64,000 nt of DNA from Thermoplasmata archaeon (lineage in GTDB: Archaea; Thermoplasmatota; Thermoplasmata; Sysuiplasmatales; Sysuiplasmataceae), in the NCBI GenBank assembly GCA_021806165.1, contig JAJZXY010000001.1:117951-181950 (forward strand), written 5' to 3'. Under the pieces are notes generated by a model, which saw nothing but the letters and a program-made list of their open reading frames with translations, was not told the DNA's origin and did no database searches. A program made the translations under genes and the position numbers. Shown piece by piece: positions 1-64,000 of this stretch (positions within the stretch are counted from its first letter, which is position 1; every line of letters begins with the position of its first letter).

Positions 1-736
1 CAGCCGCCTCTGCCTCTATCCCTCCAACGCCGAAGCCGAACACGCCTATCCCGTTCACCATTGTTGTGTGCGAGTCAGTCCCCACAAGTGTGTCAGGATA
101 GGCAATCTTCCTGCTCCCGTCATCTCTGACATGAACGCACTTTGCCAGGAATTCCAGATTCACCTGGTGGCATATCCCCAGGGATGGCGGCATCACCTCG
201 AAACCTTCGAATGCATTGGCTGACCACTTCAGGAGTGAATACCTCTCTGCATTTCTCTTGAATTCCATAGCGCTGTTCAGCATGAAGGACTGAGCAGTGC
301 CGTACGAGTCCACCTGCACCGAATGGTCTATCACCAGGTTGACTGGCACCTGCGGCTGTATGAGAAGAGGGTCCTTGCCCAGCGCAGCCATGGCATCCCT
401 CATTGCCGCCAGATCAACGACTGCAGGAACTCCCGTGAAATCCTGCATCAGAACCCTGGAGACCTTGAACGGTATCTCCCTTTCGACGGGGGACTGGGCA
501 TTCCAGTTGGCGAGCGACCTTATGTCCTCCTCCTTCACCGTCTTGCCGTCGAAGTTCCTGAGCAGTGACTCGAGTACAATCCTGATGGTCAGTGGAAGGG
601 TGGAAACGGGTCCGACACCGCTCCTTTCAAGTGCCGGAAGTGAAAAGAAGCTTATCGTCTGCCCCTTGGACGTCCTGAACTCTTCGATTGTATGCCAGCT
701 GTTGTGAATGTCCTGAGAATCCTGTCCAGTGGTCAT
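1..736 (-). CDS. acnA: Aconitate hydratase, N-terminal part (truncated by window edge)
   Basis: Minus-strand translation from ATG at 736: [30 protein letters not shown]...[14 protein letters not shown]...[12 protein letters not shown]...[27 protein letters not shown]; classic AcnA motifs. Open to the left edge. Confidence 0.93.
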
Positions 737-878
737 GGGCAACTCTAACCCCTATTATTGATTAATGTCTTTCGAAAAGAGGGGAGCTGACAATCCCCCG
801 AACCCGATGAGTTGCAGGCCGCCTCCAGCACGCTGGAAGCAAAGCCCGCATACGCAGCGTAGCCAGCAGGGATGTGCA

Positions 879-964
879 AGCCACCAGGGAGATTTGAACT
901 CCCGACCTGCTGATTTCCTTGAAATCATACAAGTCAGCCGCTCTACCAGCTGAGCTATGGTGGC
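879..964 (-). tRNA. tRNA-Thr (TGT) with ~13-nt intron at canonical position 37/38
   Basis: Reverse complement GCCACCATAGCTCAGCTGGTAGAGC-GGCTGACTTGTA[TGATTTCAAGGAA]ATCAGC-AGGTCGGGAGTTCAAATCTCCCTGGTGGC-T; 7-bp acceptor, T-arm GTTCAAATC, anticodon stem GCTGA/TCAGC. Confidence 0.93.
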
Positions 965-1019
965 ACGGACCAGATGAGGAATCGCGATGTGTTTAAATGA
1001 TTTGCCCAGACGCCAGACC

Positions 1020-1685
1020 CTAGAACCCCTCCGGGCCGCCGTCTGTGTCGTGCCGCCCGGTGTCGAGAGGGCGGTAGTTGAACGTAATCTCCCCCTTCTG
1101 GAGTCCTTCAGCCTCCTTCTCGCTCATCCTTGTCATAACCACGCCATCACCTATAATCGCGCTGTTCCCGTAGGGATCCTCGACGACAAGGCGGAATTGT
1201 CTTTCACCCCTCTTCATCATTTCCAGCTCCCCAAGAAGCGCGTTGCACTTCTGGTGCACGTCCTGCTCGGCATCAGCCATCAGGGTTGAAATCACCTCCC
1301 CCACCCTTTCAAGGATTCCCTCGGCATTCGTGATGAAGCTCTCCGAGGCAATTCCGGGCTCAATATCAACACCCAGCTCGGGTATCCTTATCGTTCCCGA
1401 ATTGGACCTGACCACCCTCAGGTCCAGGTCGTCTGTTCCGGATACCGTCGCCTCATACCGCATCGGCCCCTTGTTCTCGAGCGCTATCAGGTCAGAGTGC
1501 CTGAAGCCGCAGTCCCTGCACATGTAAGTCGTCTGCATAGCAGCCCCGAGATAGGGGATGTCAAGGTTTGTAACCATGTTGACAACAGACCGCCCGCCGC
1601 ATGAAATGCACGGCTGGTCAATCTTAACCTCCACCGGAGGCCCGGCTATTCCATCCTCGCTGCCTCTCTCTTCGTCTTCGCCCAT
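1020..1685 (-). CDS. ZPR1-type zinc finger protein
   Basis: CISCGG...TTYMCRDCGFRHSDLIALENKGPMRYE; CxxC-x(n)-CxxCG and ZPR1-like downstream beta domain. Confidence 0.85.
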   Translation of the reverse strand: MGEDEERGSEDGIAGPPVEVKIDQPCISCGGRSVVNMVTNLDIPYLGAAMQTTYMCRDCGFRHSDLIALENKGPMRYEATVSGTDDLDLRVVRSNSGTIRIPELGVDIEPGIASESFITNAEGILERVGEVISTLMADAEQDVHQKCNALLGELEMMKRGERQFRLVVEDPYGNSAIIGDGVVMTRMSEKEAEGLQKGEITFNYRPLDTGRHDTDGGPEGF

Positions 1686-1790
1686 GTCACTGAACCATTC
1701 TGTTCATTCGGTAAATAAGCTTGCCCCGCTTTCCCCTGCATATGCCGGGGATCGCAACAGATATCCCGGCTTACCCAATTACAGCAGGCG

Positions 1791-2189
1791 ATGTCTGCAA
1801 GGCTTACACTGAAACTTCCCTCCGGCGAAATAGAATGCGATATCCTCGAAACCAGGGCCGCTGAGGGGTTAATCGGGCAGCTTCCCGTAAGTGCAAGGGG
1901 AAATGTCTGGGGGGAGGAGATATACTTCAGACTGCCGGGGGCCCTGAATGCAGGATCCAAGACCCGGGAGACGGAGGTAGGGGATATTGCCTACTGGGAG
2001 GAGGGGCAGTCGCTCTGCATCTTCTTCGGCCCTACGCCGGTCAGCAGGAGCGGCCGCCCCGAGCCTTACGTGCCTGTATTCAGGATTGGAAGTCTGGAGC
2101 CAACAGGCCGCGCTCTCGCCATTCTCAGGTCCTTTGAACAGGGCCAGGTGATAGCGCTTTACAGGTCGTCGCAGGCCGGGACCGGGTAG
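1791..2189 (+). CDS. Cyclophilin-like fold protein
   Basis: MSARLTLKLPSGEIECDILETRAAEGLIGQLPVSARGNVWGEEIYFRLPG...VGDIAYWEEGQSLCIFFGPTPVS; archaeal cyclophilin-like domain pattern. Confidence 0.75.
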   Translation: MSARLTLKLPSGEIECDILETRAAEGLIGQLPVSARGNVWGEEIYFRLPGALNAGSKTRETEVGDIAYWEEGQSLCIFFGPTPVSRSGRPEPYVPVFRIGSLEPTGRALAILRSFEQGQVIALYRSSQAGTG

Positions 2190-2207
2190 GGTATCGGCCG
2201 ATCCTGT

Positions 2208-3293
2208 TCAGACCTCGATGAAATCGCGCTTGGCGTCCGTGAGCTTTCTGCAGCCGCTCCTTGTGAGGACAACATCATCCTCTATCCTGACCCCTCCATA
2301 ACTCTCAACATATGCGCCAGGCTCAACCGTCACCACCATTCCCTCTTCCAGCCTGTCCCTGCTTCTCGGGGAGAGAACGGGGCCGCCGTCATGCACCTGC
2401 AGACCGAGGCCGTGGCCGAGGCCGTGTATGAATCTGCCCTTGAACTCAGTGCCGTCGATGACATTCCTGGCGGCGGCATCGACATCGCTCTCGAGCGCGC
2501 CGGGCTTTATTGCCGCAAACGCAGCATCCTGGGCGGACTTGACAGTCTCATAAAGGAGTCTCTGCCTTTCGGTTGCTTTGCCGAACATGTACGTCCTGGT
2601 GATGTCAGAGCAGTACATCTCATACTTGCCCCCGAAATCTGCAAGCACAAGATCGCCCTTCTTCAGTTTCAGCTTTCCTGGGAAGTAATGCGGTATTGCC
2701 GTGGTCTTGCCGAATGAAACTATCGGTGAGAACGACGGGCCTTCGCTCCCCTCCTCGTAGAGTGCAATGGAAAGCCTGGAAGCAAGCTCGCTCTCGGTCA
2801 TGCCCTCCTTAAGCATCTCTGGTATCCTGTCAGCTGCCCTGGAGGCAATCCGGCACGACTCCGCAATCTTCCTTACCTCATCCCTGTCCTTGACAGCCCT
2901 GCACTTGGCTATCTCCTCGCTTGCATCCACAATCTTCCCCTTGTAGCTCCTCCTGAGAGCCCTGTAGCCCTGGTAGGTCAGGGAGGGGGCGTTGATACCG
3001 ATCTTCCTGAACCTGGACGTAAGGGAGGCAACCGCATTCTCGAACTGCTTCCTGGTTCCTACGGTCCTCACCTTCACGTCCAATCCCTTGAGTGAACCAG
3101 CCTCCAGTACGCTTGTGACAACCGAGGTACCCCTGGCGGTTACAACCGCAACAGAGCCCTCGAATATGCCTGATTTTGCCCTTGTGAAGTACTTGAAATT
3201 GTGGTCCGTGTGGCTGTCGCCGCTGTTCACAATAACGACAGCATCAGCCTTGCCGTCGAGCAGGGAAAATAACCTGGAGTTTCTTGTTTCCAT
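2208..3293 (-). CDS. Xaa-Pro aminopeptidase / M24 family peptidase
   Basis: METRNSRLFSLLDGKADAVVI...; M24 metal ligands LADFGGKYEMYCSDITRTYMFG, HGLGHGLGLQVHDGG, VVTVEPGAYV, GVRIEDDVVLT. Start chosen at internal Met to avoid overlap with archease. Confidence 0.9.
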   Translation of the reverse strand: METRNSRLFSLLDGKADAVVIVNSGDSHTDHNFKYFTRAKSGIFEGSVAVVTARGTSVVTSVLEAGSLKGLDVKVRTVGTRKQFENAVASLTSRFRKIGINAPSLTYQGYRALRRSYKGKIVDASEEIAKCRAVKDRDEVRKIAESCRIASRAADRIPEMLKEGMTESELASRLSIALYEEGSEGPSFSPIVSFGKTTAIPHYFPGKLKLKKGDLVLADFGGKYEMYCSDITRTYMFGKATERQRLLYETVKSAQDAAFAAIKPGALESDVDAAARNVIDGTEFKGRFIHGLGHGLGLQVHDGGPVLSPRSRDRLEEGMVVTVEPGAYVESYGGVRIEDDVVLTRSGCRKLTDAKRDFIEV

Positions 3294-3372
3294 GCTGGTA
3301 AATCTTGAACCGGTTATAATATATGTGCTGAAACGGGGAAGTGTTATCTTTACCGTCGCAAATAGAGAAGCA

Positions 3373-3777
3373 GTGAAGTTCAGGGTGCTCGACCACACGG
3401 CCGACGTTCAGATTGAGGCGTTCGGCTCAAGCGCCGCCAAGATATTCGAGAATTCGGCAGCCGGCCTGTTCAGCCAGATCGCTGACCTGAAGGAGATAAG
3501 GCCCCGGGGGGAGGAGAGGATACAGCTGGAGGCGAAGTCACTGGAGGCTCTCCTGGTCGACTTCCTCAACGAACTTGTCTTCCTCCACAGCACACTGCAC
3601 TACCTATTCAGCGAATTCAATGTCACCCTTTCGGGCACAAGGCTTGAATGCACCGCCAGGGGGGAGAGGATTGACAGGCGCAGGCACAAACTGAAGAACG
3701 ATGTGAAGGCTGTAACCTACCACATGCTCGAATTTAATACCAGAGAGGGTTATGCACGGTTCATAATTGATGTGTGA
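3373..3777 (+). CDS. Archease (tRNA ligase-associated)
   Basis: GTG start; (M)KFRVLDHTADVQIEAFGSSAAKIFENSAAGLF...VDFLNELVFLHSTLHYLFSEF...HKLKNDVKAVTYHMLEF; classic archease motifs. Confidence 0.93.
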   Translation: MKFRVLDHTADVQIEAFGSSAAKIFENSAAGLFSQIADLKEIRPRGEERIQLEAKSLEALLVDFLNELVFLHSTLHYLFSEFNVTLSGTRLECTARGERIDRRRHKLKNDVKAVTYHMLEFNTREGYARFIIDV

Positions 3778-3786
3778 GCTGTACCC

Positions 3787-4749
3787 ATGTCCAAGGCAAC
3801 ATCCGTCGCCCATCCCATGCAGGGGCTTATCAAGTATCACGGCCTGACAGACTCCAGGCTCCGCCTGCCCTACCATGATTCAATCTCGGTGGCAACCGCC
3901 CCCCTTGTTACCAGGACAACTGTGGAGTTCGGCGGTTACCGTTCAGACTCCGCCGTCGTGGACGGCGTGAGGGCCAAAGGGCGCGTCATGGAGCGCATTC
4001 TCAGCATCGCCGATGAAGTCAGAAGGATGTCGGGGTCTCACGAAAGGTTCAGGATGGTGTCAGAGAACAGTTTTCCCTCGGGCGTCGGACTTGGCGCCTC
4101 GTCCTCTGGCTTCGCAGCCCTCGCAACCGCGGCATCTGCAGCGGCAGGGCTCAAACTCTCCAGGGAGCAGCTCTCGGCGCTCTCAAGGCTTGGCGCAGGG
4201 TCTGCCACGCGCTCCGTTGCCGGAGGATTCTCGAGGTGGTTCATGGGCACATGCCATGAAGACAGCTATGCGGTCAGGATTGGTGGCAGCGAGGTCAGGA
4301 TGGGCATGGTTGTTGCGCTGGTCGAGAGCCTGAAGCAGACTGAGGATGCCCACAGGGAGGTTGTGGGTTCACCGCTGTATGCGGGGAGGCTGGCCTATCT
4401 GCACTCAGCACTGGCAGAGATGGATGCGGCAATACGCTCGGGGAATGCAGCACGCATAGGAGAGCTCGCTGAGAGGGATACGCTCATACTGCACGCGATT
4501 ACAATGAGCGGCCCTTCCGGCATGATTTTCTGGAAGCCCGAAACGCTCTCTGTCATCTCCGAGGTCAGGAGAATGAGGGGGGAGGGTATGCACTGCCACT
4601 TTTCCATTGATACGGGCGCAACCGTATACATCAACTGTGAAGTGGATGAGATTCCGGAGGTGGAGAGGAGGGTTGCGGCTATGGGACTTAAGGCAATCAG
4701 GTGCACCGTCGGGGGGCCAAGCAGGCTGACGGGCCGTCACCTGTTCTGA
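3787..4749 (+). CDS. Diphosphomevalonate decarboxylase-family protein (GHMP); probably mevalonate-3,5-bisphosphate decarboxylase or related
   Basis: HPMQGLIKYHGLTDSRLRLPYHDSISV, FPSGVGLGASSSGFAALA, GAGSATRSVAGGFSRW, HFSIDTGATVYI; MDD-superfamily motifs with Lys, Arg and Asp of the decarboxylase triad apparently retained. Confidence 0.8.
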   Translation: MSKATSVAHPMQGLIKYHGLTDSRLRLPYHDSISVATAPLVTRTTVEFGGYRSDSAVVDGVRAKGRVMERILSIADEVRRMSGSHERFRMVSENSFPSGVGLGASSSGFAALATAASAAAGLKLSREQLSALSRLGAGSATRSVAGGFSRWFMGTCHEDSYAVRIGGSEVRMGMVVALVESLKQTEDAHREVVGSPLYAGRLAYLHSALAEMDAAIRSGNAARIGELAERDTLILHAITMSGPSGMIFWKPETLSVISEVRRMRGEGMHCHFSIDTGATVYINCEVDEIPEVERRVAAMGLKAIRCTVGGPSRLTGRHLF

Positions 4750-5519
4750 ACCCGCCTTCCCCTCTCGGCGCTCCTCTGCCGTTCAATTGCCTCTTCCATT
4801 GTCCTCTCCCCCCTTGCGACCTCCCCCGCCAGGCTCCTGGAAATTGTCGTGAGCCCGCCGCTGATCAGCCTGCTCTTGCGCTGTATGTTCCTGAGCTCGC
4901 CTTCCGATGGCGTTATCTCAGGCCTGTCCACCAGGAACTCCCCGGCTGTCATGCCTATCAGGGAGGCAGCCTCCTCGTCAGAGCCGGCCTGCCTGCTGGT
5001 CCTGCGCTCATCCACCATCTCTATCCTTCCGGACGAGGGCCAGACTGACCTTATGATTCTGTCCCTGTTCGTCGGGTCGCCGTCACCTATCCGCACAAAA
5101 ACCCTTCTCCTGCCCACGAGCGATGCAAGAGTCTTGGTGTAGAATGAAACGCTCTCGGGAGAGGGTGCAATGGCGGTTGCCACCCGCCGGCCGCCGGAGA
5201 AGATCGCAATGCCCGGCCTCTCGCCAGGGTCGATGCCCACCACCACGTCCGAGCTCCAGTCTGTTAGGCCGTTGGAAACGAGCCATGCCTTTGTGGTGGT
5301 ATCCTCCGGCGCGCCGTAAATTGTGAACCTGTCCCCCTCCATTATCACCCTCGGCTGCCCCTTCTTTATTACAACGCTGGTCCCGTGCGGGATCTTGGTC
5401 GACGGGTCGATGTGCTCGAACGGGGTGCCGAGATGCCTGAGCCTGCTGGCGACAGCGTAAGAAAACCTGAAATCATCAGACACGACGCTAATCATGCAGC
5501 GCCTCCGGCAGGGCTGCAA
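4737..5519 (-). CDS. Uncharacterised protein with RNase H/RuvC-like motif
   Basis: VVVGIDPGERPGIAIFSGGRRVATAIAPSPE (RuvC-like first-strand motif GIDPG) followed by acidic residues in an alpha/beta region; rest uncharacterised. Confidence 0.6.
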   Translation of the reverse strand: MQPCRRRCMISVVSDDFRFSYAVASRLRHLGTPFEHIDPSTKIPHGTSVVIKKGQPRVIMEGDRFTIYGAPEDTTTKAWLVSNGLTDWSSDVVVGIDPGERPGIAIFSGGRRVATAIAPSPESVSFYTKTLASLVGRRRVFVRIGDGDPTNRDRIIRSVWPSSGRIEMVDERRTSRQAGSDEEAASLIGMTAGEFLVDRPEITPSEGELRNIQRKSRLISGGLTTISRSLAGEVARGERTMEEAIERQRSAERGRRVQNR

Positions 5520-5617
5520 CGCACCGCCGCCAATCCACAGCTCGGGTCAGGGCAAGGAACCGCACACTCCTTTCCTGACGCAGAATGCACTCCTGGGTAT
5601 TTATCTGTGCGGTGGCA

Positions 5618-6259
5618 TCACTTGTATGCGAATGACCTCAGCGGCCCGCCGCCAAGAATTGTCCCGCCTATGGACCTCGCCCTGATCATTCCCCTGAGCC
5701 TGACTCCGCCGATATCGTCAAGGCTGCTCTTGTTGACCATTACCAGGCATACCACCGGTTCGCCGCCTGACTCCCTTATGTCGTTCACAGCAGACTCCAT
5801 GGCGTGGCCCGTTGAAAGCACATCATCCACCACCACTACCTTCTTGCCCTTCGGCGACGCGTAGTTGGAGCTGAATGCACCTCCCGAATTGGCCCTTTCG
5901 GAGGGTGGGCGGTACACTATGACTTCAGCCTCGATAATCTGTGCAATCGTGCCTGCAAATGAAACACCGTTGAGTGCAATTCCTGCAACCGAATCTGCCT
6001 TCACGCCCTGCCTGTCCAGCTCCTCCCTGGCCATGTCGGCAAGTATTTCGCCCGTGAGCCACATCCTGTGGGCGCTTACACCAAGTGATCGCCAGCCGAT
6101 CTTGACATCCGACGGAGGGAGAGTTCCCTCGGCCCCCTCCTCCAGGAGGTAGGTCACCGTGTCCACACCGAGGTGCAGTTCGTCTCCGATCTCGAAGGGC
6201 TTAAGCCCCTTCTTCTGCAGTTCCCTTGCCTTGGCCGCGAGCTCCTTTACCTCTGCCAT
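5618..6259 (-). CDS. gfcR: GfcR-like transcriptional regulator (HTH + PRTase, orotate phosphoribosyltransferase-like)
   Basis: N-terminal HTH AAKARELQKKGLKPFEIGDELHLGVDTVTYLLEEG; PRPP loop KVVVVDDVLSTGHAMESAVN. Confidence 0.88.
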   Translation of the reverse strand: MAEVKELAAKARELQKKGLKPFEIGDELHLGVDTVTYLLEEGAEGTLPPSDVKIGWRSLGVSAHRMWLTGEILADMAREELDRQGVKADSVAGIALNGVSFAGTIAQIIEAEVIVYRPPSERANSGGAFSSNYASPKGKKVVVVDDVLSTGHAMESAVNDIRESGGEPVVCLVMVNKSSLDDIGGVRLRGMIRARSIGGTILGGGPLRSFAYK

Positions 6260-6341
6260 CGGATACCCCGTCTGACTATTTCAGGGCGCTGTATTTAATG
6301 ATAGCGTGCTGCCTTTCGCGCCATTCCTCAGAGGCGCACAT

Positions 6342-6914
6342 TCAGACGCCGAGGGCCCTGAGCACCTCGTCTGTGCTCCTGATGCGCCCCATCCTGGGAA
6401 AGGTGGTCCTCAGCGGGAACGAGTGCTCCTCATCTGAGGTTGCGGCCATCGCGTCCTCAACGAAGATCTGGCTGAAGCCAGCCTCGTAGGCGTAGCGGGC
6501 GGTGCTCTCCACCCCCACGTTGGTGGAGATGCCGCACAGAACTATTGTCCTGATACCTCTCCTCCTCAGCTGCATTTCCAGTTCAGTCCCGTAGAATGCT
6601 CCCCACTGCCTCTTCGTTATGACCACATCCCCCTCCTTTGGTCCCATCTCAGGCACTATCTCGTCGAACCCGTCCGGGAAGGGACCCGACATGCCCGGGC
6701 CGTCCGTCTCGGGCCTGAGCCCCAGAGGGGGTGAGGGGTTAACCCTTACAAGGAAAACCTGCATCCCTCCCTTCCTGAATGCCTCGGCCAGCCTGGAAGC
6801 ATTTGCAATTACCTCCGATGAGGGCCTCGGCTTCACGTCCCTGGCTGTTATGCCCTTCTGCAAATCAATCACAACAAGCGCGCTGCTCCCCCTTGCCAAT
6901 ACTGTTTCCGCCAT
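6342..6914 (-). CDS. Isochorismatase-family cysteine hydrolase
   Basis: ALVVIDLQKGI...DVVITKRQWGAFYGTELEMQLRRRGIRTIVLCGISTNVGVESTARYAYEAGF; catalytic D/K/C. Confidence 0.92.
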   Translation of the reverse strand: MAETVLARGSSALVVIDLQKGITARDVKPRPSSEVIANASRLAEAFRKGGMQVFLVRVNPSPPLGLRPETDGPGMSGPFPDGFDEIVPEMGPKEGDVVITKRQWGAFYGTELEMQLRRRGIRTIVLCGISTNVGVESTARYAYEAGFSQIFVEDAMAATSDEEHSFPLRTTFPRMGRIRSTDEVLRALGV

Positions 6915-7649
6915 TCACTCGCCTCCATTTACTCCGGGGCAGTCCCGCCCCTCCCATTCCAGCCCAAACCTGTCAAGGAATTCAAGCATAAACATGTGTC
7001 TTCCCTCGGCTATCTCCCTTCCCCTGGCTGTGTTCATGAGATCCCTGAGGTGAAGCAGCTTCTCATGAAAGTGGTTTATAGTGCTGCTCCTGCTCCTCCT
7101 GTATTCCTCGAATGTGGCGTGCTGCTGCGGGATCTCGCCCGGAGAATGCATCTCCCTCCCCATCCTGCCACCGTATGCAAACGCCCTGCCGATGCCTATT
7201 GCGCCAATGGCATCCAGCCTGTCCGCATCCTGCACTATCTTTCCCTCTACCGTCGCGGGCGCCCTCGCCTGTCCTATGCCCTTGAACGTGACATCGCTGA
7301 TTGCGGAGCTGACAAGGGCAATTGTGGCGGCATCAACGCCCAGCTCATTCAGCCACTCCTCCGCGGTCCTTGAGCTTGCCTGCTCATTCCCGCCATTGAA
7401 CTTCCAGTCTGATACATCGTGCAGCAGGGCTGCCAGCTCCACGGCGTAGGTGTCTGCGTTCCCGGTAACCTCCGCTATAGACATGGCCATTCTTCGGACC
7501 CTGTCGATGTGCCACCAGTCATGACCTGTGCTTTCGCCGGAGAGCCTCTCCCTGACCCTCTCCTCCACCAGCCCTATTGTCCTGCGCCTGTCGAAACCCG
7601 CTCCTTCCCTCGATTCCATCCTGACACCTGCCAGCAGTCTGTTCGTCAT
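6915..7649 (-). CDS. HD-domain phosphohydrolase
   Basis: GHDWWHIDRVRRMA...ELAALLHDVSDWKF...GKIVQDADRLDAIGAIGIGRAFAYGG; H...HD...D motif. Stop-start spacing with downstream isochorismatase suggests an operon. Confidence 0.92.
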   Translation of the reverse strand: MTNRLLAGVRMESREGAGFDRRRTIGLVEERVRERLSGESTGHDWWHIDRVRRMAMSIAEVTGNADTYAVELAALLHDVSDWKFNGGNEQASSRTAEEWLNELGVDAATIALVSSAISDVTFKGIGQARAPATVEGKIVQDADRLDAIGAIGIGRAFAYGGRMGREMHSPGEIPQQHATFEEYRRSRSSTINHFHEKLLHLRDLMNTARGREIAEGRHMFMLEFLDRFGLEWEGRDCPGVNGGE

Positions 7650-7686
7650 GGTTTTAAATAATGCCTTCTATTCCACAGCTGCAAAT

Positions 7687-7758
7687 GGCCGGGGTGGGGT
7701 AGCGGCATCCTGTGGGACTGTGGATCCCTAGACCCGGGTTCAACTCCCGGTCCCGGCC
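7687..7758 (+). tRNA. tRNA-His (GTG)
   Basis: G-GCCGGGGTGGGGTAGCGGCATCCTGTGGGACTGTGGATCCCTAGACCCGGGTTCAACTCCCGGTCCCGGC-C; anticodon GTG; G(-1):C73 arrangement typical of tRNA-His is encoded. Confidence 0.92.
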
Positions 7759-7806
7759 CTTCACCGAGGCGTCCCGGTGCCTTCCTTCTCAGTTCACAAG
7801 CATCGA

Positions 7807-8208
7807 CTACCCTATTCCCTCCACTATCTGAATGTTGTTGCCGTCCGCATCCCTGACCCAGACTCCCCTGAGCCACTCCGCGAAATCATGCGGCCTGCTC
7901 GCTATGCTGACGCCGCGCCCTTCAAGGGAGCTGCAGGCTCCATCTGCATCATCTGTCCAGAGCACAATCTCCGCCCCCAAGGCGCTTCCGGATGTTTCAA
8001 TTCCGTGCACCGCGCGGGCAGCCTCATGTGATGCAAAATCAGGCACAAGGCCGCCGAGCTCCAGCTCAATATGTTCATGCCTCCCTGCACGGGGGAACCG
8101 GAACCTCTCCCCGAAGCCGAAATTTTCACTGTAGAATGACGCCGATCTCCCTGCATCCTCCACGCAGATATTGACCCGCGGGCTGCTGAATCCGGGCCGG
8201 CGCTTCAT
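7807..8208 (-). CDS. VOC (glyoxalase/bleomycin-resistance) superfamily protein
   Basis: RVNICVEDAGRSASFYSENFGF...HEHIELELGGLVPDFASH...WLRGVWVRDADGNNIQIVE. Confidence 0.85.
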   Translation of the reverse strand: MKRRPGFSSPRVNICVEDAGRSASFYSENFGFGERFRFPRAGRHEHIELELGGLVPDFASHEAARAVHGIETSGSALGAEIVLWTDDADGACSSLEGRGVSIASRPHDFAEWLRGVWVRDADGNNIQIVEGIG

Positions 8209-8275
8209 CTCTTCCAGACAGCCCTTTCAACCCGCGTGTGCAGTTATGGAGTTTGCACTCTGCAGCCTGCGCGAT

Positions 8276-8803
8276 TCAGCGCCTCAGCCCGGCGTTCCTG
8301 AGTATGTCCTGGTGGCTCCTGGCAAACTGCTCTTCGGGAGCGTTCGGGTCCACATATGCAAGCTCCTTCCATGCCCTGTGCGTCACAGGCTTGTCGTAAT
8401 GGCCCCTGTACACGAACTCGAGATCCCAGTGCATCGTGGAGGGCTTGTCAGGGGACCCCCCGTAAACCTCGGAGTATATTTCGCCGTTTCCCAGTTCCAC
8501 CTTCCCTATGCCCAGCTGCTCTCTGACCACCCTCTCGGCTGCTTCCACGGGCGATTCGTTCATGAGGAGATGGCATGAGGGTATGATCCATCCGCCGCTG
8601 TGGCGCTGCTTCCTGTATTCGTCCATTGCGCCGATATGGTCCCAGTCGTATGCGGGGTCCAGTTTTCCCATCAGGATCTTCCCCTCGCTGTTTGAGAGCA
8701 GCACGAATGAGGAGAGGCACATCCCGCCCTCCGGTATCTCATTCATCCTGAACGGAGGAGCATCCCCTCTCTGGAAGCCTGCGAATTTCCTGTCTGTTGT
8801 CAT
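8276..8803 (-). CDS. NUDIX hydrolase
   Basis: CLSSFVLLSNSEGKILMGKL...GGWIIPSCHLLMNESPVEAAERVVREQLGI; Nudix-box-like region, divergent. Confidence 0.75.
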   Translation of the reverse strand: MTTDRKFAGFQRGDAPPFRMNEIPEGGMCLSSFVLLSNSEGKILMGKLDPAYDWDHIGAMDEYRKQRHSGGWIIPSCHLLMNESPVEAAERVVREQLGIGKVELGNGEIYSEVYGGSPDKPSTMHWDLEFVYRGHYDKPVTHRAWKELAYVDPNAPEEQFARSHQDILRNAGLRR

Positions 8804-8842
8804 GCCCCTTCATAAGGGTAAACGGCTATATTCCCTTTGAGA

Positions 8843-9625
8843 TCAGAAGCGCGGCTTGGGCTTTCTGAAATAAATCATGAACAGCAGTACTCCGGCTGCA
8901 ATGCAGCCTATGATGATGTAGTTGTCAATGACATTCGCAGAATTGCCCGGGATGTAGAGCGTGAAACTGGTCTCTATCTGCCCGTTGCCGAAGAAGAGCT
9001 GGCCGCTGGAACTGATCTTGACAGTTGCGACATTGCCTCCCGCGGGGTAGTTGTATGCAAGCCAGTCGAACGTTACATTCCGGGTCTGTCCGGCCGCGAG
9101 CGTCACATTCTGCGACTGGATGTACTTGTTGTTGATGTAGAGGGAGACGTTAGCATTCTGGACCCCCGATGAGCCCTGATTCGTTACGGGGACGGTGATT
9201 ATCACCGGTTTCACAACTGTCAGCAGGAATGTCTTGTTGGCTGAAATCTGCTGGTTGCCTGAGCCGGCTGTTATGTTGAAGAGCACTGTGACTATCTCGG
9301 CAGCCGTGCCTGCAGTGATGTTGATGACGAATCTCCCTGCCGCGCTGGTGCCTGTCGTCGGGGAAATGCTGAGTCCGGTGGTGTTTTTCGCCTGTACAAA
9401 CCCCGTGTAACTGTAATTTCCCTCGCCTGCAGGGCCGCCTGAAACATTGAGTATGTATTCGTGCGTGGTGCCATTGCCAATGAGCTGCGGGCCACCAAGG
9501 GCAGCAACAATTGGCCCTCCGGTGGATGCACCTGCATACTGCACACCTGCACCAGCCAATGGCACCGCTTCAAGGGCGGTTGCAACCAGCATGGCTGTGA
9601 AAAGGAAGAGTATGACCTTCTTCAC
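8843..9625 (-). CDS. Secreted/membrane-anchored CARDB-like surface protein
   Basis: Signal peptide MKKVILFLFTAMLVATALEA; VPVTNQGSSGVQNANVSLYINNKYIQSQNVTLAAGQTRNVTFDW (CARDB-like); C-terminal TM and KPKPRF. Confidence 0.75.
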   Translation of the reverse strand: MKKVILFLFTAMLVATALEAVPLAGAGVQYAGASTGGPIVAALGGPQLIGNGTTHEYILNVSGGPAGEGNYSYTGFVQAKNTTGLSISPTTGTSAAGRFVINITAGTAAEIVTVLFNITAGSGNQQISANKTFLLTVVKPVIITVPVTNQGSSGVQNANVSLYINNKYIQSQNVTLAAGQTRNVTFDWLAYNYPAGGNVATVKISSSGQLFFGNGQIETSFTLYIPGNSANVIDNYIIIGCIAAGVLLFMIYFRKPKPRF

Positions 9626-12600
9626 CTGATCAGCCTCCTCTTCTTGGCATAGTACACGTCGGCCACAATCAGCGTCGCAAGCACGAATATCACAACCGCG
9701 CGTTTCAGCGATATGAGGGGCGGCGGGCTTACTGAGGCACCCTGCCCGGACACAGTGATGCCGTTAAGCGTCACCACGGGTTTGGGCAGGCTTATTGGAA
9801 CGCTGATGGCAGAGGAGCTGCCTGTCTCCTTCTGCGTCACATTGACACCCACAGGCAGTATGCTCGTCGGGTTTGCCGTGGTGGCTGTAAGCGATATTGT
9901 GAGCGTCTGGTTCTGGCCCGGCTTCAGCGAGAAGAAGGTGTCATTGTAGAACGGGCCGTTGGATGTGGTGTATATGCCGCCTCTCCATCCCTCCGCATTG
10001 AGGCCCGCGATATTGCTCACAGACGCAACATAGTTGGAAACTGTATTTCCCGTGTTGTTTACCACGACAGAGAATGAGATTGTCCTTCCCACCTTCTCCT
10101 GGCCGTAGGAGGAGAAGGCAGTTGAGAAGCCATAGGATACAGGCACCTGTATGGATGTGTGCGCAGTTGAGTTTGCAGATGGGGAGAGCAGGGATGTCGC
10201 ACTGAACAGTACGTTGTTGTAGCCGCCAGCGGGATTGGATGAAGAGAGGGTGACATTAACGATCGCGGATGAATTCCTTCCCGTTCCCAGAACGACATAT
10301 GTGGGTGTGAACGATCCGTACCAGTTGCTGTTGTCCACGCTCATGTAGAATATGTCAGGCACGTCTCCGGTGTTGTTCACAAGGAGCGAGACGGATGTGA
10401 AGCCCGAAGCCCCCTGTGACTGCTGGGCAGACAGGACTGTGAGATCCACCGAGTATGTCGGCAGGAGGGAAAGGACGACCGGTATCTGAGAGGGGGATGA
10501 TATGTGGGCTGTGCTGTTGTAGGTATAGGCATACAGCGTGCCGTCCGAGGAAGTGTTGTAACTTGCCGTTATGCTGTAATTGCCACCTGGAAGCATGACT
10601 GAATATCTTCCGCCCGGAGAGGGGATTGTGAAATTGCCTCCAGCGCCGTTGAACGTTATGCTGGCGTCAACGCCGCCGATTCCGGGCACAGCCACGCTTC
10701 CGTTCACCGAGTATGCGAAGTCAAGCACCGGGTTGAATGTGGCGTTCTGGCCCGGAAGGACAGTGAGCTTTGTCACGTTGGCCGCATTTCCGCCTGAACT
10801 GTATGTCTCTACCGTGTAGTTGCCTGGGGAAAGCTGCACGCTGAAGCTGCCGTTCCCCGCGGTCTCTGTCTCGGCGGCGGCGCCCGTGGTGCCAATTGGA
10901 ATGAACTTGAGCTGAGACTGCACTGGTATACTGTAGAACCATGAGGCGGTCCCCGACACTGTGCTGTTGTAGCTTCCGACCGATGTCTGGATATCCACGT
11001 TCGCCGAAGTGCTCAGTTTCACAACGGTCCCTCCAGAATAGAGGACGTAAACCTGCCTTCCACTTTCATTCATCGTGGAAACGTAGGATGCATTGACAGT
11101 GTAGACTGAAGATGGGAGGGACACAGAGAACGTGCCTCCAGACTGGACCGCCGCCTGCACCGTAGCACCGCTGGACGCAGTGATGTATACTGTCGCAGAT
11201 GAGAGCGTGCTGCTTCCATGGTAGACGGTTCCGGAAAGGTTGAGCACCGGGTCCAGCGACAGTACGTATGTTGAAGGTGAAACTACGTCGGTGACATTGA
11301 GGAATGCATACGGGATATTCCGAACGCTTGTGTATGCGTACACAGTGTACTTCGCGGGCCGCAGGTAGACGCTGGTGTTGTTGGCAACATTGTCAAGGAC
11401 CATCGGCGAGCTCAGCGCAGGGCTGAAAATGTCTATCCTGGAAAGCTTGGTGGTATTGGTCGCACCCGAGGAGGACGGGAGTTTAAATGCAAGCGTTGTG
11501 TTGTACTTCACAACAACATCCGCATTGAAGACTGTATCGTGCCCAACCGGCACAGTAATGTTGCTCTCTGCAGCCGTGACGGTGTATTGCAGCGTGCTGC
11601 TGTTGTACCCGCTGAATGAAACCGAGTATATGCCGGGCTCAATAGTTGCAGAGTATGCGCCATTCGTGACAGGCACCGTGACGACGGTCCCGTTGATGTT
11701 GCTGAGCGTCATGTTGATTGACGAAGGCAGCACTGCAGATCCGACTGCGCTGCCGCTGAACTGCACGTCCCTTGCGTACATGGAAATGGTGCGGTATGCT
11801 GAGCCGGATGTGAGCCTGATGCTCTGGGATACCATGCCCTCTGAAGACAGCTGGACCACCGGGTTGAAACCGTCCGGCAGCGTGATTGAGTAGTAGCCGG
11901 TGAGGTTGCTGTAGGTGGAATATGTGAAATTCCCGTAACTGAAAGTGAACTGCGCACCAGTGATGTTCCTGGCCAGTCCGGACACGGCTGTGGCAACCTG
12001 GCCGGAGAACGTTGAGGCCTGGTTTTCGACTATGTTCATTGAGGTGGCAGCTCCGTTGACCGAGAACGTGCCCAGGTACGCGCTGTTGCTTCCAGACGTC
12101 CATATGCCGTAACTCCCGGTGGGCAGAATGGCGTAGAAGCCTCCGGAGGAGTTGGTAGTGAAATTAAGCTGAATTCCCTGCGCCTGTATGCTCACCTGCG
12201 CATAGGGAGAGTAGGTTCCCCCGGGTCCCGTTACGGTACCGGTCACAGGGTAGCCGTCAGAGAGTGAAAATCCGGCCGTGGCGGTGCCCCCGCGCAGGCT
12301 GATGTTGGACAGTACGACATACGGTGTAGAGCCGGAGTAGTAGACAGAGTACACAGTGTAGTTTCCTGAAGCGATGCTCAGCGAGTACCTGCCGGATTGT
12401 CCTGAAATTGCGGAAAACGGCTGTATCCCCCCGGCCTTGCTGTAGAAGTAGAGAGTAACCGCGGGAGCAGGCTGGCCGCCAACAGTCACAGTTCCGCTGA
12501 GCTCAGTGTTTGTCAGCGCCGTGATGTTGAACCCGGGATGGGAACGTGTATAGTTCAGCGTGACAGCGCTTATCGTGTAATGGCTGGAGGTGTACGCGGA

Positions 12601-15600
12601 TGATGACACGTACACTGTATAGTTCCCGACCAGAAGGTCGGGGAATGAGTATGAGCCGTTGGCCGCAGTGGTGACAACAGCAGAGTAATTGTTCTGTGCC
12701 CCCTGAAGCGCGACCGTCAGGCCGGAAGCAGGTGCACCTGCAGTGTTGTAAACGCTGCCGACCACATAATAAGGCGTGAGTGCAAGATTCTGGGGTGTTG
12801 TGAAATTGTACCGGGCTGTGACATTGGGTTGTGCAAGTATTGTCGACTTTCCGCTGGTCAGGTAGATGTTGTACTCCCCAGGCAGGACGGAGGTGAAGTT
12901 GTAAACACCGTTTGCAGCGTAGGTGCTGTATGTCAGCCCGGTGGTGGTGTTTATGAGCTTAACTCCCACATTTAGGACAGGCGGTGTCACTCCGGGCGTG
13001 TAGGTGAGGTTGGACGGTGTTGTGAAATATATGTGTCCTGTCACCGACGTCCTTCCCAGAGTCATCACGCCCATGTTGATGTTGTAGGCTGGCAGTCCGG
13101 TTGATGAGTTGAGCGTCGGGTTGCGCATTGCCTGTGAATATGAAACATTAAGGTTGACTTCCTTGAGTATCGTCCCGGTCTGTGTGAGATTCTGCGTTGC
13201 AGTTGTAAGGGCACCAGAGCTGTACACTATCGTGTCGTTTCCCTGCATTGCAACAGCTGAATACTGTCCCTGTGAGTTGGTGTAGACCACATCATGCGGA
13301 ATCCCCCACTGGTCCAGCACAGTGACCCTGACATTCTTCGCTGGCTGGCCGTTACCCATCAGCACCGTGCCGTTCACGTATGCACCAGGGTAGTACTCCA
13401 TCAGCACAATCCCGTTCTGGAAGTCACTCTGGGGGCTCAGGTCGACCGTGTAGTTCTGGAAAGTTGGATCGGCTTTAGCCAGCTGTATTGCCTTCTGAAG
13501 GCTTATCGCGCTCCAGTCATTGGGGTGGTCCTTGACGTACTTCAGAGGATACGGGTTGTAGTATGCCGTCCTGTATATCATTTCAAAGTGTGACTCCATC
13601 CAACCCGGGAGCGGTCCCATGTTGGTCAGATGCGAATTGTAGAGGAAGTTGCCCGAGAGTCCCGGAAGGCCGCTCAGGTTCTGGCCTGTTATGTCATAGG
13701 CTGAGTAGCCCATGAAGAACCTGTAGAGCGTCATGTTGTAGAACATAGGCTGGTAGTTGATGTTGTAACTCACAACCTGCGAGCCTGTGGGAACAGACTG
13801 CAGGGGGTATGATACGCCGGTGGACGTCGTGGCGGAGAGCGTGTAGTAGTTGTAGGGTATGTTGTAGACGCCGGGCCCTGCTATTGGCCTCCCCCCAAGG
13901 AAGGCCGGAGCATAGAATACGCCTGTGTTGGTGGCACTGAAGGGGAACAGCCTTGCGTCAACCGAAAAGAAGCCTATGAACTTGCCAGTCAGCTGCGAAA
14001 CAGTCTGATAGAGCCTCACCACCGAGTTGAGCCCTATATTCGATATTGTGACCATGAGGACCGCGTACATCACATTCTGGCTCGTCACGGAGGAGGCGAA
14101 GGGGCCGTAGACTGCCGGGTGGGCAAGGACTGTGTTCTTGTAACTGCCAGGGCTGGCCAGGACGTTGCTGACGTAGGTTGAGTTTATGCCTGCGGAATCA
14201 AGTGCCGCTGTCAGATTCTGCGGGAGTGCATTTCCATTGGCCAGATATGCAGCCTGAAGCACCCTTGCCACCAGGAGCGATATCGCCTGTGTCTGGTTCT
14301 GGCTGAAAAGGAATGCGGAAGCTAGCTGGTAACCCTGCTGGAAATCATCCGCCACCGTCGGTACCTGTGCGAATGTGATTGCAGCACTGCCATAATCCCA
14401 CCAGCTCAGGTAGCCGGGGCGGTCGTAGTACGGAGTGATATTGCCCGTCAGGTTGTTCAGATAGCCCCAGGCTGGAGGGAAGTATGTTCCCTGCGTCTCC
14501 AGGCTGTAGCCGAAGGCGCCGAAGTAGAAAGGAGATGCAGTAGAATTCGCAACATACCCAGAAGGCCGGAGGAATCCCGGAAGGACATCATATACCTGCG
14601 AATTCAGGGACGACTTGGAGGTGGAAGGCGTGGCGGCGTCTATGCCTGTCCAGACAACGGGCATGACAACTATGAATGCGACGAATATCACAACAAGGAC
14701 ATGCTTGATCTTGACGCTCTTCCTGATGCCCGACCAGCTTGTCCCGTAAGTCTGGAAGCCCTTCCTTATCTCGGAGAAGTCTGTCCAGCTCACCAGGGCG
14801 AATATGCCCTCGCCTGCGTAGAGGACGAAGGCAGTGGTCGCATCCAGTACAAACCTCACTGTGGAAACGGCCATGAACGCTGAAATCAGGAACCATATGA
14901 TCATGAGCATCTGGGAGTTGGTGAGCCCTTTCGGGGACCTGTAGAAGATGTATGCCACCTCTGCGAATGCGATGAAGAACACCGCTCCCCCGAGTGACAG
15001 GGCAAGGAGACTGAATGGCGGAGTCTGAGCCTCTGCAATCGTGGTGTAGACAGCGGACTTGATGAAATAGCTCTGCGCGGTGAGTATCTTGATTATCACC
15101 CCGTGTATTATCCTCGGATCGGCTATTTCCACAACTCCGACCAGCACCAGGGCTATTCCCACAAGGGCGGATATTAGCGTCAGCCATGGCACATCCCTCG
15201 CAACTGTGTAGATGACGCCCAGGATCAGCGTGCCCAGGAAGAAGACGAATGAAACGTAGTACCATGGGTAGATGGCATTGCTGTTGTAGTAGACAGGCAG
15301 GGCAAGGACCATGAGAACAGAGCCTGCAACCGCATAAATGCCTGTCAGCGCAAGTGTGTCCCTGTTCTTGAACTTGTAGATGAATGACTGGACGAGGTAG
15401 AAGAGTGAAATTGTAACAATTATGTACGAATATCCTTCCCATGCATTCGCTATGCCTGCAAGGACGACTCCCGCCAGCGCTGCATAGAGGAGGGATGTCT
15501 TGTTGTCCCTGTAGTATCTGGTGACCCCGGAAGCAATTGCGTCGGTGTCGGGCAGGTAGCTGTCCTTCCTGTTCCACCTTTCTACCCACCTTGTCCCCTT

Positions 15601-16302
15601 AATGCTGTTCAGTGCCCTGAACAGGAAGAAGAAGGTCACGGCGGTGAGCATCAGGACGAACGGGTCGTGTACACCAAAGCCGACTGTGCTTTCGCTTACG
15701 ATGGAGGGGAGGAACGCCATCAGGGCTGCCGCGATTATGCCTGCCTCCTTTGAAAAGAGCTCCTTCCCCAGGTAGTAAGTGACCACTATTGCTACGGTTC
15801 CGGAAATGGCCGACATGGAGACATAGGCCACGACTCCGGCGGTAAGCTGTCCCGAGTAGATTGAGCCTGTTGCCGGCAGGTGTGAGAAGAACGAGACTGG
15901 CCAGGTAAGCAGCACAGTGCTCCAGACGTAAAACGGCAGGAACGGGTTGAACGAGCCAATCGGGTAGTTCAGCATCGGGTCGAACAGAAGCTGGTGGCCC
16001 GTGCCGAGCGCATAGCTCACCACATTGAAATAGAAGTCGGCATCAGACCCCCCGCTCAGTGATGGGAAGCCCCCGGCAATAGACTGGAAGAAGTCGAAGT
16101 AGAACCTGAGGTATGCCCCCAGCAGCACTATGATCACAAGAGCTCCGAACGTTGTCCAGTCTGCCTTCTTCAGTGAAGCATATCCTCTCTTCAACGCAGA
16201 ATCCCTGTTTACTACTTCAGACCCGCCCCCTCTCCCGGTGGCCGCCTGCTTGCTATCAGATGCCATTGAAATATGCCCAACCAAGCAGTATTTTTTGCGC
16301 AA
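9622..16302 (-). CDS. aglB: Oligosaccharyltransferase STT3/AglB with very long repeat-containing C-terminal extension
   Basis: Multi-TM N-terminus, VGFGVHDPFVLMLTAVTFFFLFRAL, catalytic-region motif LSWWDYGSAAITFAQ, followed by >1000 aa of carboxypeptidase-regulatory-like repeats (e.g. GTVTVGGQPAPAVTLYFYS..GRYSLSIASGNYTVYSV) and a C-terminal TM. Confidence 0.9.
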   Translation of the reverse strand: MRKKYCLVGHISMASDSKQAATGRGGGSEVVNRDSALKRGYASLKKADWTTFGALVIIVLLGAYLRFYFDFFQSIAGGFPSLSGGSDADFYFNVVSYALGTGHQLLFDPMLNYPIGSFNPFLPFYVWSTVLLTWPVSFFSHLPATGSIYSGQLTAGVVAYVSMSAISGTVAIVVTYYLGKELFSKEAGIIAAALMAFLPSIVSESTVGFGVHDPFVLMLTAVTFFFLFRALNSIKGTRWVERWNRKDSYLPDTDAIASGVTRYYRDNKTSLLYAALAGVVLAGIANAWEGYSYIIVTISLFYLVQSFIYKFKNRDTLALTGIYAVAGSVLMVLALPVYYNSNAIYPWYYVSFVFFLGTLILGVIYTVARDVPWLTLISALVGIALVLVGVVEIADPRIIHGVIIKILTAQSYFIKSAVYTTIAEAQTPPFSLLALSLGGAVFFIAFAEVAYIFYRSPKGLTNSQMLMIIWFLISAFMAVSTVRFVLDATTAFVLYAGEGIFALVSWTDFSEIRKGFQTYGTSWSGIRKSVKIKHVLVVIFVAFIVVMPVVWTGIDAATPSTSKSSLNSQVYDVLPGFLRPSGYVANSTASPFYFGAFGYSLETQGTYFPPAWGYLNNLTGNITPYYDRPGYLSWWDYGSAAITFAQVPTVADDFQQGYQLASAFLFSQNQTQAISLLVARVLQAAYLANGNALPQNLTAALDSAGINSTYVSNVLASPGSYKNTVLAHPAVYGPFASSVTSQNVMYAVLMVTISNIGLNSVVRLYQTVSQLTGKFIGFFSVDARLFPFSATNTGVFYAPAFLGGRPIAGPGVYNIPYNYYTLSATTSTGVSYPLQSVPTGSQVVSYNINYQPMFYNMTLYRFFMGYSAYDITGQNLSGLPGLSGNFLYNSHLTNMGPLPGWMESHFEMIYRTAYYNPYPLKYVKDHPNDWSAISLQKAIQLAKADPTFQNYTVDLSPQSDFQNGIVLMEYYPGAYVNGTVLMGNGQPAKNVRVTVLDQWGIPHDVVYTNSQGQYSAVAMQGNDTIVYSSGALTTATQNLTQTGTILKEVNLNVSYSQAMRNPTLNSSTGLPAYNINMGVMTLGRTSVTGHIYFTTPSNLTYTPGVTPPVLNVGVKLINTTTGLTYSTYAANGVYNFTSVLPGEYNIYLTSGKSTILAQPNVTARYNFTTPQNLALTPYYVVGSVYNTAGAPASGLTVALQGAQNNYSAVVTTAANGSYSFPDLLVGNYTVYVSSSAYTSSHYTISAVTLNYTRSHPGFNITALTNTELSGTVTVGGQPAPAVTLYFYSKAGGIQPFSAISGQSGRYSLSIASGNYTVYSVYYSGSTPYVVLSNISLRGGTATAGFSLSDGYPVTGTVTGPGGTYSPYAQVSIQAQGIQLNFTTNSSGGFYAILPTGSYGIWTSGSNSAYLGTFSVNGAATSMNIVENQASTFSGQVATAVSGLARNITGAQFTFSYGNFTYSTYSNLTGYYSITLPDGFNPVVQLSSEGMVSQSIRLTSGSAYRTISMYARDVQFSGSAVGSAVLPSSINMTLSNINGTVVTVPVTNGAYSATIEPGIYSVSFSGYNSSTLQYTVTAAESNITVPVGHDTVFNADVVVKYNTTLAFKLPSSSGATNTTKLSRIDIFSPALSSPMVLDNVANNTSVYLRPAKYTVYAYTSVRNIPYAFLNVTDVVSPSTYVLSLDPVLNLSGTVYHGSSTLSSATVYITASSGATVQAAVQSGGTFSVSLPSSVYTVNASYVSTMNESGRQVYVLYSGGTVVKLSTSANVDIQTSVGSYNSTVSGTASWFYSIPVQSQLKFIPIGTTGAAAETETAGNGSFSVQLSPGNYTVETYSSGGNAANVTKLTVLPGQNATFNPVLDFAYSVNGSVAVPGIGGVDASITFNGAGGNFTIPSPGGRYSVMLPGGNYSITASYNTSSDGTLYAYTYNSTAHISSPSQIPVVLSLLPTYSVDLTVLSAQQSQGASGFTSVSLLVNNTGDVPDIFYMSVDNSNWYGSFTPTYVVLGTGRNSSAIVNVTLSSSNPAGGYNNVLFSATSLLSPSANSTAHTSIQVPVSYGFSTAFSSYGQEKVGRTISFSVVVNNTGNTVSNYVASVSNIAGLNAEGWRGGIYTTSNGPFYNDTFFSLKPGQNQTLTISLTATTANPTSILPVGVNVTQKETGSSSAISVPISLPKPVVTLNGITVSGQGASVSPPPLISLKRAVVIFVLATLIVADVYYAKKRRLIR

Positions 16303-16388
16303 TAAGTTGAATTGCTATTTAAGCGTTGCACGCTGCCCCCGGGGCGCCCTTTGCGTGCGTTTATGGGGCGCTGGACTCCATTGAACCA

Positions 16389-17054
16389 TTAATCTCCCCT
16401 GCCAGATCTTATCTCGGCCAGCAGGTTGCTTACAGATTCAAGCGGGTCCTTCGCCTCGTAAATGGACCTGCCGACTATTAGTGCGTCGGATCCGCTCCTG
16501 ATCGCCGACTTGGCGGAGCCTCCCTGCGGCCCCACTCCCGGAGTGAGTATCGGTATCTTGCCAACAATGCCCCTGAGGTGCTTGATCCTCTCCGGCCGGG
16601 TCGCGGGGGCGACTATACCGTCAACCTTCAGCTGCACGGCCATCTCAGCGATCCTGTCGGCAAACTCCACGTTTATCTCCGATGCGCCGGGGTTTGACAT
16701 CTCTGTTACAAGGTAGACGGAGGCACCGTGGGCGCTGTTGATGCATGCCTCCACAGAATCCTTCCCCGGGAAACCGTGCACAATCAGCCCTGAGGCTCCA
16801 AGCTTGGAAGCGAGTGATGCTATCATCGAATTCGTGTGCGGCACGTCTGAAATCTTGAAATCACAGATGACCTTGAAATGATTGGATATTTCAGTTATTA
16901 TCCCGGGTCCCTGTGCGAGTATTATGGGCCAGTTGAGCTTGATTGCATCAACATACTTGCCAACGGAGTTGACTATATCCATAGCCCTCCTCCTTTCTGT
17001 TTCGTCCAGTGCCAGAACAAGGCCACGCTCAAATGTAATCTTCTTCACCGTCAC
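16389..17054 (-). CDS. pyrF: Orotidine 5'-phosphate decarboxylase
   Basis: LVLALDETERRRAMDIVNSVGKYVDAIKLNWPIIL...CDFKISDVPHTN (DxKxxD)...TPGVGPQGG...ALIVGRSIYEA. Start taken at a GTG; the ORF track extends further upstream. Confidence 0.92.
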   Translation of the reverse strand: MTVKKITFERGLVLALDETERRRAMDIVNSVGKYVDAIKLNWPIILAQGPGIITEISNHFKVICDFKISDVPHTNSMIASLASKLGASGLIVHGFPGKDSVEACINSAHGASVYLVTEMSNPGASEINVEFADRIAEMAVQLKVDGIVAPATRPERIKHLRGIVGKIPILTPGVGPQGGSAKSAIRSGSDALIVGRSIYEAKDPLESVSNLLAEIRSGRGD

Positions 17055-17238
17055 GGCCCTCCCATCTATTGGTCTTAATTCCTGTGACGTAGCCGCTCGG
17101 GCATTAAAACACTTTCCGTTAACTTCCTGCGACGCGTGCTGCTTGGCATGGTGCCCAATCCATTCATGCAAGCCGCAGATGCATGCGCTCAACGTCGTAG
17201 TATTTTCCCTTCCTCCTTATCATTCCTGGAAAGATGCC

Positions 17239-17810
17239 TTACTGGGCGAACTCCATGCCGGCGTAGAGCCTCTTTGCAGCTTCATTGACACTCAGGACAT
17301 CAAGGTATACACTCTCAATCTCCCGGCTGGCTTCAATGAGGATGGCCTGCATAAGCCTCCTCCCGATGCCAAGTCCCCCGTATCCCCTTGCCACGGCTAT
17401 ATCCAGTGTCCCGGTGTGCCCACACCCTCCAGATCCCTACTCATCCTTTTGTCGCAGTCACCGGCGATCCGCCCGTCCATCTCAGCTACTCGGGCAATGG
17501 TCCCGCCATCTTTGAAATCACTGTAGAGCTTCGAGAACCATTCCACCTGCCTGCTTTCCGACGGTTTCTCCCTTTCAAGTACGAGGCCGATTCCAGGACT
17601 CTGCCACAGCTCACCATAGGATGGCCTGTAGTCTTCCGCCATCCGCGTGAAGTCCCCCCAGCGCAACTCCCTGATCAGCGTGGACGCCGCCCCTTTTCCT
17701 TCAGACACGGCCGGATGATGGGCAGATATGTCCTTAGAGCCGGCAGATGGGAGATGTTTTAAACAACTGCCCAAATCACGAGCGCATGCAGTCAGCCGGG
17801 GCGCAGGCAC
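17239..17810 (-). pseudogene. GNAT-family N-acetyltransferase interrupted by an apparent frameshift
   Basis: Proximal frame ...RVAEMDGRIAGDCDKRMSRDLEGVGTPGHWI* ; second frame continues HTGTLDIAVARGYGGLGIGRRLMQAILIEASREIESVYLDVLSVNEAAKRLYAGMEFAQ*, a typical GNAT C-terminus. Shift near 17420-17445. Confidence 0.75.
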
Positions 17811-18526
17811 TTCTTGACCTCCTCAGGTCATCAGTCAGGCGTTCTGCCGGAAACGAACCTGTGGCCGTCCTTTTTTCAGGAGGGCTCGATAGCAGCATTG
17901 TGGCTGCCCTCTGCGCCGAGGTATCCGATGTCACCCTGTACACCGTCGGCACCGCAACGGCCACCGACATACATGCGGCTGTTGCGGGTGCATCGCGCTC
18001 CTTCCTCAGACTCGTCACCGTTGTAACAGCAGACGAGGAGGTGCGGGCTGCTTCGCTCGGCGTCAGCGAGCTGTTCAGGGAGAAGCTGGGGACGGACCCG
18101 GACATTCTCCAGAGGTCGATATTCTCACCAATGTTCCACGTCATGCGGTTCGTGAAGGAGAAGCATGTATTCACAGGCCAAGGGGCAGACGAACTCTTCG
18201 GCGGCTACCACAGGTACCTGGACATGGACCCTGAATTGAGAGAAAGGGCAATGAGGCACGATGCACTGGCGCTCCTTTCGGGTGGAACAGGCAGGGATGT
18301 CTGTATTGCAGAGCACTACGGCAAGGTTCTGCACATGCCCTTCCTGTCGAGAGGGGTTGTCGACTTCTCCTTCGCGCTGCCGCCATCTGCAAAGATTGAA
18401 GGGCAGGTGAGGAAGAAAATACTGCGCGAGTGCGCAGCTATGCTCTCCCTGCATGCATCCTCTGCCGACAAGAAGGCGATGCAGTACGGCAGCGGATTCA
18501 GCCGCGTGCTTTCAAAAAGCGGATGA
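17747..18526 (+). CDS. Asparagine synthase-like ATP-PPi (N-type) amidotransferase-independent protein
   Basis: EPVAVLFSGGLDSSIVAALCAEV (PP-loop), HVFTGQGADELFGGYHRYL, HMPFLSRGVVDFSFALPPSAKI...KKILRECA. Confidence 0.88.
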   Translation: MGDVLNNCPNHERMQSAGAQALLDLLRSSVRRSAGNEPVAVLFSGGLDSSIVAALCAEVSDVTLYTVGTATATDIHAAVAGASRSFLRLVTVVTADEEVRAASLGVSELFREKLGTDPDILQRSIFSPMFHVMRFVKEKHVFTGQGADELFGGYHRYLDMDPELRERAMRHDALALLSGGTGRDVCIAEHYGKVLHMPFLSRGVVDFSFALPPSAKIEGQVRKKILRECAAMLSLHASSADKKAMQYGSGFSRVLSKSG

Positions 18527-18967
18527 CTACAGCGTCCTGCGGTATTCCATCTGAAGCGTCTCGACCGCCGAAGTCCCTTCACGGGGAAGCTGCTCCATGG
18601 TGATGAAATGCATCATGTCTATTCTCCTTATCGTTCTGTAGTCAAGGGATGTCGGCCCCTCCTTGAGATTGAACAGGAATTCATCATCCTCCGCCTCGTA
18701 TTCGCAGACATACGTGCCTGCAGATTCACCATCTATATCCCATCTTCCCAGGACATTCCAGCCCTCGGTCCATATCTCGAAGTGCCTCTTCCCGACGGTA
18801 TCGCCGTCCACGGAGAGGATGGAATCGCCTGTGATCTTCCCGTCCCTGAGCGTGCATGACAGCACGTCCGTGAATCTAGTCTCGTCCATGTTGTTGAGCG
18901 TTCCCTTCCACTCCCCCTCCAAGAAAGTAAGACGCCTGAATATGCTTTCCGGGCCCTGCGATGGCAT
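18527..18967 (-). CDS. Uncharacterised protein, possible lipocalin/DUF1579-like beta-barrel
   Basis: FRRLTFLEGEWKGTLNN...GKRHFEIWTEGWNVLGRWDIDG; pattern resembles DUF1579-like proteins but weak. Confidence 0.5.
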   Translation of the reverse strand: MPSQGPESIFRRLTFLEGEWKGTLNNMDETRFTDVLSCTLRDGKITGDSILSVDGDTVGKRHFEIWTEGWNVLGRWDIDGESAGTYVCEYEAEDDEFLFNLKEGPTSLDYRTIRRIDMMHFITMEQLPREGTSAVETLQMEYRRTL

Positions 18968-19097
18968 GATTTACAGAAGCGGTTCAGTTCAGGGTGTGAG
19001 ATATAGTTTGTCGTCGGCATCTCGCCTGCAGCAATATCAAAACTTAGTAAACCAAAAACTTAAATTGCATCAAGATGTTCAAGCGGGCGGTGATTAA

Positions 19098-19721
19098 TTG
19101 GCCAGGCAGAAGTATTCAGCTGTACCATTGAAATACAAGGAAGTAGAAGGAATTTCAGCCAGGACCTTCTCCGAGCATTTCAAGCTCTATGAAGGGTATG
19201 TGAACAAGACCAACGAGATTTACGAGAAGATAGCCAACAACTTTGCCGACTCAACAAAATCGGCCGGCACCTATAGCGAGTACGGTGAGGCCAAGAGGCA
19301 GCTCTCATTCTGTCTTGGCGGCATGTGGAACCACAAGCTCTACTTCGGCGACTTCGAAAACGGCAGCGGAACCAAACCATCGGATGCGCTTGTAAGGGCC
19401 ATGACAGAGGATTTCGGCTCGTTCGAGAAGTGGAAGGAGGATTTTGTTGCAAGCGGGCTTGCCGCCAGGGGCTGGGCAATGCTCTGCTACGGTCTCGACG
19501 ACGGGAAGCTTCACAATGTGGTTCTTGATGCCCAGAATGCAGGTTTTCCCGCAACGGTTGTTCCACTTGTACTGATGGACGTGTATGAGCATGCCTACTT
19601 CATCGACTACGGAACAGCCAGGAAGCCCTACTTCGAGGCATTCTTCAAAAGCATCAACTGGAACTACATATCGAAGCGCTTTGAGAAGTGCGGCAGGATG
19701 AGCAAGATCTGGAACGAGTAG
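19098..19721 (+). CDS. sod: Superoxide dismutase (Fe/Mn family)
   Basis: EHFKLYEGYVNKTNEIYEK, GGMWNHKLYFGDF, GWAMLCYGLDDGKL, LMDVYEHAYFIDYGTARKPYFEAFFKSINW. Confidence 0.92.
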   Translation: MARQKYSAVPLKYKEVEGISARTFSEHFKLYEGYVNKTNEIYEKIANNFADSTKSAGTYSEYGEAKRQLSFCLGGMWNHKLYFGDFENGSGTKPSDALVRAMTEDFGSFEKWKEDFVASGLAARGWAMLCYGLDDGKLHNVVLDAQNAGFPATVVPLVLMDVYEHAYFIDYGTARKPYFEAFFKSINWNYISKRFEKCGRMSKIWNE

Positions 19722-19760
19722 TCGGCTCTTCCGCGCCCGCAGCAATGCGGGCAAATCCCT

Positions 19761-22343
19761 TTATCTTTTTATCAGCCGCCTGACCCTTTTCCACAGGTTT
19801 GCAGCCTCAGCAGGATAGAGTGTTACCAGGAGAATGGCTGCAGATGCCGCATAGGCTGTACCTGAAATTGCATAGCCTGCTGCGGCAGCGGTGAATCCTG
19901 AGAAGTGGAAGCCAACCTGTCCGGGGCCGCCTGTCACAGTGTAGATGGAGTAGAGCGGCCCTTCCAGGGATGCGGTCGTATTGCCCGCCGGCTGCTCTGC
20001 GTAATATGAGACAAGGCCGCTGCTGCTACTCCATGATGAGACACCGCTTCCCGCAGGGGGGATGAAGACGAGATAGTTTGTGGCGCCGATGCCCAGGAGG
20101 CCCGGCAGCGAGACGCTGAAGCTTGCGGGGTTTTCCTCATAGCTTGCGAGGGGAACATTTCCGGCCTGCGAACCGTTGGAGCCCTGGCCACCCGGTATCC
20201 ATGCGTAGTCCATAAGGTTGACCTGGGAGGAAAGATTAACCAGCTCAGCATAAGATGAGAAATGCCTGACCTGCTGCACTATGTATGCCCTCGAAACCCG
20301 GTGGAGGTTGAGGAAAAGGGCGCACTCGCTCGTGTTCAGCACAAGCGCAAGGTCAGACTGCCTGTACAGGAATGAGTAATTCCAGTAGTCTGCGCTCTTG
20401 CTGAGGAAGACGTACTTCGCGTCAAGGAGTGACAGTATGTTGCCCAGGTGCGTAACGTTGTTGCGCTGCGAAAGCACCTGTGTGACCAGCAGATCCGCTG
20501 CTCCCTGCACCGCTTCCTCCCCCCCCACATACGAGTTAGTGCCGCCGAATACCAGGTTCTGCCTGAAGAACTGGTTGAACGGGCTGGCAAACTTTGTCTG
20601 CGACCAGTTGTAATACATGTAGGTGTGCCATGGGAAAACTATGACCGAGTTGTCAGATGTATTCTGACTCATGATGTTTCCGGCCGTGTACCATGAGGAT
20701 GGATACTGCACATTTGTGAGCTGGCCGTTGAACCCGTCAACCTCCATGTACGAATAGGCAAATGGTGCAATCAGCGCGACGGCCATGAGCATGACGACTG
20801 CGATCTCCGCAAACCTCCTAGCGGTTCCCCTGGAGGGGACGGCAGCTCCGCTTCTCAGGAATGACTCAAGTTCGTATATGCCCAGCGCGCCGAGGTAGCT
20901 GTAAGCGAGCACCACCACCGCAACCATCTTCTGCGGCTCCCTGAAGCCGCTGAAGAAGGGCATGTTGTTGAACAGGTAGGTGTATATCCCGGATGTGAGA
21001 GGCGAGGAGATGCCCGTAGCCAGTATGATGCTTGCGACCATGCCCACGGTAAGGGTGGCAACCAGCGGTCCCCTCCTTCTGCTGTTCCAGTTTGAAACTA
21101 TGCCAAAGACGGCCAGGAAGAGGAAGAGAAGGAAGAATATTATCAGATCGGGGTAGGCTGTTATGGGGTAGGCATAACCTGTCCTGAAGAAACCGTACAT
21201 TGCTGCTATGCTAAGCATGGTGTTGTTGTAGATTGTGGGCTGCGATGCAAATGCTATCGCATCCAGGAATGTGAAACCGCCGAGTATCCTGCCCGATGCG
21301 GCACCTGAGAACAGAAGCCAGTATGCGTTGAAAAGGGCAAACATTGCGGCAAAGGAGAGGATCGGCCCGGCACTGCCCCTGACGTATTTCAGCACTTCCC
21401 CCCTGTTGTAAACTGTCTTTGCAGCATAGTAGATTACAGCCAGTGCAAGCAGTAGAACCAGGGTATGTGTGTCAAAAACAGCAACGAGGGAGAACAGCGA
21501 TGCCGCAAAGAATGCCTGCCTGAACCATCTGCCTGAGCCGCCTGAGTCAGCAAGGTTCACAAATGCCAGCAGGCAGAGCGGCATGAGCGCATATGCGAAC
21601 GAGAGCGCCCATGCGCCCGCAAGTATGCGGGCATAGAGGAACGGGTTGACAGTGTACAGAAATGATGCATAGTATCTCGCAGGCCCCATCTTCCTCCCTG
21701 CGAACATGTACATCGAATAGCCGGAGAGGAAGAATGTCAGGAAGAGGAATAGCTTCTCCACCGCCCATCCCGGCACCGCCATAACCGCCGCGGCCTGGAA
21801 GGCCGTCAGCGCAGCGGCTCCTCCGAGTGATGTGCCAATTCCATATAGCCCCGCCGCTGGAACAACGGGGCCGAATACCATGTCGGTCACAAGGACGTAA
21901 CCGGGGGAAAGGAATGCCTGCATGATGAGCAGTGACAGCAGTGCAAAGGATGCAACAGGAAGCAGCTCCCTGGCGGCACCCTGGAATCTGCCGCCGTCTG
22001 AAATGAGCTTTGAAATGCGCCTGATGCCCCTACCGGCGATGCGGGAGAGGCGCCCTCCCCGGTGCCTTTCCCGGTAGCCGTCGGCTATCATGAGGATGAC
22101 GCCAGCCACGAGGCAGTAGTAGGAGACAATGGCAATGTCGTTGGCAGCACCGCTGTTGCCTGCCGCATCTTCAACGGCGGCGCTCACAAGCAGGACAAGA
22201 GCAAGGCCTATCAGGTACCTGGGATCAGTCCTGTAGAGCAGGTAGGCTGCTGTGAAAGGGAGCAGTATCGCGAGCCCTACTATATTGTATATCTCCGTCT
22301 CCTGCCTCCTCGGGAACAGAATACCTGCCTGTAGATAAAGCAA
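19761..22343 (-). CDS. Large multi-pass membrane protein, GT-C/YfhO-like glycosyltransferase candidate
   Basis: 860 aa, many hydrophobic segments followed by an extracytoplasmic domain (ADLLVTQVLSQRNNVTHLGNILSLLDAKYVFLSKSADYW...) and C-terminal TM with RRLIKR. Confidence 0.6.
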   Translation of the reverse strand: MLYLQAGILFPRRQETEIYNIVGLAILLPFTAAYLLYRTDPRYLIGLALVLLVSAAVEDAAGNSGAANDIAIVSYYCLVAGVILMIADGYRERHRGGRLSRIAGRGIRRISKLISDGGRFQGAARELLPVASFALLSLLIMQAFLSPGYVLVTDMVFGPVVPAAGLYGIGTSLGGAAALTAFQAAAVMAVPGWAVEKLFLFLTFFLSGYSMYMFAGRKMGPARYYASFLYTVNPFLYARILAGAWALSFAYALMPLCLLAFVNLADSGGSGRWFRQAFFAASLFSLVAVFDTHTLVLLLALAVIYYAAKTVYNRGEVLKYVRGSAGPILSFAAMFALFNAYWLLFSGAASGRILGGFTFLDAIAFASQPTIYNNTMLSIAAMYGFFRTGYAYPITAYPDLIIFFLLFLFLAVFGIVSNWNSRRRGPLVATLTVGMVASIILATGISSPLTSGIYTYLFNNMPFFSGFREPQKMVAVVVLAYSYLGALGIYELESFLRSGAAVPSRGTARRFAEIAVVMLMAVALIAPFAYSYMEVDGFNGQLTNVQYPSSWYTAGNIMSQNTSDNSVIVFPWHTYMYYNWSQTKFASPFNQFFRQNLVFGGTNSYVGGEEAVQGAADLLVTQVLSQRNNVTHLGNILSLLDAKYVFLSKSADYWNYSFLYRQSDLALVLNTSECALFLNLHRVSRAYIVQQVRHFSSYAELVNLSSQVNLMDYAWIPGGQGSNGSQAGNVPLASYEENPASFSVSLPGLLGIGATNYLVFIPPAGSGVSSWSSSSGLVSYYAEQPAGNTTASLEGPLYSIYTVTGGPGQVGFHFSGFTAAAAGYAISGTAYAASAAILLVTLYPAEAANLWKRVRRLIKR

Positions 22344-22426
22344 GACGCCTCTGTCCGGGCAATGTACGTTCGGATGTCTGGCTTAGTTTTATACATGTTA
22401 CCGTTTATTGTCTGTAAGGTGGTACT

Positions 22427-23833
22427 TTGAAGCTGATCCGCGGAATGCTTCCCGCATCATCCTCCCTGGTCGGGGTCTCATCGCTCTTCCTCATGGCAGC
22501 GGGCTCAGGCGGTGGCAGGCAGCGCGACGACAGCGAACCACTTGGACGGAGCAGCTACTTCGTGGACCGCGAAGGCAACATACGCGTCTTTGAGTCCATG
22601 GTTGTCAAGGGGGACATACGCTCAACAGGCGATCTCTGGATAGGACGCGGAGCAGTCATCGAGGGCAGCGCATACGCGGACGGAGATCTTGTGATGGAGA
22701 GGGAGTCGCGTGTCACAGGCTCGATATTCGTCAGGGGCTCTGCCAACTTCAAGCAGGACTCCGTGGTTTCGGGCAGCGTGGATATCGGTGGGGCTGTTTA
22801 CAGGGGGAATAATCCGCCCGAGCACCTGTTCAGGCGCAAGTATCCGCCTCCTTCAACCGAAGATGCCCAGCCAGTGGACCAGGGCAGCCTCGAATCGGAG
22901 GTTTCCTCCGTGCTGGAGGGGAGGAAGCTCCAGGACGGCGGGATGGTCATCATCCATGAAAAGAAGGCGGAGCTTTCATACGCACTTCTCAGGAGGATGC
23001 TGGCTGACGGCACGCCATGCATGATTATAGGCAGGGAGCCACCAGAGAGGCTGCAGAGCGTGCGTGGTCTCAGGATTGACGAGGAGAGCGTCATATGGCT
23101 CACCAATCTCGTGGGACGTCGCTGCGTAAACCCGACCCACCTCAGTGCGATGCTCAATACGCTGACAAGGTTTTTGGACAACAACAGGAAGGGCGTTGTG
23201 CTGATAGACGGTATAGAGTACCTGATTACGAACAACGGTTTTGAGCAGGTGCTGAAATTCATCAACAAGATAGAGGATATGATTATCACAAGCTCAGTAT
23301 CATTCATTGTCACACTGGACCCGCGGACGCTTGACGCTCAACACCTTGCGCTCATAGAGCGCGGTGCAGAGACCATTGTCAGCGGCGAAAGGCAACCCGA
23401 GGAAAGAGGCGGGATCAGGGAGGAATTCGAGGAAAGGCTGAAGGAGGAGGCTGTCCGGAGGCAGCAGCTGGAAGACAGGCTTGACGGCTACCTCTACAGG
23501 ATTGAGACCGCCATAAACGCCGCCCAGGCTAGGCCACAGGCTGAGCAGGCTTCCATGGAGCCTGAAATAAGTGAGCTGAAGGGTGCCCGTGACACCATAA
23601 GGAGCGAACTGAGGACCCTCGAGCAGCGCATCGGGGAGAAGGAGAGGGAACTGCTTGAGACGCTTGACAGGAAGATTCTGGAGATGAAGGAGGAGGACAG
23701 CAGGACAGACCTGGTGGCGGCGATGGAGGAGCAGCTCAGGGACAACTCAGAACTGTTGCTGAAGGCTGTGCTCCTTGCTGAAAAGCTCTCTGCGGAGAAG
23801 ACCGCAAGGCTGGAGAGCCGGGCCGGCGACTGA
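22427..23833 (+). CDS. Bactofilin-like beta-helix domain + DUF835 + C-terminal coiled coil
   Basis: MVVKGDIRSTGDLWIGRGAVIEGSAYADGDLVMERESRVTGSIFVRGSANFKQDSVVSGSVDIGG (bactofilin-like rungs); MIIGREPPERLQSV...VIWLTNLVGRRCVNPTHLSAML...GVVLIDGIEYLITNNGFEQVLKFINKIEDM...FIVTLDPRTLDAQHLALIERGAE (DUF835); long Glu/Arg/Leu-rich coiled coil. Confidence 0.82.
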   Translation: MKLIRGMLPASSSLVGVSSLFLMAAGSGGGRQRDDSEPLGRSSYFVDREGNIRVFESMVVKGDIRSTGDLWIGRGAVIEGSAYADGDLVMERESRVTGSIFVRGSANFKQDSVVSGSVDIGGAVYRGNNPPEHLFRRKYPPPSTEDAQPVDQGSLESEVSSVLEGRKLQDGGMVIIHEKKAELSYALLRRMLADGTPCMIIGREPPERLQSVRGLRIDEESVIWLTNLVGRRCVNPTHLSAMLNTLTRFLDNNRKGVVLIDGIEYLITNNGFEQVLKFINKIEDMIITSSVSFIVTLDPRTLDAQHLALIERGAETIVSGERQPEERGGIREEFEERLKEEAVRRQQLEDRLDGYLYRIETAINAAQARPQAEQASMEPEISELKGARDTIRSELRTLEQRIGEKERELLETLDRKILEMKEEDSRTDLVAAMEEQLRDNSELLLKAVLLAEKLSAEKTARLESRAGD

Positions 23834-23838
23834 CCTCA

Positions 23839-25671
23839 CTAATTCCTCTTCATCCTGAACTTGGAAAACACGTAGAGGGATGCCACCATCGCCGTGACCA
23901 GGGGGAGGAGTATGGCGGGCAGCAGTTCGTTGAAACCAGTGTACTGCGAGAGTGTGTAAACCACGGAATTGGAACTCTGGTTTTCCACGCTTACCAGGTA
24001 TGTCCCGGGTGTCCCGTTCGGCACACTGATAATCTGGCGGAATGTCCCATTTGCTGAAATGCCTGAAACCTGGGTTAGCTGGTTGCCGTTCCATAGTAAA
24101 GTCAGGTTGGTTCCGGGCACGAAGCCCGTGCCCGAAACAGCCAGCCTGCTGCCTGCAGGTCCGGAAATGCTGCTGAGGCTGATGTGCGGCTGGATTATGA
24201 GTGTGAATACGGTCGCATTGTTGCCTTCGACATCATAGGCACCGAGGGAGACATTTCCTCCGGGAAGCACCGGAACAGTGATGTTGGCATACAGCGTTCC
24301 GTTCTTCCCCGAGGTATAGGGCTGAGGCATCAGATCAGGCCCTATGTAGATGCGTACCCTGGACGAGGGGTAGTAATAGTTGCCTGTCACCTGGATGGTT
24401 GCGCCTACATTGACGCCCACCTCCGTTGCCTGCACTGTGGGCCTGACGGTCAGCATGGTGATGTTGGAGGCAAGGCCCGCCTGCGAAGTGGCCTGTACGG
24501 TGTAGCGGCCGGCCGTCATCCGGGGGACTGTAAAGTTGATGACGCCCGTCCCGTTCCCCGCAGTCGTCACAGTCCCCGCCGATCTCCCGTTGTATATGAG
24601 GTGAAGCGACGAGGCAGGCGAGAATCCTTCGGCAAAGATGCTGACCGTGCTGCCGGGAGAAGCTCCGTATCTTGAAAGCAGCACCGTGGAAGCGTTTATT
24701 GTGAAATACGCGACAGAGCTGACTCCTGTCGTGTTCGCAAAGAGTGCATGCTCACCTATCGTCCCCGCAGGTATTGAGAGGACGAGAATTGCCTTCCCCT
24801 GGCCGGAGGCGCGGGTCGACTTGACCGTCTTGCCCGCCCATGAAATGCCTATCGCCTTGCCGGCAGGAAAACCGGCAAGGCTTGCAACAACAGCCTGCCC
24901 GACGTGTCCCGAGCTCGGCACAAGCTGGAGGCTGGGTATGACTGCAAGTGAGGCCGTCACTGTGAAAGCGCCGCTCATCCTCACTGTGTAGTTGCCTGAA
25001 GGCATGTCTGCCAGCTGGAAGGAAACGCTGAAGGCACCGTTTTCGTCAGATGAGGTCCTTCCCGCTGACTGGTAGGACTGATTTCCCACCACTGGGTATC
25101 CGACCTGCTGCATTGCATCGAAGCCTGCTCCGAATATGCTCACAGGCCCGCCACTTGCCTGTGAGCCGGGGTATACGAACAGTTCTGCCGCAGCCGCGTC
25201 GGGCGTGGAAGCTATGCCTGCATTTTCGACTGTGAACATGGAACCGCCTGCAATGCCATCGAGTGAAAAGGGTCCCACGCTTGCATTCCCCTCAAGCGTG
25301 ACGGTGAATGAGGAGAGCGTGCCCGACGCGGATACGTTCACTGCAGCATTAATGCAGGCAACAGCTGCGCCCGAACTGTCTGTGATTTCTGTCGAGTTGG
25401 CTGCTACCGGGAAGCCTGGAGGCAGACCGGATATGGTTGAGAAGGCAACAACGCTGCCGTAAGTGCCAGGCGTTGAAACAACAGATGAAACTGAGGCATT
25501 GATGCCGCCCACGGCCGATGTGTTGGCAATTGCAGGTGCGGCGGCAGGCAGGGCACTGGGCGCCTGCAGTCCTGCCCCGGATGCCTGTCCCGCCTGGAGC
25601 GGGGACGCTGTTAATATTAATACAACAATAGCCGCTGCCAAGTGCCCCGCCGACGCCATCTTTGCCACCAT
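23839..25671 (-). CDS. Membrane-anchored surface protein with Ig/IPT-like repeats
   Basis: Signal-like N-terminus (AAAIVVLILTASPLQAGQA), repeated SPGSTVSIFAEGFSPASSLHLIYNG / GSRLAVSGTGFVPGTNLTLLWNG units, C-terminal TM LLPAILLPLVTAMVASLYVFSKFRMKRN. Confidence 0.8.
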   Translation of the reverse strand: MVAKMASAGHLAAAIVVLILTASPLQAGQASGAGLQAPSALPAAAPAIANTSAVGGINASVSSVVSTPGTYGSVVAFSTISGLPPGFPVAANSTEITDSSGAAVACINAAVNVSASGTLSSFTVTLEGNASVGPFSLDGIAGGSMFTVENAGIASTPDAAAAELFVYPGSQASGGPVSIFGAGFDAMQQVGYPVVGNQSYQSAGRTSSDENGAFSVSFQLADMPSGNYTVRMSGAFTVTASLAVIPSLQLVPSSGHVGQAVVASLAGFPAGKAIGISWAGKTVKSTRASGQGKAILVLSIPAGTIGEHALFANTTGVSSVAYFTINASTVLLSRYGASPGSTVSIFAEGFSPASSLHLIYNGRSAGTVTTAGNGTGVINFTVPRMTAGRYTVQATSQAGLASNITMLTVRPTVQATEVGVNVGATIQVTGNYYYPSSRVRIYIGPDLMPQPYTSGKNGTLYANITVPVLPGGNVSLGAYDVEGNNATVFTLIIQPHISLSSISGPAGSRLAVSGTGFVPGTNLTLLWNGNQLTQVSGISANGTFRQIISVPNGTPGTYLVSVENQSSNSVVYTLSQYTGFNELLPAILLPLVTAMVASLYVFSKFRMKRN

Positions 25672-25813
25672 GCTGGAATTGAGTGCCCTAACTGATTGGA
25701 TGTATAGGCAGGAGATAAGTTTCCCCGCTATCTTAATATCAATTGTGATAATGAGCCCTTTAAATATTAATCATTAGCCAGTTTAAGCATAGATCACAGA
25801 AGGGAGTACTCAC

Positions 25814-26386
25814 TTGACGGACCCGCTAGTGGAACACGACGGAAGGAAGATACTCACGGGGGAGGTCTACCTGGTGGAGGAACCAAAACCTTCGCTCTTC
25901 TTCGACATCTTTTCTGAGGCAATGATACAGGGTGTGAAGGGCCTCCTGATAACACGTGAATTCCCGGAAAGGCTCAGGTCAAGCTACAACCTGAACAGTG
26001 CCTCGATTGTCTGGCTTACTCATGTGGTCGGCAGGGACTGTGTTGAGCCGACACAGACCAACCTGATACTCAACAGGATTGTATCATTCACAAAGGAGGG
26101 TTCGCCGGCGCTGATCATGCTTGACGGCATAGAATACCTGATCAACCAGAACAGCTTTGACGTGGTTATAGGCTTCCTGAACCACATCAGGGACCTCATC
26201 ATAATAAAGAACTGCGTGCTTATGGTCGCAATAGACCCGAATACGCTGGATACAAAGGAGCTGGCTCTGGTGGAGAGGAATCTGCAGGTGATAAAGGCGA
26301 GCGGTCAGCCCCAGTCAGGCCCTCTCCTTTCCCTTGAGTCTGGCGTGCTGAAGGTTATGCGCATGCCCAACTCGAAGCAGCTCTGA
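25814..26386 (+). CDS. Stand-alone DUF835 protein
   Basis: LLITREFPERLRSSYNLNSASIVWLTHVVGRDCVEPTQTNLILNRIVSF...ALIMLDGIEYLINQNSFDVVIGFLNHIRDLIIIKNCVLMVAIDPNTLDTKELALVERN. Confidence 0.85.
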   Translation: MTDPLVEHDGRKILTGEVYLVEEPKPSLFFDIFSEAMIQGVKGLLITREFPERLRSSYNLNSASIVWLTHVVGRDCVEPTQTNLILNRIVSFTKEGSPALIMLDGIEYLINQNSFDVVIGFLNHIRDLIIIKNCVLMVAIDPNTLDTKELALVERNLQVIKASGQPQSGPLLSLESGVLKVMRMPNSKQL

Positions 26387-26387
26387 C

Positions 26388-27680
26388 CTACTGCCCTTCG
26401 TCCCTCTTTCTCCTGAAGAGCAGCACACTGGCTACTCCTATCAGCAGGGCTGCTGACACGAAGGGCAGTACAAATGCAGCAAGGCTGCCTGTCTGTCCAG
26501 ATGCAGGGACGTATATGTGCAGGGATGCCATGTTGCCCGGGGAATAAACGGTTATTATGGTGTAGGAGCCGAGTGATGTCGTGTTCTCCAGCGTGGAGTT
26601 GCCGTACGGTGCCACTATGGAGGGCAGGGAGCTGCTGTTGACAACCTGCCTTCCGTTCACTTCCACAGAGAGGCTGGAAATGCTGCCGTTGAAGATTGAG
26701 CTTGAAACAAGGAGGACAACCGTATTCGGCATGCCGGGCTGCATGGCAGTCATCTGCAACTGAATATCACCCCTGGAGACAGTCATCTGCTGCACCCTCA
26801 GCGCATTGTTGAAATAGGCGCCGTCATAGGCTGCCTGGCCCCCCTGCATGGTCACCGCCGCGTAGTATGATATTGTGTTGTGGCGCATTCCCTGCGCTAT
26901 GATGGAGAGGGTGGAAGCATAGTCGGAGTCACCGCTGGGGACACTGAACGAGTTTATGTAGGAACCGGAAAGCACTCTCTTTGTCACAGAGTATATGCCG
27001 CCGGTGCTGTGCGCCTCAGTGAAGTCTGAACCCTCGGACACAAAGTAGCCCGCAAGCTGGGTGTCATTGAACATCACAGCGACTGTGCCGTTGGTCGTTG
27101 CAGTCGTCCCCGACGAGGGGCTGATTGTGTACTTGCTGTTCGGCTGCAGCCCCTGGGAGAGGATGGCCTGTACGGTCGCACTTGCGCCGTATGAGAAGAC
27201 CTGGATGAGCGCCTGTGGATTGTCATGGGCAATAAGCATGGTGTTGTTGGTATATGCATAGAAGATGGAACCTATCACACCGTGCCCCAGGACGAGGCCT
27301 CCGGTCGACAGAACCTGGTACTGTGAGTAAACCACCCTGCTGACATTTGAGAAGGGTGTTTCATTCACATGGACGTCATAAATAGCTATATTGTCCTGAT
27401 TTTGTGACGCCCCACTGTAGATAAATGACAGGAATTTGCCTGTGATATTAAAAGTCAGGGGGTTATAGGAAAAAGGTGCAAAAAAAGTGGAATTTGCCAT
27501 GCTCTGCGATACGCTTGTCGCAAGTATTCCACTGAAGTAGCTGTTCGGCGGTACCATAAGCTCCGTCGATGACTGAGCCCTCTGCCCGGATGGAGTGGCT
27601 GCGGTAAGCCGGATCGAGGCTGACGCCATCATCAGCCCTATGACAACTAGTATGAGCGCCCTGCGGATCCCTGTATTCAT
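26388..27680 (-). CDS. Membrane-anchored surface/secreted protein
   Basis: Signal peptide RRALILVVIGLMMASASIRLTAA; long beta-rich Ser/Thr/Asn region; C-terminal TM LAAFVLPFVSAALLIGVASVLLFRRKRDEGQ. Confidence 0.78.
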   Translation of the reverse strand: MNTGIRRALILVVIGLMMASASIRLTAATPSGQRAQSSTELMVPPNSYFSGILATSVSQSMANSTFFAPFSYNPLTFNITGKFLSFIYSGASQNQDNIAIYDVHVNETPFSNVSRVVYSQYQVLSTGGLVLGHGVIGSIFYAYTNNTMLIAHDNPQALIQVFSYGASATVQAILSQGLQPNSKYTISPSSGTTATTNGTVAVMFNDTQLAGYFVSEGSDFTEAHSTGGIYSVTKRVLSGSYINSFSVPSGDSDYASTLSIIAQGMRHNTISYYAAVTMQGGQAAYDGAYFNNALRVQQMTVSRGDIQLQMTAMQPGMPNTVVLLVSSSIFNGSISSLSVEVNGRQVVNSSSLPSIVAPYGNSTLENTTSLGSYTIITVYSPGNMASLHIYVPASGQTGSLAAFVLPFVSAALLIGVASVLLFRRKRDEGQ

Positions 27681-27807
27681 CTCTGCCGCTCCATTGGTTC
27701 TACGAACTCAGGTACATTCGATCCAGCGCCCACACTATATAAGAATTGAGTAGTATCGCGAGGCAGCATCGATACAGCCTTTCCCCGGGGGGCTCACATG
27801 TTAAATC

Positions 27808-28092
27808 ATGGAGGGCGATATCAGGCCAATGAACGAAATTGCACTCTTCCTGATATTCCTTGTGCTTGGTTTTTCGGTCCTGCTCCTTGCAATATCCGCA
27901 GCCAGCGCTGTGCGCGTCCGGAGCACCAAGACCTCGCTGCTGGCACTGGCATTCCTCTTCTTTTTCCTGAAGGAGGTGTATCTGCTCTATCTCGAGCTCT
28001 TCACTTCTTTCCGCATGTACGATTTCGTGACAGTCATGAGCATCATGGACGTACTTGTTCTGTTCTTCTTCTATGCTTCAGTTCTGAAATGA
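27808..28092 (+). CDS. Small multi-TM membrane protein adjacent to a winged-helix regulator
   Basis: 94 aa with hydrophobic helices (IALFLIFLVLGFSVLLLAISAASAV; LLALAFLFFFLKEVYLLYLELF; SIMDVLVLFFFYASVL). Confidence 0.7.
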   Translation: MEGDIRPMNEIALFLIFLVLGFSVLLLAISAASAVRVRSTKTSLLALAFLFFFLKEVYLLYLELFTSFRMYDFVTVMSIMDVLVLFFFYASVLK

Positions 28093-28101
28093 CGGTAGAG
28101 G

Positions 28102-28626
28102 GTGATGGAGAAGGACCCGCTTTCTCTGGAAACGAGGAGACGTATCTTCCAGTTCATTCGGGAGAGGCCAGGAAGCTACCAGCGTGAGCTGGAAAGGCAG
28201 CTTGAGCTTCAGACAGGCCAGCTGCAGTACCATCTGGGAGTCCTGGAGGAACTGAGGCTGATCACATCACGGGGAGACGGCTTCAGGAAGAGGTACTTCG
28301 TGTCTTCCGAAGTCAGTCCGAGGGACAGGCAGCTGCTCTCCATCCTGAAGCTCAAGACGCCGAGGCGAATCGTTCTCTACCTTCTGCAGCATCCCGAAAG
28401 CTCATTCGACGAGATACTGTCGCAGTTTACCTTTTCCAAGAGCGCTCTTTCCTTCCACATCAAGAAGCTGACAGAAAACGGCATCGCCTCGTCCGAAAGG
28501 TCGTCCGCGGGGGCGCGTTACTCCATCATAAACGAGGATGAGGTCGCGAGGACCATTATAACCTACAGGTCAACCTTCCTAGACAATCTGGTGGACAGCT
28601 TCATAGATTCATGGCTCCAGCTGTGA
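28102..28626 (+). CDS. Tandem winged-helix (ArsR/MarR-like) transcriptional regulator
   Basis: ETRRRIFQFIRERPGSYQRELERQLELQTGQLQYHLGVLEELRLITSR... and second wHTH LKTPRRIVLYLLQHPESSFDEILSQFTFSKSALSFHIKKLTENGI. Confidence 0.85.
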   Translation: MMEKDPLSLETRRRIFQFIRERPGSYQRELERQLELQTGQLQYHLGVLEELRLITSRGDGFRKRYFVSSEVSPRDRQLLSILKLKTPRRIVLYLLQHPESSFDEILSQFTFSKSALSFHIKKLTENGIASSERSSAGARYSIINEDEVARTIITYRSTFLDNLVDSFIDSWLQL

Positions 28627-28672
28627 CTATGCAATGGAAGGTTAATAACCGCCCGCGCTCATCACAAGGCAG

Positions 28673-29134
28673 GTGAACCCGACGGCCGGTCAGCTTGACA
28701 GGACGGATCTGCAGATACTGAAGACGCTGCAGGAGAATGCCAGAATGAGCTACAGGGACATTGCCAAGCATCTCCACCTCTCCCTGAATACTGTCTCAAG
28801 CAGGATAAGAAGGATGGAGGCGGAGGGGACCATTCAGCGCTATTCTGCCATGGTCGATTCTGCCCGGGCAGGTTTCGACATGACGGCGATAATAGGCATA
28901 CAGATTTCCAGGGGAAAACTCCTGGAGGTTCAGCGCAGGATTGCGGCTGACGGGCACGTCTCGGCAGTCTACGATGTCACAGGCGAGTGGGACTCCATAA
29001 TAATAGCAAGGTTTGCCAGCAGGGCGGACCTGAATTCGTTCATCAAGAAGATGCTCACAACCGAATATGTTGTAAGGACGCAGACACAGGTCGTCCTGAA
29101 CACTGTCAAGGAGGATTACGCCCTTCCGCTCTGA
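28673..29134 (+). CDS. Lrp/AsnC family transcriptional regulator
   Basis: LDRTDLQILKTLQENARMSYRDIAKHLHLSLNTVSSRIRRMEAEGTIQRYSAMVD...GEWDSIIIARFAS. Confidence 0.92.
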   Translation: MNPTAGQLDRTDLQILKTLQENARMSYRDIAKHLHLSLNTVSSRIRRMEAEGTIQRYSAMVDSARAGFDMTAIIGIQISRGKLLEVQRRIAADGHVSAVYDVTGEWDSIIIARFASRADLNSFIKKMLTTEYVVRTQTQVVLNTVKEDYALPL

Positions 29135-29321
29135 GAAGCGCAGATTCGAATTTTTGATTCTTCTGCCGTTTTTCGAAACAGGCGGGGAGGCTATTTAAAT
29201 GCGGCAGAAAGGTATAAAAATCCTTCCTCCAAAGCTATTTGTAACCCCCAGGGCCATCCTGTTAATGTAAGTTTGACAGTTGGGATGCTTGACTCCTGTC
29301 TGCTAATGCCGGGGTTTGTAA

Positions 29322-29816
29322 ATGGCAAACAACGGCAGGAGGTCAAACTTTATGGCGGTAACTGAGAAGTTCGGTCTGATATTCGACCCAGTAAAGTGCA
29401 CTGGGTGCAAGGATTGTGAAGCTGCGTGTGTTTCGGCCCACCCGGATGACATCGTCCAGGAGCCCAGGATCAGGATAAGTTTCAACCCTGCGGTTAAGGC
29501 ATACAGCGCCACATACTGCGTCCAGTGCAACGAGTGCGCACCATCGTCCGTCTGCCCTCCAGATCTCATATCATTCGACCGCTCCAATCTTACATGGCTC
29601 CTCGAGGAAGAACGCTGCATAGCATGCAACGCCTGCCTTCCCAAGTGCGACTACAAGGCCATATTCCTCGACCCCACGATGGGTGTGGAGACAGCCTACA
29701 AGTGCGACATGTGCATCGGCGCCGGAGGTCCGAAATGTGTCAGCTCATGCCCCACGCAGGCAATCGCCTTTGCAGTCAGCCCCGCCGAGCGGGTCAAAGG
29801 GAGAGTTCCTGTTTGA
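29322..29816 (+). CDS. 4Fe-4S ferredoxin-type electron-transfer protein (HycB/CooF-like, four Cys clusters)
   Basis: CTGCKDCEAAC; CVQCNECAPSSVCP; CIACNACLPKC; CDMCIGAGGPKCVSSCP. Confidence 0.9.
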   Translation: MANNGRRSNFMAVTEKFGLIFDPVKCTGCKDCEAACVSAHPDDIVQEPRIRISFNPAVKAYSATYCVQCNECAPSSVCPPDLISFDRSNLTWLLEEERCIACNACLPKCDYKAIFLDPTMGVETAYKCDMCIGAGGPKCVSSCPTQAIAFAVSPAERVKGRVPV

Positions 29817-31288
29817 CGGAGGAGGGGCAGCATCCGCAGGCATTGCAGCAGCCCGCTGCCGCGGGTGTCAACGAGTTTCCACTGCCGTCCTGGGTCCCTG
29901 AATGGGCGCTCCATGCTCCTTCCATGAAGGTCATACCGCCAGGGCCGAAGAGCAGGGATGTGGTAAAGCTGGACAAGGAGTATGTGTCGCACGCGTACGA
30001 CAGGGTTTTCACATTCACGATAGACAGGGCTGCCGGCGCCACCGTTGCGGATGTCGACGGCAACCAGTACATCGACTGGACTGCGGGGATAGCCGTAATG
30101 AATGCAGGCTGGGGTCACCCCGCCGTGGTGGATGCAATCAGGCTTCAGTCGGAGAAGCTTGTCCACTCCTTTGCCAATGACACCTATTTCGACAAGGAGG
30201 CAGAGCTGGCCAGACTCCTTTCAGAGATATCCTTCTCAGGCAGGCTGAAGGGAACCTTCTTCGGCAACAGCGGTGCCGAAGCCGTAGGTGCTGCTGCCAA
30301 GCTCTCCACGTACTACACGAGGAAGTATGAGTTCCTCTCATTCTATGGGGCATACCACGGAAGGGTAGGACCGGCCCTCAACTTCACCAGCAAGCTGAAG
30401 TACCGTTTCGGTTTCGGGCCCATGAACAACACACTTTTCGCGCCATATGCCTACTGCTACAGATGCCCGTTCAAGATGGAGTATCCTTCGTGCGACCTCT
30501 ACTGCATGCATTTCATGGAGGAGCAGGTCATGAACCTGGGGGGGAGCACTGGCTCCCTAGCCGCAGTTATAGTCGAACCGGTACAGGGTGAAGGAGGCTA
30601 CATCGTCCCGCCTGACAGGTTCATGCCCTTCCTGAGGAAGTTCTGTGACCGCAACAATGCACTTCTCATTGCAGACGAGGTGCAGGCCGGCCTTGGCAGG
30701 ACGGGCAGGATTTGGAGCAGCGAATGGACCGACACAGTTCCAGACATTCTCGTAACAGGCAAGGCGGTGGGAGGCGGAATCCCTCTGGGCGCCATGATAT
30801 CCAAACCGGAGATAATGAAGCGCTGGAGGCCCGGGGCGCACTCCAGCACGTTCGGCGGCAATGCAATCCAGATGGCTGCAGGTCTGGCCCATATAAATGC
30901 GATTGTAGGCGAGAGGCTTCCCGAGAGGGCCGCCTCTCTGGGCACATACGTGATGCGCAGGCTTAGGGAAATACAGGAGAGGCACGAGATTATGGGCGAC
31001 GTCCGTGGACTCGGCCTGATGATTGGGGTCGAATTTGTAAGGGACAGGAAGAGCAGGGAGCCGCTCGACATAACCCAGCTGCAGGTAAAGTGCTACAGGA
31101 AAGGGCTGCTCACGCTTACAGCCGGCACCTACGGAAACGTTATGCGCATCTCACCTCCGCTCGTTATATCGAGTGAGTTCATGGACAGGGGGCTGGAGAT
31201 ATTCGAGGAGGCAGTCAGGGATTTCGAGCGTGATCTCACCCAGGCGCAGGCGGCCGCCGGCCCGGCAGCTCCACCATCCGCACACTAG
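29813..31288 (+). CDS. Class-III PLP aminotransferase (4-aminobutyrate/ornithine aminotransferase-like, archaeal Cys-motif clade)
   Basis: TTG start overlaps ferredoxin stop (TTGA); GMEY... motifs FFGNSGAEAVGAA, CYRCPFKMEYPSCDLYC, LLIADEVQAGLGRTGRIW, VTGKAVGGGIPLGAM, STFGGN. Confidence 0.88.
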   Translation: MTEEGQHPQALQQPAAAGVNEFPLPSWVPEWALHAPSMKVIPPGPKSRDVVKLDKEYVSHAYDRVFTFTIDRAAGATVADVDGNQYIDWTAGIAVMNAGWGHPAVVDAIRLQSEKLVHSFANDTYFDKEAELARLLSEISFSGRLKGTFFGNSGAEAVGAAAKLSTYYTRKYEFLSFYGAYHGRVGPALNFTSKLKYRFGFGPMNNTLFAPYAYCYRCPFKMEYPSCDLYCMHFMEEQVMNLGGSTGSLAAVIVEPVQGEGGYIVPPDRFMPFLRKFCDRNNALLIADEVQAGLGRTGRIWSSEWTDTVPDILVTGKAVGGGIPLGAMISKPEIMKRWRPGAHSSTFGGNAIQMAAGLAHINAIVGERLPERAASLGTYVMRRLREIQERHEIMGDVRGLGLMIGVEFVRDRKSREPLDITQLQVKCYRKGLLTLTAGTYGNVMRISPPLVISSEFMDRGLEIFEEAVRDFERDLTQAQAAAGPAAPPSAH

Positions 31289-32649
31289 AGCGGAGACGCC
31301 ATGTAATCGAATGTCGACTCCATGACCTCAAGCGTCCTTGCAAGGTCGGGCTTTGTCAGTGCGGTGGAAATAAAGGCTGGCCTGCCAGGAAAGAGGAATA
31401 TGCCCTTGTTGGCCAGGCAGAGGTCGAACAGCTGCCTTGCGGATGCGTCCGCCTTCGAGATGTCCCTGTAGTTGGTTATCTTTCCCCTGGTGAAAACCAG
31501 GTTGAGTATTGATGATATTCCAAGCACCTGAGCCCTGAGGCCGTAGGTCTGCTCCAGCCCCTCTATCTCCTTCCTGATGGTCTGCGTGATCTTCTCCAGG
31601 TAAGGGTAAGTGCCCTCCTTCTTAAGCTGGTAGAGCGTGGCAAGTCCGGCGGCCATGGATAAACTGTTGCCGTTGTATGTGCCGGAGTGGTAGACGCTCA
31701 TCTCCCCCCTTCTGCCTGGAACAAGCGGGTCCATGAACTCCCTCAATCCGGCCACGGCTCCGACTGGCAGGCCGCCGCCGAGTATCTTGCCGAGCGCAGT
31801 CATGTCAGGAGTGACCCTGTACTTCTCCTGCATGCCGCCCAGTCCCACCCTGAAGCCGGTTGTTATCTCGTCGAATATAAGCGGTATGTCATACTTCTCG
31901 GTGAGCTCGCGGACACCTCTGACAAAATCCCTGCCGGCCGGCCTGTACCCCCCGCCAAGCGGTTCCATTATCACACATGCCAGCTCCCTCCTGTTCTTCC
32001 TGATCAGCAGGGCTGTTTCCTCCAGCCTGTTGAATGGCATTACCAGCGTGTTGTAGAGGGAGTGCTCGCTGACATCCTCTGAGGCTGCAAACGGGTAGGG
32101 TGCCCTGGCAGGTCCCCCCTCCCCCCTGGGAACGCTCGCGCTTACAAGCCCGTAGTCGAATGAGCCATGGCAGAAACCCTCGAACTTGCCAACCTTGCTC
32201 CTCTTTCCCCTGGAGAGAGCAAGCCTGATTGCGAGCATGTTTGCTTCAGAACCGCTGGATGTGAACCGCACCCTCTCGGCGGACCTGACTATGTCCGTGA
32301 TCTCTGTTGCCAGCTGCAGCTCAAGCGGGTTCGGGACGCCCGTGACGCTTGTCCCGTACGTCTCCATTGTGTTCTCAAGCGACTGGTGCACCCGCCTGTT
32401 GCCGTGGCCCAGAATAAGCGAACCTGCGGCCATGTTGTAGTCAATGTACGCGTTGCCGTCGAAATCGAAAATCATGGCACCGGAGGCATGCTCGACCTGG
32501 ATCGGGTAGGGCTGGAAGAAAAAGTCCTCTCCGCTGACACCGCCCGGCATGATCCTCCTCCCCCTCACCCATGCCTCCCTGGACGAAGCGCTCCTCTTCT
32601 TGAAAATGCGGAGCTGGCGGGAAAGCTTCCTTGTTATATCATGTATCAA
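31285..32649 (-). CDS. Glutamate-1-semialdehyde aminomutase-like class-III aminotransferase
   Basis: RGRRIMPGGVSGEDFFFQPYPIQVEHASGAMIFDFDGNAYIDYNMAAG...FTSSGSEANMLAIRLA...IMEPLGGG...LIFDEITTGFRVGLGGMQEKYRVTPDMTALGKILGGGLPVGA. Confidence 0.85.
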   Translation of the reverse strand: MIHDITRKLSRQLRIFKKRSASSREAWVRGRRIMPGGVSGEDFFFQPYPIQVEHASGAMIFDFDGNAYIDYNMAAGSLILGHGNRRVHQSLENTMETYGTSVTGVPNPLELQLATEITDIVRSAERVRFTSSGSEANMLAIRLALSRGKRSKVGKFEGFCHGSFDYGLVSASVPRGEGGPARAPYPFAASEDVSEHSLYNTLVMPFNRLEETALLIRKNRRELACVIMEPLGGGYRPAGRDFVRGVRELTEKYDIPLIFDEITTGFRVGLGGMQEKYRVTPDMTALGKILGGGLPVGAVAGLREFMDPLVPGRRGEMSVYHSGTYNGNSLSMAAGLATLYQLKKEGTYPYLEKITQTIRKEIEGLEQTYGLRAQVLGISSILNLVFTRGKITNYRDISKADASARQLFDLCLANKGIFLFPGRPAFISTALTKPDLARTLEVMESTFDYMASPL

Positions 32650-32818
32650 TTGCCTTCACCCGTCATGTTCCTACTGCCTGCTCCTTAATGCGGCCGCCGC
32701 ATTAGAAACTAATCCCCTCCTCATGCTGCAGCCGAGAGTCACATTTCTGATTTTCGTGGGGAAAGTTAGTTAATACAGGTTTGAGAAGGAAGGGTGCCTC
32801 TCAAGGCAGAGTGAATGC

Positions 32819-35644
32819 ATGAAGATCATACCCATTGCGCTTGTTGCTCTGCTTGTGCTGTCCGGCCTTCTGGTGCTGGTACCTGCACATGCATCCGCGG
32901 CCTCACGCTCTGACGTAGTGACTACGAACAACGTGTACGGCAATCAGCAGAACAGGTTTACAGTTGACGGAGCAATGTTCTTTTCCGTCTATCTGAACGT
33001 GAGCAGCCAGCAGACTGTTACCCTTTCCGTGATAAACACAACCAGCGGCAGTACACTGCAGTCCATGAACGTCGCAACTTCCAGCGCAGGTGTCTACCAG
33101 TCATGGGTTGTAAGCAACTTCAACTTCTTCGACCTCAGCTACTACTCCCCAGGAAGCTACAAGCTCCAGCTCAGCTACCGTGGTAGCGCAGTGGCAAACG
33201 CCTCCTTCACCATATCATACCCTGTGTACACTTCGTATGTGCGCACCACGCTGTCCAGCTATGTGAAGAACAACGACTACTACCTGTCGGGCAGCAAGGT
33301 GTATGTCAGCATACTGACGGTGGACCAGTTCGGCAACCCCATGTCCGGCAACACAAGCGCATCCCTCTATGAAATGCTCTATTCGGGGATGGCAAACACA
33401 TCACAGGACTACCTGATACACAGCTACCTGGTGCCCAACGATTATGGCATTGTCGACACAGCTTTCTATTCGGGATATGTCGGCTATATCACTGGTGCAT
33501 ACAACATCACCATAGAATTCGGCGGTTACCCTGCCGGGTCCAACAACTATTCACCAGTGACAGGCAGGGGATCATTCTTCCTCATATCGCCAACGCTGAC
33601 AATATCGCCGTACAAGCCGAGCGATATCTACGGGCAGGGAACCAATCTCACATTCCAGGGCTACTTCGCGCCATTCAGCGGCAGCATCAACGTGTCCATC
33701 GTGAGCTACAACAGCGGCGCGGTGATATACAGGCAGAGCAACATACAGCTCTCAGGCGGCTACTGGAACGGCAGCTACTATGTCAACTACAGCGTCCCTG
33801 ACGGGATGTACTACCTTAACGCTTCCGAAGCTTCCAACAACTATTCACTCTTCAGCAACACCCTGTATTTCCAGGCGCTTGAACTGTCTGCTTACTCAAA
33901 CCAGCGGTACTACCTCCCGGGAGAGCCTGCGAGCATATTCTATACAGTCACCAACACGTCAAACAATGCTCCGGGGACAGGTGTCAACGTGTCCTACACG
34001 ATGAACTACACCACCACAAACGGGAGGCAGTCACTTGGCGGAATAGTCTCGGGCGGCCTGCTGAACCTTGTGATACCGTCAACAGCTGTAATTCCCTCCA
34101 CCGTGAGGGTCAAGCTGACGGCCGTGGACAGCTTTGGCCACAACGCAACCGAAACACTCGACCTGAGAGTATCCTCGCTGCTCGGCAGCGTGGAAACAAG
34201 CCAGTCAACATATTTCCAGGCTGAACCGGTGATAGTCTCTGTCTTTGCAATGGCGGGCAACTCGCTTTCATTCACTTCGCCTGTTGCGGGAGCATCCGTT
34301 TATGTCAACGTGTCAATAGGCGGGTCCGTCGTTTCATCCTACAGCAGCAGCGCGCTCACCACCAATGCACAGGGCAATGCCTCATACGTGTTCATGCTCG
34401 GCAGGAACGTGACCGTCGGGACATACACGGTCAGCGCAAGCATCAGGGCATACGACTGGTCCAACACCACCACAACAAGATTTACCGTGGCGAAGCAGAC
34501 ACCCGAGTACGCACTGCAGCTGGTTCCAGGGCAGTCGTCATATGTGGGCGGGCAGATGTTCTCAATGACATGGGCGCTGATAAACAACGGAACAGCGGTC
34601 ACACCAGCATTCGCCTCCTATGCGGCGGCGATAGGCAACAGTGTCGTGGCGGCCGGCACCAACTCCAACGGCAGGATATCATTCCAGCTGCCTTCGGGCA
34701 TGTCAGGCACTCTGTTCATCGAGGTCAGTGCATCTGACGCGCGCGGCAATTCGGCCACTTCTTATGCCGAGGCAAGCGTGAGCCAGGCTGTCCTGATTGT
34801 CAATCCGAGCACAACTGAGTACTCACCGTCCGCGGTTGTCACATTCAGCTACCAGATTGTCGGTGCAGGCTATTCCTCGCCTGTATACTTCTACAAAATA
34901 ACCGACCAGGCTGGAAACAACGTGCTGTCTGGTACAACCACGGCATCCTCCTTCAGGTTCAATGTTCCCGCAAGCCCGTCAGACCAGTACACTGTGGAGA
35001 TAACCGCAACCAACTCGACCTCCGGAGGAGTTCTGACGCAGTCGGTGACCATATACGAGCTGTCAGGCCTCCAGTTCGCCTTCTCGATATCCCAGTCGAG
35101 CTATGTCACAGGCACATATTCTCCGGGCCAGACTGTGAAGCTCTTCTACCGCATCTCGACTCTCGGCCCAAGCTCACCCTCGAGCACATATGACATATAC
35201 GTCTGGATATCAGGCTTCTACGACTCCTACAGGGAGTATACCGTTTCCGCGCAGTCAGGCACCCTGTCATACCAGATACCCTCAGGTGTCGGTCAGGGAA
35301 GCTACAGCATATCCGCATACGCCGTTTCACTTCCGGGAAACAGCTACACGCCCACAATAGGCCAGTCACTTCGTGTTTCCGGCGTTGAGCCTTTCTGGAA
35401 CTACAATGTCGTGGGCGGTGTCAGCCTCGGCTCGGCAATAATGGGCATTGTAACGCTCATAGCTCTGGCACTTGCTGTGATTGCATACAGCGGCCAGAGG
35501 GCGCACAACGAGAAGGGGCCAAGGGGCGGCAGCGGCGGCCAGCAGCCAAAGGCGCGTGAGACCCAGGAGCAGGCACCGGCGGAAAAGAAGGCCGATGAGC
35601 CATCCGCCGGCAGCCAGGCGGGCGACGGAAATCAGTCATCCTGA
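32819..35644 (+). CDS. Large membrane-anchored surface protein with Ig/macroglobulin-like repeats and charged cytoplasmic tail
   Basis: Signal MKIIPIALVALLVLSGLLVLVPAHASA; repeats of MG-like strands (YSNQRYYLPGEPASIFYTVTN..., SSYVGGQMFSMTWALINNGT..., PSTTEYSPSAVVTFSYQI...); TM SLGSAIMGIVTLIALALAVIAYS then EKGPRGGSGGQQPKARETQEQAPAEKKADEPS. Confidence 0.8.
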   Translation: MKIIPIALVALLVLSGLLVLVPAHASAASRSDVVTTNNVYGNQQNRFTVDGAMFFSVYLNVSSQQTVTLSVINTTSGSTLQSMNVATSSAGVYQSWVVSNFNFFDLSYYSPGSYKLQLSYRGSAVANASFTISYPVYTSYVRTTLSSYVKNNDYYLSGSKVYVSILTVDQFGNPMSGNTSASLYEMLYSGMANTSQDYLIHSYLVPNDYGIVDTAFYSGYVGYITGAYNITIEFGGYPAGSNNYSPVTGRGSFFLISPTLTISPYKPSDIYGQGTNLTFQGYFAPFSGSINVSIVSYNSGAVIYRQSNIQLSGGYWNGSYYVNYSVPDGMYYLNASEASNNYSLFSNTLYFQALELSAYSNQRYYLPGEPASIFYTVTNTSNNAPGTGVNVSYTMNYTTTNGRQSLGGIVSGGLLNLVIPSTAVIPSTVRVKLTAVDSFGHNATETLDLRVSSLLGSVETSQSTYFQAEPVIVSVFAMAGNSLSFTSPVAGASVYVNVSIGGSVVSSYSSSALTTNAQGNASYVFMLGRNVTVGTYTVSASIRAYDWSNTTTTRFTVAKQTPEYALQLVPGQSSYVGGQMFSMTWALINNGTAVTPAFASYAAAIGNSVVAAGTNSNGRISFQLPSGMSGTLFIEVSASDARGNSATSYAEASVSQAVLIVNPSTTEYSPSAVVTFSYQIVGAGYSSPVYFYKITDQAGNNVLSGTTTASSFRFNVPASPSDQYTVEITATNSTSGGVLTQSVTIYELSGLQFAFSISQSSYVTGTYSPGQTVKLFYRISTLGPSSPSSTYDIYVWISGFYDSYREYTVSAQSGTLSYQIPSGVGQGSYSISAYAVSLPGNSYTPTIGQSLRVSGVEPFWNYNVVGGVSLGSAIMGIVTLIALALAVIAYSGQRAHNEKGPRGGSGGQQPKARETQEQAPAEKKADEPSAGSQAGDGNQSS

Positions 35645-35672
35645 ACAGGCTGTTGCCAAATTACTTAACCAA

Positions 35673-36497
35673 TCATTTACCCTCTATCTTTATTGAGCAG
35701 TAGGCCACGACCTCGTGCATCGGTCTCACAAGGCCTGAGTGGCCGTAAGCCAGCATGGTAGCCGATTGGAAATCCACAGCGCAGAGCATTGCCATTACAG
35801 GACCGTAGCCGCACATGCTTATGTCCCTCCCGATCACAGCCTCGTACAGCCCTTCCGGATCGTTGGCCAGAATCCTTTCGATGGCAACCATGTCCTTCTT
35901 TCTTGCTTCCTCCGGGGCTATGTAGTGTGAAAAGTCGCTCGACGCCACGACCACCGCATCAACGCCTTCAAGGGCCTTCCTGACTCTCTCACCGACACGC
36001 CTCGCGCTCTCGTAGTCCTGTGCACCCATGCAGATGGGGACAAACCTAGCATGATCGTCCATGAACTTCAGGAAAGGGAGCTGCACCTCGATTGAGTGTT
36101 CAGATGCCTGCGCCACGTCATCAAATTCCAGGAGTCCCCCGCTCATCTTCTCCGAAAGCGCCGCGTCCACCTCTGCCTTTCCCAGGGGCGTCATAAAATC
36201 CTCGGTGGACAGTGCAGCCTTCGGGGATGTAGCGTAGTGGTTCGGCCCGATTACAACAAAGACTTCAGGCAGCCCGTCCTTCCATATCTCCATGTAGGAA
36301 TGTGCCGCGAACGGACCCGAATACATCAGGCCGGCATGCGGGACCACAACACCCCGTATTCTCCTCCTCTTCCCGGCCCCCTCCCGGCCAGGGACTCTTC
36401 CAGGGCCGAGAGGCGACTTAAAACAGCTCTCAACCTCGGCCCTCAGCGCCCCGGCATCTCGCTCATAAAATGCTCCAGCTACCGCAGGGTATCTCAA
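35673..36497 (-). CDS. MEMO1 family protein (AmmeMemoRadiSam system protein B)
   Basis: MRYPAVAGAFYERDAGALRAEVESCF...VVVPHAGLMYSGPFAAHSY...VIGPNHYAT...SEHSIEVQLPFLKFM...VASSDFSHYIAPEEARKKD. Confidence 0.93.
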   Translation of the reverse strand: MRYPAVAGAFYERDAGALRAEVESCFKSPLGPGRVPGREGAGKRRRIRGVVVPHAGLMYSGPFAAHSYMEIWKDGLPEVFVVIGPNHYATSPKAALSTEDFMTPLGKAEVDAALSEKMSGGLLEFDDVAQASEHSIEVQLPFLKFMDDHARFVPICMGAQDYESARRVGERVRKALEGVDAVVVASSDFSHYIAPEEARKKDMVAIERILANDPEGLYEAVIGRDISMCGYGPVMAMLCAVDFQSATMLAYGHSGLVRPMHEVVAYCSIKIEGK

Positions 36498-36533
36498 AAT
36501 ACCACCGCAGTACAGTAGGGGTGAGGGAGCCGA

Positions 36534-37151
36534 TTAAATTGACGCCTCGAAGTCATCAACCGTCTGGATGAATTCCTCGTTCGTCTTTATGAGCCCCCTT
36601 GCCTTCATGACCTCCCGTGTCAGGAGCCAGTAAATGCAGGCAAGAGCCCTTCTTCCCTTGTTGTTGGTGGGGACGACAAGGTCCACATTCCTTGTCTCGT
36701 TATTTGCATCGCAGAGACCCACAATCGGAATGCCTATGTTAAGTGCTTCATGCAGCGCCTGCTGGTCGGCCGAGGGGTCCGTGACAAACAGCACCTCGGG
36801 CTCTGTAAACTCAGGAAGGTTCGGGTTTGTCATCGTCCCCGGCACAAAGCGTCCCGGCATCGACTTTGCAGCAATCATGTCCGCAAACATCTTCGCCGGC
36901 TTCTGCCCGTACTGCCTCGCCGAGACTATCAGAACGTTCTGCGGGTCGAACCTTGCCAGGAACTTTGCAGCCACCCTGATCCTGAAATCAGTCTGCTTGA
37001 TGTCAAGAACGTAAAGGCCGTCGCTCCTGACCTTGAAGATGAACTTCTTCATGTCGGCGCTTTTCTGCTGAGTGCCGATGTGGACTCCCGATGTGAGGTA
37101 GGTGTCCTCGGGTATCAGGAATTCTTCTGTTCTGGGCTCCTCGCTCATCAT
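36534..37151 (-). CDS. rps2: 30S ribosomal protein S2
   Basis: [51 protein letters not shown]...[52 protein letters not shown]. Confidence 0.96.
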
Positions 37152-37160
37152 ATGGCATAC

Positions 37161-37349
37161 CTAGTTGTTTGTCCTCTTCCGTCTAACTGTCATTGGTATT
37201 AAGTCTTTGCTGAACTCAAGCATTGAAATATCGACCGGGTCTATCATCTCGGGCGGCACTTCGACAAGAATGGGTGCACCCATGGAAATCTGCAGTGCCC
37301 TGGCGCCTATGATGCGTGCCCTTTCAAATCTTGTATATTTAAAATCCAA
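37161..37349 (-). CDS. rpoK: DNA-directed RNA polymerase subunit K
   Basis: [42 protein letters not shown]; position directly upstream of rps2 is typical for archaea. Confidence 0.95.
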
Positions 37350-37687
37350 TTAAATGCACCTAGGTGAATCCCCCTGTATTGGAGTACCTTTTATAAGCCT
37401 TTCGTGATTAACTTCAGCACGGTGGCCGCTCCCCGCGTGATAGCACGTGTCAAATACGCCCCGCAGACTTCGTTGCTTTTCTATTACGCCATACTAAATT
37501 CGTAAATATTTATATATGTAACATCTAGCCGACTCTTCACCGTCTGTTTAAATACTCTGAAGATGCACGCATGTCATACGGCTGTATTTTTATACATTCG
37601 TGGCATTGCTGCGCTGCCTGCAGTCAACAGCGCCACCTGCCTGCCTTTTAAAGCTGTGGACACCACTTCCATGGCCGAGGTGGTTTC

Positions 37688-39016
37688 ATGTCCAATGTAC
37701 CTGATATCAAGGTCACCCCCCCCGGTCCTTCGGCCAGGGAGATTATCGCGAAGGATGAACATTATGTTGCAACAACCACAAAGAGCCTGCCCGTTGTCGC
37801 GCGCAGTGCAAAGGGTCTTGTGGTGGAGGATGTGGATGGTAACCTGCTTCTCGACTTCTCGAGCGGCATCAGCGTCCTCAACACAGGCCACTGCCATCCC
37901 AGGGTTGTGGAAGCAGTCAGGAAGCAGTCTGGAGAACTCATGCACTTTGCCGGGACGGACTTCTATTACGATTTGCAGGCATCCCTTGCCCAGAGGCTCT
38001 CCGAGATTACGCCGGGGCCCCCTGAGAAGAAGGTATTCTTCGGAAACAGCGGAGCCGAGTCCATAGAGGCCGCAATTAAGATCGCCAAGTGGTCGACACA
38101 GCGCATGAGGGTCATTGCATTCATAGGTGCATTCCACGGGAGGACAACTGGTGCCCTGTCACTCACGGCGAGCAAGAATGTGCAGAAGCAGAGGTTCTTT
38201 CCGACGATGGATGGCGTCACCCATATACCGTTTGCAAACTGCTACAGGTGCCCATATCACCTCGAATACCCTTCGTGCGATCTCTGGTGCGCCAAGACGC
38301 TCGATGAGACATACCTGAGCACCTTTGTGCCGCCTGACGAGGTCGCGGCGCTGTTCGGGGAGCCTGTCCAGGGGGAGGGCGGATACATAGTGCCGCCGAA
38401 GGAGTTCTACCCGACCATCAGGAAGACGCTTGACAAGTATGGCATTCTCCTTGTGGACGACGAGGTCCAGGCAGGACTGGGGCGTACAGGCAGAATGTGG
38501 GGTATAGAGCACTGGGGTATCTACCCAGACATTCTGACAATCTCAAAATCACTAGGGTCAGGAATACCCATATCGGCAACGGTCTTCAGGAAGGAGCTCG
38601 ATTTCGGGGTGCAGGGAGCGCATTCCAACACATTCGGTGGAAATCTTGTCGGGTGCGCAGCCTCGCTGGCCACACTGGATGTTCTGAGCGAGGAGAAGCT
38701 TGTCGAACGGTCGGAAAAGATGGGTGCCTATTTCAGGAAGAGGCTCGAGGAGCTGCAGGAGAAGCATGAGCTGATAGGCGATGTCAGGGGCCTCGGGCTT
38801 ATGCTGGCAATAGAGCTGGTCAGGGACCGCAGGACAAAGGATTTCGCCACGGCCGAAAGGGACAGGGTGATAGCCGAAGCTTTCAGGAGGGGCCTCATAC
38901 TCCTTGGGTGCGGCAGATCCGGCATAAGGCTGATACCCTCACTTACGGTAACGGAGGAGCAGATAGACACCGCCCTGGCTATTCTCGACGAGTCTCTCTC
39001 CACTGTCGCCAAGTGA
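37688..39016 (+). CDS. Class-III PLP aminotransferase (archaeal Cys-motif clade), paralog of 29813..31288
   Basis: FFGNSGAESIEAAIKIAKW, CYRCPYHLEYPSCDLWC, LLVDDEVQAGLGRTGRMW, TISKSLGSGIPISA, NTFGGN. Confidence 0.9.
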   Translation: MSNVPDIKVTPPGPSAREIIAKDEHYVATTTKSLPVVARSAKGLVVEDVDGNLLLDFSSGISVLNTGHCHPRVVEAVRKQSGELMHFAGTDFYYDLQASLAQRLSEITPGPPEKKVFFGNSGAESIEAAIKIAKWSTQRMRVIAFIGAFHGRTTGALSLTASKNVQKQRFFPTMDGVTHIPFANCYRCPYHLEYPSCDLWCAKTLDETYLSTFVPPDEVAALFGEPVQGEGGYIVPPKEFYPTIRKTLDKYGILLVDDEVQAGLGRTGRMWGIEHWGIYPDILTISKSLGSGIPISATVFRKELDFGVQGAHSNTFGGNLVGCAASLATLDVLSEEKLVERSEKMGAYFRKRLEELQEKHELIGDVRGLGLMLAIELVRDRRTKDFATAERDRVIAEAFRRGLILLGCGRSGIRLIPSLTVTEEQIDTALAILDESLSTVAK

Positions 39017-39021
39017 AAAAA

Positions 39022-40164
39022 TCACTGCCTGAGAAGCCGCCTGGCTATCACGTGGCGCTGTATCTCGCTGGTTCCCTCGTAGATGCGTGTGATCCTGGCA
39101 TCCCTGTAGAACCTTTCCGCGGGCGTCCCGCGGATATAGCCTAGGCCGCCGTGAATCTGCACGGCCCTGTCGGCAACCATGTTGGCTGTCTCCGATGCCA
39201 GCAGCTTTGCCATTGATGCAGCCATCCCGTAATCCCTGCCTGCATCCCTGAGGAATGCAGCCCTGTAAAGCATCACCCTGGAAGCTTCAACAGACATGGC
39301 CATGTCTGCCAGCATCCACTGTATGCCCTGGAATTCAGCAATCTTCTTCCCGAACTGCTCCCTCTGCCTGGCGTAGTCAAGCGCGGCATCCAGCGCCCCC
39401 TGGGCTATCCCCAGGCTCTGCGCGCCAACGCCTATCCTGCCGCCGTCAAGCGTCGAGAGTGCTATCTTCATACCGTCCCCCTCCCTGCCCAGCATGCTTC
39501 CGGCAGGAACCCTGCAGTCCTCAAGCCTTATTGAAACGGTCCCTGACGCGTTGAGACCCATCTTGCGCAGCGGTTCTGATATCTGGAATCCCTCTGTCCC
39601 CCTCTCGATCAGGAAAGCGCTAAGGCTTTTGCTGCCCTTGCCGGGGGCTGTCCTGATCATGACGAAAAAGATGTCGGCCTTGTCGCCATTTGTTATGAAC
39701 AGCTTCTCTCCGTTGAGCACGTAGTCGTCGCCGTCCCTGACCCCAAGGGAGGACTCGTTTGCGACGTCGGAGCCGGCGGTCGCTTCAGTGATGCAGTATG
39801 CGCCAAGCTTCCTCCCACGAACCATGTCTGGCACGTGCATATCCTTCTGTTCATCGCTGCCGAATGTAAGGAGCGGATGAAGCACGAGCGAATTGTGGAC
39901 AGAAACTATGATGGCAACAGAGGCGCTGGCCCTGGCCAGCTCCTCAATCGCCATTGCGTAGCTGACAGTATCAACGCCGGCCCCGCCGTATTTCTCGGGC
40001 ACCTGCATTCCCATAAGGCCGATGCCTGCCATGCCCGGAAGCAGTTCGACAGGGAAGCGCATCTCCTCCTCTATGGAGGATGCAATCGGGGCCACCTCCC
40101 TTTCCGCGAATTCACGTACGGTGGAGGCAACCAGCCTCTGCTCCTCCGTGGGATCAAAGTTCAA
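39022..40164 (-). CDS. Acyl-CoA dehydrogenase
   Basis: MNFDPTEEQRLVASTVREFAEREVAP...GAYCITEATAGSDVA...FITNGDKADIFFVM...QIHGGLGYIRGTPAERFYRDARITRIYEGTSEIQRHVIARRLL. Confidence 0.95.
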   Translation of the reverse strand: MNFDPTEEQRLVASTVREFAEREVAPIASSIEEEMRFPVELLPGMAGIGLMGMQVPEKYGGAGVDTVSYAMAIEELARASASVAIIVSVHNSLVLHPLLTFGSDEQKDMHVPDMVRGRKLGAYCITEATAGSDVANESSLGVRDGDDYVLNGEKLFITNGDKADIFFVMIRTAPGKGSKSLSAFLIERGTEGFQISEPLRKMGLNASGTVSIRLEDCRVPAGSMLGREGDGMKIALSTLDGGRIGVGAQSLGIAQGALDAALDYARQREQFGKKIAEFQGIQWMLADMAMSVEASRVMLYRAAFLRDAGRDYGMAASMAKLLASETANMVADRAVQIHGGLGYIRGTPAERFYRDARITRIYEGTSEIQRHVIARRLLRQ

Positions 40165-40195
40165 ACCGCCTCACCACCCTCGAGCGCAGGCCCGC

Positions 40196-40357
40196 CTATG
40201 GCCAGCCCTGCTTCATCCTGTCTGGATACTTCTCCTTGAAGTGGGCATAGCAGTCGTCGTCGCAGAAGAGCGGAACGTCCGCCGTCGACGGGTCTGGGTT
40301 GTAACCTATTCTGAGCTCACAGTACGCGCAATGCATAACATGCGGATCATCTGGCAT
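40196..40357 (-). CDS. Small zinc-ribbon protein
   Basis: MPDDPHVMHCAYCELRIGYNPDPSTADVPLFCDDDCYAHFKEKYPDRMKQGWP; CxxC...CxxxC. Confidence 0.65.
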   Translation of the reverse strand: MPDDPHVMHCAYCELRIGYNPDPSTADVPLFCDDDCYAHFKEKYPDRMKQGWP

Positions 40358-40478
40358 AATCACACCGTATGGCCGAACAAAGATTCTACACATAGTTATC
40401 TCTTTTCATCGGGCGTGGTCGCAGGGCCTACTAAAATTACATATATGGCGCTTCCCAATCCAAACCGCAGGTGTTCAC

Positions 40479-41321
40479 ATGGATTATGCAAAGCCTGATT
40501 CACTGGTAAGCACAGAATGGGTTGCAGCCAACATTCACAACAGCTCCCTGAGGATCGTGGAAGTGGATTATGACCCTGTCCCAAACTACAACCAGAGCCA
40601 TATTCCGGGCGCTGTCCTTTTTGACTGGAGAAAGGACCTCAACGACCCGGTTTCACGCGATCTGCTGAGCAGGCAGCAGCTGGAGGAACTCCTCGGGAAG
40701 GCGGGTATAGACAACAGCACCACGGTAGTGCTCTACGGAGATTTCAACAACTGGTTCGCTGCCTATGCCTTCTGGGATCTGCTCTACTATGGTGTTGCCA
40801 ACATCAAGCTCATGAACGGCGGCAGGAAGAAGTGGCTTGCGGAGGACAGGGAGGTAACCAAGGAGGTGCCCACCTATCCCCGCGCCTCCTTCTCTGCAAA
40901 GGAGCCTGACGCTTCCATCAGGGCATACATAGATGATGTAAAGGGAGTGATTGGCAAGGGAGGCTGGGCACTCGTTGATGTCAGGAGCCCGGCCGAGTTC
41001 ACGGGACAGGTATTGACGCCGCCCGAGTACCCGAACGAGGGGGCGCAGCGGGGCGGGCACATACCGGGCGCCGTAAACATTCCATGGGGACAGGCTGTAA
41101 ACGAGGACGGGACATTCAAGAGCGCTGATGAGCTGCAGAAGCTCTACGCGTCCAGGGGGATCACCCCTGACAAGAACATAGTCACCTACTGCAGGATAGG
41201 CGAGAGGTCATCTCACACATGGTTCGTCCTGACACACCTTCTCGGCTTCAGGAACGTCAAGAACTATGACGGATCCTGGAGTGAATGGGGCAACGGGATA
41301 AAGAATCCCATAGAGAAGTAG
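40479..41321 (+). CDS. Sulfurtransferase (tandem rhodanese, thiosulfate/3-mercaptopyruvate type)
   Basis: LVSTEWVAANIHNSSLRIVEVDYDP...HIPGAVLFDWRKDLND...VVLYGDFNNWFAAYAFW...LVDVRSPAEFTG...IVTYCRIGERSSHTWFVL. Confidence 0.94.
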   Translation: MDYAKPDSLVSTEWVAANIHNSSLRIVEVDYDPVPNYNQSHIPGAVLFDWRKDLNDPVSRDLLSRQQLEELLGKAGIDNSTTVVLYGDFNNWFAAYAFWDLLYYGVANIKLMNGGRKKWLAEDREVTKEVPTYPRASFSAKEPDASIRAYIDDVKGVIGKGGWALVDVRSPAEFTGQVLTPPEYPNEGAQRGGHIPGAVNIPWGQAVNEDGTFKSADELQKLYASRGITPDKNIVTYCRIGERSSHTWFVLTHLLGFRNVKNYDGSWSEWGNGIKNPIEK

Positions 41322-41323
41322 TG

Positions 41324-41983
41324 CTACGCCTTCAGTGCAAGGAAGTGGTACACGCCGTCTATCTTCCTCGTATCCGTCACCCTGTTACCCGTTTCGTCAG
41401 CCCACCTGACCATCTCGATCGGGGATGTGATGTCATCGGTTACAAGGTGGACAGCAAACCCCTTTTCCCTGTTTTCCATCAGTCCGGACAGCCTTGAAAG
41501 GACGGCGCTGCACTCGCTTCCTATCTCCACCATTTCGGCATCAGGCAGCTCGGAGAAGCAGTGGATGCGGAGCGCTGCAACCTTTTCAAGAGCCGCCTTC
41601 CGCGCAGCCTCACCGCCAAGTGTATACTCCTCAACCGCCGTCGCGTCCACCGGGCTGACCCTCGCAAGCCAGTGACTTTGGTAGATGGAACGGGGCGTCA
41701 AGCCTCCATGGGACGCGACATTACCGTTGAGCTCCTCGATGGTGCAGGCGAAGGGCACCCTCATCGTGTCGAAAAATCTGGGACTCTCGACGCTCCCTAT
41801 GCTCTTCCCTGCCTCCACGGTGGAACCCCTTTCCTTCATACTCACCCTGAGAGGTTTGCCAGCTGTCCAGAGCAGGGCGGATGTCATCCCAACCCGCCAC
41901 CCTCCCTCCTTTGGGGCAAGCCACAGGTTCATGTCAGCCGTGTACCTGAGTTCCTCCGGGAAGATGCACCCTTCAGTTTCCAT
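41324..41983 (-). CDS. GcvH-like (biotinyl/lipoyl-fold) domain lacking the lipoyl lysine, fused to C-terminal TusA-like domain
   Basis: FPEELRYTADMNLWLAPKEGGWRVGMTSALLWTAGKPLRVSMKERGSTVEAGKSIGSVESPRFFDTMRVPFACTIEELNGN...QSHWLARVSPVD aligns with GcvH; CSAVLSRLSGLMENREKGFAVHLVTDDITSPIEMVRWADETGNRVTDTRKIDGVYHFLALK resembles TusA. Confidence 0.7.
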   Translation of the reverse strand: METEGCIFPEELRYTADMNLWLAPKEGGWRVGMTSALLWTAGKPLRVSMKERGSTVEAGKSIGSVESPRFFDTMRVPFACTIEELNGNVASHGGLTPRSIYQSHWLARVSPVDATAVEEYTLGGEAARKAALEKVAALRIHCFSELPDAEMVEIGSECSAVLSRLSGLMENREKGFAVHLVTDDITSPIEMVRWADETGNRVTDTRKIDGVYHFLALKA

Positions 41984-42055
41984 TGGAGTCCTCCATGGTC
42001 AACACGCTTTGCCACGGCTGAAGCATGCATAAATCTTTGCCTGCGACAGGTAGCC

Positions 42056-45000
42056 TCAGACCTTCCTTCTCCTCACGAAGGCAACAGCTGCCGCCCCCGC
42101 CGCAGCACCGACCGCGGCCGATGCGGCCATCAGCCAGTATGTGAGCTGCGTTATCTCCCCCGGGCCCGGGCTGGTGGTCAGAGCTCCGGTGGAGAGGATT
42201 GTGAAGTGCACCACAGAAGACGATGAGTAGCCGTCGGCGCTAGTGACCGTGTAGTTGAGCTGGTAGACACCCCTTCCCAAACCCTTGATTAGCACTGATA
42301 CCGCCCCCGAGGTATTGAATGTGTAGTGCGTCCCTGGCCCCGTGATTGTCAGCACCTCCCCTGTGAGATAGTTTCCGGAATATGTCAGTCCGACTGTAAG
42401 ATTGCTGCTCCCGCTGATCACGGAGTAATCGGAGGGTGAGGTTATTGCAGCGCTGGGCACAGGCTGAGGCGTCCCGTATAGCCTCAGGAACGCAGTGGAT
42501 ACAACGCCGTTGAGGTTCATGGCGGTAAGCGTCACAAAAAGGGGTCCGTAGCCGAATGCGCTTGCATTGAAGGTGAAACTGTCCGTGCCAATAACACTGT
42601 AAGTGAGCTGGCCGATATCAATCGTCTCATATGCCAGGAATGCACCTTCGGCAGTGGTAAAATTGAGGGTCGTCCTGCCTGTGACGTATGAGCCGTCTGA
42701 AGGTGAAGTGAACGAGACTGTTGGCGGCGGATTCACCCCCTGCCCGATGACATGGAATGTGTAACGCACAGTGTATATGAATCCCAGTGAGTCCGAGAAA
42801 TAGACAGTTATCGTGTGGCTTCCGACAGCCAGCGCGGGAAGTGAAAACTGCCAGATGAATTCCTGCTGTCCTGCAGCTGGGAGGGGAACCGCGGACGCAA
42901 TGCCGTCGAGTGAGTATGAGAGGGATGTGATATTGTCCAGCGGCATTCCTGCAGCCAGGGCCGGGGTGCTTATATAGAAGGAGGCATCAGACCCCACGGT
43001 ACCGACGTAGTTTGTTGAAACAAGGCTGCCTCCCTCAGGCATCAGCGTCCGCACCTCCCCGAAGGCGGGCTGGACCAGCTCGAGCAGCGCACAGCTGTCA
43101 TTTGTGAGCGCAGGCAGAGTGGTTGTCACATTCGGCACAGCGGGGCTTCCTGCCTGGTAGCTGCCGTTGAACGCCTGGACGAGCAGAAGGCCGCCGGTTG
43201 CAGAGGCGTCCATTGTAACGACCGAGGTGATTTCCACCTGTGCAACCCCCGTCGCGTTCGTTTTCACGGCCGAGCCGTTGACAGGCTGCACATTGAAAGG
43301 TGCACTGCCGGTATTCATGAGCGCCAGGTCGACAGTTATCCCCTGAAGCGCCCTGCCTGTCCAGTCGGTAACCTTCACAGGCAGGGCGTAGCTAAGTGAA
43401 CCTTCGGCCCCGGGAGCTACGATGGTATTGAGCGCGCCCAGGCCAAGGTAGCCGGGCAGGGAGCCGTACTCGGACGCTATGGAGGAGGAGAAGCTGTTGG
43501 TCGACTGCATGTCATATCCGGGGGTGACGTTCAGGGCGGTCGTGGCGTTCAGGCCAAGGTATGATGCATTGACGTAGTAGTTGACCGGCACCGCCACGTT
43601 CCATGTTTCAACGAATGCTATACCCTCTGTGTTGGTGTAGGCCAGGGACCTGTACGGTGTGGCGTTCAGTGTGCCGCTGTAGTACTGGTTCGGGTAGGAG
43701 GGCGGAGACGAGAAATATGGTGCCCCCGGAGCCTGCGCCGTAACCATTGCATCATAGACAGGAAGAGGGGTTGAGGAACCAGGGGCGGTGTAGGTCACGC
43801 TCACCGCCACCGTGTTCGGCATCAGCGGCTCTATTGCGGGGTACTGGGGTGAGAGGTAACCGTTGAAAAAGTCGAAGCCGCCCATTAACGAAGCCGGTCC
43901 CAGTATGCTTATGTTCAGTGTGCCTGAAGTCAGGTTTGGCTGGAAGAACCACACTGTCTGGAAGCCTGTCCCCTGGAGGCTTGTACTGTATATCTCCAGG
44001 AAACCTGCCCCGCCCTCCGCGCTGAACTGGAACTCACCGTTTGTGGCAGTGGTTGTGTTCAGGTATTCGGCTGGACCGCTTCCCGGGTAATAGGTGAGAT
44101 TCAACGTGGCACCGGATAGCGGCGTGCCATTTTTTCCGGCGAGTGTAAAGTTGTAGGGGGCGCCGCCGGGCAGTTCGGATACGCTCTCATTTCCAAGCAG
44201 GACAGTATTTGCATTTGAGCTGCTGTTGGCGGCCAACAGTGCTCCAGCATCCACCGCCATGTTGTATGCATCCGGCACTCCCCAGCCCGAGAGCATACTC
44301 CATCCCGCAGACCACTCAGCCCATCCGGATGTCCAGTTCTGACCACCGGGCCATCCCCTGCCTGCGCCAGCCTCCCTGGTATCCCATGGATTGCTTCCGG
44401 AAGTAATCTGGCTGAACGGAGGGAGAGCCAGGTGGCCGTCGCTTCCCAGCCTGTACAGGAGAGGCTGCGCCATTCCCAGGTAGTATCCTGTCCTGTTTGT
44501 GCTGTTTCCCGCAGTTGAGTTCAGGTAGGCGTCGAGCAGGGCGAATTCGCCTGCAACCGTGGGCGCGGCGAAACTTGTTCCGCCCCACAGGAAGTTCCAC
44601 GCCCCGCCAAAGTAGACAGTCTGGTTGAAGTCAGCCTCGGCGGCAATGTCAGCCACCATCCTCCTGCCCGTATCAGGGACTGCAGGGCCATGCTGCCACC
44701 ACGGCTGGGAAAACCAGTAGCTCAGCCCTATCCCTCCAGAGGCAGTATCCTGCCGGCTGCCGCTGCCAGAGTACCAGTAGGTCTCCGCTGACGCAAGCGA
44801 TGCATTGGTGCCGTTGAGCGGATAGTCCGGGAACCATGTCGGAAGGGAAGCAGTCTCGGAGTAGCCGTACGGTGCCACGGTTTCGTTGACAACATACCCT
44901 CCCGATGGAAATGCAACGCCTGTGGCATTGGCGACCGTGGTCCTCACGCCTCCGACCGCTGTCACGTACGGCGATGATGACGGGAAATTGGGGGAGAGAA

Positions 45001-46342
45001 GACCTGAATAGGAATCAAAACCCCCTGCGTCGCCTGAAGCAGCAACAATCGTGGAACCCATGGATGTCAGCTCCATGAAATAGTTTTCAAGTGCCAGGCC
45101 GCTCTGCCATGAGGGGCCGTAGAGATTCCACCATGTATCCTCCCAGCCCCCCCAGCTGTTGGTTATTATGTTCGGGACGGGATTGAGAGTTGTAAGTTTT
45201 GCATATGCACTTACAAGCGAGGCGGTATCAAGACTCGGCCCGTAGACTGCATCCAGCCTTGCAGCCGGCGCCATGGTCGAAGAATACTCGAGATCAAGTG
45301 TAAACTCAAATGCAAGACTGTTCAGGAGCGTGGTGCCCCCGGGGTATGAGGCATTCCCGGCAGCCCCGCTGACAGGGTATGGTGTCAGCCTGTCAAGCAG
45401 CTGGCTTGAATTGTTGAATGCGAGCTGCGAATATGCTGCAAGGTCGGATGGATTGTATCCAGAAGCCATCACAACTGCAATAGTGGTCCCCTGCCCGTAG
45501 TCACCCAGATTGTAGAGGGGAGTGGCATTGTATGCCGCAGTCATGGTGGATGGGTTGAGGAACTGCGTGGCACCGTAGGTGAATGACGCATTGGTAAAGA
45601 GATAACCTGGAGCGGAAAAGTTCACTGCCCGCGCCATTGTCGAGTATGCGGCAGCGCTGCCCCCGGCAGCGTACGCTACATTTCCCCCGGCTACCAGGGG
45701 ACTGTGTATCAGCATGGGCCTGACCTTCAGTATGTTTGTGAGTCCGTTAACAGAAGCGACATTCTCTCCTATGGCTGCGGGAAGCGACAGGGGCTCCCTG
45801 TTGGCATATACGACAGTTCCGTTAGCCAGGCCGTAGTAGTCAATCGCTGTACCGAATGCCGCCTCAACCTGTGCCGCAGTGCCCTGAAATGCTATTGTCA
45901 TCCTGCTGCCTGTCTGGACTGGCGTAAGCCCCATCGAGATGAAATACGACATCGCCTCAGCATAGGTGGTCTGGCTGGGGCCGAACATTCTTTCAAACTG
46001 CTTAAGTGAAAGGTATTGCCTGTAATGGGGGTTGCCTGGTGTGGACTGCTGCTGGATAAGTGTCTCAAGCGACTGCCTGTTGTTAATATTGAAGCTCAAT
46101 GTGAAATAGACCGGCGACGAAGCAGGCATGGCACCAATATCCCGGGCTCCTGCGATCATGGGCAGCTCGGTTCCACCGCCCGTCACATGGGGACCGGCCA
46201 TGAGCTGGGATGGCGAAAGAGGGGCGGTTCCCGGTGCCGTATAACCGGAAGCAGCCGGATGCAGGGCTGACAGGAGCGTCAACAGCATCAGGATGGTGAG
46301 AGCGGAAGCGCATACCTTCCCAAGCGCTTCCTCATGCCTCAT
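42056..46342 (-). CDS. S53 sedolisin/kumamolisin-like protease with propeptide, C-terminal Ig-like domains and TM anchor
   Basis: Pro-kumamolisin region YRQYLSLKQFERMFGPSQTTYAEAMSYFISMGL...; catalytic-type LAFEFTLDLEYSSTMAPAARLDAVYG; oxyanion Asp region; WGGTSFAAPTVAGEFALLD; C-terminal TM LTYWLMAASAAVGAAAGAAAVAFVRRRKV. Confidence 0.88.
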   Translation of the reverse strand: MRHEEALGKVCASALTILMLLTLLSALHPAASGYTAPGTAPLSPSQLMAGPHVTGGGTELPMIAGARDIGAMPASSPVYFTLSFNINNRQSLETLIQQQSTPGNPHYRQYLSLKQFERMFGPSQTTYAEAMSYFISMGLTPVQTGSRMTIAFQGTAAQVEAAFGTAIDYYGLANGTVVYANREPLSLPAAIGENVASVNGLTNILKVRPMLIHSPLVAGGNVAYAAGGSAAAYSTMARAVNFSAPGYLFTNASFTYGATQFLNPSTMTAAYNATPLYNLGDYGQGTTIAVVMASGYNPSDLAAYSQLAFNNSSQLLDRLTPYPVSGAAGNASYPGGTTLLNSLAFEFTLDLEYSSTMAPAARLDAVYGPSLDTASLVSAYAKLTTLNPVPNIITNSWGGWEDTWWNLYGPSWQSGLALENYFMELTSMGSTIVAASGDAGGFDSYSGLLSPNFPSSSPYVTAVGGVRTTVANATGVAFPSGGYVVNETVAPYGYSETASLPTWFPDYPLNGTNASLASAETYWYSGSGSRQDTASGGIGLSYWFSQPWWQHGPAVPDTGRRMVADIAAEADFNQTVYFGGAWNFLWGGTSFAAPTVAGEFALLDAYLNSTAGNSTNRTGYYLGMAQPLLYRLGSDGHLALPPFSQITSGSNPWDTREAGAGRGWPGGQNWTSGWAEWSAGWSMLSGWGVPDAYNMAVDAGALLAANSSSNANTVLLGNESVSELPGGAPYNFTLAGKNGTPLSGATLNLTYYPGSGPAEYLNTTTATNGEFQFSAEGGAGFLEIYSTSLQGTGFQTVWFFQPNLTSGTLNISILGPASLMGGFDFFNGYLSPQYPAIEPLMPNTVAVSVTYTAPGSSTPLPVYDAMVTAQAPGAPYFSSPPSYPNQYYSGTLNATPYRSLAYTNTEGIAFVETWNVAVPVNYYVNASYLGLNATTALNVTPGYDMQSTNSFSSSIASEYGSLPGYLGLGALNTIVAPGAEGSLSYALPVKVTDWTGRALQGITVDLALMNTGSAPFNVQPVNGSAVKTNATGVAQVEITSVVTMDASATGGLLLVQAFNGSYQAGSPAVPNVTTTLPALTNDSCALLELVQPAFGEVRTLMPEGGSLVSTNYVGTVGSDASFYISTPALAAGMPLDNITSLSYSLDGIASAVPLPAAGQQEFIWQFSLPALAVGSHTITVYFSDSLGFIYTVRYTFHVIGQGVNPPPTVSFTSPSDGSYVTGRTTLNFTTAEGAFLAYETIDIGQLTYSVIGTDSFTFNASAFGYGPLFVTLTAMNLNGVVSTAFLRLYGTPQPVPSAAITSPSDYSVISGSSNLTVGLTYSGNYLTGEVLTITGPGTHYTFNTSGAVSVLIKGLGRGVYQLNYTVTSADGYSSSSVVHFTILSTGALTTSPGPGEITQLTYWLMAASAAVGAAAGAAAVAFVRRRKV

Positions 46343-46490
46343 TCTCCTTGAACAGGGGAGTCCTCTGAACGACAGGCGCGATCTCTCCTTGAAGGGCTAT
46401 ATGCCCCGGTAAGAGGGCACTGCCTCTACATAAACAGTTGGAGTGGAAGGACAATCTGAATCGTATCCAGCCATCAGCAGGGAAGACCGA

Positions 46491-49454
46491 TCACCTGATT
46501 ACTTTGTCCACTTCCCTCATTATCAGATTGACTTCATTCTCACTTATTGCATTCGGATTTATCGATAGAATCATTATGGATTTCTTGACAGCCGCCGCAT
46601 CCCTGAGGTACTGAAGCATCTTGAGCACTGTTATGAATCCATTGTTGGTGATCAGGTATTCGAGACCGTCTATCAGTATGACGCTTCTTGACTTGCTGAG
46701 GTATTCGTTGCACTGGAGTGTGATCTTCTCAAGATCCTTTGGGCGGATCGCGTTGTCGCTTCCTATATTGGAAAGCCAGTATATCGAGGAACCGTCCGCC
46801 GGGAATTTCTGGCTGATTTTTTCTGGATACTGCCTTGTGAAGCACAGGCCCGCATATCCCATAGCCAGGCTGGCTGTGAATAGGTCGAGCGAACTCTGTG
46901 CAGTCTGCTCGAACACGGCATAGCTGTTGCCGGGCTCAATCACCCTGCCGTAGTCTTCCTTGCGAAGTCCGGTGAGAACCTGGGCCGATGCCTCGCCACC
47001 TGCAGAGGAAGGGGAATGATCTGCTTCCCTGGCATGGCCGTTTGCATGGTTTCCGCCGCCGTTGCCCAGAATCTGCGTCACTGTCATGCCCGTATCCTCC
47101 GCCCCTGCCTCCTCCTGTGCTGCCTGGCTGTGGCTTCCTCTCCCCTTCCTGCTCCTTATGTAGAGTGCTCCTATGACTATCTCAAGGGCGACAAGGGCCG
47201 CTATGATTATGATAAAGAACCATGTCCCGGAGGATATCCCCATGGGTCCGGCTGATACGGGCTCAAATGCTATGGTGAAACTTGAATTGTTGCCATTCAC
47301 GGTTATGTTCCTGTCCGCCCCTTTGAGGGCATAGCCTTCAATCTTCGACACCGAGAAGCTGTAGCTGCCGTTGGGCAGCAGGAATACTATGGCGCTGCCG
47401 GAGGTGCTGTTGGTTTCCCCGTCAACAGTTACAGACCAGGCTGTGTTAGACGGCAGTCCAGATTCGGTGAACGTGATCCTGTAGTAGATCAGTGTGAAGG
47501 TCAGGTTCACATAGACGCTCGAATTGTCGACCCTTACCTGTCCGTGGGAACCCATCGCCCTGTATCCTGCCTCAGCCAGGACAGTGTAGTAGTAGGTGCC
47601 GTTAGGCTCTTCGAAGAAGATGGAACCGTCTGTGGAGTTGTGCACAGTGCCGTTCAGCTCAACAGACCAGTTTGAAGAGGCCGGAAGCCCAAGTTCGCTG
47701 AATGATATGTTGTACTTAACCTGAGTAAAATCAACCTTCACCGCGGCACTTGCATTCCTGACAGTAATCGAACCGCCTGCTGGAGCAGGCATGTATCCGG
47801 CCACTGCCCCGATGCTGTAGTTGTATGTGCCGTTGGGTTCGCTGAATGTCACCGTGCCCAAAGTGGAATGGAGTGTGGAATAGCCCAGGCTGACAGACCA
47901 GTTGGTTCCCGCGGGGAGTCCCGACTCCGTGAAGCTGATGTTGAATTTGTAGGCTTTGAACCAGACCGATATGTTGATGTCAAGGCCCGCCACAGTGATG
48001 TTTCCTCCCGGCGAGGTGAGAAGCACATAACCTGGAACAGGCGAAATGACGTAGCTGTATGTTCCATTGGGGAGGCTGACCTGGATTGCGCTGGAAGTTG
48101 AGTTGTATGTTGCAGCGAATGTGCTGTTGTTGACAACCACCTCCCATTTCACGCCCGTCCCAAGGCCGCTTTCATTGAAGGCAAGTGTGTAGTTGATCTG
48201 CCTGAACGTCACAGGGATTGTGACGTTGGCCCCGCTCACGGTGACGGAAGAGCTCGAGTTGCCCACGGTGCTGTAACCTGATACAGGGTTGATCTTGTAG
48301 GTGTATGTTCCGTTGACAGACGAGAATGAAATATTCCGGCCCTGCGAAGCGTAGGTGCTGCCGTTGAAATCAACCGACCATATTGTATTCTGCTGCAGCC
48401 CCTTCTCTGAGAATTCCACTGTGTAGAGCTTTGCAAGGCTAATGTTTAGGTGCGAGGACACGCTTGAATTCACATCCACCACCTTTGTGAAATTGACATA
48501 ACCGGGCAGCGAAGCGATGACGGTGTAGTACGAGGGCTCAACAGAGACATTGAAGCCGCCTGAGGAGTTGACAACGACCTGCTGTCCGTTCAGTGTCACC
48601 CCTGCGCTGGCAGGGTGGACCTGGCCAGTCACCCATCCAAAGTCGGGATAGGTGAAATTGTATGCCGCGCCCCCTGAGCCTCCGACACTGAAGTTCAGAA
48701 CTATCGAATTGCTCGGTGTGAAGCTGGATGCATTGAGGTAATATTCCACAAACAATCCCTGGGTCCCAGTAAATGAAATTCTCGATGCATCGACCGAAAT
48801 GCTTACCATGTACATCTTCGCGCTTGCGTTGTACAGGTTTAAGGAACTGTTCTCTCCTCCGAACAGCCTGGAGAATGTTCCGGTGCTGTTGTAGGCGAAC
48901 GCCTCCATGCCAACATAGAGCTTGCCTGAATCGGGTGACCCGGCGGGGGATGTGACATTGACGCCCACGTTAAATGTCCAGTTGCCGGAGGCGATGGTTA
49001 TGGGCTGGCCCGAACTCTGTTGAAGGTAGGAAAGCCAGCCGAACGCATTTGAATCTGTAGGAACGGGAATGGATGAGTTGGCTGTCTGATTCGCACTCAG
49101 AGCTTTTCCAGGCTCAAAGAGTGTGAAACCACTGTATACTGGAGGAATCAGAGGGTCAAGCAGCGAAGTATTGCTGTAGGTTATTGTTGTCCCTTTCTTG
49201 GGGAGCGATGTCTGCGGGACAGAATTGCCCTCCCAGACTGCAGATGATGGGGGGAACTGGGCCGACGTGGATGTCAGGTACTCCGTGGCGCTAGTCTGCC
49301 CTATGGACTGCGTAGATGCATGTTGTTCGGCTCCTGTAGGTTTCTGGACAGTCCGGCTGGTCGCATGCCCGGGGGCGGTAAAAAACGCTGATGCTCCGCT
49401 AAGAAGCAGCAGTAAGACTATCGCTATCGAAAAAGCCGCTTTGCGTCCTCGCAT
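46491..49454 (-). CDS. Secreted tandem-repeat protein with single TM and cytoplasmic C-terminal DUF835 domain
   Basis: Signal MRGRKAAFSIAIVLLLLLSGASAFF; five ESGL-type repeats; TM TWFFIIIIAALVALEIVIGALYI; C-terminus LCFTRQYPEKISQKFPADGSSIYWLSNIGSD...SVILIDGLEYLITNNGFITVLKMLQYLRD...ILSINPNAISENEVNLIMRE (DUF835). Confidence 0.82.
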   Translation of the reverse strand: MRGRKAAFSIAIVLLLLLSGASAFFTAPGHATSRTVQKPTGAEQHASTQSIGQTSATEYLTSTSAQFPPSSAVWEGNSVPQTSLPKKGTTITYSNTSLLDPLIPPVYSGFTLFEPGKALSANQTANSSIPVPTDSNAFGWLSYLQQSSGQPITIASGNWTFNVGVNVTSPAGSPDSGKLYVGMEAFAYNSTGTFSRLFGGENSSLNLYNASAKMYMVSISVDASRISFTGTQGLFVEYYLNASSFTPSNSIVLNFSVGGSGGAAYNFTYPDFGWVTGQVHPASAGVTLNGQQVVVNSSGGFNVSVEPSYYTVIASLPGYVNFTKVVDVNSSVSSHLNISLAKLYTVEFSEKGLQQNTIWSVDFNGSTYASQGRNISFSSVNGTYTYKINPVSGYSTVGNSSSSVTVSGANVTIPVTFRQINYTLAFNESGLGTGVKWEVVVNNSTFAATYNSTSSAIQVSLPNGTYSYVISPVPGYVLLTSPGGNITVAGLDINISVWFKAYKFNISFTESGLPAGTNWSVSLGYSTLHSTLGTVTFSEPNGTYNYSIGAVAGYMPAPAGGSITVRNASAAVKVDFTQVKYNISFSELGLPASSNWSVELNGTVHNSTDGSIFFEEPNGTYYYTVLAEAGYRAMGSHGQVRVDNSSVYVNLTFTLIYYRITFTESGLPSNTAWSVTVDGETNSTSGSAIVFLLPNGSYSFSVSKIEGYALKGADRNITVNGNNSSFTIAFEPVSAGPMGISSGTWFFIIIIAALVALEIVIGALYIRSRKGRGSHSQAAQEEAGAEDTGMTVTQILGNGGGNHANGHAREADHSPSSAGGEASAQVLTGLRKEDYGRVIEPGNSYAVFEQTAQSSLDLFTASLAMGYAGLCFTRQYPEKISQKFPADGSSIYWLSNIGSDNAIRPKDLEKITLQCNEYLSKSRSVILIDGLEYLITNNGFITVLKMLQYLRDAAAVKKSIMILSINPNAISENEVNLIMREVDKVIR
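47257..48430 (-). repeat. Five tandem ~75-80 aa protein repeats (F-x-E-x-GL...NGTY.Y.I..V.GY) within 46491..49454
   Basis: Units beginning FSEKGLQQNTIWSVDFNG, FNESGLGTGVKWEVVVNN, FTESGLPAGTNWSVSLGY, FSELGLPASSNWSVELNG, FTESGLPSNTAWSVTVDG, each ending in NGTY/NGSY...GY. Confidence 0.85.
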
Positions 49455-49685
49455 CTTACAGGAAAATAAAATCCCCCAAAGGATATAAAGCGGTTTGTTC
49501 AGCTTATCGGGTTCGAAATCCCTTGCGATGCCCCTGCCTGACCAGTCTCGCACACCTGCATTGACAGCCACATCTCTCCTTTCTCCGTAATATCCAGTCA
49601 TTCAAGTCAGCCGCCGACAGCCGGAGGGCGACAGCTTAATCCATGAGGAGGGCTTAGGCACCACGGATCAGACTGGGGCATCAAT

Positions 49686-50183
49686 ATGGAAAGTGTACAG
49701 GATTACGGCGTCACACTGACAAGGGGCATCGAACCCTCACTCCACCCGTTTACGGAGTATTTCAGGGGCTTTGAATCGCTGCCTGTCATTCGCGGGCTCT
49801 TCGGAGAGAAGACCGAAAGCGTGCTCTCTGACCTCAAGGTGGAGTTCTTCTCAGCCAGGTGGGGGTACATGAGCACCAGCGACAGGGACGGGCATCTCCT
49901 CATCAGCACACACCATCTTGACCACTCCGACTTCAGGACAGTCTACCTGGATGTAGTTCACGAGCTCTGCCACGTCAAGCAGTTCCTTGACGGGAGGAAG
50001 CTGTATGACGACATGTTCGCATACGTGGACAGCCCGGTGGAGGTTGAGGCCTACCGCACCACTGTCGAAGAAGCTAGAAGGATTGGCATGACTGAGGACG
50101 AGATTGCCGAATACCTCCGTGTTGAGTGGAACACAGAGGAGGAGCACCTCAGGCTTCTCACCAACGTGGGTGTAAAGAAGTAG
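49686..50183 (+). CDS. Small HExxH metallopeptidase-like protein
   Basis: VYLDVVHELCHVKQFLDGRKLYDDMFAYVDSPVEVEAYRTTVEEARR; HELCH with downstream E-x-E-A-Y reminiscent of minigluzincins. Confidence 0.65.
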   Translation: MESVQDYGVTLTRGIEPSLHPFTEYFRGFESLPVIRGLFGEKTESVLSDLKVEFFSARWGYMSTSDRDGHLLISTHHLDHSDFRTVYLDVVHELCHVKQFLDGRKLYDDMFAYVDSPVEVEAYRTTVEEARRIGMTEDEIAEYLRVEWNTEEEHLRLLTNVGVKK

Positions 50184-50207
50184 GGCTTACCCGCTTCCCG
50201 GGCCATG

Positions 50208-50591
50208 TTAAAGGCGCAGCTGCCCGGCGGCATAAATGCTGATATCATTCCCGTCAGGATCGGCCAGACAGGCATGCCTCCAACCCCATTCCATCAGCCT
50301 GGGCATCTGCTTCAGTAAAGCCCCCTTCTTCTCCAGCAAGGAGCAGGTGGTGCCAAGGTCCGCAACTTCGAAGTACTGGCGAATTCCGCCGCGGCCTGCA
50401 TGAACACCGTCGCCTGCACTGTGCAGGGCGATTGTGGTATCCGAACCGGGGGACCGGAGCCTCGAATATCCATCACCCAGCTGCTCTATCAGCTCAAAGC
50501 CGAGTATGTCGCGGTAGAAATGCAGCGATGCTGCCATCCGGCGGGTGTATATCATGGCATGGTTGAATGCCAGGCGGTCGGGTTGAGCCAC
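50208..50591 (-). CDS. VOC (glyoxalase) superfamily protein
   Basis: FNHAMIYTRRMAASLHFYRDILGFELIEQLGDGYSRLRSPG...WGWRHACLADPDGNDISIYAAG. Confidence 0.9.
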   Translation of the reverse strand: MAQPDRLAFNHAMIYTRRMAASLHFYRDILGFELIEQLGDGYSRLRSPGSDTTIALHSAGDGVHAGRGGIRQYFEVADLGTTCSLLEKKGALLKQMPRLMEWGWRHACLADPDGNDISIYAAGQLRL

Positions 50592-50688
50592 GTGTAGATG
50601 TCGCCAGATCGCTATATCTCACTTTGCGCCTGCATTTTCCGCTTGCGGGTGGGAGGCACAGCGAAATGAAAAATGGAACGTATGCGAT

Positions 50689-51354
50689 GTGTGTCCGAAT
50701 CAGATGATTAACATTCGAAGCTCTCTTCCAGAAGTGCCTGTGGAAACAGCCGCAGGGACGATTCCCTGCTACATGGCAGGAAGGGGCCGGCTCAACTTCA
50801 TCCTGCTCCACGGCCTCAACTCCTATTCGGGAACCTGGAAGAAGAACGTGGGAATGTTCGAGTCACTTGGAAGGGTCTGCGCTCCCACTCTCCCCAGGAC
50901 ACCAATGCTCCGGAATGGAGACTGGCGTGAACCACTGGATGCACTCACCTCCTCCGTGTCGGCGCTCATGGAAGCTGTGAATTTTACACCTGCCGTGATT
51001 GTGGGTAACAGCATGGGGGGCGCAATCGGCATGCGCCTGGCATCCACCAGGCCTGAAATGGTTTCCGCGCTTGTTCTGGTGGACAGCGCGATCGCTCAGC
51101 GGCGCAGCGGGGGCGGCGGGCAGGACGCAGATCCACCCATGCCCGGCACCAAGCTTGAACGCATGCCTGTGCTCATAGTCTGGGGGGAGGAGGACAGGGT
51201 GATACCGCTGTCCAGAGGACGGGAGCTGCATGCCATGCTTCATGGCTCAAGGATGGACGTAATTGCGGGCTGTGGTCACATCCCACATCTTGAGAAGCCG
51301 GACATATTCAATGCACTTGTCATGGAGTTTGTCAAAGACAGTCTTGTTGCCTGA
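50689..51354 (+). CDS. Alpha/beta hydrolase
   Basis: FILLHGLNSYSGTWKKN...AVIVGNSMGGAIGMRLA...VLIVWGEEDRVIPLSRG...GCGHIPHLEKPDIFN. Confidence 0.93.
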   Translation: MCPNQMINIRSSLPEVPVETAAGTIPCYMAGRGRLNFILLHGLNSYSGTWKKNVGMFESLGRVCAPTLPRTPMLRNGDWREPLDALTSSVSALMEAVNFTPAVIVGNSMGGAIGMRLASTRPEMVSALVLVDSAIAQRRSGGGGQDADPPMPGTKLERMPVLIVWGEEDRVIPLSRGRELHAMLHGSRMDVIAGCGHIPHLEKPDIFNALVMEFVKDSLVA

Positions 51355-51363
51355 AGCCCGGTA

Positions 51364-52611
51364 TCAATAGGAAGGTGCTGCCTCGTCCTCTGTCCTGAAA
51401 GTGAACTGCACAAACAGGAAAGCCAGCCAGATGCCGACCACAGGCAGGGCCATCAGCATGAACGAAACAGGAAGGCCGAACGTTCCCGAAAGGTATCCGA
51501 TTGCGATCGGCGCTGCTGCGAACGGGATTGCTCCAGCGGATGTGAACAGTGCATTCGCCACAGGCAGCCTCTCTCTGGGCGTTGCCTGCGCTATCATCAT
51601 CGTCGATACAGGATACTGGAGACCGTGCGGGATTCCCAGTATCGCAAAGGAGAGGAACATGAGGGGTGCAGAGTTGCTGAACCTTATCATTGACATCCCG
51701 GCGACGGATACAACAATTGAGATGCTCAGCAGAAGTGTTTTCCTGCGGACGTCAGGTGCAAGGGTTAACACAATCCTGGTAGCCCATGAGGTGGCAAAGA
51801 ATGCGCCGAACAGGTAGAAAACCATCCCATACCCGGCTCCGATGCTCTGCTCCGCGAGGATACCGCCGAACGAGAGTATGCTCGCGAACACAATAGAATA
51901 GCTCATCTGTCCAAGCGTAGGAAGCAGAAATCCCCTGGATGACAGGAGGCGGCGGGCATCCTTCATTGTTGGAAGGGCAGCTGCCCTCCTTCCAGGCTGC
52001 CCGTCTGCGCCCGATCGTGCATGGAACACGTGCCTGACTGCAATCAGCAGCACTGAGGCAAGGACGAAAGGAAAGAAAGCAAGGAAGACGGGCCTGAGAC
52101 CGGAATAGGCGCCAGCCACAATCCCTTCAAGTGCGGGGCCGAATACCAGGCTGGAGCTGAGTGCCACAGTGTAAATTCCTATTGTCCTGTGTGCGCTGCC
52201 AGGCCTCATGGTCTGTGCCGAAGTGAGCATCAGGAGCATCACCGTCGATGATGCAACCGATGTTGCCAGAATCAGCGCAATGAATGAGAGTATGCTGTCT
52301 GAAAAATAGAAGAGCGGGACTGCAAGTGCGAAGAGGGATGAGAATGCCAGCAGGGATGCGGTGAGGCTGTCAACCCGCACCCTGGATACAATCAGCAGCG
52401 GCGAGGCAATGCCGGCCCCGATAAACAGCGCAGATGCAAGGCCTACCTCTGCTGCATCCATGCCAAGGTAATCCTGTGCGAAGAGCGGTATGGTGGTCTG
52501 CACCATATTTCCTGTCATCCTAAGCAGGAATGTCGTCACGAACAGCAGCACCAGGGCTGGAAGCGCACCAATGTCCCGGCTTCTTTCCCGGCTGGCTGTT
52601 TCCTCGGCCAC
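51364..52611 (-). CDS. MFS transporter
   Basis: 12-TM-like hydrophobic pattern; LFVTTFLLRMTGNMVQTTIPLFAQDYLGMDAAEVGLASALFIGAG. Confidence 0.85.
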   Translation of the reverse strand: MAEETASRERSRDIGALPALVLLFVTTFLLRMTGNMVQTTIPLFAQDYLGMDAAEVGLASALFIGAGIASPLLIVSRVRVDSLTASLLAFSSLFALAVPLFYFSDSILSFIALILATSVASSTVMLLMLTSAQTMRPGSAHRTIGIYTVALSSSLVFGPALEGIVAGAYSGLRPVFLAFFPFVLASVLLIAVRHVFHARSGADGQPGRRAAALPTMKDARRLLSSRGFLLPTLGQMSYSIVFASILSFGGILAEQSIGAGYGMVFYLFGAFFATSWATRIVLTLAPDVRRKTLLLSISIVVSVAGMSMIRFSNSAPLMFLSFAILGIPHGLQYPVSTMMIAQATPRERLPVANALFTSAGAIPFAAAPIAIGYLSGTFGLPVSFMLMALPVVGIWLAFLFVQFTFRTEDEAAPSY

Positions 52612-52705
52612 ACTGTGCGCTGTAGCAGGACTCTTACTAAAGCTTAACCCGAAATGACTGCTCCCTGTTAGTTATATTATCCACCTTCGCCATCACAGCC
52701 TCTCA

Positions 52706-53986
52706 ATGAGCCTTTACGGCCTTAACAGGGGACAGTGGCACCAGGTGATTGCCGCCTGGTCCGGCTGGCTTATGGACGGATATGTCAGCATAAGCTATCT
52801 GCTACTGGTGGGTGTTGTGTCCATCCTTCTCTTCCCTTCAGGCTTCACGGGTTTCATTGCCACGGTATCCGCCTTCGTGGTTGGTGCCATTGCACGCTCA
52901 TTCGGATCGCTCTTCCTTGGCAACTATCTCGGCGACAGGATCGGGAGAAAGCGCCTTCTGGTCATATCCATCATCGGTTTTTCCGCATTCTCCGCGTCAC
53001 TGGGGCTGCTGCCCACTTACGCGAGCGCCGGGATTGCAGTGCCTGTAATCCTCTACATACTTGTGTTCATAGAGGGCATGTTCGGCGGGGCGGAATACGG
53101 CGGCGGAACGGCTCTCTCGATGGAAAGCATCCCCCCAGAAAGGAGGGGTATGGTCGGCGCATTCGTCCAGAGCGGCTTCGGGGCAGGATTCCTCATAGCC
53201 GCCCTTGTGCTGAATCTCATCGCTTCTGTCACCAGCCTTGTTGCGGTGGGATGGCGCATAATGTTCCTCAGCACGCTGATTCCTGGAATCATCATACTTG
53301 CGGTACGGTTTGGCGTGTCGGAAACAGAGGTATTCAGTGACATGAGCTACAAGGGGGAGGTGGAGAAGGCACCGATCGGAGCTCTGTTCAGGGAATCCGG
53401 GCGGCCTATGATCATAGCACTGGTGATTACATCGGCGCTCCTCTACGTGAATTCAGCAACCTTCAGCTTCTGGCCAATCTACCTTTCCAGCTATGTCAAG
53501 CTAGGCGTAACCACCTACACATTCTACATACTGCTGATCAACTTCATCTCCCTGTTCGGAGTGCTGCTCGGAGGAGCGCTAATTAACAGGATAGGCGGCA
53601 GGCGCCGCCCTATGCTGATTTACGCGGTCATCTTCACTTTCCTTATAATCCCGCTCACGTACTTCTCCCTGTCAGGGAATCCGGCAGCCTATGTGACTGC
53701 CATGGGCGTCATAGCATTCACCGAGGCAATGATTTTCTCTGCGATTCCAGCCCTCCTCTCCGAGACATTCAGCAAGCGCTACAGGGTCACTGCAACCGGT
53801 TTTGCCTACAACGGCGGGAATATCGCAGGCTCATGGGCCGTGAGCATCATACCGCTGATGGCAGCCGTGCTTGGAATAGGAACGGCATGGGTGGTCAATG
53901 TCGTTATAGCATGCATCATACTTGTGGCAGGCATTGCCGTGTCCAGGGAAACTTGGGTGGCCGGCAAAGATGAAATAAGCAGATGA
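52706..53986 (+). CDS. MFS transporter (metabolite:H+ symporter-like)
   Basis: GNYLGDRIGRKRLLVISIIGFSAFSASLGLLPTYA; AEYGGGTALSMESIPPERRGMVGAFVQSGFGAGF. Confidence 0.9.
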   Translation: MSLYGLNRGQWHQVIAAWSGWLMDGYVSISYLLLVGVVSILLFPSGFTGFIATVSAFVVGAIARSFGSLFLGNYLGDRIGRKRLLVISIIGFSAFSASLGLLPTYASAGIAVPVILYILVFIEGMFGGAEYGGGTALSMESIPPERRGMVGAFVQSGFGAGFLIAALVLNLIASVTSLVAVGWRIMFLSTLIPGIIILAVRFGVSETEVFSDMSYKGEVEKAPIGALFRESGRPMIIALVITSALLYVNSATFSFWPIYLSSYVKLGVTTYTFYILLINFISLFGVLLGGALINRIGGRRRPMLIYAVIFTFLIIPLTYFSLSGNPAAYVTAMGVIAFTEAMIFSAIPALLSETFSKRYRVTATGFAYNGGNIAGSWAVSIIPLMAAVLGIGTAWVVNVVIACIILVAGIAVSRETWVAGKDEISR

Positions 53987-54038
53987 TCCTCGCTGAACCG
54001 GTATTTCATGCAAAGCGTCCGGACGGAGGCACCTGCAA

Positions 54039-54986
54039 TTGAAGCGAGCTGACCTCACACCATACCTGGTTTTCGACAGGAAGCAGTGGTCACTGCTGAG
54101 GAATTCAACCCCGCTTACTCTGAGGCAGGAGGACTTTGAAAAACTGCTGGGCATTAACGAAAGGATATCCCTGAAGGAGGTGAGGGAAGTATATCTTCCC
54201 CTTTGCAGGCTGCTCAGCCTCCATTACGGCGCATCGCTGGAGCTATACGGCGCCCGCAGCAAGTTTTTCGGAAAGTCGCAGAGGCGTGTCCCCTACGTTA
54301 TAGGTATCGGAGGCAGCGTCGCTGTCGGGAAGAGCACCACGGCCAGGATCCTGCAGGCCATCATAAGCCGCTGGGAGCAGGAGCCGAAAGTGGATCTGGT
54401 CACAACGGACGGCTTTCTCTACCCCAACAGGGTGCTGGCAGAGCGAGGACTAATGGGAAGGAAGGGTTTTCCGGAGAGCTATGACACCAGGGCCCTGCTG
54501 AATTTCCTCATGGATCTCAAGTCGGGAAAGGGCAGGCTCAGGACGCCCGTCTATTCACACCTTGAATATGACATACTGCCTGACAGGCATAACACGGTGG
54601 ACAAGCCGGACGTCGTAATCATAGAGGGGCTGAATGTCCTTCAGAGCGGCAGGCGTTTCACCTCAGAGAGGTTCCCGGGTCTGCTTGTCTCGGACTTCTT
54701 CGATTTTTCGATATACGTTGATGCTGACGAGGAGATAATCAAGAAGTGGTTCATCGACAGGTTTCTGGTTCTGATGAAAACTGCATTCACCGACCGGCGC
54801 TCCTATTTCCACAAGTATTCATCAATGAGCAGGAGGGAGGCAATTGAAGTCTCATCAAGGATATGGGACGAGATCAATGCGGTCAACCTTCATGAGCACA
54901 TCGCCGGTACAAAGTATCATGCCGACCTCATACTCAGGAAGGGTGAGAACCACTTCGCGGACGAGATCATGCTGCGCAAGATCTGA
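54039..54986 (+). CDS. coaA: Bacterial-type (type I, CoaA) pantothenate kinase
   Basis: PYLVFDRKQWSLLRNSTPLTL...PYVIGIGGSVAVGKSTTARILQAIISRW...VDLVTTDGFLYPNRVLAERGLMGRKGFPESYDTRALLNFL...PVYSHLEYDI...VVIIEGLNVLQ. Confidence 0.93.
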   Translation: MKRADLTPYLVFDRKQWSLLRNSTPLTLRQEDFEKLLGINERISLKEVREVYLPLCRLLSLHYGASLELYGARSKFFGKSQRRVPYVIGIGGSVAVGKSTTARILQAIISRWEQEPKVDLVTTDGFLYPNRVLAERGLMGRKGFPESYDTRALLNFLMDLKSGKGRLRTPVYSHLEYDILPDRHNTVDKPDVVIIEGLNVLQSGRRFTSERFPGLLVSDFFDFSIYVDADEEIIKKWFIDRFLVLMKTAFTDRRSYFHKYSSMSRREAIEVSSRIWDEINAVNLHEHIAGTKYHADLILRKGENHFADEIMLRKI

Positions 54987-54998
54987 GCACCGGTGCCG

Positions 54999-55718
54999 TC
55001 AGAGCAAATCCAGCATATCCCCGAGGGCATCTATGATAAGGAAGGGCTTCTCCCCGGGCAGGCCGTCCGCCCTGCCCCTGCCGTTCCTGACCCATATGCC
55101 TTTCATTCCCAGCTTCTGCGGCGGTATCACGTCCCAGGAGAGATTGTCCCCTATCATCCATGCCTCCTCAGGCCTGGAGTGAAGCGCCTGGAGAGCCGTG
55201 AAATATATCCTGCTGTCCGGCTTTCCGTACCCCTGCTCCCCCTCTATGAATATGTGGTCAAAGAGGGGCGACAGGCCAAATCTCTCGATCTTCTTCCTCT
55301 GCGGCCCTGAGCCCCCGTTTGTTATGAGGGCGAGAGATACACCCCCTGCCCTGAAAGCCTCAATGGCCTCGACTGCGCCTGGTATTATGTGCATCGAGTC
55401 CTCCCTGATGTCAGAATAGCGCACTGCCATTCTTGAGGCAAGCGCTTCATCACCGGCACCGGCAGACTCCATCGCCGCCGTGAATATCATGCGCCTGGCA
55501 TCCTCGAGCTTCACCCGCCATATCCTGTGCCTCTCGGGGTTAGACCAGAACCTGTCGGACTCTGCGTGAAATGATTCGTCGAACCTGCGGAACGACTCCT
55601 CATCAAGCTCCGCCGAGAACTCCCTCCAGAGCGATTGCATGCAACTGTCCCTCAGCACTTCGTTCGCGAGTATTGTGTCATCAAGGTCCATCAGTATGGA
55701 TTTGGGCAGCTTCAGCAC
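54999..55718 (-). CDS. HAD superfamily hydrolase
   Basis: ILMDLDDTILANEVLRDSC...SLALITNGGSGPQRKKIERFGLSPLFDHIFIEGEQGYGKPDSRIYFTAL...WMIGDNLSWDVIPPQKLG. Confidence 0.93.
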   Translation of the reverse strand: MLKLPKSILMDLDDTILANEVLRDSCMQSLWREFSAELDEESFRRFDESFHAESDRFWSNPERHRIWRVKLEDARRMIFTAAMESAGAGDEALASRMAVRYSDIREDSMHIIPGAVEAIEAFRAGGVSLALITNGGSGPQRKKIERFGLSPLFDHIFIEGEQGYGKPDSRIYFTALQALHSRPEEAWMIGDNLSWDVIPPQKLGMKGIWVRNGRGRADGLPGEKPFLIIDALGDMLDLL

Positions 55719-55807
55719 ATCGTTCCCACCTTCAGAACAGCCCTGCGGATTAAATGCTTGCCGTCACGACTTCGGGCTGTCCACTCGGGTGCGGGCACAT
55801 GGGCAAA

Positions 55808-55896
55808 CGGGCCCGCCGGGATTTGAACCCGGGACATCTGGCTATCTTCGGCAAAGATAGAAGGCCAGTGCTATATCCGTACTAAGCTACGGGCCC
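55808..55896 (-). tRNA. tRNA-Arg (TCT) with ~14-nt intron at 37/38
   Basis: Reverse complement GGGCCCGTAGCTTAGTACGGATATAGCACTGGCCTTCTA[TCTTTGCCGAAGAT]AGCCAGATGTCCCGGGTTCAAATCCCGGCGGGCCC-G; anticodon stem CTGGC/GCCAG. Confidence 0.92.
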
Positions 55897-56055
55897 GGAG
55901 CTGATGTAACATCCCCTGACTTAAAAACATGCTTGTCGGCCCAATCCGCACACGCCCGGACACGCGGGTGCTGACATGACGCCGCTGTTCAAAACCAACA
56001 ATAGGGTGGGGCGCCATATAGAGGATGAAGCGTGTGGAAGCGAAGGTAATGCATC

Positions 56056-56838
56056 ATGATACTTGTGACGAATGATGACGGTGTTTACAGTCCAGGCATA
56101 ATTGCTCTCGCCAAGGCAATCTCAAGGAGCAATGAGGTAAAGGTGGTGGCCCCGAAGGGGGCACAGAGCAGCTCCGGCATGAGCGTCACCTTCCACAGGC
56201 CGGTGCGTATCAGCGGCGTGAAACTGAAGAACTATGAGGCAACTGCAATAGGCGGCACACCTGCCGACTGTGTGTTTGTGTCCGTCCACAAGCTGCTTGG
56301 AAGGAAGAAGATAGACATGGTTGTCTCCGGAATAAACATGGGGGGCAACATCAGCATGCAGTCATTCTTCTCATCAGGAACGGTGTCTGCCGCAATGTCA
56401 GGCTCTGTGATGGGTATCAAGGCGGTGGCTTTCTCCAAGGAGACAAGCTCCGAGGACGAGTTCCTCACCGAGAAGGAGTTCGAGACCTCGGCCTGGTGGG
56501 CCGAGAGGATTGTCTCCTACCTGATGAAGAATGGCTTCCCTGAAGGAGTGGATATGCTGAACGTCAACTTCCCGGTAAAGACGCGCAGGACGACACCTGT
56601 CAGGATAACCAGGATGGCTGGGGAAATGTTTGATGATTACGTCGTGGAAAGAAAGGATCCCAGGGGCAACAGGTATTTCTGGCTCGCCGGGACAAAGAAG
56701 GTCCGCGCCGAGCGGGGTACAGACCTTTACACAGTTCTCACCAGACACGAAATCAGCATAACACCCATCAGTGTCAACTCAATCCAGAGGAATTCCCTGG
56801 AAGAGCATGAGAAGTACTTCAGGGACATGCTTCGCTGA
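56056..56838 (+). CDS. surE: 5'/3'-nucleotidase SurE
   Basis: MILVTNDDGVYSPGIIALAKAI...VKVVAPKGAQSSSGMSVTFHRPVRI...IGGTPADCVFVSVHKLLG...VSGINMGGNI. Confidence 0.95.
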   Translation: MILVTNDDGVYSPGIIALAKAISRSNEVKVVAPKGAQSSSGMSVTFHRPVRISGVKLKNYEATAIGGTPADCVFVSVHKLLGRKKIDMVVSGINMGGNISMQSFFSSGTVSAAMSGSVMGIKAVAFSKETSSEDEFLTEKEFETSAWWAERIVSYLMKNGFPEGVDMLNVNFPVKTRRTTPVRITRMAGEMFDDYVVERKDPRGNRYFWLAGTKKVRAERGTDLYTVLTRHEISITPISVNSIQRNSLEEHEKYFRDMLR

Positions 56839-56841
56839 CTG

Positions 56842-58509
56842 TCAGTTCTCTGCCGGCTCAGGCGGCTCAACCGCATGCTGTGATGCGTCCTCCCTGCCGG
56901 CAGCAGGCTTGGGTTTCGTCGATGAAATGAGTGTGAAGCCTATGGTGGAGACGACGACAGAGATCAGTGCGAGGATGTATATTTCCGCCGAGAAATCTAT
57001 CCCGCTCTGAAGTATCAGGACCGCAACCGCAGCAACGGTTATGCCCTTCGGCATTGTTGCCGCGACAAGCCTGAAATCTCCCTTGAAGCTCTCCTTCCTG
57101 TACCTGCTGAAGAATGAAATGGGGAGGCCTGCAAGGCCGCTGAGATAGCGCAGACCCAGGAATACCGGTCCCATTATGACGGTCATGAAAAGTATTCCGC
57201 CCCATACGCCGTCGGGTATCGCCTGCGAACCGGGTAACGGGGAGAGGATCATGAAACCAAGGCTCACCCCTACACTGAAGTAGAAGACTATCCTTGCCAG
57301 GAGCTCAAACTCATCGTGGAACAGCATCATGCCCGTGAACGCCCTCCTGCCCATCTGCTCGGTTGCTGAATCCACAGTATATGTGGTGCTGCCCGGGAAG
57401 AGGTATCCGAGGAAGAATCCTAGGTAAAGGAGTGCCAGCAGCGAGAAGAGGGAGGTGCCTATTCCTGCAAACGAGGTTGCCGGCTGGGTCTGTATCGTCT
57501 CGAAAATCAGCAGCGCTATGCCCAGAACAATTCCGTACAGCATCATTCCTATCCTGAACTGCTTCTCGCTCATCTCCTGTGCAGAATCATCCTTGGGGAG
57601 CATGACATCGTTCAGGGAGAATATCGCCGTTACCTTCAGCTTCCTGGAGGCCCTGTCAACCAACTTTCTCTTAGTGAAGAATATCATCAGCCTTGAGAAG
57701 AGGTATATCAGGAGCGGGATGCCCGCTATCACCATGACCAGGACGGGCCAGTGCAGCTCGAACACCTGGATAAGGGAGGCCCAGCTTGAGGAGAAGAATG
57801 ACCCTAGCGTGGGGTTGTAATTGCCCACGCTTATCTCGTTGTAGAACAGGACGAGGAACAGCAGAAGTGTTATGCTGTTCAGTGTTGACTCGAGCTTAAG
57901 CACATTGGTGAGCTTTGACAAGTGCCTGCTGCTGCCACCTTTCTCCTGCGCCAGTTTTGCCTGGTGGTCGACGTATGGGACTACAACGGCAGCCGACGTC
58001 TCCCCCATCAGCGTGCCCAGAAGCGCACCGTAGATCCATGGCCAGCCGAATATGAACTCGCAAAGGTAACCGAATATCAGGGCGCCGGGTATGATGTCGA
58101 TAAAGGCCATCACGGCGGAGGCTGCGAATATCCTGAGACCCTCCCCCCTGAAGGATCGCGACTCCCATCCCATTTTCAGCCCCATGCCTACGAATACTAG
58201 CACAAGGACAAGGTTGGTTATCAGCGGTGTTGAGAAGCCTGTTATGAACGGCTCAAAGTAACCTGGCATCTGCAGGAAGTTGAAGTGAACCAGGAATGCG
58301 AAGAAGAGGCCTACGAGGATCAGTGCAGCAACCTGGAAGGCCACGCCTGAATTGAACTCGTATATCGCGAATGCGAGTATCGAGCCCATAAGTATGAGGT
58401 AGGCTGCGAAAAGCAGCACCATATCGGGGGAAGGAAGAACCGTTGCCGTGGCCGCACCTTGGAAACCATACTTTCCCGCACCCCTAATAAACCTATTCGA
58501 GCCGTTCAT
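56842..58509 (-). CDS. Cation:proton antiporter-like multi-pass membrane protein
   Basis: IYGALLGTLMGETSAAVVVPYVDHQAKL...TNVLKLESTLNSITLLLFLVLF; CPA1-like membrane pattern. Confidence 0.75.
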   Translation of the reverse strand: MNGSNRFIRGAGKYGFQGAATATVLPSPDMVLLFAAYLILMGSILAFAIYEFNSGVAFQVAALILVGLFFAFLVHFNFLQMPGYFEPFITGFSTPLITNLVLVLVFVGMGLKMGWESRSFRGEGLRIFAASAVMAFIDIIPGALIFGYLCEFIFGWPWIYGALLGTLMGETSAAVVVPYVDHQAKLAQEKGGSSRHLSKLTNVLKLESTLNSITLLLFLVLFYNEISVGNYNPTLGSFFSSSWASLIQVFELHWPVLVMVIAGIPLLIYLFSRLMIFFTKRKLVDRASRKLKVTAIFSLNDVMLPKDDSAQEMSEKQFRIGMMLYGIVLGIALLIFETIQTQPATSFAGIGTSLFSLLALLYLGFFLGYLFPGSTTYTVDSATEQMGRRAFTGMMLFHDEFELLARIVFYFSVGVSLGFMILSPLPGSQAIPDGVWGGILFMTVIMGPVFLGLRYLSGLAGLPISFFSRYRKESFKGDFRLVAATMPKGITVAAVAVLILQSGIDFSAEIYILALISVVVSTIGFTLISSTKPKPAAGREDASQHAVEPPEPAEN

Positions 58510-58535
58510 TTGAGATGGACTGAGGCGGCCTGCGC

Positions 58536-59564
58536 CTATTGCCCGACCGCCACCTTCCTGTAAACAGCCGCGACGCGCCTTGCCTCCTCGTCGGGGGAGA
58601 ACCTGGCTGCAGCCCGCAGCAGGGCCTCCCTGTCAACCTCCTTCCCGAGCGCCTCCATGATTGCGCCTGCGAATGAATCTGGCTCAAGGCTGCAGTAGCT
58701 CACATCGCTCCCGAACTGGTCGGTGAAGACAGGGATGCGGTTGACGAGTGCAGGGGTGCCGCATGCCAGCGCCTCGGCAGGCGTGTAGCCCGCCCCCTCC
58801 TCCTCGCTGGCATATACGAAAAGGTCTGCATGTGAAAGGTAGTCCACAAGCGTGTCGTCAGGCAGAGATCCGAGCATGTGTATGCCATCCCCCTCCGCCG
58901 CTATGGCCTTAAGCTCCGCCTCCCTCTTCGCCCAGCTGTTTACAGGGCCGATATGGTAGAGGTCCACGCCTTCGAGCATGTTCACCGCCCTGTAAAGGAC
59001 GTCGTACCTCTTCCTGGGGTTGTAGTCGCCCACGGTGACAAGATGCTTCCTTCCGTCAGCGCTGTATGGCGACGGACGTCCGGACGGCCTGAAAAAGTCA
59101 CCCACAGATGAACCGCACACCTCTATGCGCGAATGGTCTATGCCTTGCTTCACCAGTTGCTCCTTTATGTGGGCGGTATGAACTATTATCGTCAGTTTCT
59201 CTAGCCTGCCGAACATGATGCTGTAGCCTGCCTTCTCTCTCCTGCTGTTCATGAAGAGCTCCCTGTGCTGGAGAGGTATTATGTCATGTATCGTAGCCAC
59301 GTTGGTGTGCCGTGTGATGACGTCAGGAGACAGCGAATGGACCACGGGGCAGCTCGTCCCGATGATTGAAGAGAAGAACTTCTGTGAAAGCAGGCCACCG
59401 GCGGGCTTGCCCCCGAGGCTGAACTCTATCTTCCGTACGCGGTGCGCACGTACAGGGGTCCCAGTCCTGATGAATGCAGCCAGCAGCTTCTCTGAGTACC
59501 GCCTGATGCCAGTCATCCTTCTGGTGTATGGGTATATCAGGTCTGCAAGCGGCTCGCCGGGCAA
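58536..59564 (-). CDS. Glycosyltransferase family 4 protein
   Basis: LVTVGDYNPRKRYDVLYRAVNML...MLGSLPDDTLVDYLSHADLFVYASEEEGAGYTPAEALACGTPALV. Confidence 0.9.
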   Translation of the reverse strand: MPGEPLADLIYPYTRRMTGIRRYSEKLLAAFIRTGTPVRAHRVRKIEFSLGGKPAGGLLSQKFFSSIIGTSCPVVHSLSPDVITRHTNVATIHDIIPLQHRELFMNSRREKAGYSIMFGRLEKLTIIVHTAHIKEQLVKQGIDHSRIEVCGSSVGDFFRPSGRPSPYSADGRKHLVTVGDYNPRKRYDVLYRAVNMLEGVDLYHIGPVNSWAKREAELKAIAAEGDGIHMLGSLPDDTLVDYLSHADLFVYASEEEGAGYTPAEALACGTPALVNRIPVFTDQFGSDVSYCSLEPDSFAGAIMEALGKEVDREALLRAAARFSPDEEARRVAAVYRKVAVGQ

Positions 59565-59642
59565 TTCGGTTCAAGCTCCGCTCTGTGCATCATCCGTGCA
59601 GCTAAAAGCATTTTTCCGTACGCATGAGAGAACTTTTAAACA

Positions 59643-60689
59643 ATGCATCCAATGAAGCGGGCGATGAAGCTCTGCGTGATAGGGAAGGGGGAAGCTGTGA
59701 TGACAGATGTGCCCGTTCCGGCGCCCGGAAGGCGGGAGGTCCTCATCGAAATGAGGGCATGCGGGATTTGCGGAACGGACTTTGAGAAGCTGGCCGGTAA
59801 CTATTCATCCACCGTCCTCGGCCACGAAGCGGTTGGAATCGTTGAAGAGGCGGGACGTGACATCGATGCAGTCTCAAGTGGCGACAGGGTGTTTCCTCAC
59901 CATCATGTCCCCTGCTACAATTGCCACTACTGCAGGAGCGGCAGTGAAACCATGTGCCCCGAGTTTTCGAAAGCCAATCTAAGGCCCGGAGGACTTGCCG
60001 AGTATTTCATCCTTCCAGAGTGGAACATTTCTCATGGGGGCCTCTTCGTCCTGCCTTCGGCAGTTTCCTTCCGCACCGGCACCCTGATAGAGCCTCTGGC
60101 ATGCGTTCTCCGCGGACTTCGCAAGCTGGCGGTCGGAAAGGATAGCACGGTGGCAGTCGTAGGCTCAGGACCTGTCGGAATGCTGCAGTTATTCGCCCTG
60201 AAGGCACTTGGAGTGAGGAACGTTGTTGCAATGGATGTGTCTGAGGAGAGGAGCCGTTTTGCCAGAACTTTAGGTGCTGTTTCATCCTTCACTAGTGCCT
60301 CCGGTTTGAAGGAGGCATGCCTCTCCCTCTCGGACGGCAGGGGGGCCGATGCCTCGATAGTCGCAACCGGCCATCCGGCCGCCACCGAGGCGGGCATTGC
60401 CTCCCTGAGGAAGGGCGGCATTATGCTCCAGTTCGGCCTTCCACACCCTGGTACTGCGCTTGTACATGACACCTCGGACCTGTTCAGAAAGGAGATACAG
60501 ATACTCAACACCTATTCAGGCGTGGAGAGGGATGTCTCCGATGCCATTGAGATGCTGACATCCCACGGGGCAAAGGCTGAGGATATAATATCTCATTCAT
60601 TCAGGCTTGAGCGGGCCCCGGATGCATTCAGGACCGCGTCCGATGCGGGAAACGTCCGCAAGGTCATAGTGGAAAACGGAAAGGCCTGA
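59643..60689 (+). CDS. Zinc-dependent alcohol/polyol dehydrogenase (MDR family)
   Basis: ACGICGTDFEKLAGNY...VLGHEAVGIVEEAG...GDRVFPHHHVPCYNCHYCRSGSETMCPEF...VAVVGSGPVGMLQLFALKALG. Confidence 0.94.
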   Translation: MHPMKRAMKLCVIGKGEAVMTDVPVPAPGRREVLIEMRACGICGTDFEKLAGNYSSTVLGHEAVGIVEEAGRDIDAVSSGDRVFPHHHVPCYNCHYCRSGSETMCPEFSKANLRPGGLAEYFILPEWNISHGGLFVLPSAVSFRTGTLIEPLACVLRGLRKLAVGKDSTVAVVGSGPVGMLQLFALKALGVRNVVAMDVSEERSRFARTLGAVSSFTSASGLKEACLSLSDGRGADASIVATGHPAATEAGIASLRKGGIMLQFGLPHPGTALVHDTSDLFRKEIQILNTYSGVERDVSDAIEMLTSHGAKAEDIISHSFRLERAPDAFRTASDAGNVRKVIVENGKA

Positions 60690-60694
60690 GCGCC

Positions 60695-61402
60695 TCAGCC
60701 CTCAAGAGTGAAGTAAAGGCGCCTGTTGCTCTTCCCCTTGTTCTCGAATTTCAGTGGTGTCACCTTTACAACTTCGCCGAGATTCTTGACATGCACACCC
60801 CCGTCCGCCTGTATGTCCAGTCCCTCAATCTCGACTATCCTGAATGTCTCAATGTCAGGCGGAGCTGCCCCGGCGAGCTTGACAACATCAGGTATTTTCA
60901 CCGCCTCCTCCCTTGGAAGGAAGTACGTCTTGACAGGAAGGTTCCTGGACACCGCCTCGTTCACCATGTCCACATATGAATTCATCAGATTCCTGTCGAG
61001 GTTTTCAAGGCTGAAGTCAATCCTGGATTCGTCAGGCCTTATCTGGTTGCCTGTTATGAGCGCTCCTGCCTGCCTGTTGAATACGGCGCTCAGCGCATGA
61101 GCGGTGGTGTGCATCCTCATTATCCTGTATCTGCGCTCCCAGTCCACGACTCCGTGCACACTCTCCCCAGGCTCGAAGCTTCCCCCCTCCACAACATGGA
61201 ATATGCTGCTCTCTCCCTCCTTCTGCGTGTCCGTAACCCTTGCGCCGCCAAGCGAACCGCTGTCGCCTAAAAGTCCTCCCCCCTTGGGGTGGAATGCCGT
61301 CTGGTCAAGGTAGACCTTGCTGCCTTCCACCTTCTCCACCTTTGCATCAAATTCCCTCACATATGCATCTTCCCAGTATATTTTGCGGACCATTGACACC
61401 AC
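60695..61402 (-). CDS. alaX: Alanyl-tRNA editing protein AlaX
   Basis: LDQTAFHPKGGGLLGDSGSLGG...RIMRMHTTAHALSAVF...GLDIQADGGVHVKNLGEVVKV. Confidence 0.92.
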   Translation of the reverse strand: MVSMVRKIYWEDAYVREFDAKVEKVEGSKVYLDQTAFHPKGGGLLGDSGSLGGARVTDTQKEGESSIFHVVEGGSFEPGESVHGVVDWERRYRIMRMHTTAHALSAVFNRQAGALITGNQIRPDESRIDFSLENLDRNLMNSYVDMVNEAVSRNLPVKTYFLPREEAVKIPDVVKLAGAAPPDIETFRIVEIEGLDIQADGGVHVKNLGEVVKVTPLKFENKGKSNRRLYFTLEG

Positions 61403-61405
61403 TGC

Positions 61406-62317
61406 TCACTTGCCAGTCCAGCAGCTTCCTGTTTTCCTGTCATACCATGCATTCACATACTCGCCTGTGCTCAGTTGCCTGCAGAAGTAATTCGTGTCAC
61501 AGAAGTCACACAACTCCTCGTTCCCTATCACCCAGCCGGTTCCCGGATTCATGTCTGTCTTCAGCTCTACCATCTCCTCCGAAAGGCCGCTCGTCAGTGT
61601 ATCGAATGGATTCCCAGTGCACTGGTTGCACCCCGACTGGCAGGGATAGGGTTCAACGGTGAAGAAGGGGCCAGTGTTCCCGTTGGCAGTATTGTGGTAG
61701 TCGCAGAATACCGCGCATGACTGCTCCCCAGACAGGGTAGCTGTCACACCTGGCGGCAGAAATACATTGTAGGCGCCTTTCTGCCGGAGGTCAGGGAGCT
61801 TGATGGAGGAAATCCAGTCAGAAATCGCCTTCGCGATCTCGCTGCTTGACACAGCGCTCGGCGGATCTTCAGGCATTATCGCCCTGCCGGCCAGTTTTCC
61901 AATGCCTACGTTGTACTGGGCAAGTCCGCCGGAGTAGCTCTGGTTGGTTTCAATATTCACAGTCGCCCTGTCCACATCCCTGATCCACTGCTGGGAGGAC
62001 GGGGAGGAGTAGAACTTTCCCCAGTAAACGTTCACCCAGGAGTAGCCATCCTGCCAGAGCGGTCCGCCGTTGTACTTGACATCAACCGCACTCTGCCTGA
62101 CCGAAAAGCGGTGTCCGCAGGGGTCTGCATAATGCCAGATCCCCGACCTCTGGCTGTCATACTTGAGATCGTAGTTTATGATCGGGATGCGCAGCGTGCT
62201 CACAGTACCCCTTACTCCCACGTGTGAAAAGCCGGTAACAGCCTCGCCGCATATCGGGCACGTGCCTATTCCGGAGCAGTTCTCGCATTCCGACATCGCA
62301 TATTCCAATACCTTCAA
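61406..62317 (-). CDS. EXORDIUM-like (phosphate-induced-protein-like) protein with N-terminal CxxC knuckles
   Basis: CENCSGIGTCPICG; GAYNVFLPPGVTATLSGEQSCAVFCDYHNTANGNTGPFFTVEPYPCQSGCNQCTGNPFDTLTSGLSEEMVELKTDMNPGTGWVIGNEELCDFCD resembles bacterial EXO-like proteins (...FCGYHNS...PYPGC...SHELxEAxTDPxPGxGW...EIGDxC). Confidence 0.6.
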   Translation of the reverse strand: MKVLEYAMSECENCSGIGTCPICGEAVTGFSHVGVRGTVSTLRIPIINYDLKYDSQRSGIWHYADPCGHRFSVRQSAVDVKYNGGPLWQDGYSWVNVYWGKFYSSPSSQQWIRDVDRATVNIETNQSYSGGLAQYNVGIGKLAGRAIMPEDPPSAVSSSEIAKAISDWISSIKLPDLRQKGAYNVFLPPGVTATLSGEQSCAVFCDYHNTANGNTGPFFTVEPYPCQSGCNQCTGNPFDTLTSGLSEEMVELKTDMNPGTGWVIGNEELCDFCDTNYFCRQLSTGEYVNAWYDRKTGSCWTGK

Positions 62318-62371
62318 TCTTTATTTTAAGATTGCCTGGGAGTGCTGCGAACCCTTAGCAGCGCCATGCAT

Positions 62372-63370
62372 TCAGATCAGAGCTGCCACATAGTCGTTGA
62401 ACTCATCTACCATGTCCTGCCAAGTCCGTTCCAGCGCCTTCTCCCTGAACACCGGTGACGAGCCTGTCTCATACGCTGTCCTCAGAGCGTCTACGACACT
62501 CTGCTTCTCCCCATTCCTGCAGAAAAACACACCAGGCTTTCCTCGATATACTTCCTTGTGAACCGGCAGGTCACTTATCACCACCGGCTTCTCCATGGTA
62601 AGCGCCTCCCCCGGCGTTATAGAATAACCCTCCTCGAGAGACAGGTAAACGTAGATGTCACTCTCCGCATAGACCTTGAACATTTCATCATTGCTGCCAG
62701 CCCCCCTGAGGTCGAATCTTATGCCCGCCTTTTCGCAATTTGTCCTTAGCATTTCCTCATTCCAGTTCCACTTCCCCGCAACATGGATCAATCTTATCTT
62801 CCTGTCTGGAAAGGCCTCCCTGAGAATCTCAGGGAGCTGAAGCATCGGTGTCCTCCTGCTTCTTCCCGGGGCTATGCCTCCAACGTGCGACACGACTATT
62901 TCATCACCATGGCGCTTTTGCCGGGGAATATCGTGCTCCTGAACCCCGCACCTGATAACCTTCACCGGTTTTCTGTATTTCCTCTTCAGCCTCTCTGCAA
63001 CGAATTCGCTGAGGGTTATGTATGAACCTGAAAAGCCGATTGCCATATTGGTAAGCGCCATTTCTGCAGGATCCTCCTTCAAAATGTTGGGATGGAGCAC
63101 GAGCATCACATCAGGGAAGAGATACCTGCCGTCTATGGAAACTGTCAATACCCTGCTCCTCACCCTGCTGGACACAAAAACCCTCAATGAGGCACCGACG
63201 AGTCCAATGAATGCATGTTCAGAGCGGTTGCTGTTCAGCATGATACAGGGGAAGTTGCTTCCATGGCGCAGCCTCTCTGAAATCTGTGATATCGCGCTGT
63301 TGCTGCCGCCATAATCCATTGAAACAAGACATGCTCCATTCAAGGTCGCAACAACTCCGGTCGGCCCCAT
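62372..63370 (-). CDS. Glycosyltransferase family 4 protein
   Basis: VSHVGGIAPGRSRRTPMLQLPEILREAFPDRKIRLIHVAGKWNWN...YAESDIYVYLSLEEGYSITPGEALTMEKPVVISDLPVHKEVYRG. Confidence 0.85.
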   Translation of the reverse strand: MGPTGVVATLNGACLVSMDYGGSNSAISQISERLRHGSNFPCIMLNSNRSEHAFIGLVGASLRVFVSSRVRSRVLTVSIDGRYLFPDVMLVLHPNILKEDPAEMALTNMAIGFSGSYITLSEFVAERLKRKYRKPVKVIRCGVQEHDIPRQKRHGDEIVVSHVGGIAPGRSRRTPMLQLPEILREAFPDRKIRLIHVAGKWNWNEEMLRTNCEKAGIRFDLRGAGSNDEMFKVYAESDIYVYLSLEEGYSITPGEALTMEKPVVISDLPVHKEVYRGKPGVFFCRNGEKQSVVDALRTAYETGSSPVFREKALERTWQDMVDEFNDYVAALI

Positions 63371-63682
63371 CTAATGCTCATTAAATTTAAACCTGTGGTT
63401 TTTTTATGTCGTAATTGAGAATCACCGAACAGCATGTTCAAACCGCACGGAATGGCAGGTACCTGCAAGTGGCAACGATCGGTCCCCGCTAGGTACATGA
63501 GTATGATGCGCACGCCTTTCCACACAATGCACCTGTTTACGTGCCGTACAGGGGACAGCACCCCACCAGCCCCGTCGGGTCAAAGGAGTCGAACAGCCAC
63601 CTGCCTGAGCGCCGGAGCTGCCTGAAACAACAAGAAGCTTTAAGTCAAAGTCTATAATCGAGTCCTTGAGCCGCCAATATAC

Positions 63683-63755
63683 GCTCCCGTAGTGTAGCGG
63701 CCAATCATCTAAGCCTCTCGAGCTTGGGACTCGGGTTCAAATCCCGACGGGAGCA
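63683..63755 (+). tRNA. tRNA-Glu (CTC)
   Basis: GCTCCCGTAGTGTAGCGGCCAATCATCTAAGCCTCTCGAGCTTGGGACTCGGGTTCAAATCCCGACGGGAGC-A; 7-bp acceptor, anticodon loop CTCTCGA. Confidence 0.92.
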
Positions 63756-64000
63756 AACCAATATAGGTTGTGGCTCTAATATTATCTTGATTTATCGACA
63801 ATAAATGGGCGAATATTAACACTGTAATTTGAAAAGAAATCGCGCAACTGTTATCAATCCACGCACCCGTGAAGACAGTGTACCAGATCTGCTGTAATTT
63901 CCTGATCCTGTACTCTCACTCTGTTCGCCTCAACTGTCTTCAAAGCTAAGATATTTTCTGCCTGTCAGCCACTCCTCGTTTATGTCCATCAATATGGACA

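Follow-up and report, generated by a model that had tools for sequence, protein, structure and literature searches.

Gene Organization at the Locus

The window, that is, the whole stretch of 64,000 nucleotides of a Thermoplasmata archaeon that was analysed, contains a block of four consecutive genes alternating in strand and in type, as the original prediction had described, and this is borne out by the open reading frames, by Pfam and by a codon-usage gene caller, which keeps all four as coding. They are a bactofilin-like + DUF835 gene (22427–23833, plus strand, 468 aa), the gene of surface protein 1 (23839–25671, minus strand, 610 aa), a stand-alone (solo) DUF835 gene with a TTG start (25814–26386, plus strand, 190 aa) and the gene of surface protein 2 (26388–27680, minus strand, 430 aa). 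Both plus-strand proteins indeed possess DUF835 (Pfam E = 1.3e-31 and 7.6e-35, respectively), and the signal peptide and C-terminal transmembrane (TM) segment claimed for the minus-strand proteins were found in both of them. The two surface proteins are characterized by a hydrophobic N-terminal signal, a single C-terminal TM segment and a short basic tail, which has nine residues in surface protein 1 and eight in surface protein 2; the former has Ig-like repeats in addition, while the extracellular part of the latter gave no Pfam match.

The bactofilin-DUF835 and surface 1 genes are convergent with a gap of 5 bp, the solo DUF835 and surface 2 genes are convergent with a gap of 1 bp, and the surface 1 and solo DUF835 genes are divergent with a region of 142 bp between them. 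On one side of the block lies a gene for a polytopic GT-C-like membrane protein (19761–22343, minus strand; a sub-threshold Pfam match to GT-C_AftD, and synteny), divergent from the bactofilin-DUF835 gene across 83 bp, and on the other side (27808–29134, plus strand) are genes for a small 3-TM protein, a double winged-helix regulator (HTH_HVO_0163_N/HTH_5) and an Lrp/AsnC regulator; all of these neighbours are conserved in the window's own family, hereafter f1. Elsewhere the window encodes an STT3/AglB-like oligosaccharyl transferase of 2226 aa (9622–16302, minus strand) whose C-terminal part bears a very long series of carboxypeptidase-regulatory-like repeats.

DUF835 as an Inactivated KaiC Domain

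DUF835 (PF05763) was described in archaeal signalling proteins as an inactivated KaiC (iKaiC) domain (Galperin et al. 2018, PMC5847659), and no tested function of it was reported in the literature found. The proteins starting at 22427, 25814 and 46491, the last being a third paralog described below, match it with 109.6, 120.1 and 119.2 bits, respectively, against a gathering cut-off of 33.1. An AF2 model of the solo DUF835 protein (mean pLDDT 75, from a three-sequence alignment) was matched by Foldseek to the N-terminal domain of BcsE, PH0250, FlaH/ArlH and KaiC with moderate TM-scores of about 0.5, a PDB search with a profile of 51 DUF835 sequences gave FlaH (4yds, E = 0.0019), and the Walker A motif (GxxxxGK[ST]) was present in none of 86 DUF835 domains. 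The predicted fold of DUF835 is thus that of KaiC/RecA with Walker A missing, which accords with the published iKaiC label. The DUF835 of the window shares with iKaiC the Pfam family and the KaiC-like fold devoid of the ATP-binding loop; however, in the table of that paper DUF835 is fused to REC and PAS domains, whereas here it occurs solo or fused to bactofilin-like, surface protein, isoleucyl-tRNA synthetase (IleRS) or DnaA-like parts, and with shared operators. ArlH/FlaH (4yds) is the best PDB sequence-profile match and one of the top structure matches, but ArlH binds ATP and serves the archaellum, while DUF835 is without Walker A. The N-terminal domain of BcsE, the top structure match, has a RecA-like fold which has lost Walker A, oligomerizes and helps to target partners to the membrane (PMC7439463). 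Both domains are RecA/KaiC-like without Walker A, although BcsE serves bacterial cellulose secretion and its likeness to DUF835 is structural only, no sequence-level relation having been shown; by analogy, BcsE may be taken as a precedent for a non-catalytic scaffold role of DUF835.

The Bactofilin-DUF835 Protein

The protein encoded at 22427–23833 consists of a putative bactofilin-like β-helix (residues about 44–120), DUF835 (about 174–313) and a long C-terminal coiled coil. The bactofilin domain of the original prediction can be upheld only in part: a weak match to Bactofilin (PF04519) recurs in six of seven orthologs at E < 0.01 (best 2.6e-05), but the window protein itself scores 21–24 bits and stays below the gathering score (24.1 versus 27.9). 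Its AF2 model has a short-strand repeat at residues 52–120 (pLDDT about 80–89), a KaiC-like domain and helices at 328–467. When the whole model was submitted to Foldseek, FlaH, RecA and KaiC were matched through the KaiC part only and no bactofilin was matched, and a PDB profile search found only non-bactofilin proteins, mainly hexapeptide-type transferases, with a best E-value of 0.002. Bactofilins are made of a short-strand β-helix with variable flanks, as is predicted for this protein, which differs from them in its score below gathering and in its extra iKaiC domain and coiled coil.

The Fused Paralog

A third paralog (46491–49601, minus strand, DUF835 E = 1.4e-34) has a signal peptide, repeats, a TM segment and a cytosolic DUF835 in one protein; position 49454, given earlier as its limit, is an in-frame ATG of this open reading frame and perhaps the true start. 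This fusion had been put forward as support for a link between the DUF835 and surface proteins of the block. The architecture was confirmed, but a DUF835 tree (115 sequences, few columns and some long branches, so that only starred forks were used) joins the DUF835 of the fused paralog to the DUF835 that IleRS carries in the same genome (100/99), within an IleRS-type clade, while the two DUF835 domains of the block are in a separate clade (97/96) together with solo DUF835 proteins of families f3 and f19. In addition, the extracellular part of the fused paralog gave no meaningful BLAST match to surface protein 1 or 2. Because of the separate clade and the dissimilar outer parts, the fusion is no proof that the DUF835 and surface proteins of the block cooperate, and it was rejected as a Rosetta stone for the block. 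The fused paralog is adjoined in the window by a gene (42056–46342, minus strand) for a Pro-kumamolisin-type serine peptidase of 1428 aa with a C-terminal TM segment. Furthermore, a surface/TM gene and a truncated DUF835 gene occur as adjacent open reading frames at L044:6232-7574 and resemble a decayed fused paralog.

Conservation of the Block

The family f1 comprises eight genomes in two genera, and the four-gene block is kept in all eight, so it is more than a chance arrangement; contig ends interrupt it in two genomes, G003 and G001, the latter also having an additional predicted open reading frame between the surface 1 and bactofilin genes. The flanking genes, namely those of the GT-C protein, the regulators, an aminotransferase and other housekeeping genes, are equally conserved in f1, and because the whole block is syntenic, adjacency alone proves nothing within this family. 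In a search of 150 genomes of the class, strong homologs of surface protein 1, surface protein 2 and the bactofilin part were found only in f1. DUF835 was detected in 106 of the 150 genomes with up to 19 matches each, and the genome of the window (1.88 Mb) has nine DUF835 genes above the cut-off. Between the two genera, the surface proteins share 27–39% identity and DUF835 at least 60%.

As a check, the original prediction had proposed to count how often surface-type genes are direct neighbours of DUF835 genes in archaeal genomes. For this, genes were called in 81 loci (1185 genes, 91 with DUF835), a surface-type gene being defined by a signal and a TM segment. Outside f1, such genes made up three of 94 neighbours of soluble DUF835 genes versus 11 of 556 in the background (p = 0.44), that is, no enrichment was found, and the usual neighbours there are Orc1/Cdc6 (15 loci), HAD (six), enolase (five), RFC (four) and a winged-helix gene. 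Consequently, conservation of the neighbourhood holds inside f1 (8/8 genomes) but not in related lineages, and the general linkage of DUF835 to surface genes was rejected on this neighbour count. The block exists, but only in this one family.

An Operator-Like Palindrome in the Divergent Promoter

When the 142-bp divergent region was aligned across f1, a conserved block, TATCAnnnnTGATAATGA, followed by CTTTAAATAT, became apparent. It includes an operator-like palindrome, TATCAATTGTGATA (25737–25750), which lies 65 bp from the start of surface 1 and 63 bp from that of solo DUF835, and the TATA-like sequence CTTTAAATAT (25758–25767, plus strand), 46 bp upstream of the solo DUF835 start. The palindrome is conserved with TGATAATGA and the TATA box in all seven aligned f1 genomes. 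TATCAATTGTGATA is an exact TATCA(N4)TGATA adjoining the TATA box, and the motif was found de novo from the alignment, independently of the paper on CsmR, a haloarchaeal regulator with the same site (see below). A divergent promoter that is conserved and contains such an operator-like palindrome makes co-expression of surface 1 and solo DUF835 likely. The operator is absent from the GT-C/bactofilin intergenic region and from that between surface 2 and the 3-TM gene, which leaves the divergent region as the only one of the three to have it; the operator was accordingly dismissed as a feature of the whole cluster.

Distribution of the Operator in the Class

In the 180 bp upstream of 90 DUF835 genes, TATCA ranked first among the 1024 possible half-sites with a spacer of 4, and spacers of 0–3 and 5–8 gave no signal there. 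The related TrmBL1/TGM site (TATCAC-N5-GTGATA) was rejected by this spacing, only spacer 4 being enriched. Sites with at most one mismatch occur within 180 bp upstream of 19 of the 90 DUF835 genes, six of 13 winged-helix genes and 20 of 847 other genes, and shuffled upstream sequences gave 0.6 on average; the enrichment at DUF835 genes over others (Fisher p = 1e-10) was obtained with genes sampled by the authors, among which related genes are not independent. Grouped at 50% identity, 10 of 30 DUF835 clusters have sites. Moreover, 12 whole genomes contain 81 exact sites versus six of reversed-pattern controls, and among 150 genomes the excess varies by family, being strong in some (33 vs. 3, 23 vs. 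0 and 22 vs. 1) and missing in others, f9 for example. Sites were found, among others, at six Ras-like GTPase genes, at genes of KaiC ATPases, of CheR and of a response regulator, and at those of a winged-helix family of about 114 aa. Besides the DUF835/surface 1 region, f1 genomes have sites at the genes for a DUF5518-like 4-TM protein and for an HTH_45 protein. An f19 relative of the solo DUF835 gene has the exact operator 99 bp upstream and no surface-gene neighbour. TATCA-N4-TGATA is also over-represented in f17 (e.g., 21 vs. 1 in G029), where no DUF835 was detected. At five loci (L138, L139, L161, L188 and L189), a DUF835 gene lies beside a small winged-helix gene with a CsmR-type site upstream of DUF835.

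CsmR and a Candidate Regulator

CsmR, a winged-helix protein of 13 kDa, regulates motility and cell shape in Haloferax volcanii; its ChIP-seq motif is TATCA(N4)TGATA next to a TATA box, and csmR is found mainly in Halobacteria and in some Thaumarchaeota (PMC13286277, 2026). The operator of the Haloferax CsmR regulon is identical to that of the window, is likewise placed by a TATA box and has KaiC-type signalling nearby (CirA). Unlike that regulon, the putative one described here belongs to another class and has DUF835, KaiC, Ras-like GTPase and winged-helix genes as its targets. The winged-helix family of about 114 aa, present in 77 of the 150 genomes, is a candidate counterpart of CsmR (HVO_1209). 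Its relatives in haloarchaeal plasmids are about 27–36% identical, and no operator was found upstream of four of them. The homolog in the window's own genome (C8:27116-27388) has a one-mismatch site 92 bp upstream. In f7 and f17, the motif is present and no member of the winged-helix family is detectable.

In six genomes searched for archaellin and CheB, neither was detected, so the known targets of CsmR are absent from them, and archaellum motility was discarded as the purpose of the regulon here. Since the site is present where archaellin and CheB were not found, it may originally have served signalling in general and not motility.

Functional Interpretation

The best-supported functional link in the block is that surface 1 and solo DUF835 are co-regulated from one putative CsmR-type operator, and not that their products are in contact. 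Of the association of DUF835 with surface genes that had been proposed, a unit in f1 in which one pair shares a conserved divergent promoter is retained and contact between the proteins is not; the most probable reading is that surface 1 and solo DUF835 are regulated together as part of a CsmR-type signalling regulon. The following explanation of the whole is held with slightly more confidence than doubt. The family-specific block would combine two DUF835 proteins of non-catalytic KaiC fold with two surface proteins anchored in the membrane, and the divergent pair would be its working unit. A winged-helix regulator, perhaps of the family of about 114 aa, would bind TATCA-N4-TGATA midway between the two starts beside the TATA box, and when bound it would switch surface 1 and solo DUF835 together, on or off, as CsmR does at its Haloferax targets. 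The solo DUF835 protein, its ATP-binding loop lost, may act as an adaptor in the KaiC/GTPase signalling network of the cell, surface protein 1 would remodel the cell exterior under the same signal, and bactofilin-DUF835 may be a polymer-forming scaffold displaying the same kind of adaptor domain. Surface protein 2 might take part as well; no operator was found at its promoter.

Three other explanations have to be weighed against this. That the four genes are merely inherited together without a joint function, the operator serving only one of the two divergent genes, is possible though doubtful. The equal conservation of the flanking housekeeping genes in f1 agrees with it, as does the fast divergence of the surface proteins beside a well-kept DUF835, and the f19 DUF835 gene, having the exact operator without a surface neighbour, makes the association of operator and DUF835 look older than that of surface 1 and DUF835; however, the operator stands midway between the starts, and every aligned f1 genome has kept it together with the divergent layout of the two genes. 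It is rather unlikely that bactofilin-DUF835 filaments form an envelope scaffold which organizes the assembly of surface proteins or their glycosylation with the divergent GT-C membrane protein. The short-strand repeat and coiled coil and the conservation of the GT-C gene in f1 would suit such a scaffold, and bactofilins are described as morphogenetic scaffolds in bacteria, but the sub-gathering Pfam match, the PDB profile search that found only other proteins and the Foldseek matches restricted to the KaiC part speak against it.

The model of the original prediction, in which DUF835 proteins work physically with their surface-protein neighbours at the inner membrane face, is unlikely. Fusions of signal peptide, repeats, TM segment and DUF835 in the window and in family members indicate that DUF835 can sit under the membrane as part of a surface protein. 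Nevertheless, the cytoplasmic tails of surface proteins 1 and 2 have only about 6–18 residues in all orthologs, so there is little for a DUF835 protein to grip; adjacency of DUF835 and surface genes is not enriched outside f1, and the argument from the fusion is weak because the fused DUF835 belongs to another clade and its extracellular part is unrelated to those of surface proteins 1 and 2 by BLAST. These findings weigh against this model, and co-regulation of surface 1 and solo DUF835 is preferred.

In a wider sense, the chances seem evenly balanced that the CsmR-type operator marks an old signalling regulon, present across much of the class even without archaellin and CheB, which would place DUF835 proteins under common control with active KaiC ATPases, Ras-like GTPases and a winged-helix factor that regulates itself, and whose circuit in f1 would have gained a cell-surface protein. 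A shared operator matching that of an archaeal regulator defined by ChIP-seq is a testable handle on when, and with which partners, DUF835 is made, and it extends the CsmR site beyond the Halobacteria and Thaumarchaeota to lineages in which neither archaellin nor CheB was found.

Other Contexts of DUF835

DUF835 was also encountered in other contexts. IleRS with a C-terminal DUF835 occurs in eight families, with a helix-hairpin-helix insert in at least one case (L040:9921-13613, which is on contig C20 of the window's own genome, and L012-L015, L017, L018, L022, L027, L035, L037 and L038), and contig C24 of the same genome encodes a zinc ribbon, a DnaA-type AAA+ domain and DUF835 in one protein (L045:7755-9851; Bac_DnaA E = 1.3e-47). 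At 15 loci, spread over eight families, a solo DUF835 gene lies directly downstream of Orc1/Cdc6 on the same strand, and gcvT often comes next (L141, L152, L155, L157, L162, L163, L165, L166, L171, L174, L177, L180, L181, L186 and L190). Another solo DUF835 gene adjoins the enolase gene in several families (L041, L143, L158, L160 and L168), and at four loci it adjoins an RFC-like gene as well.
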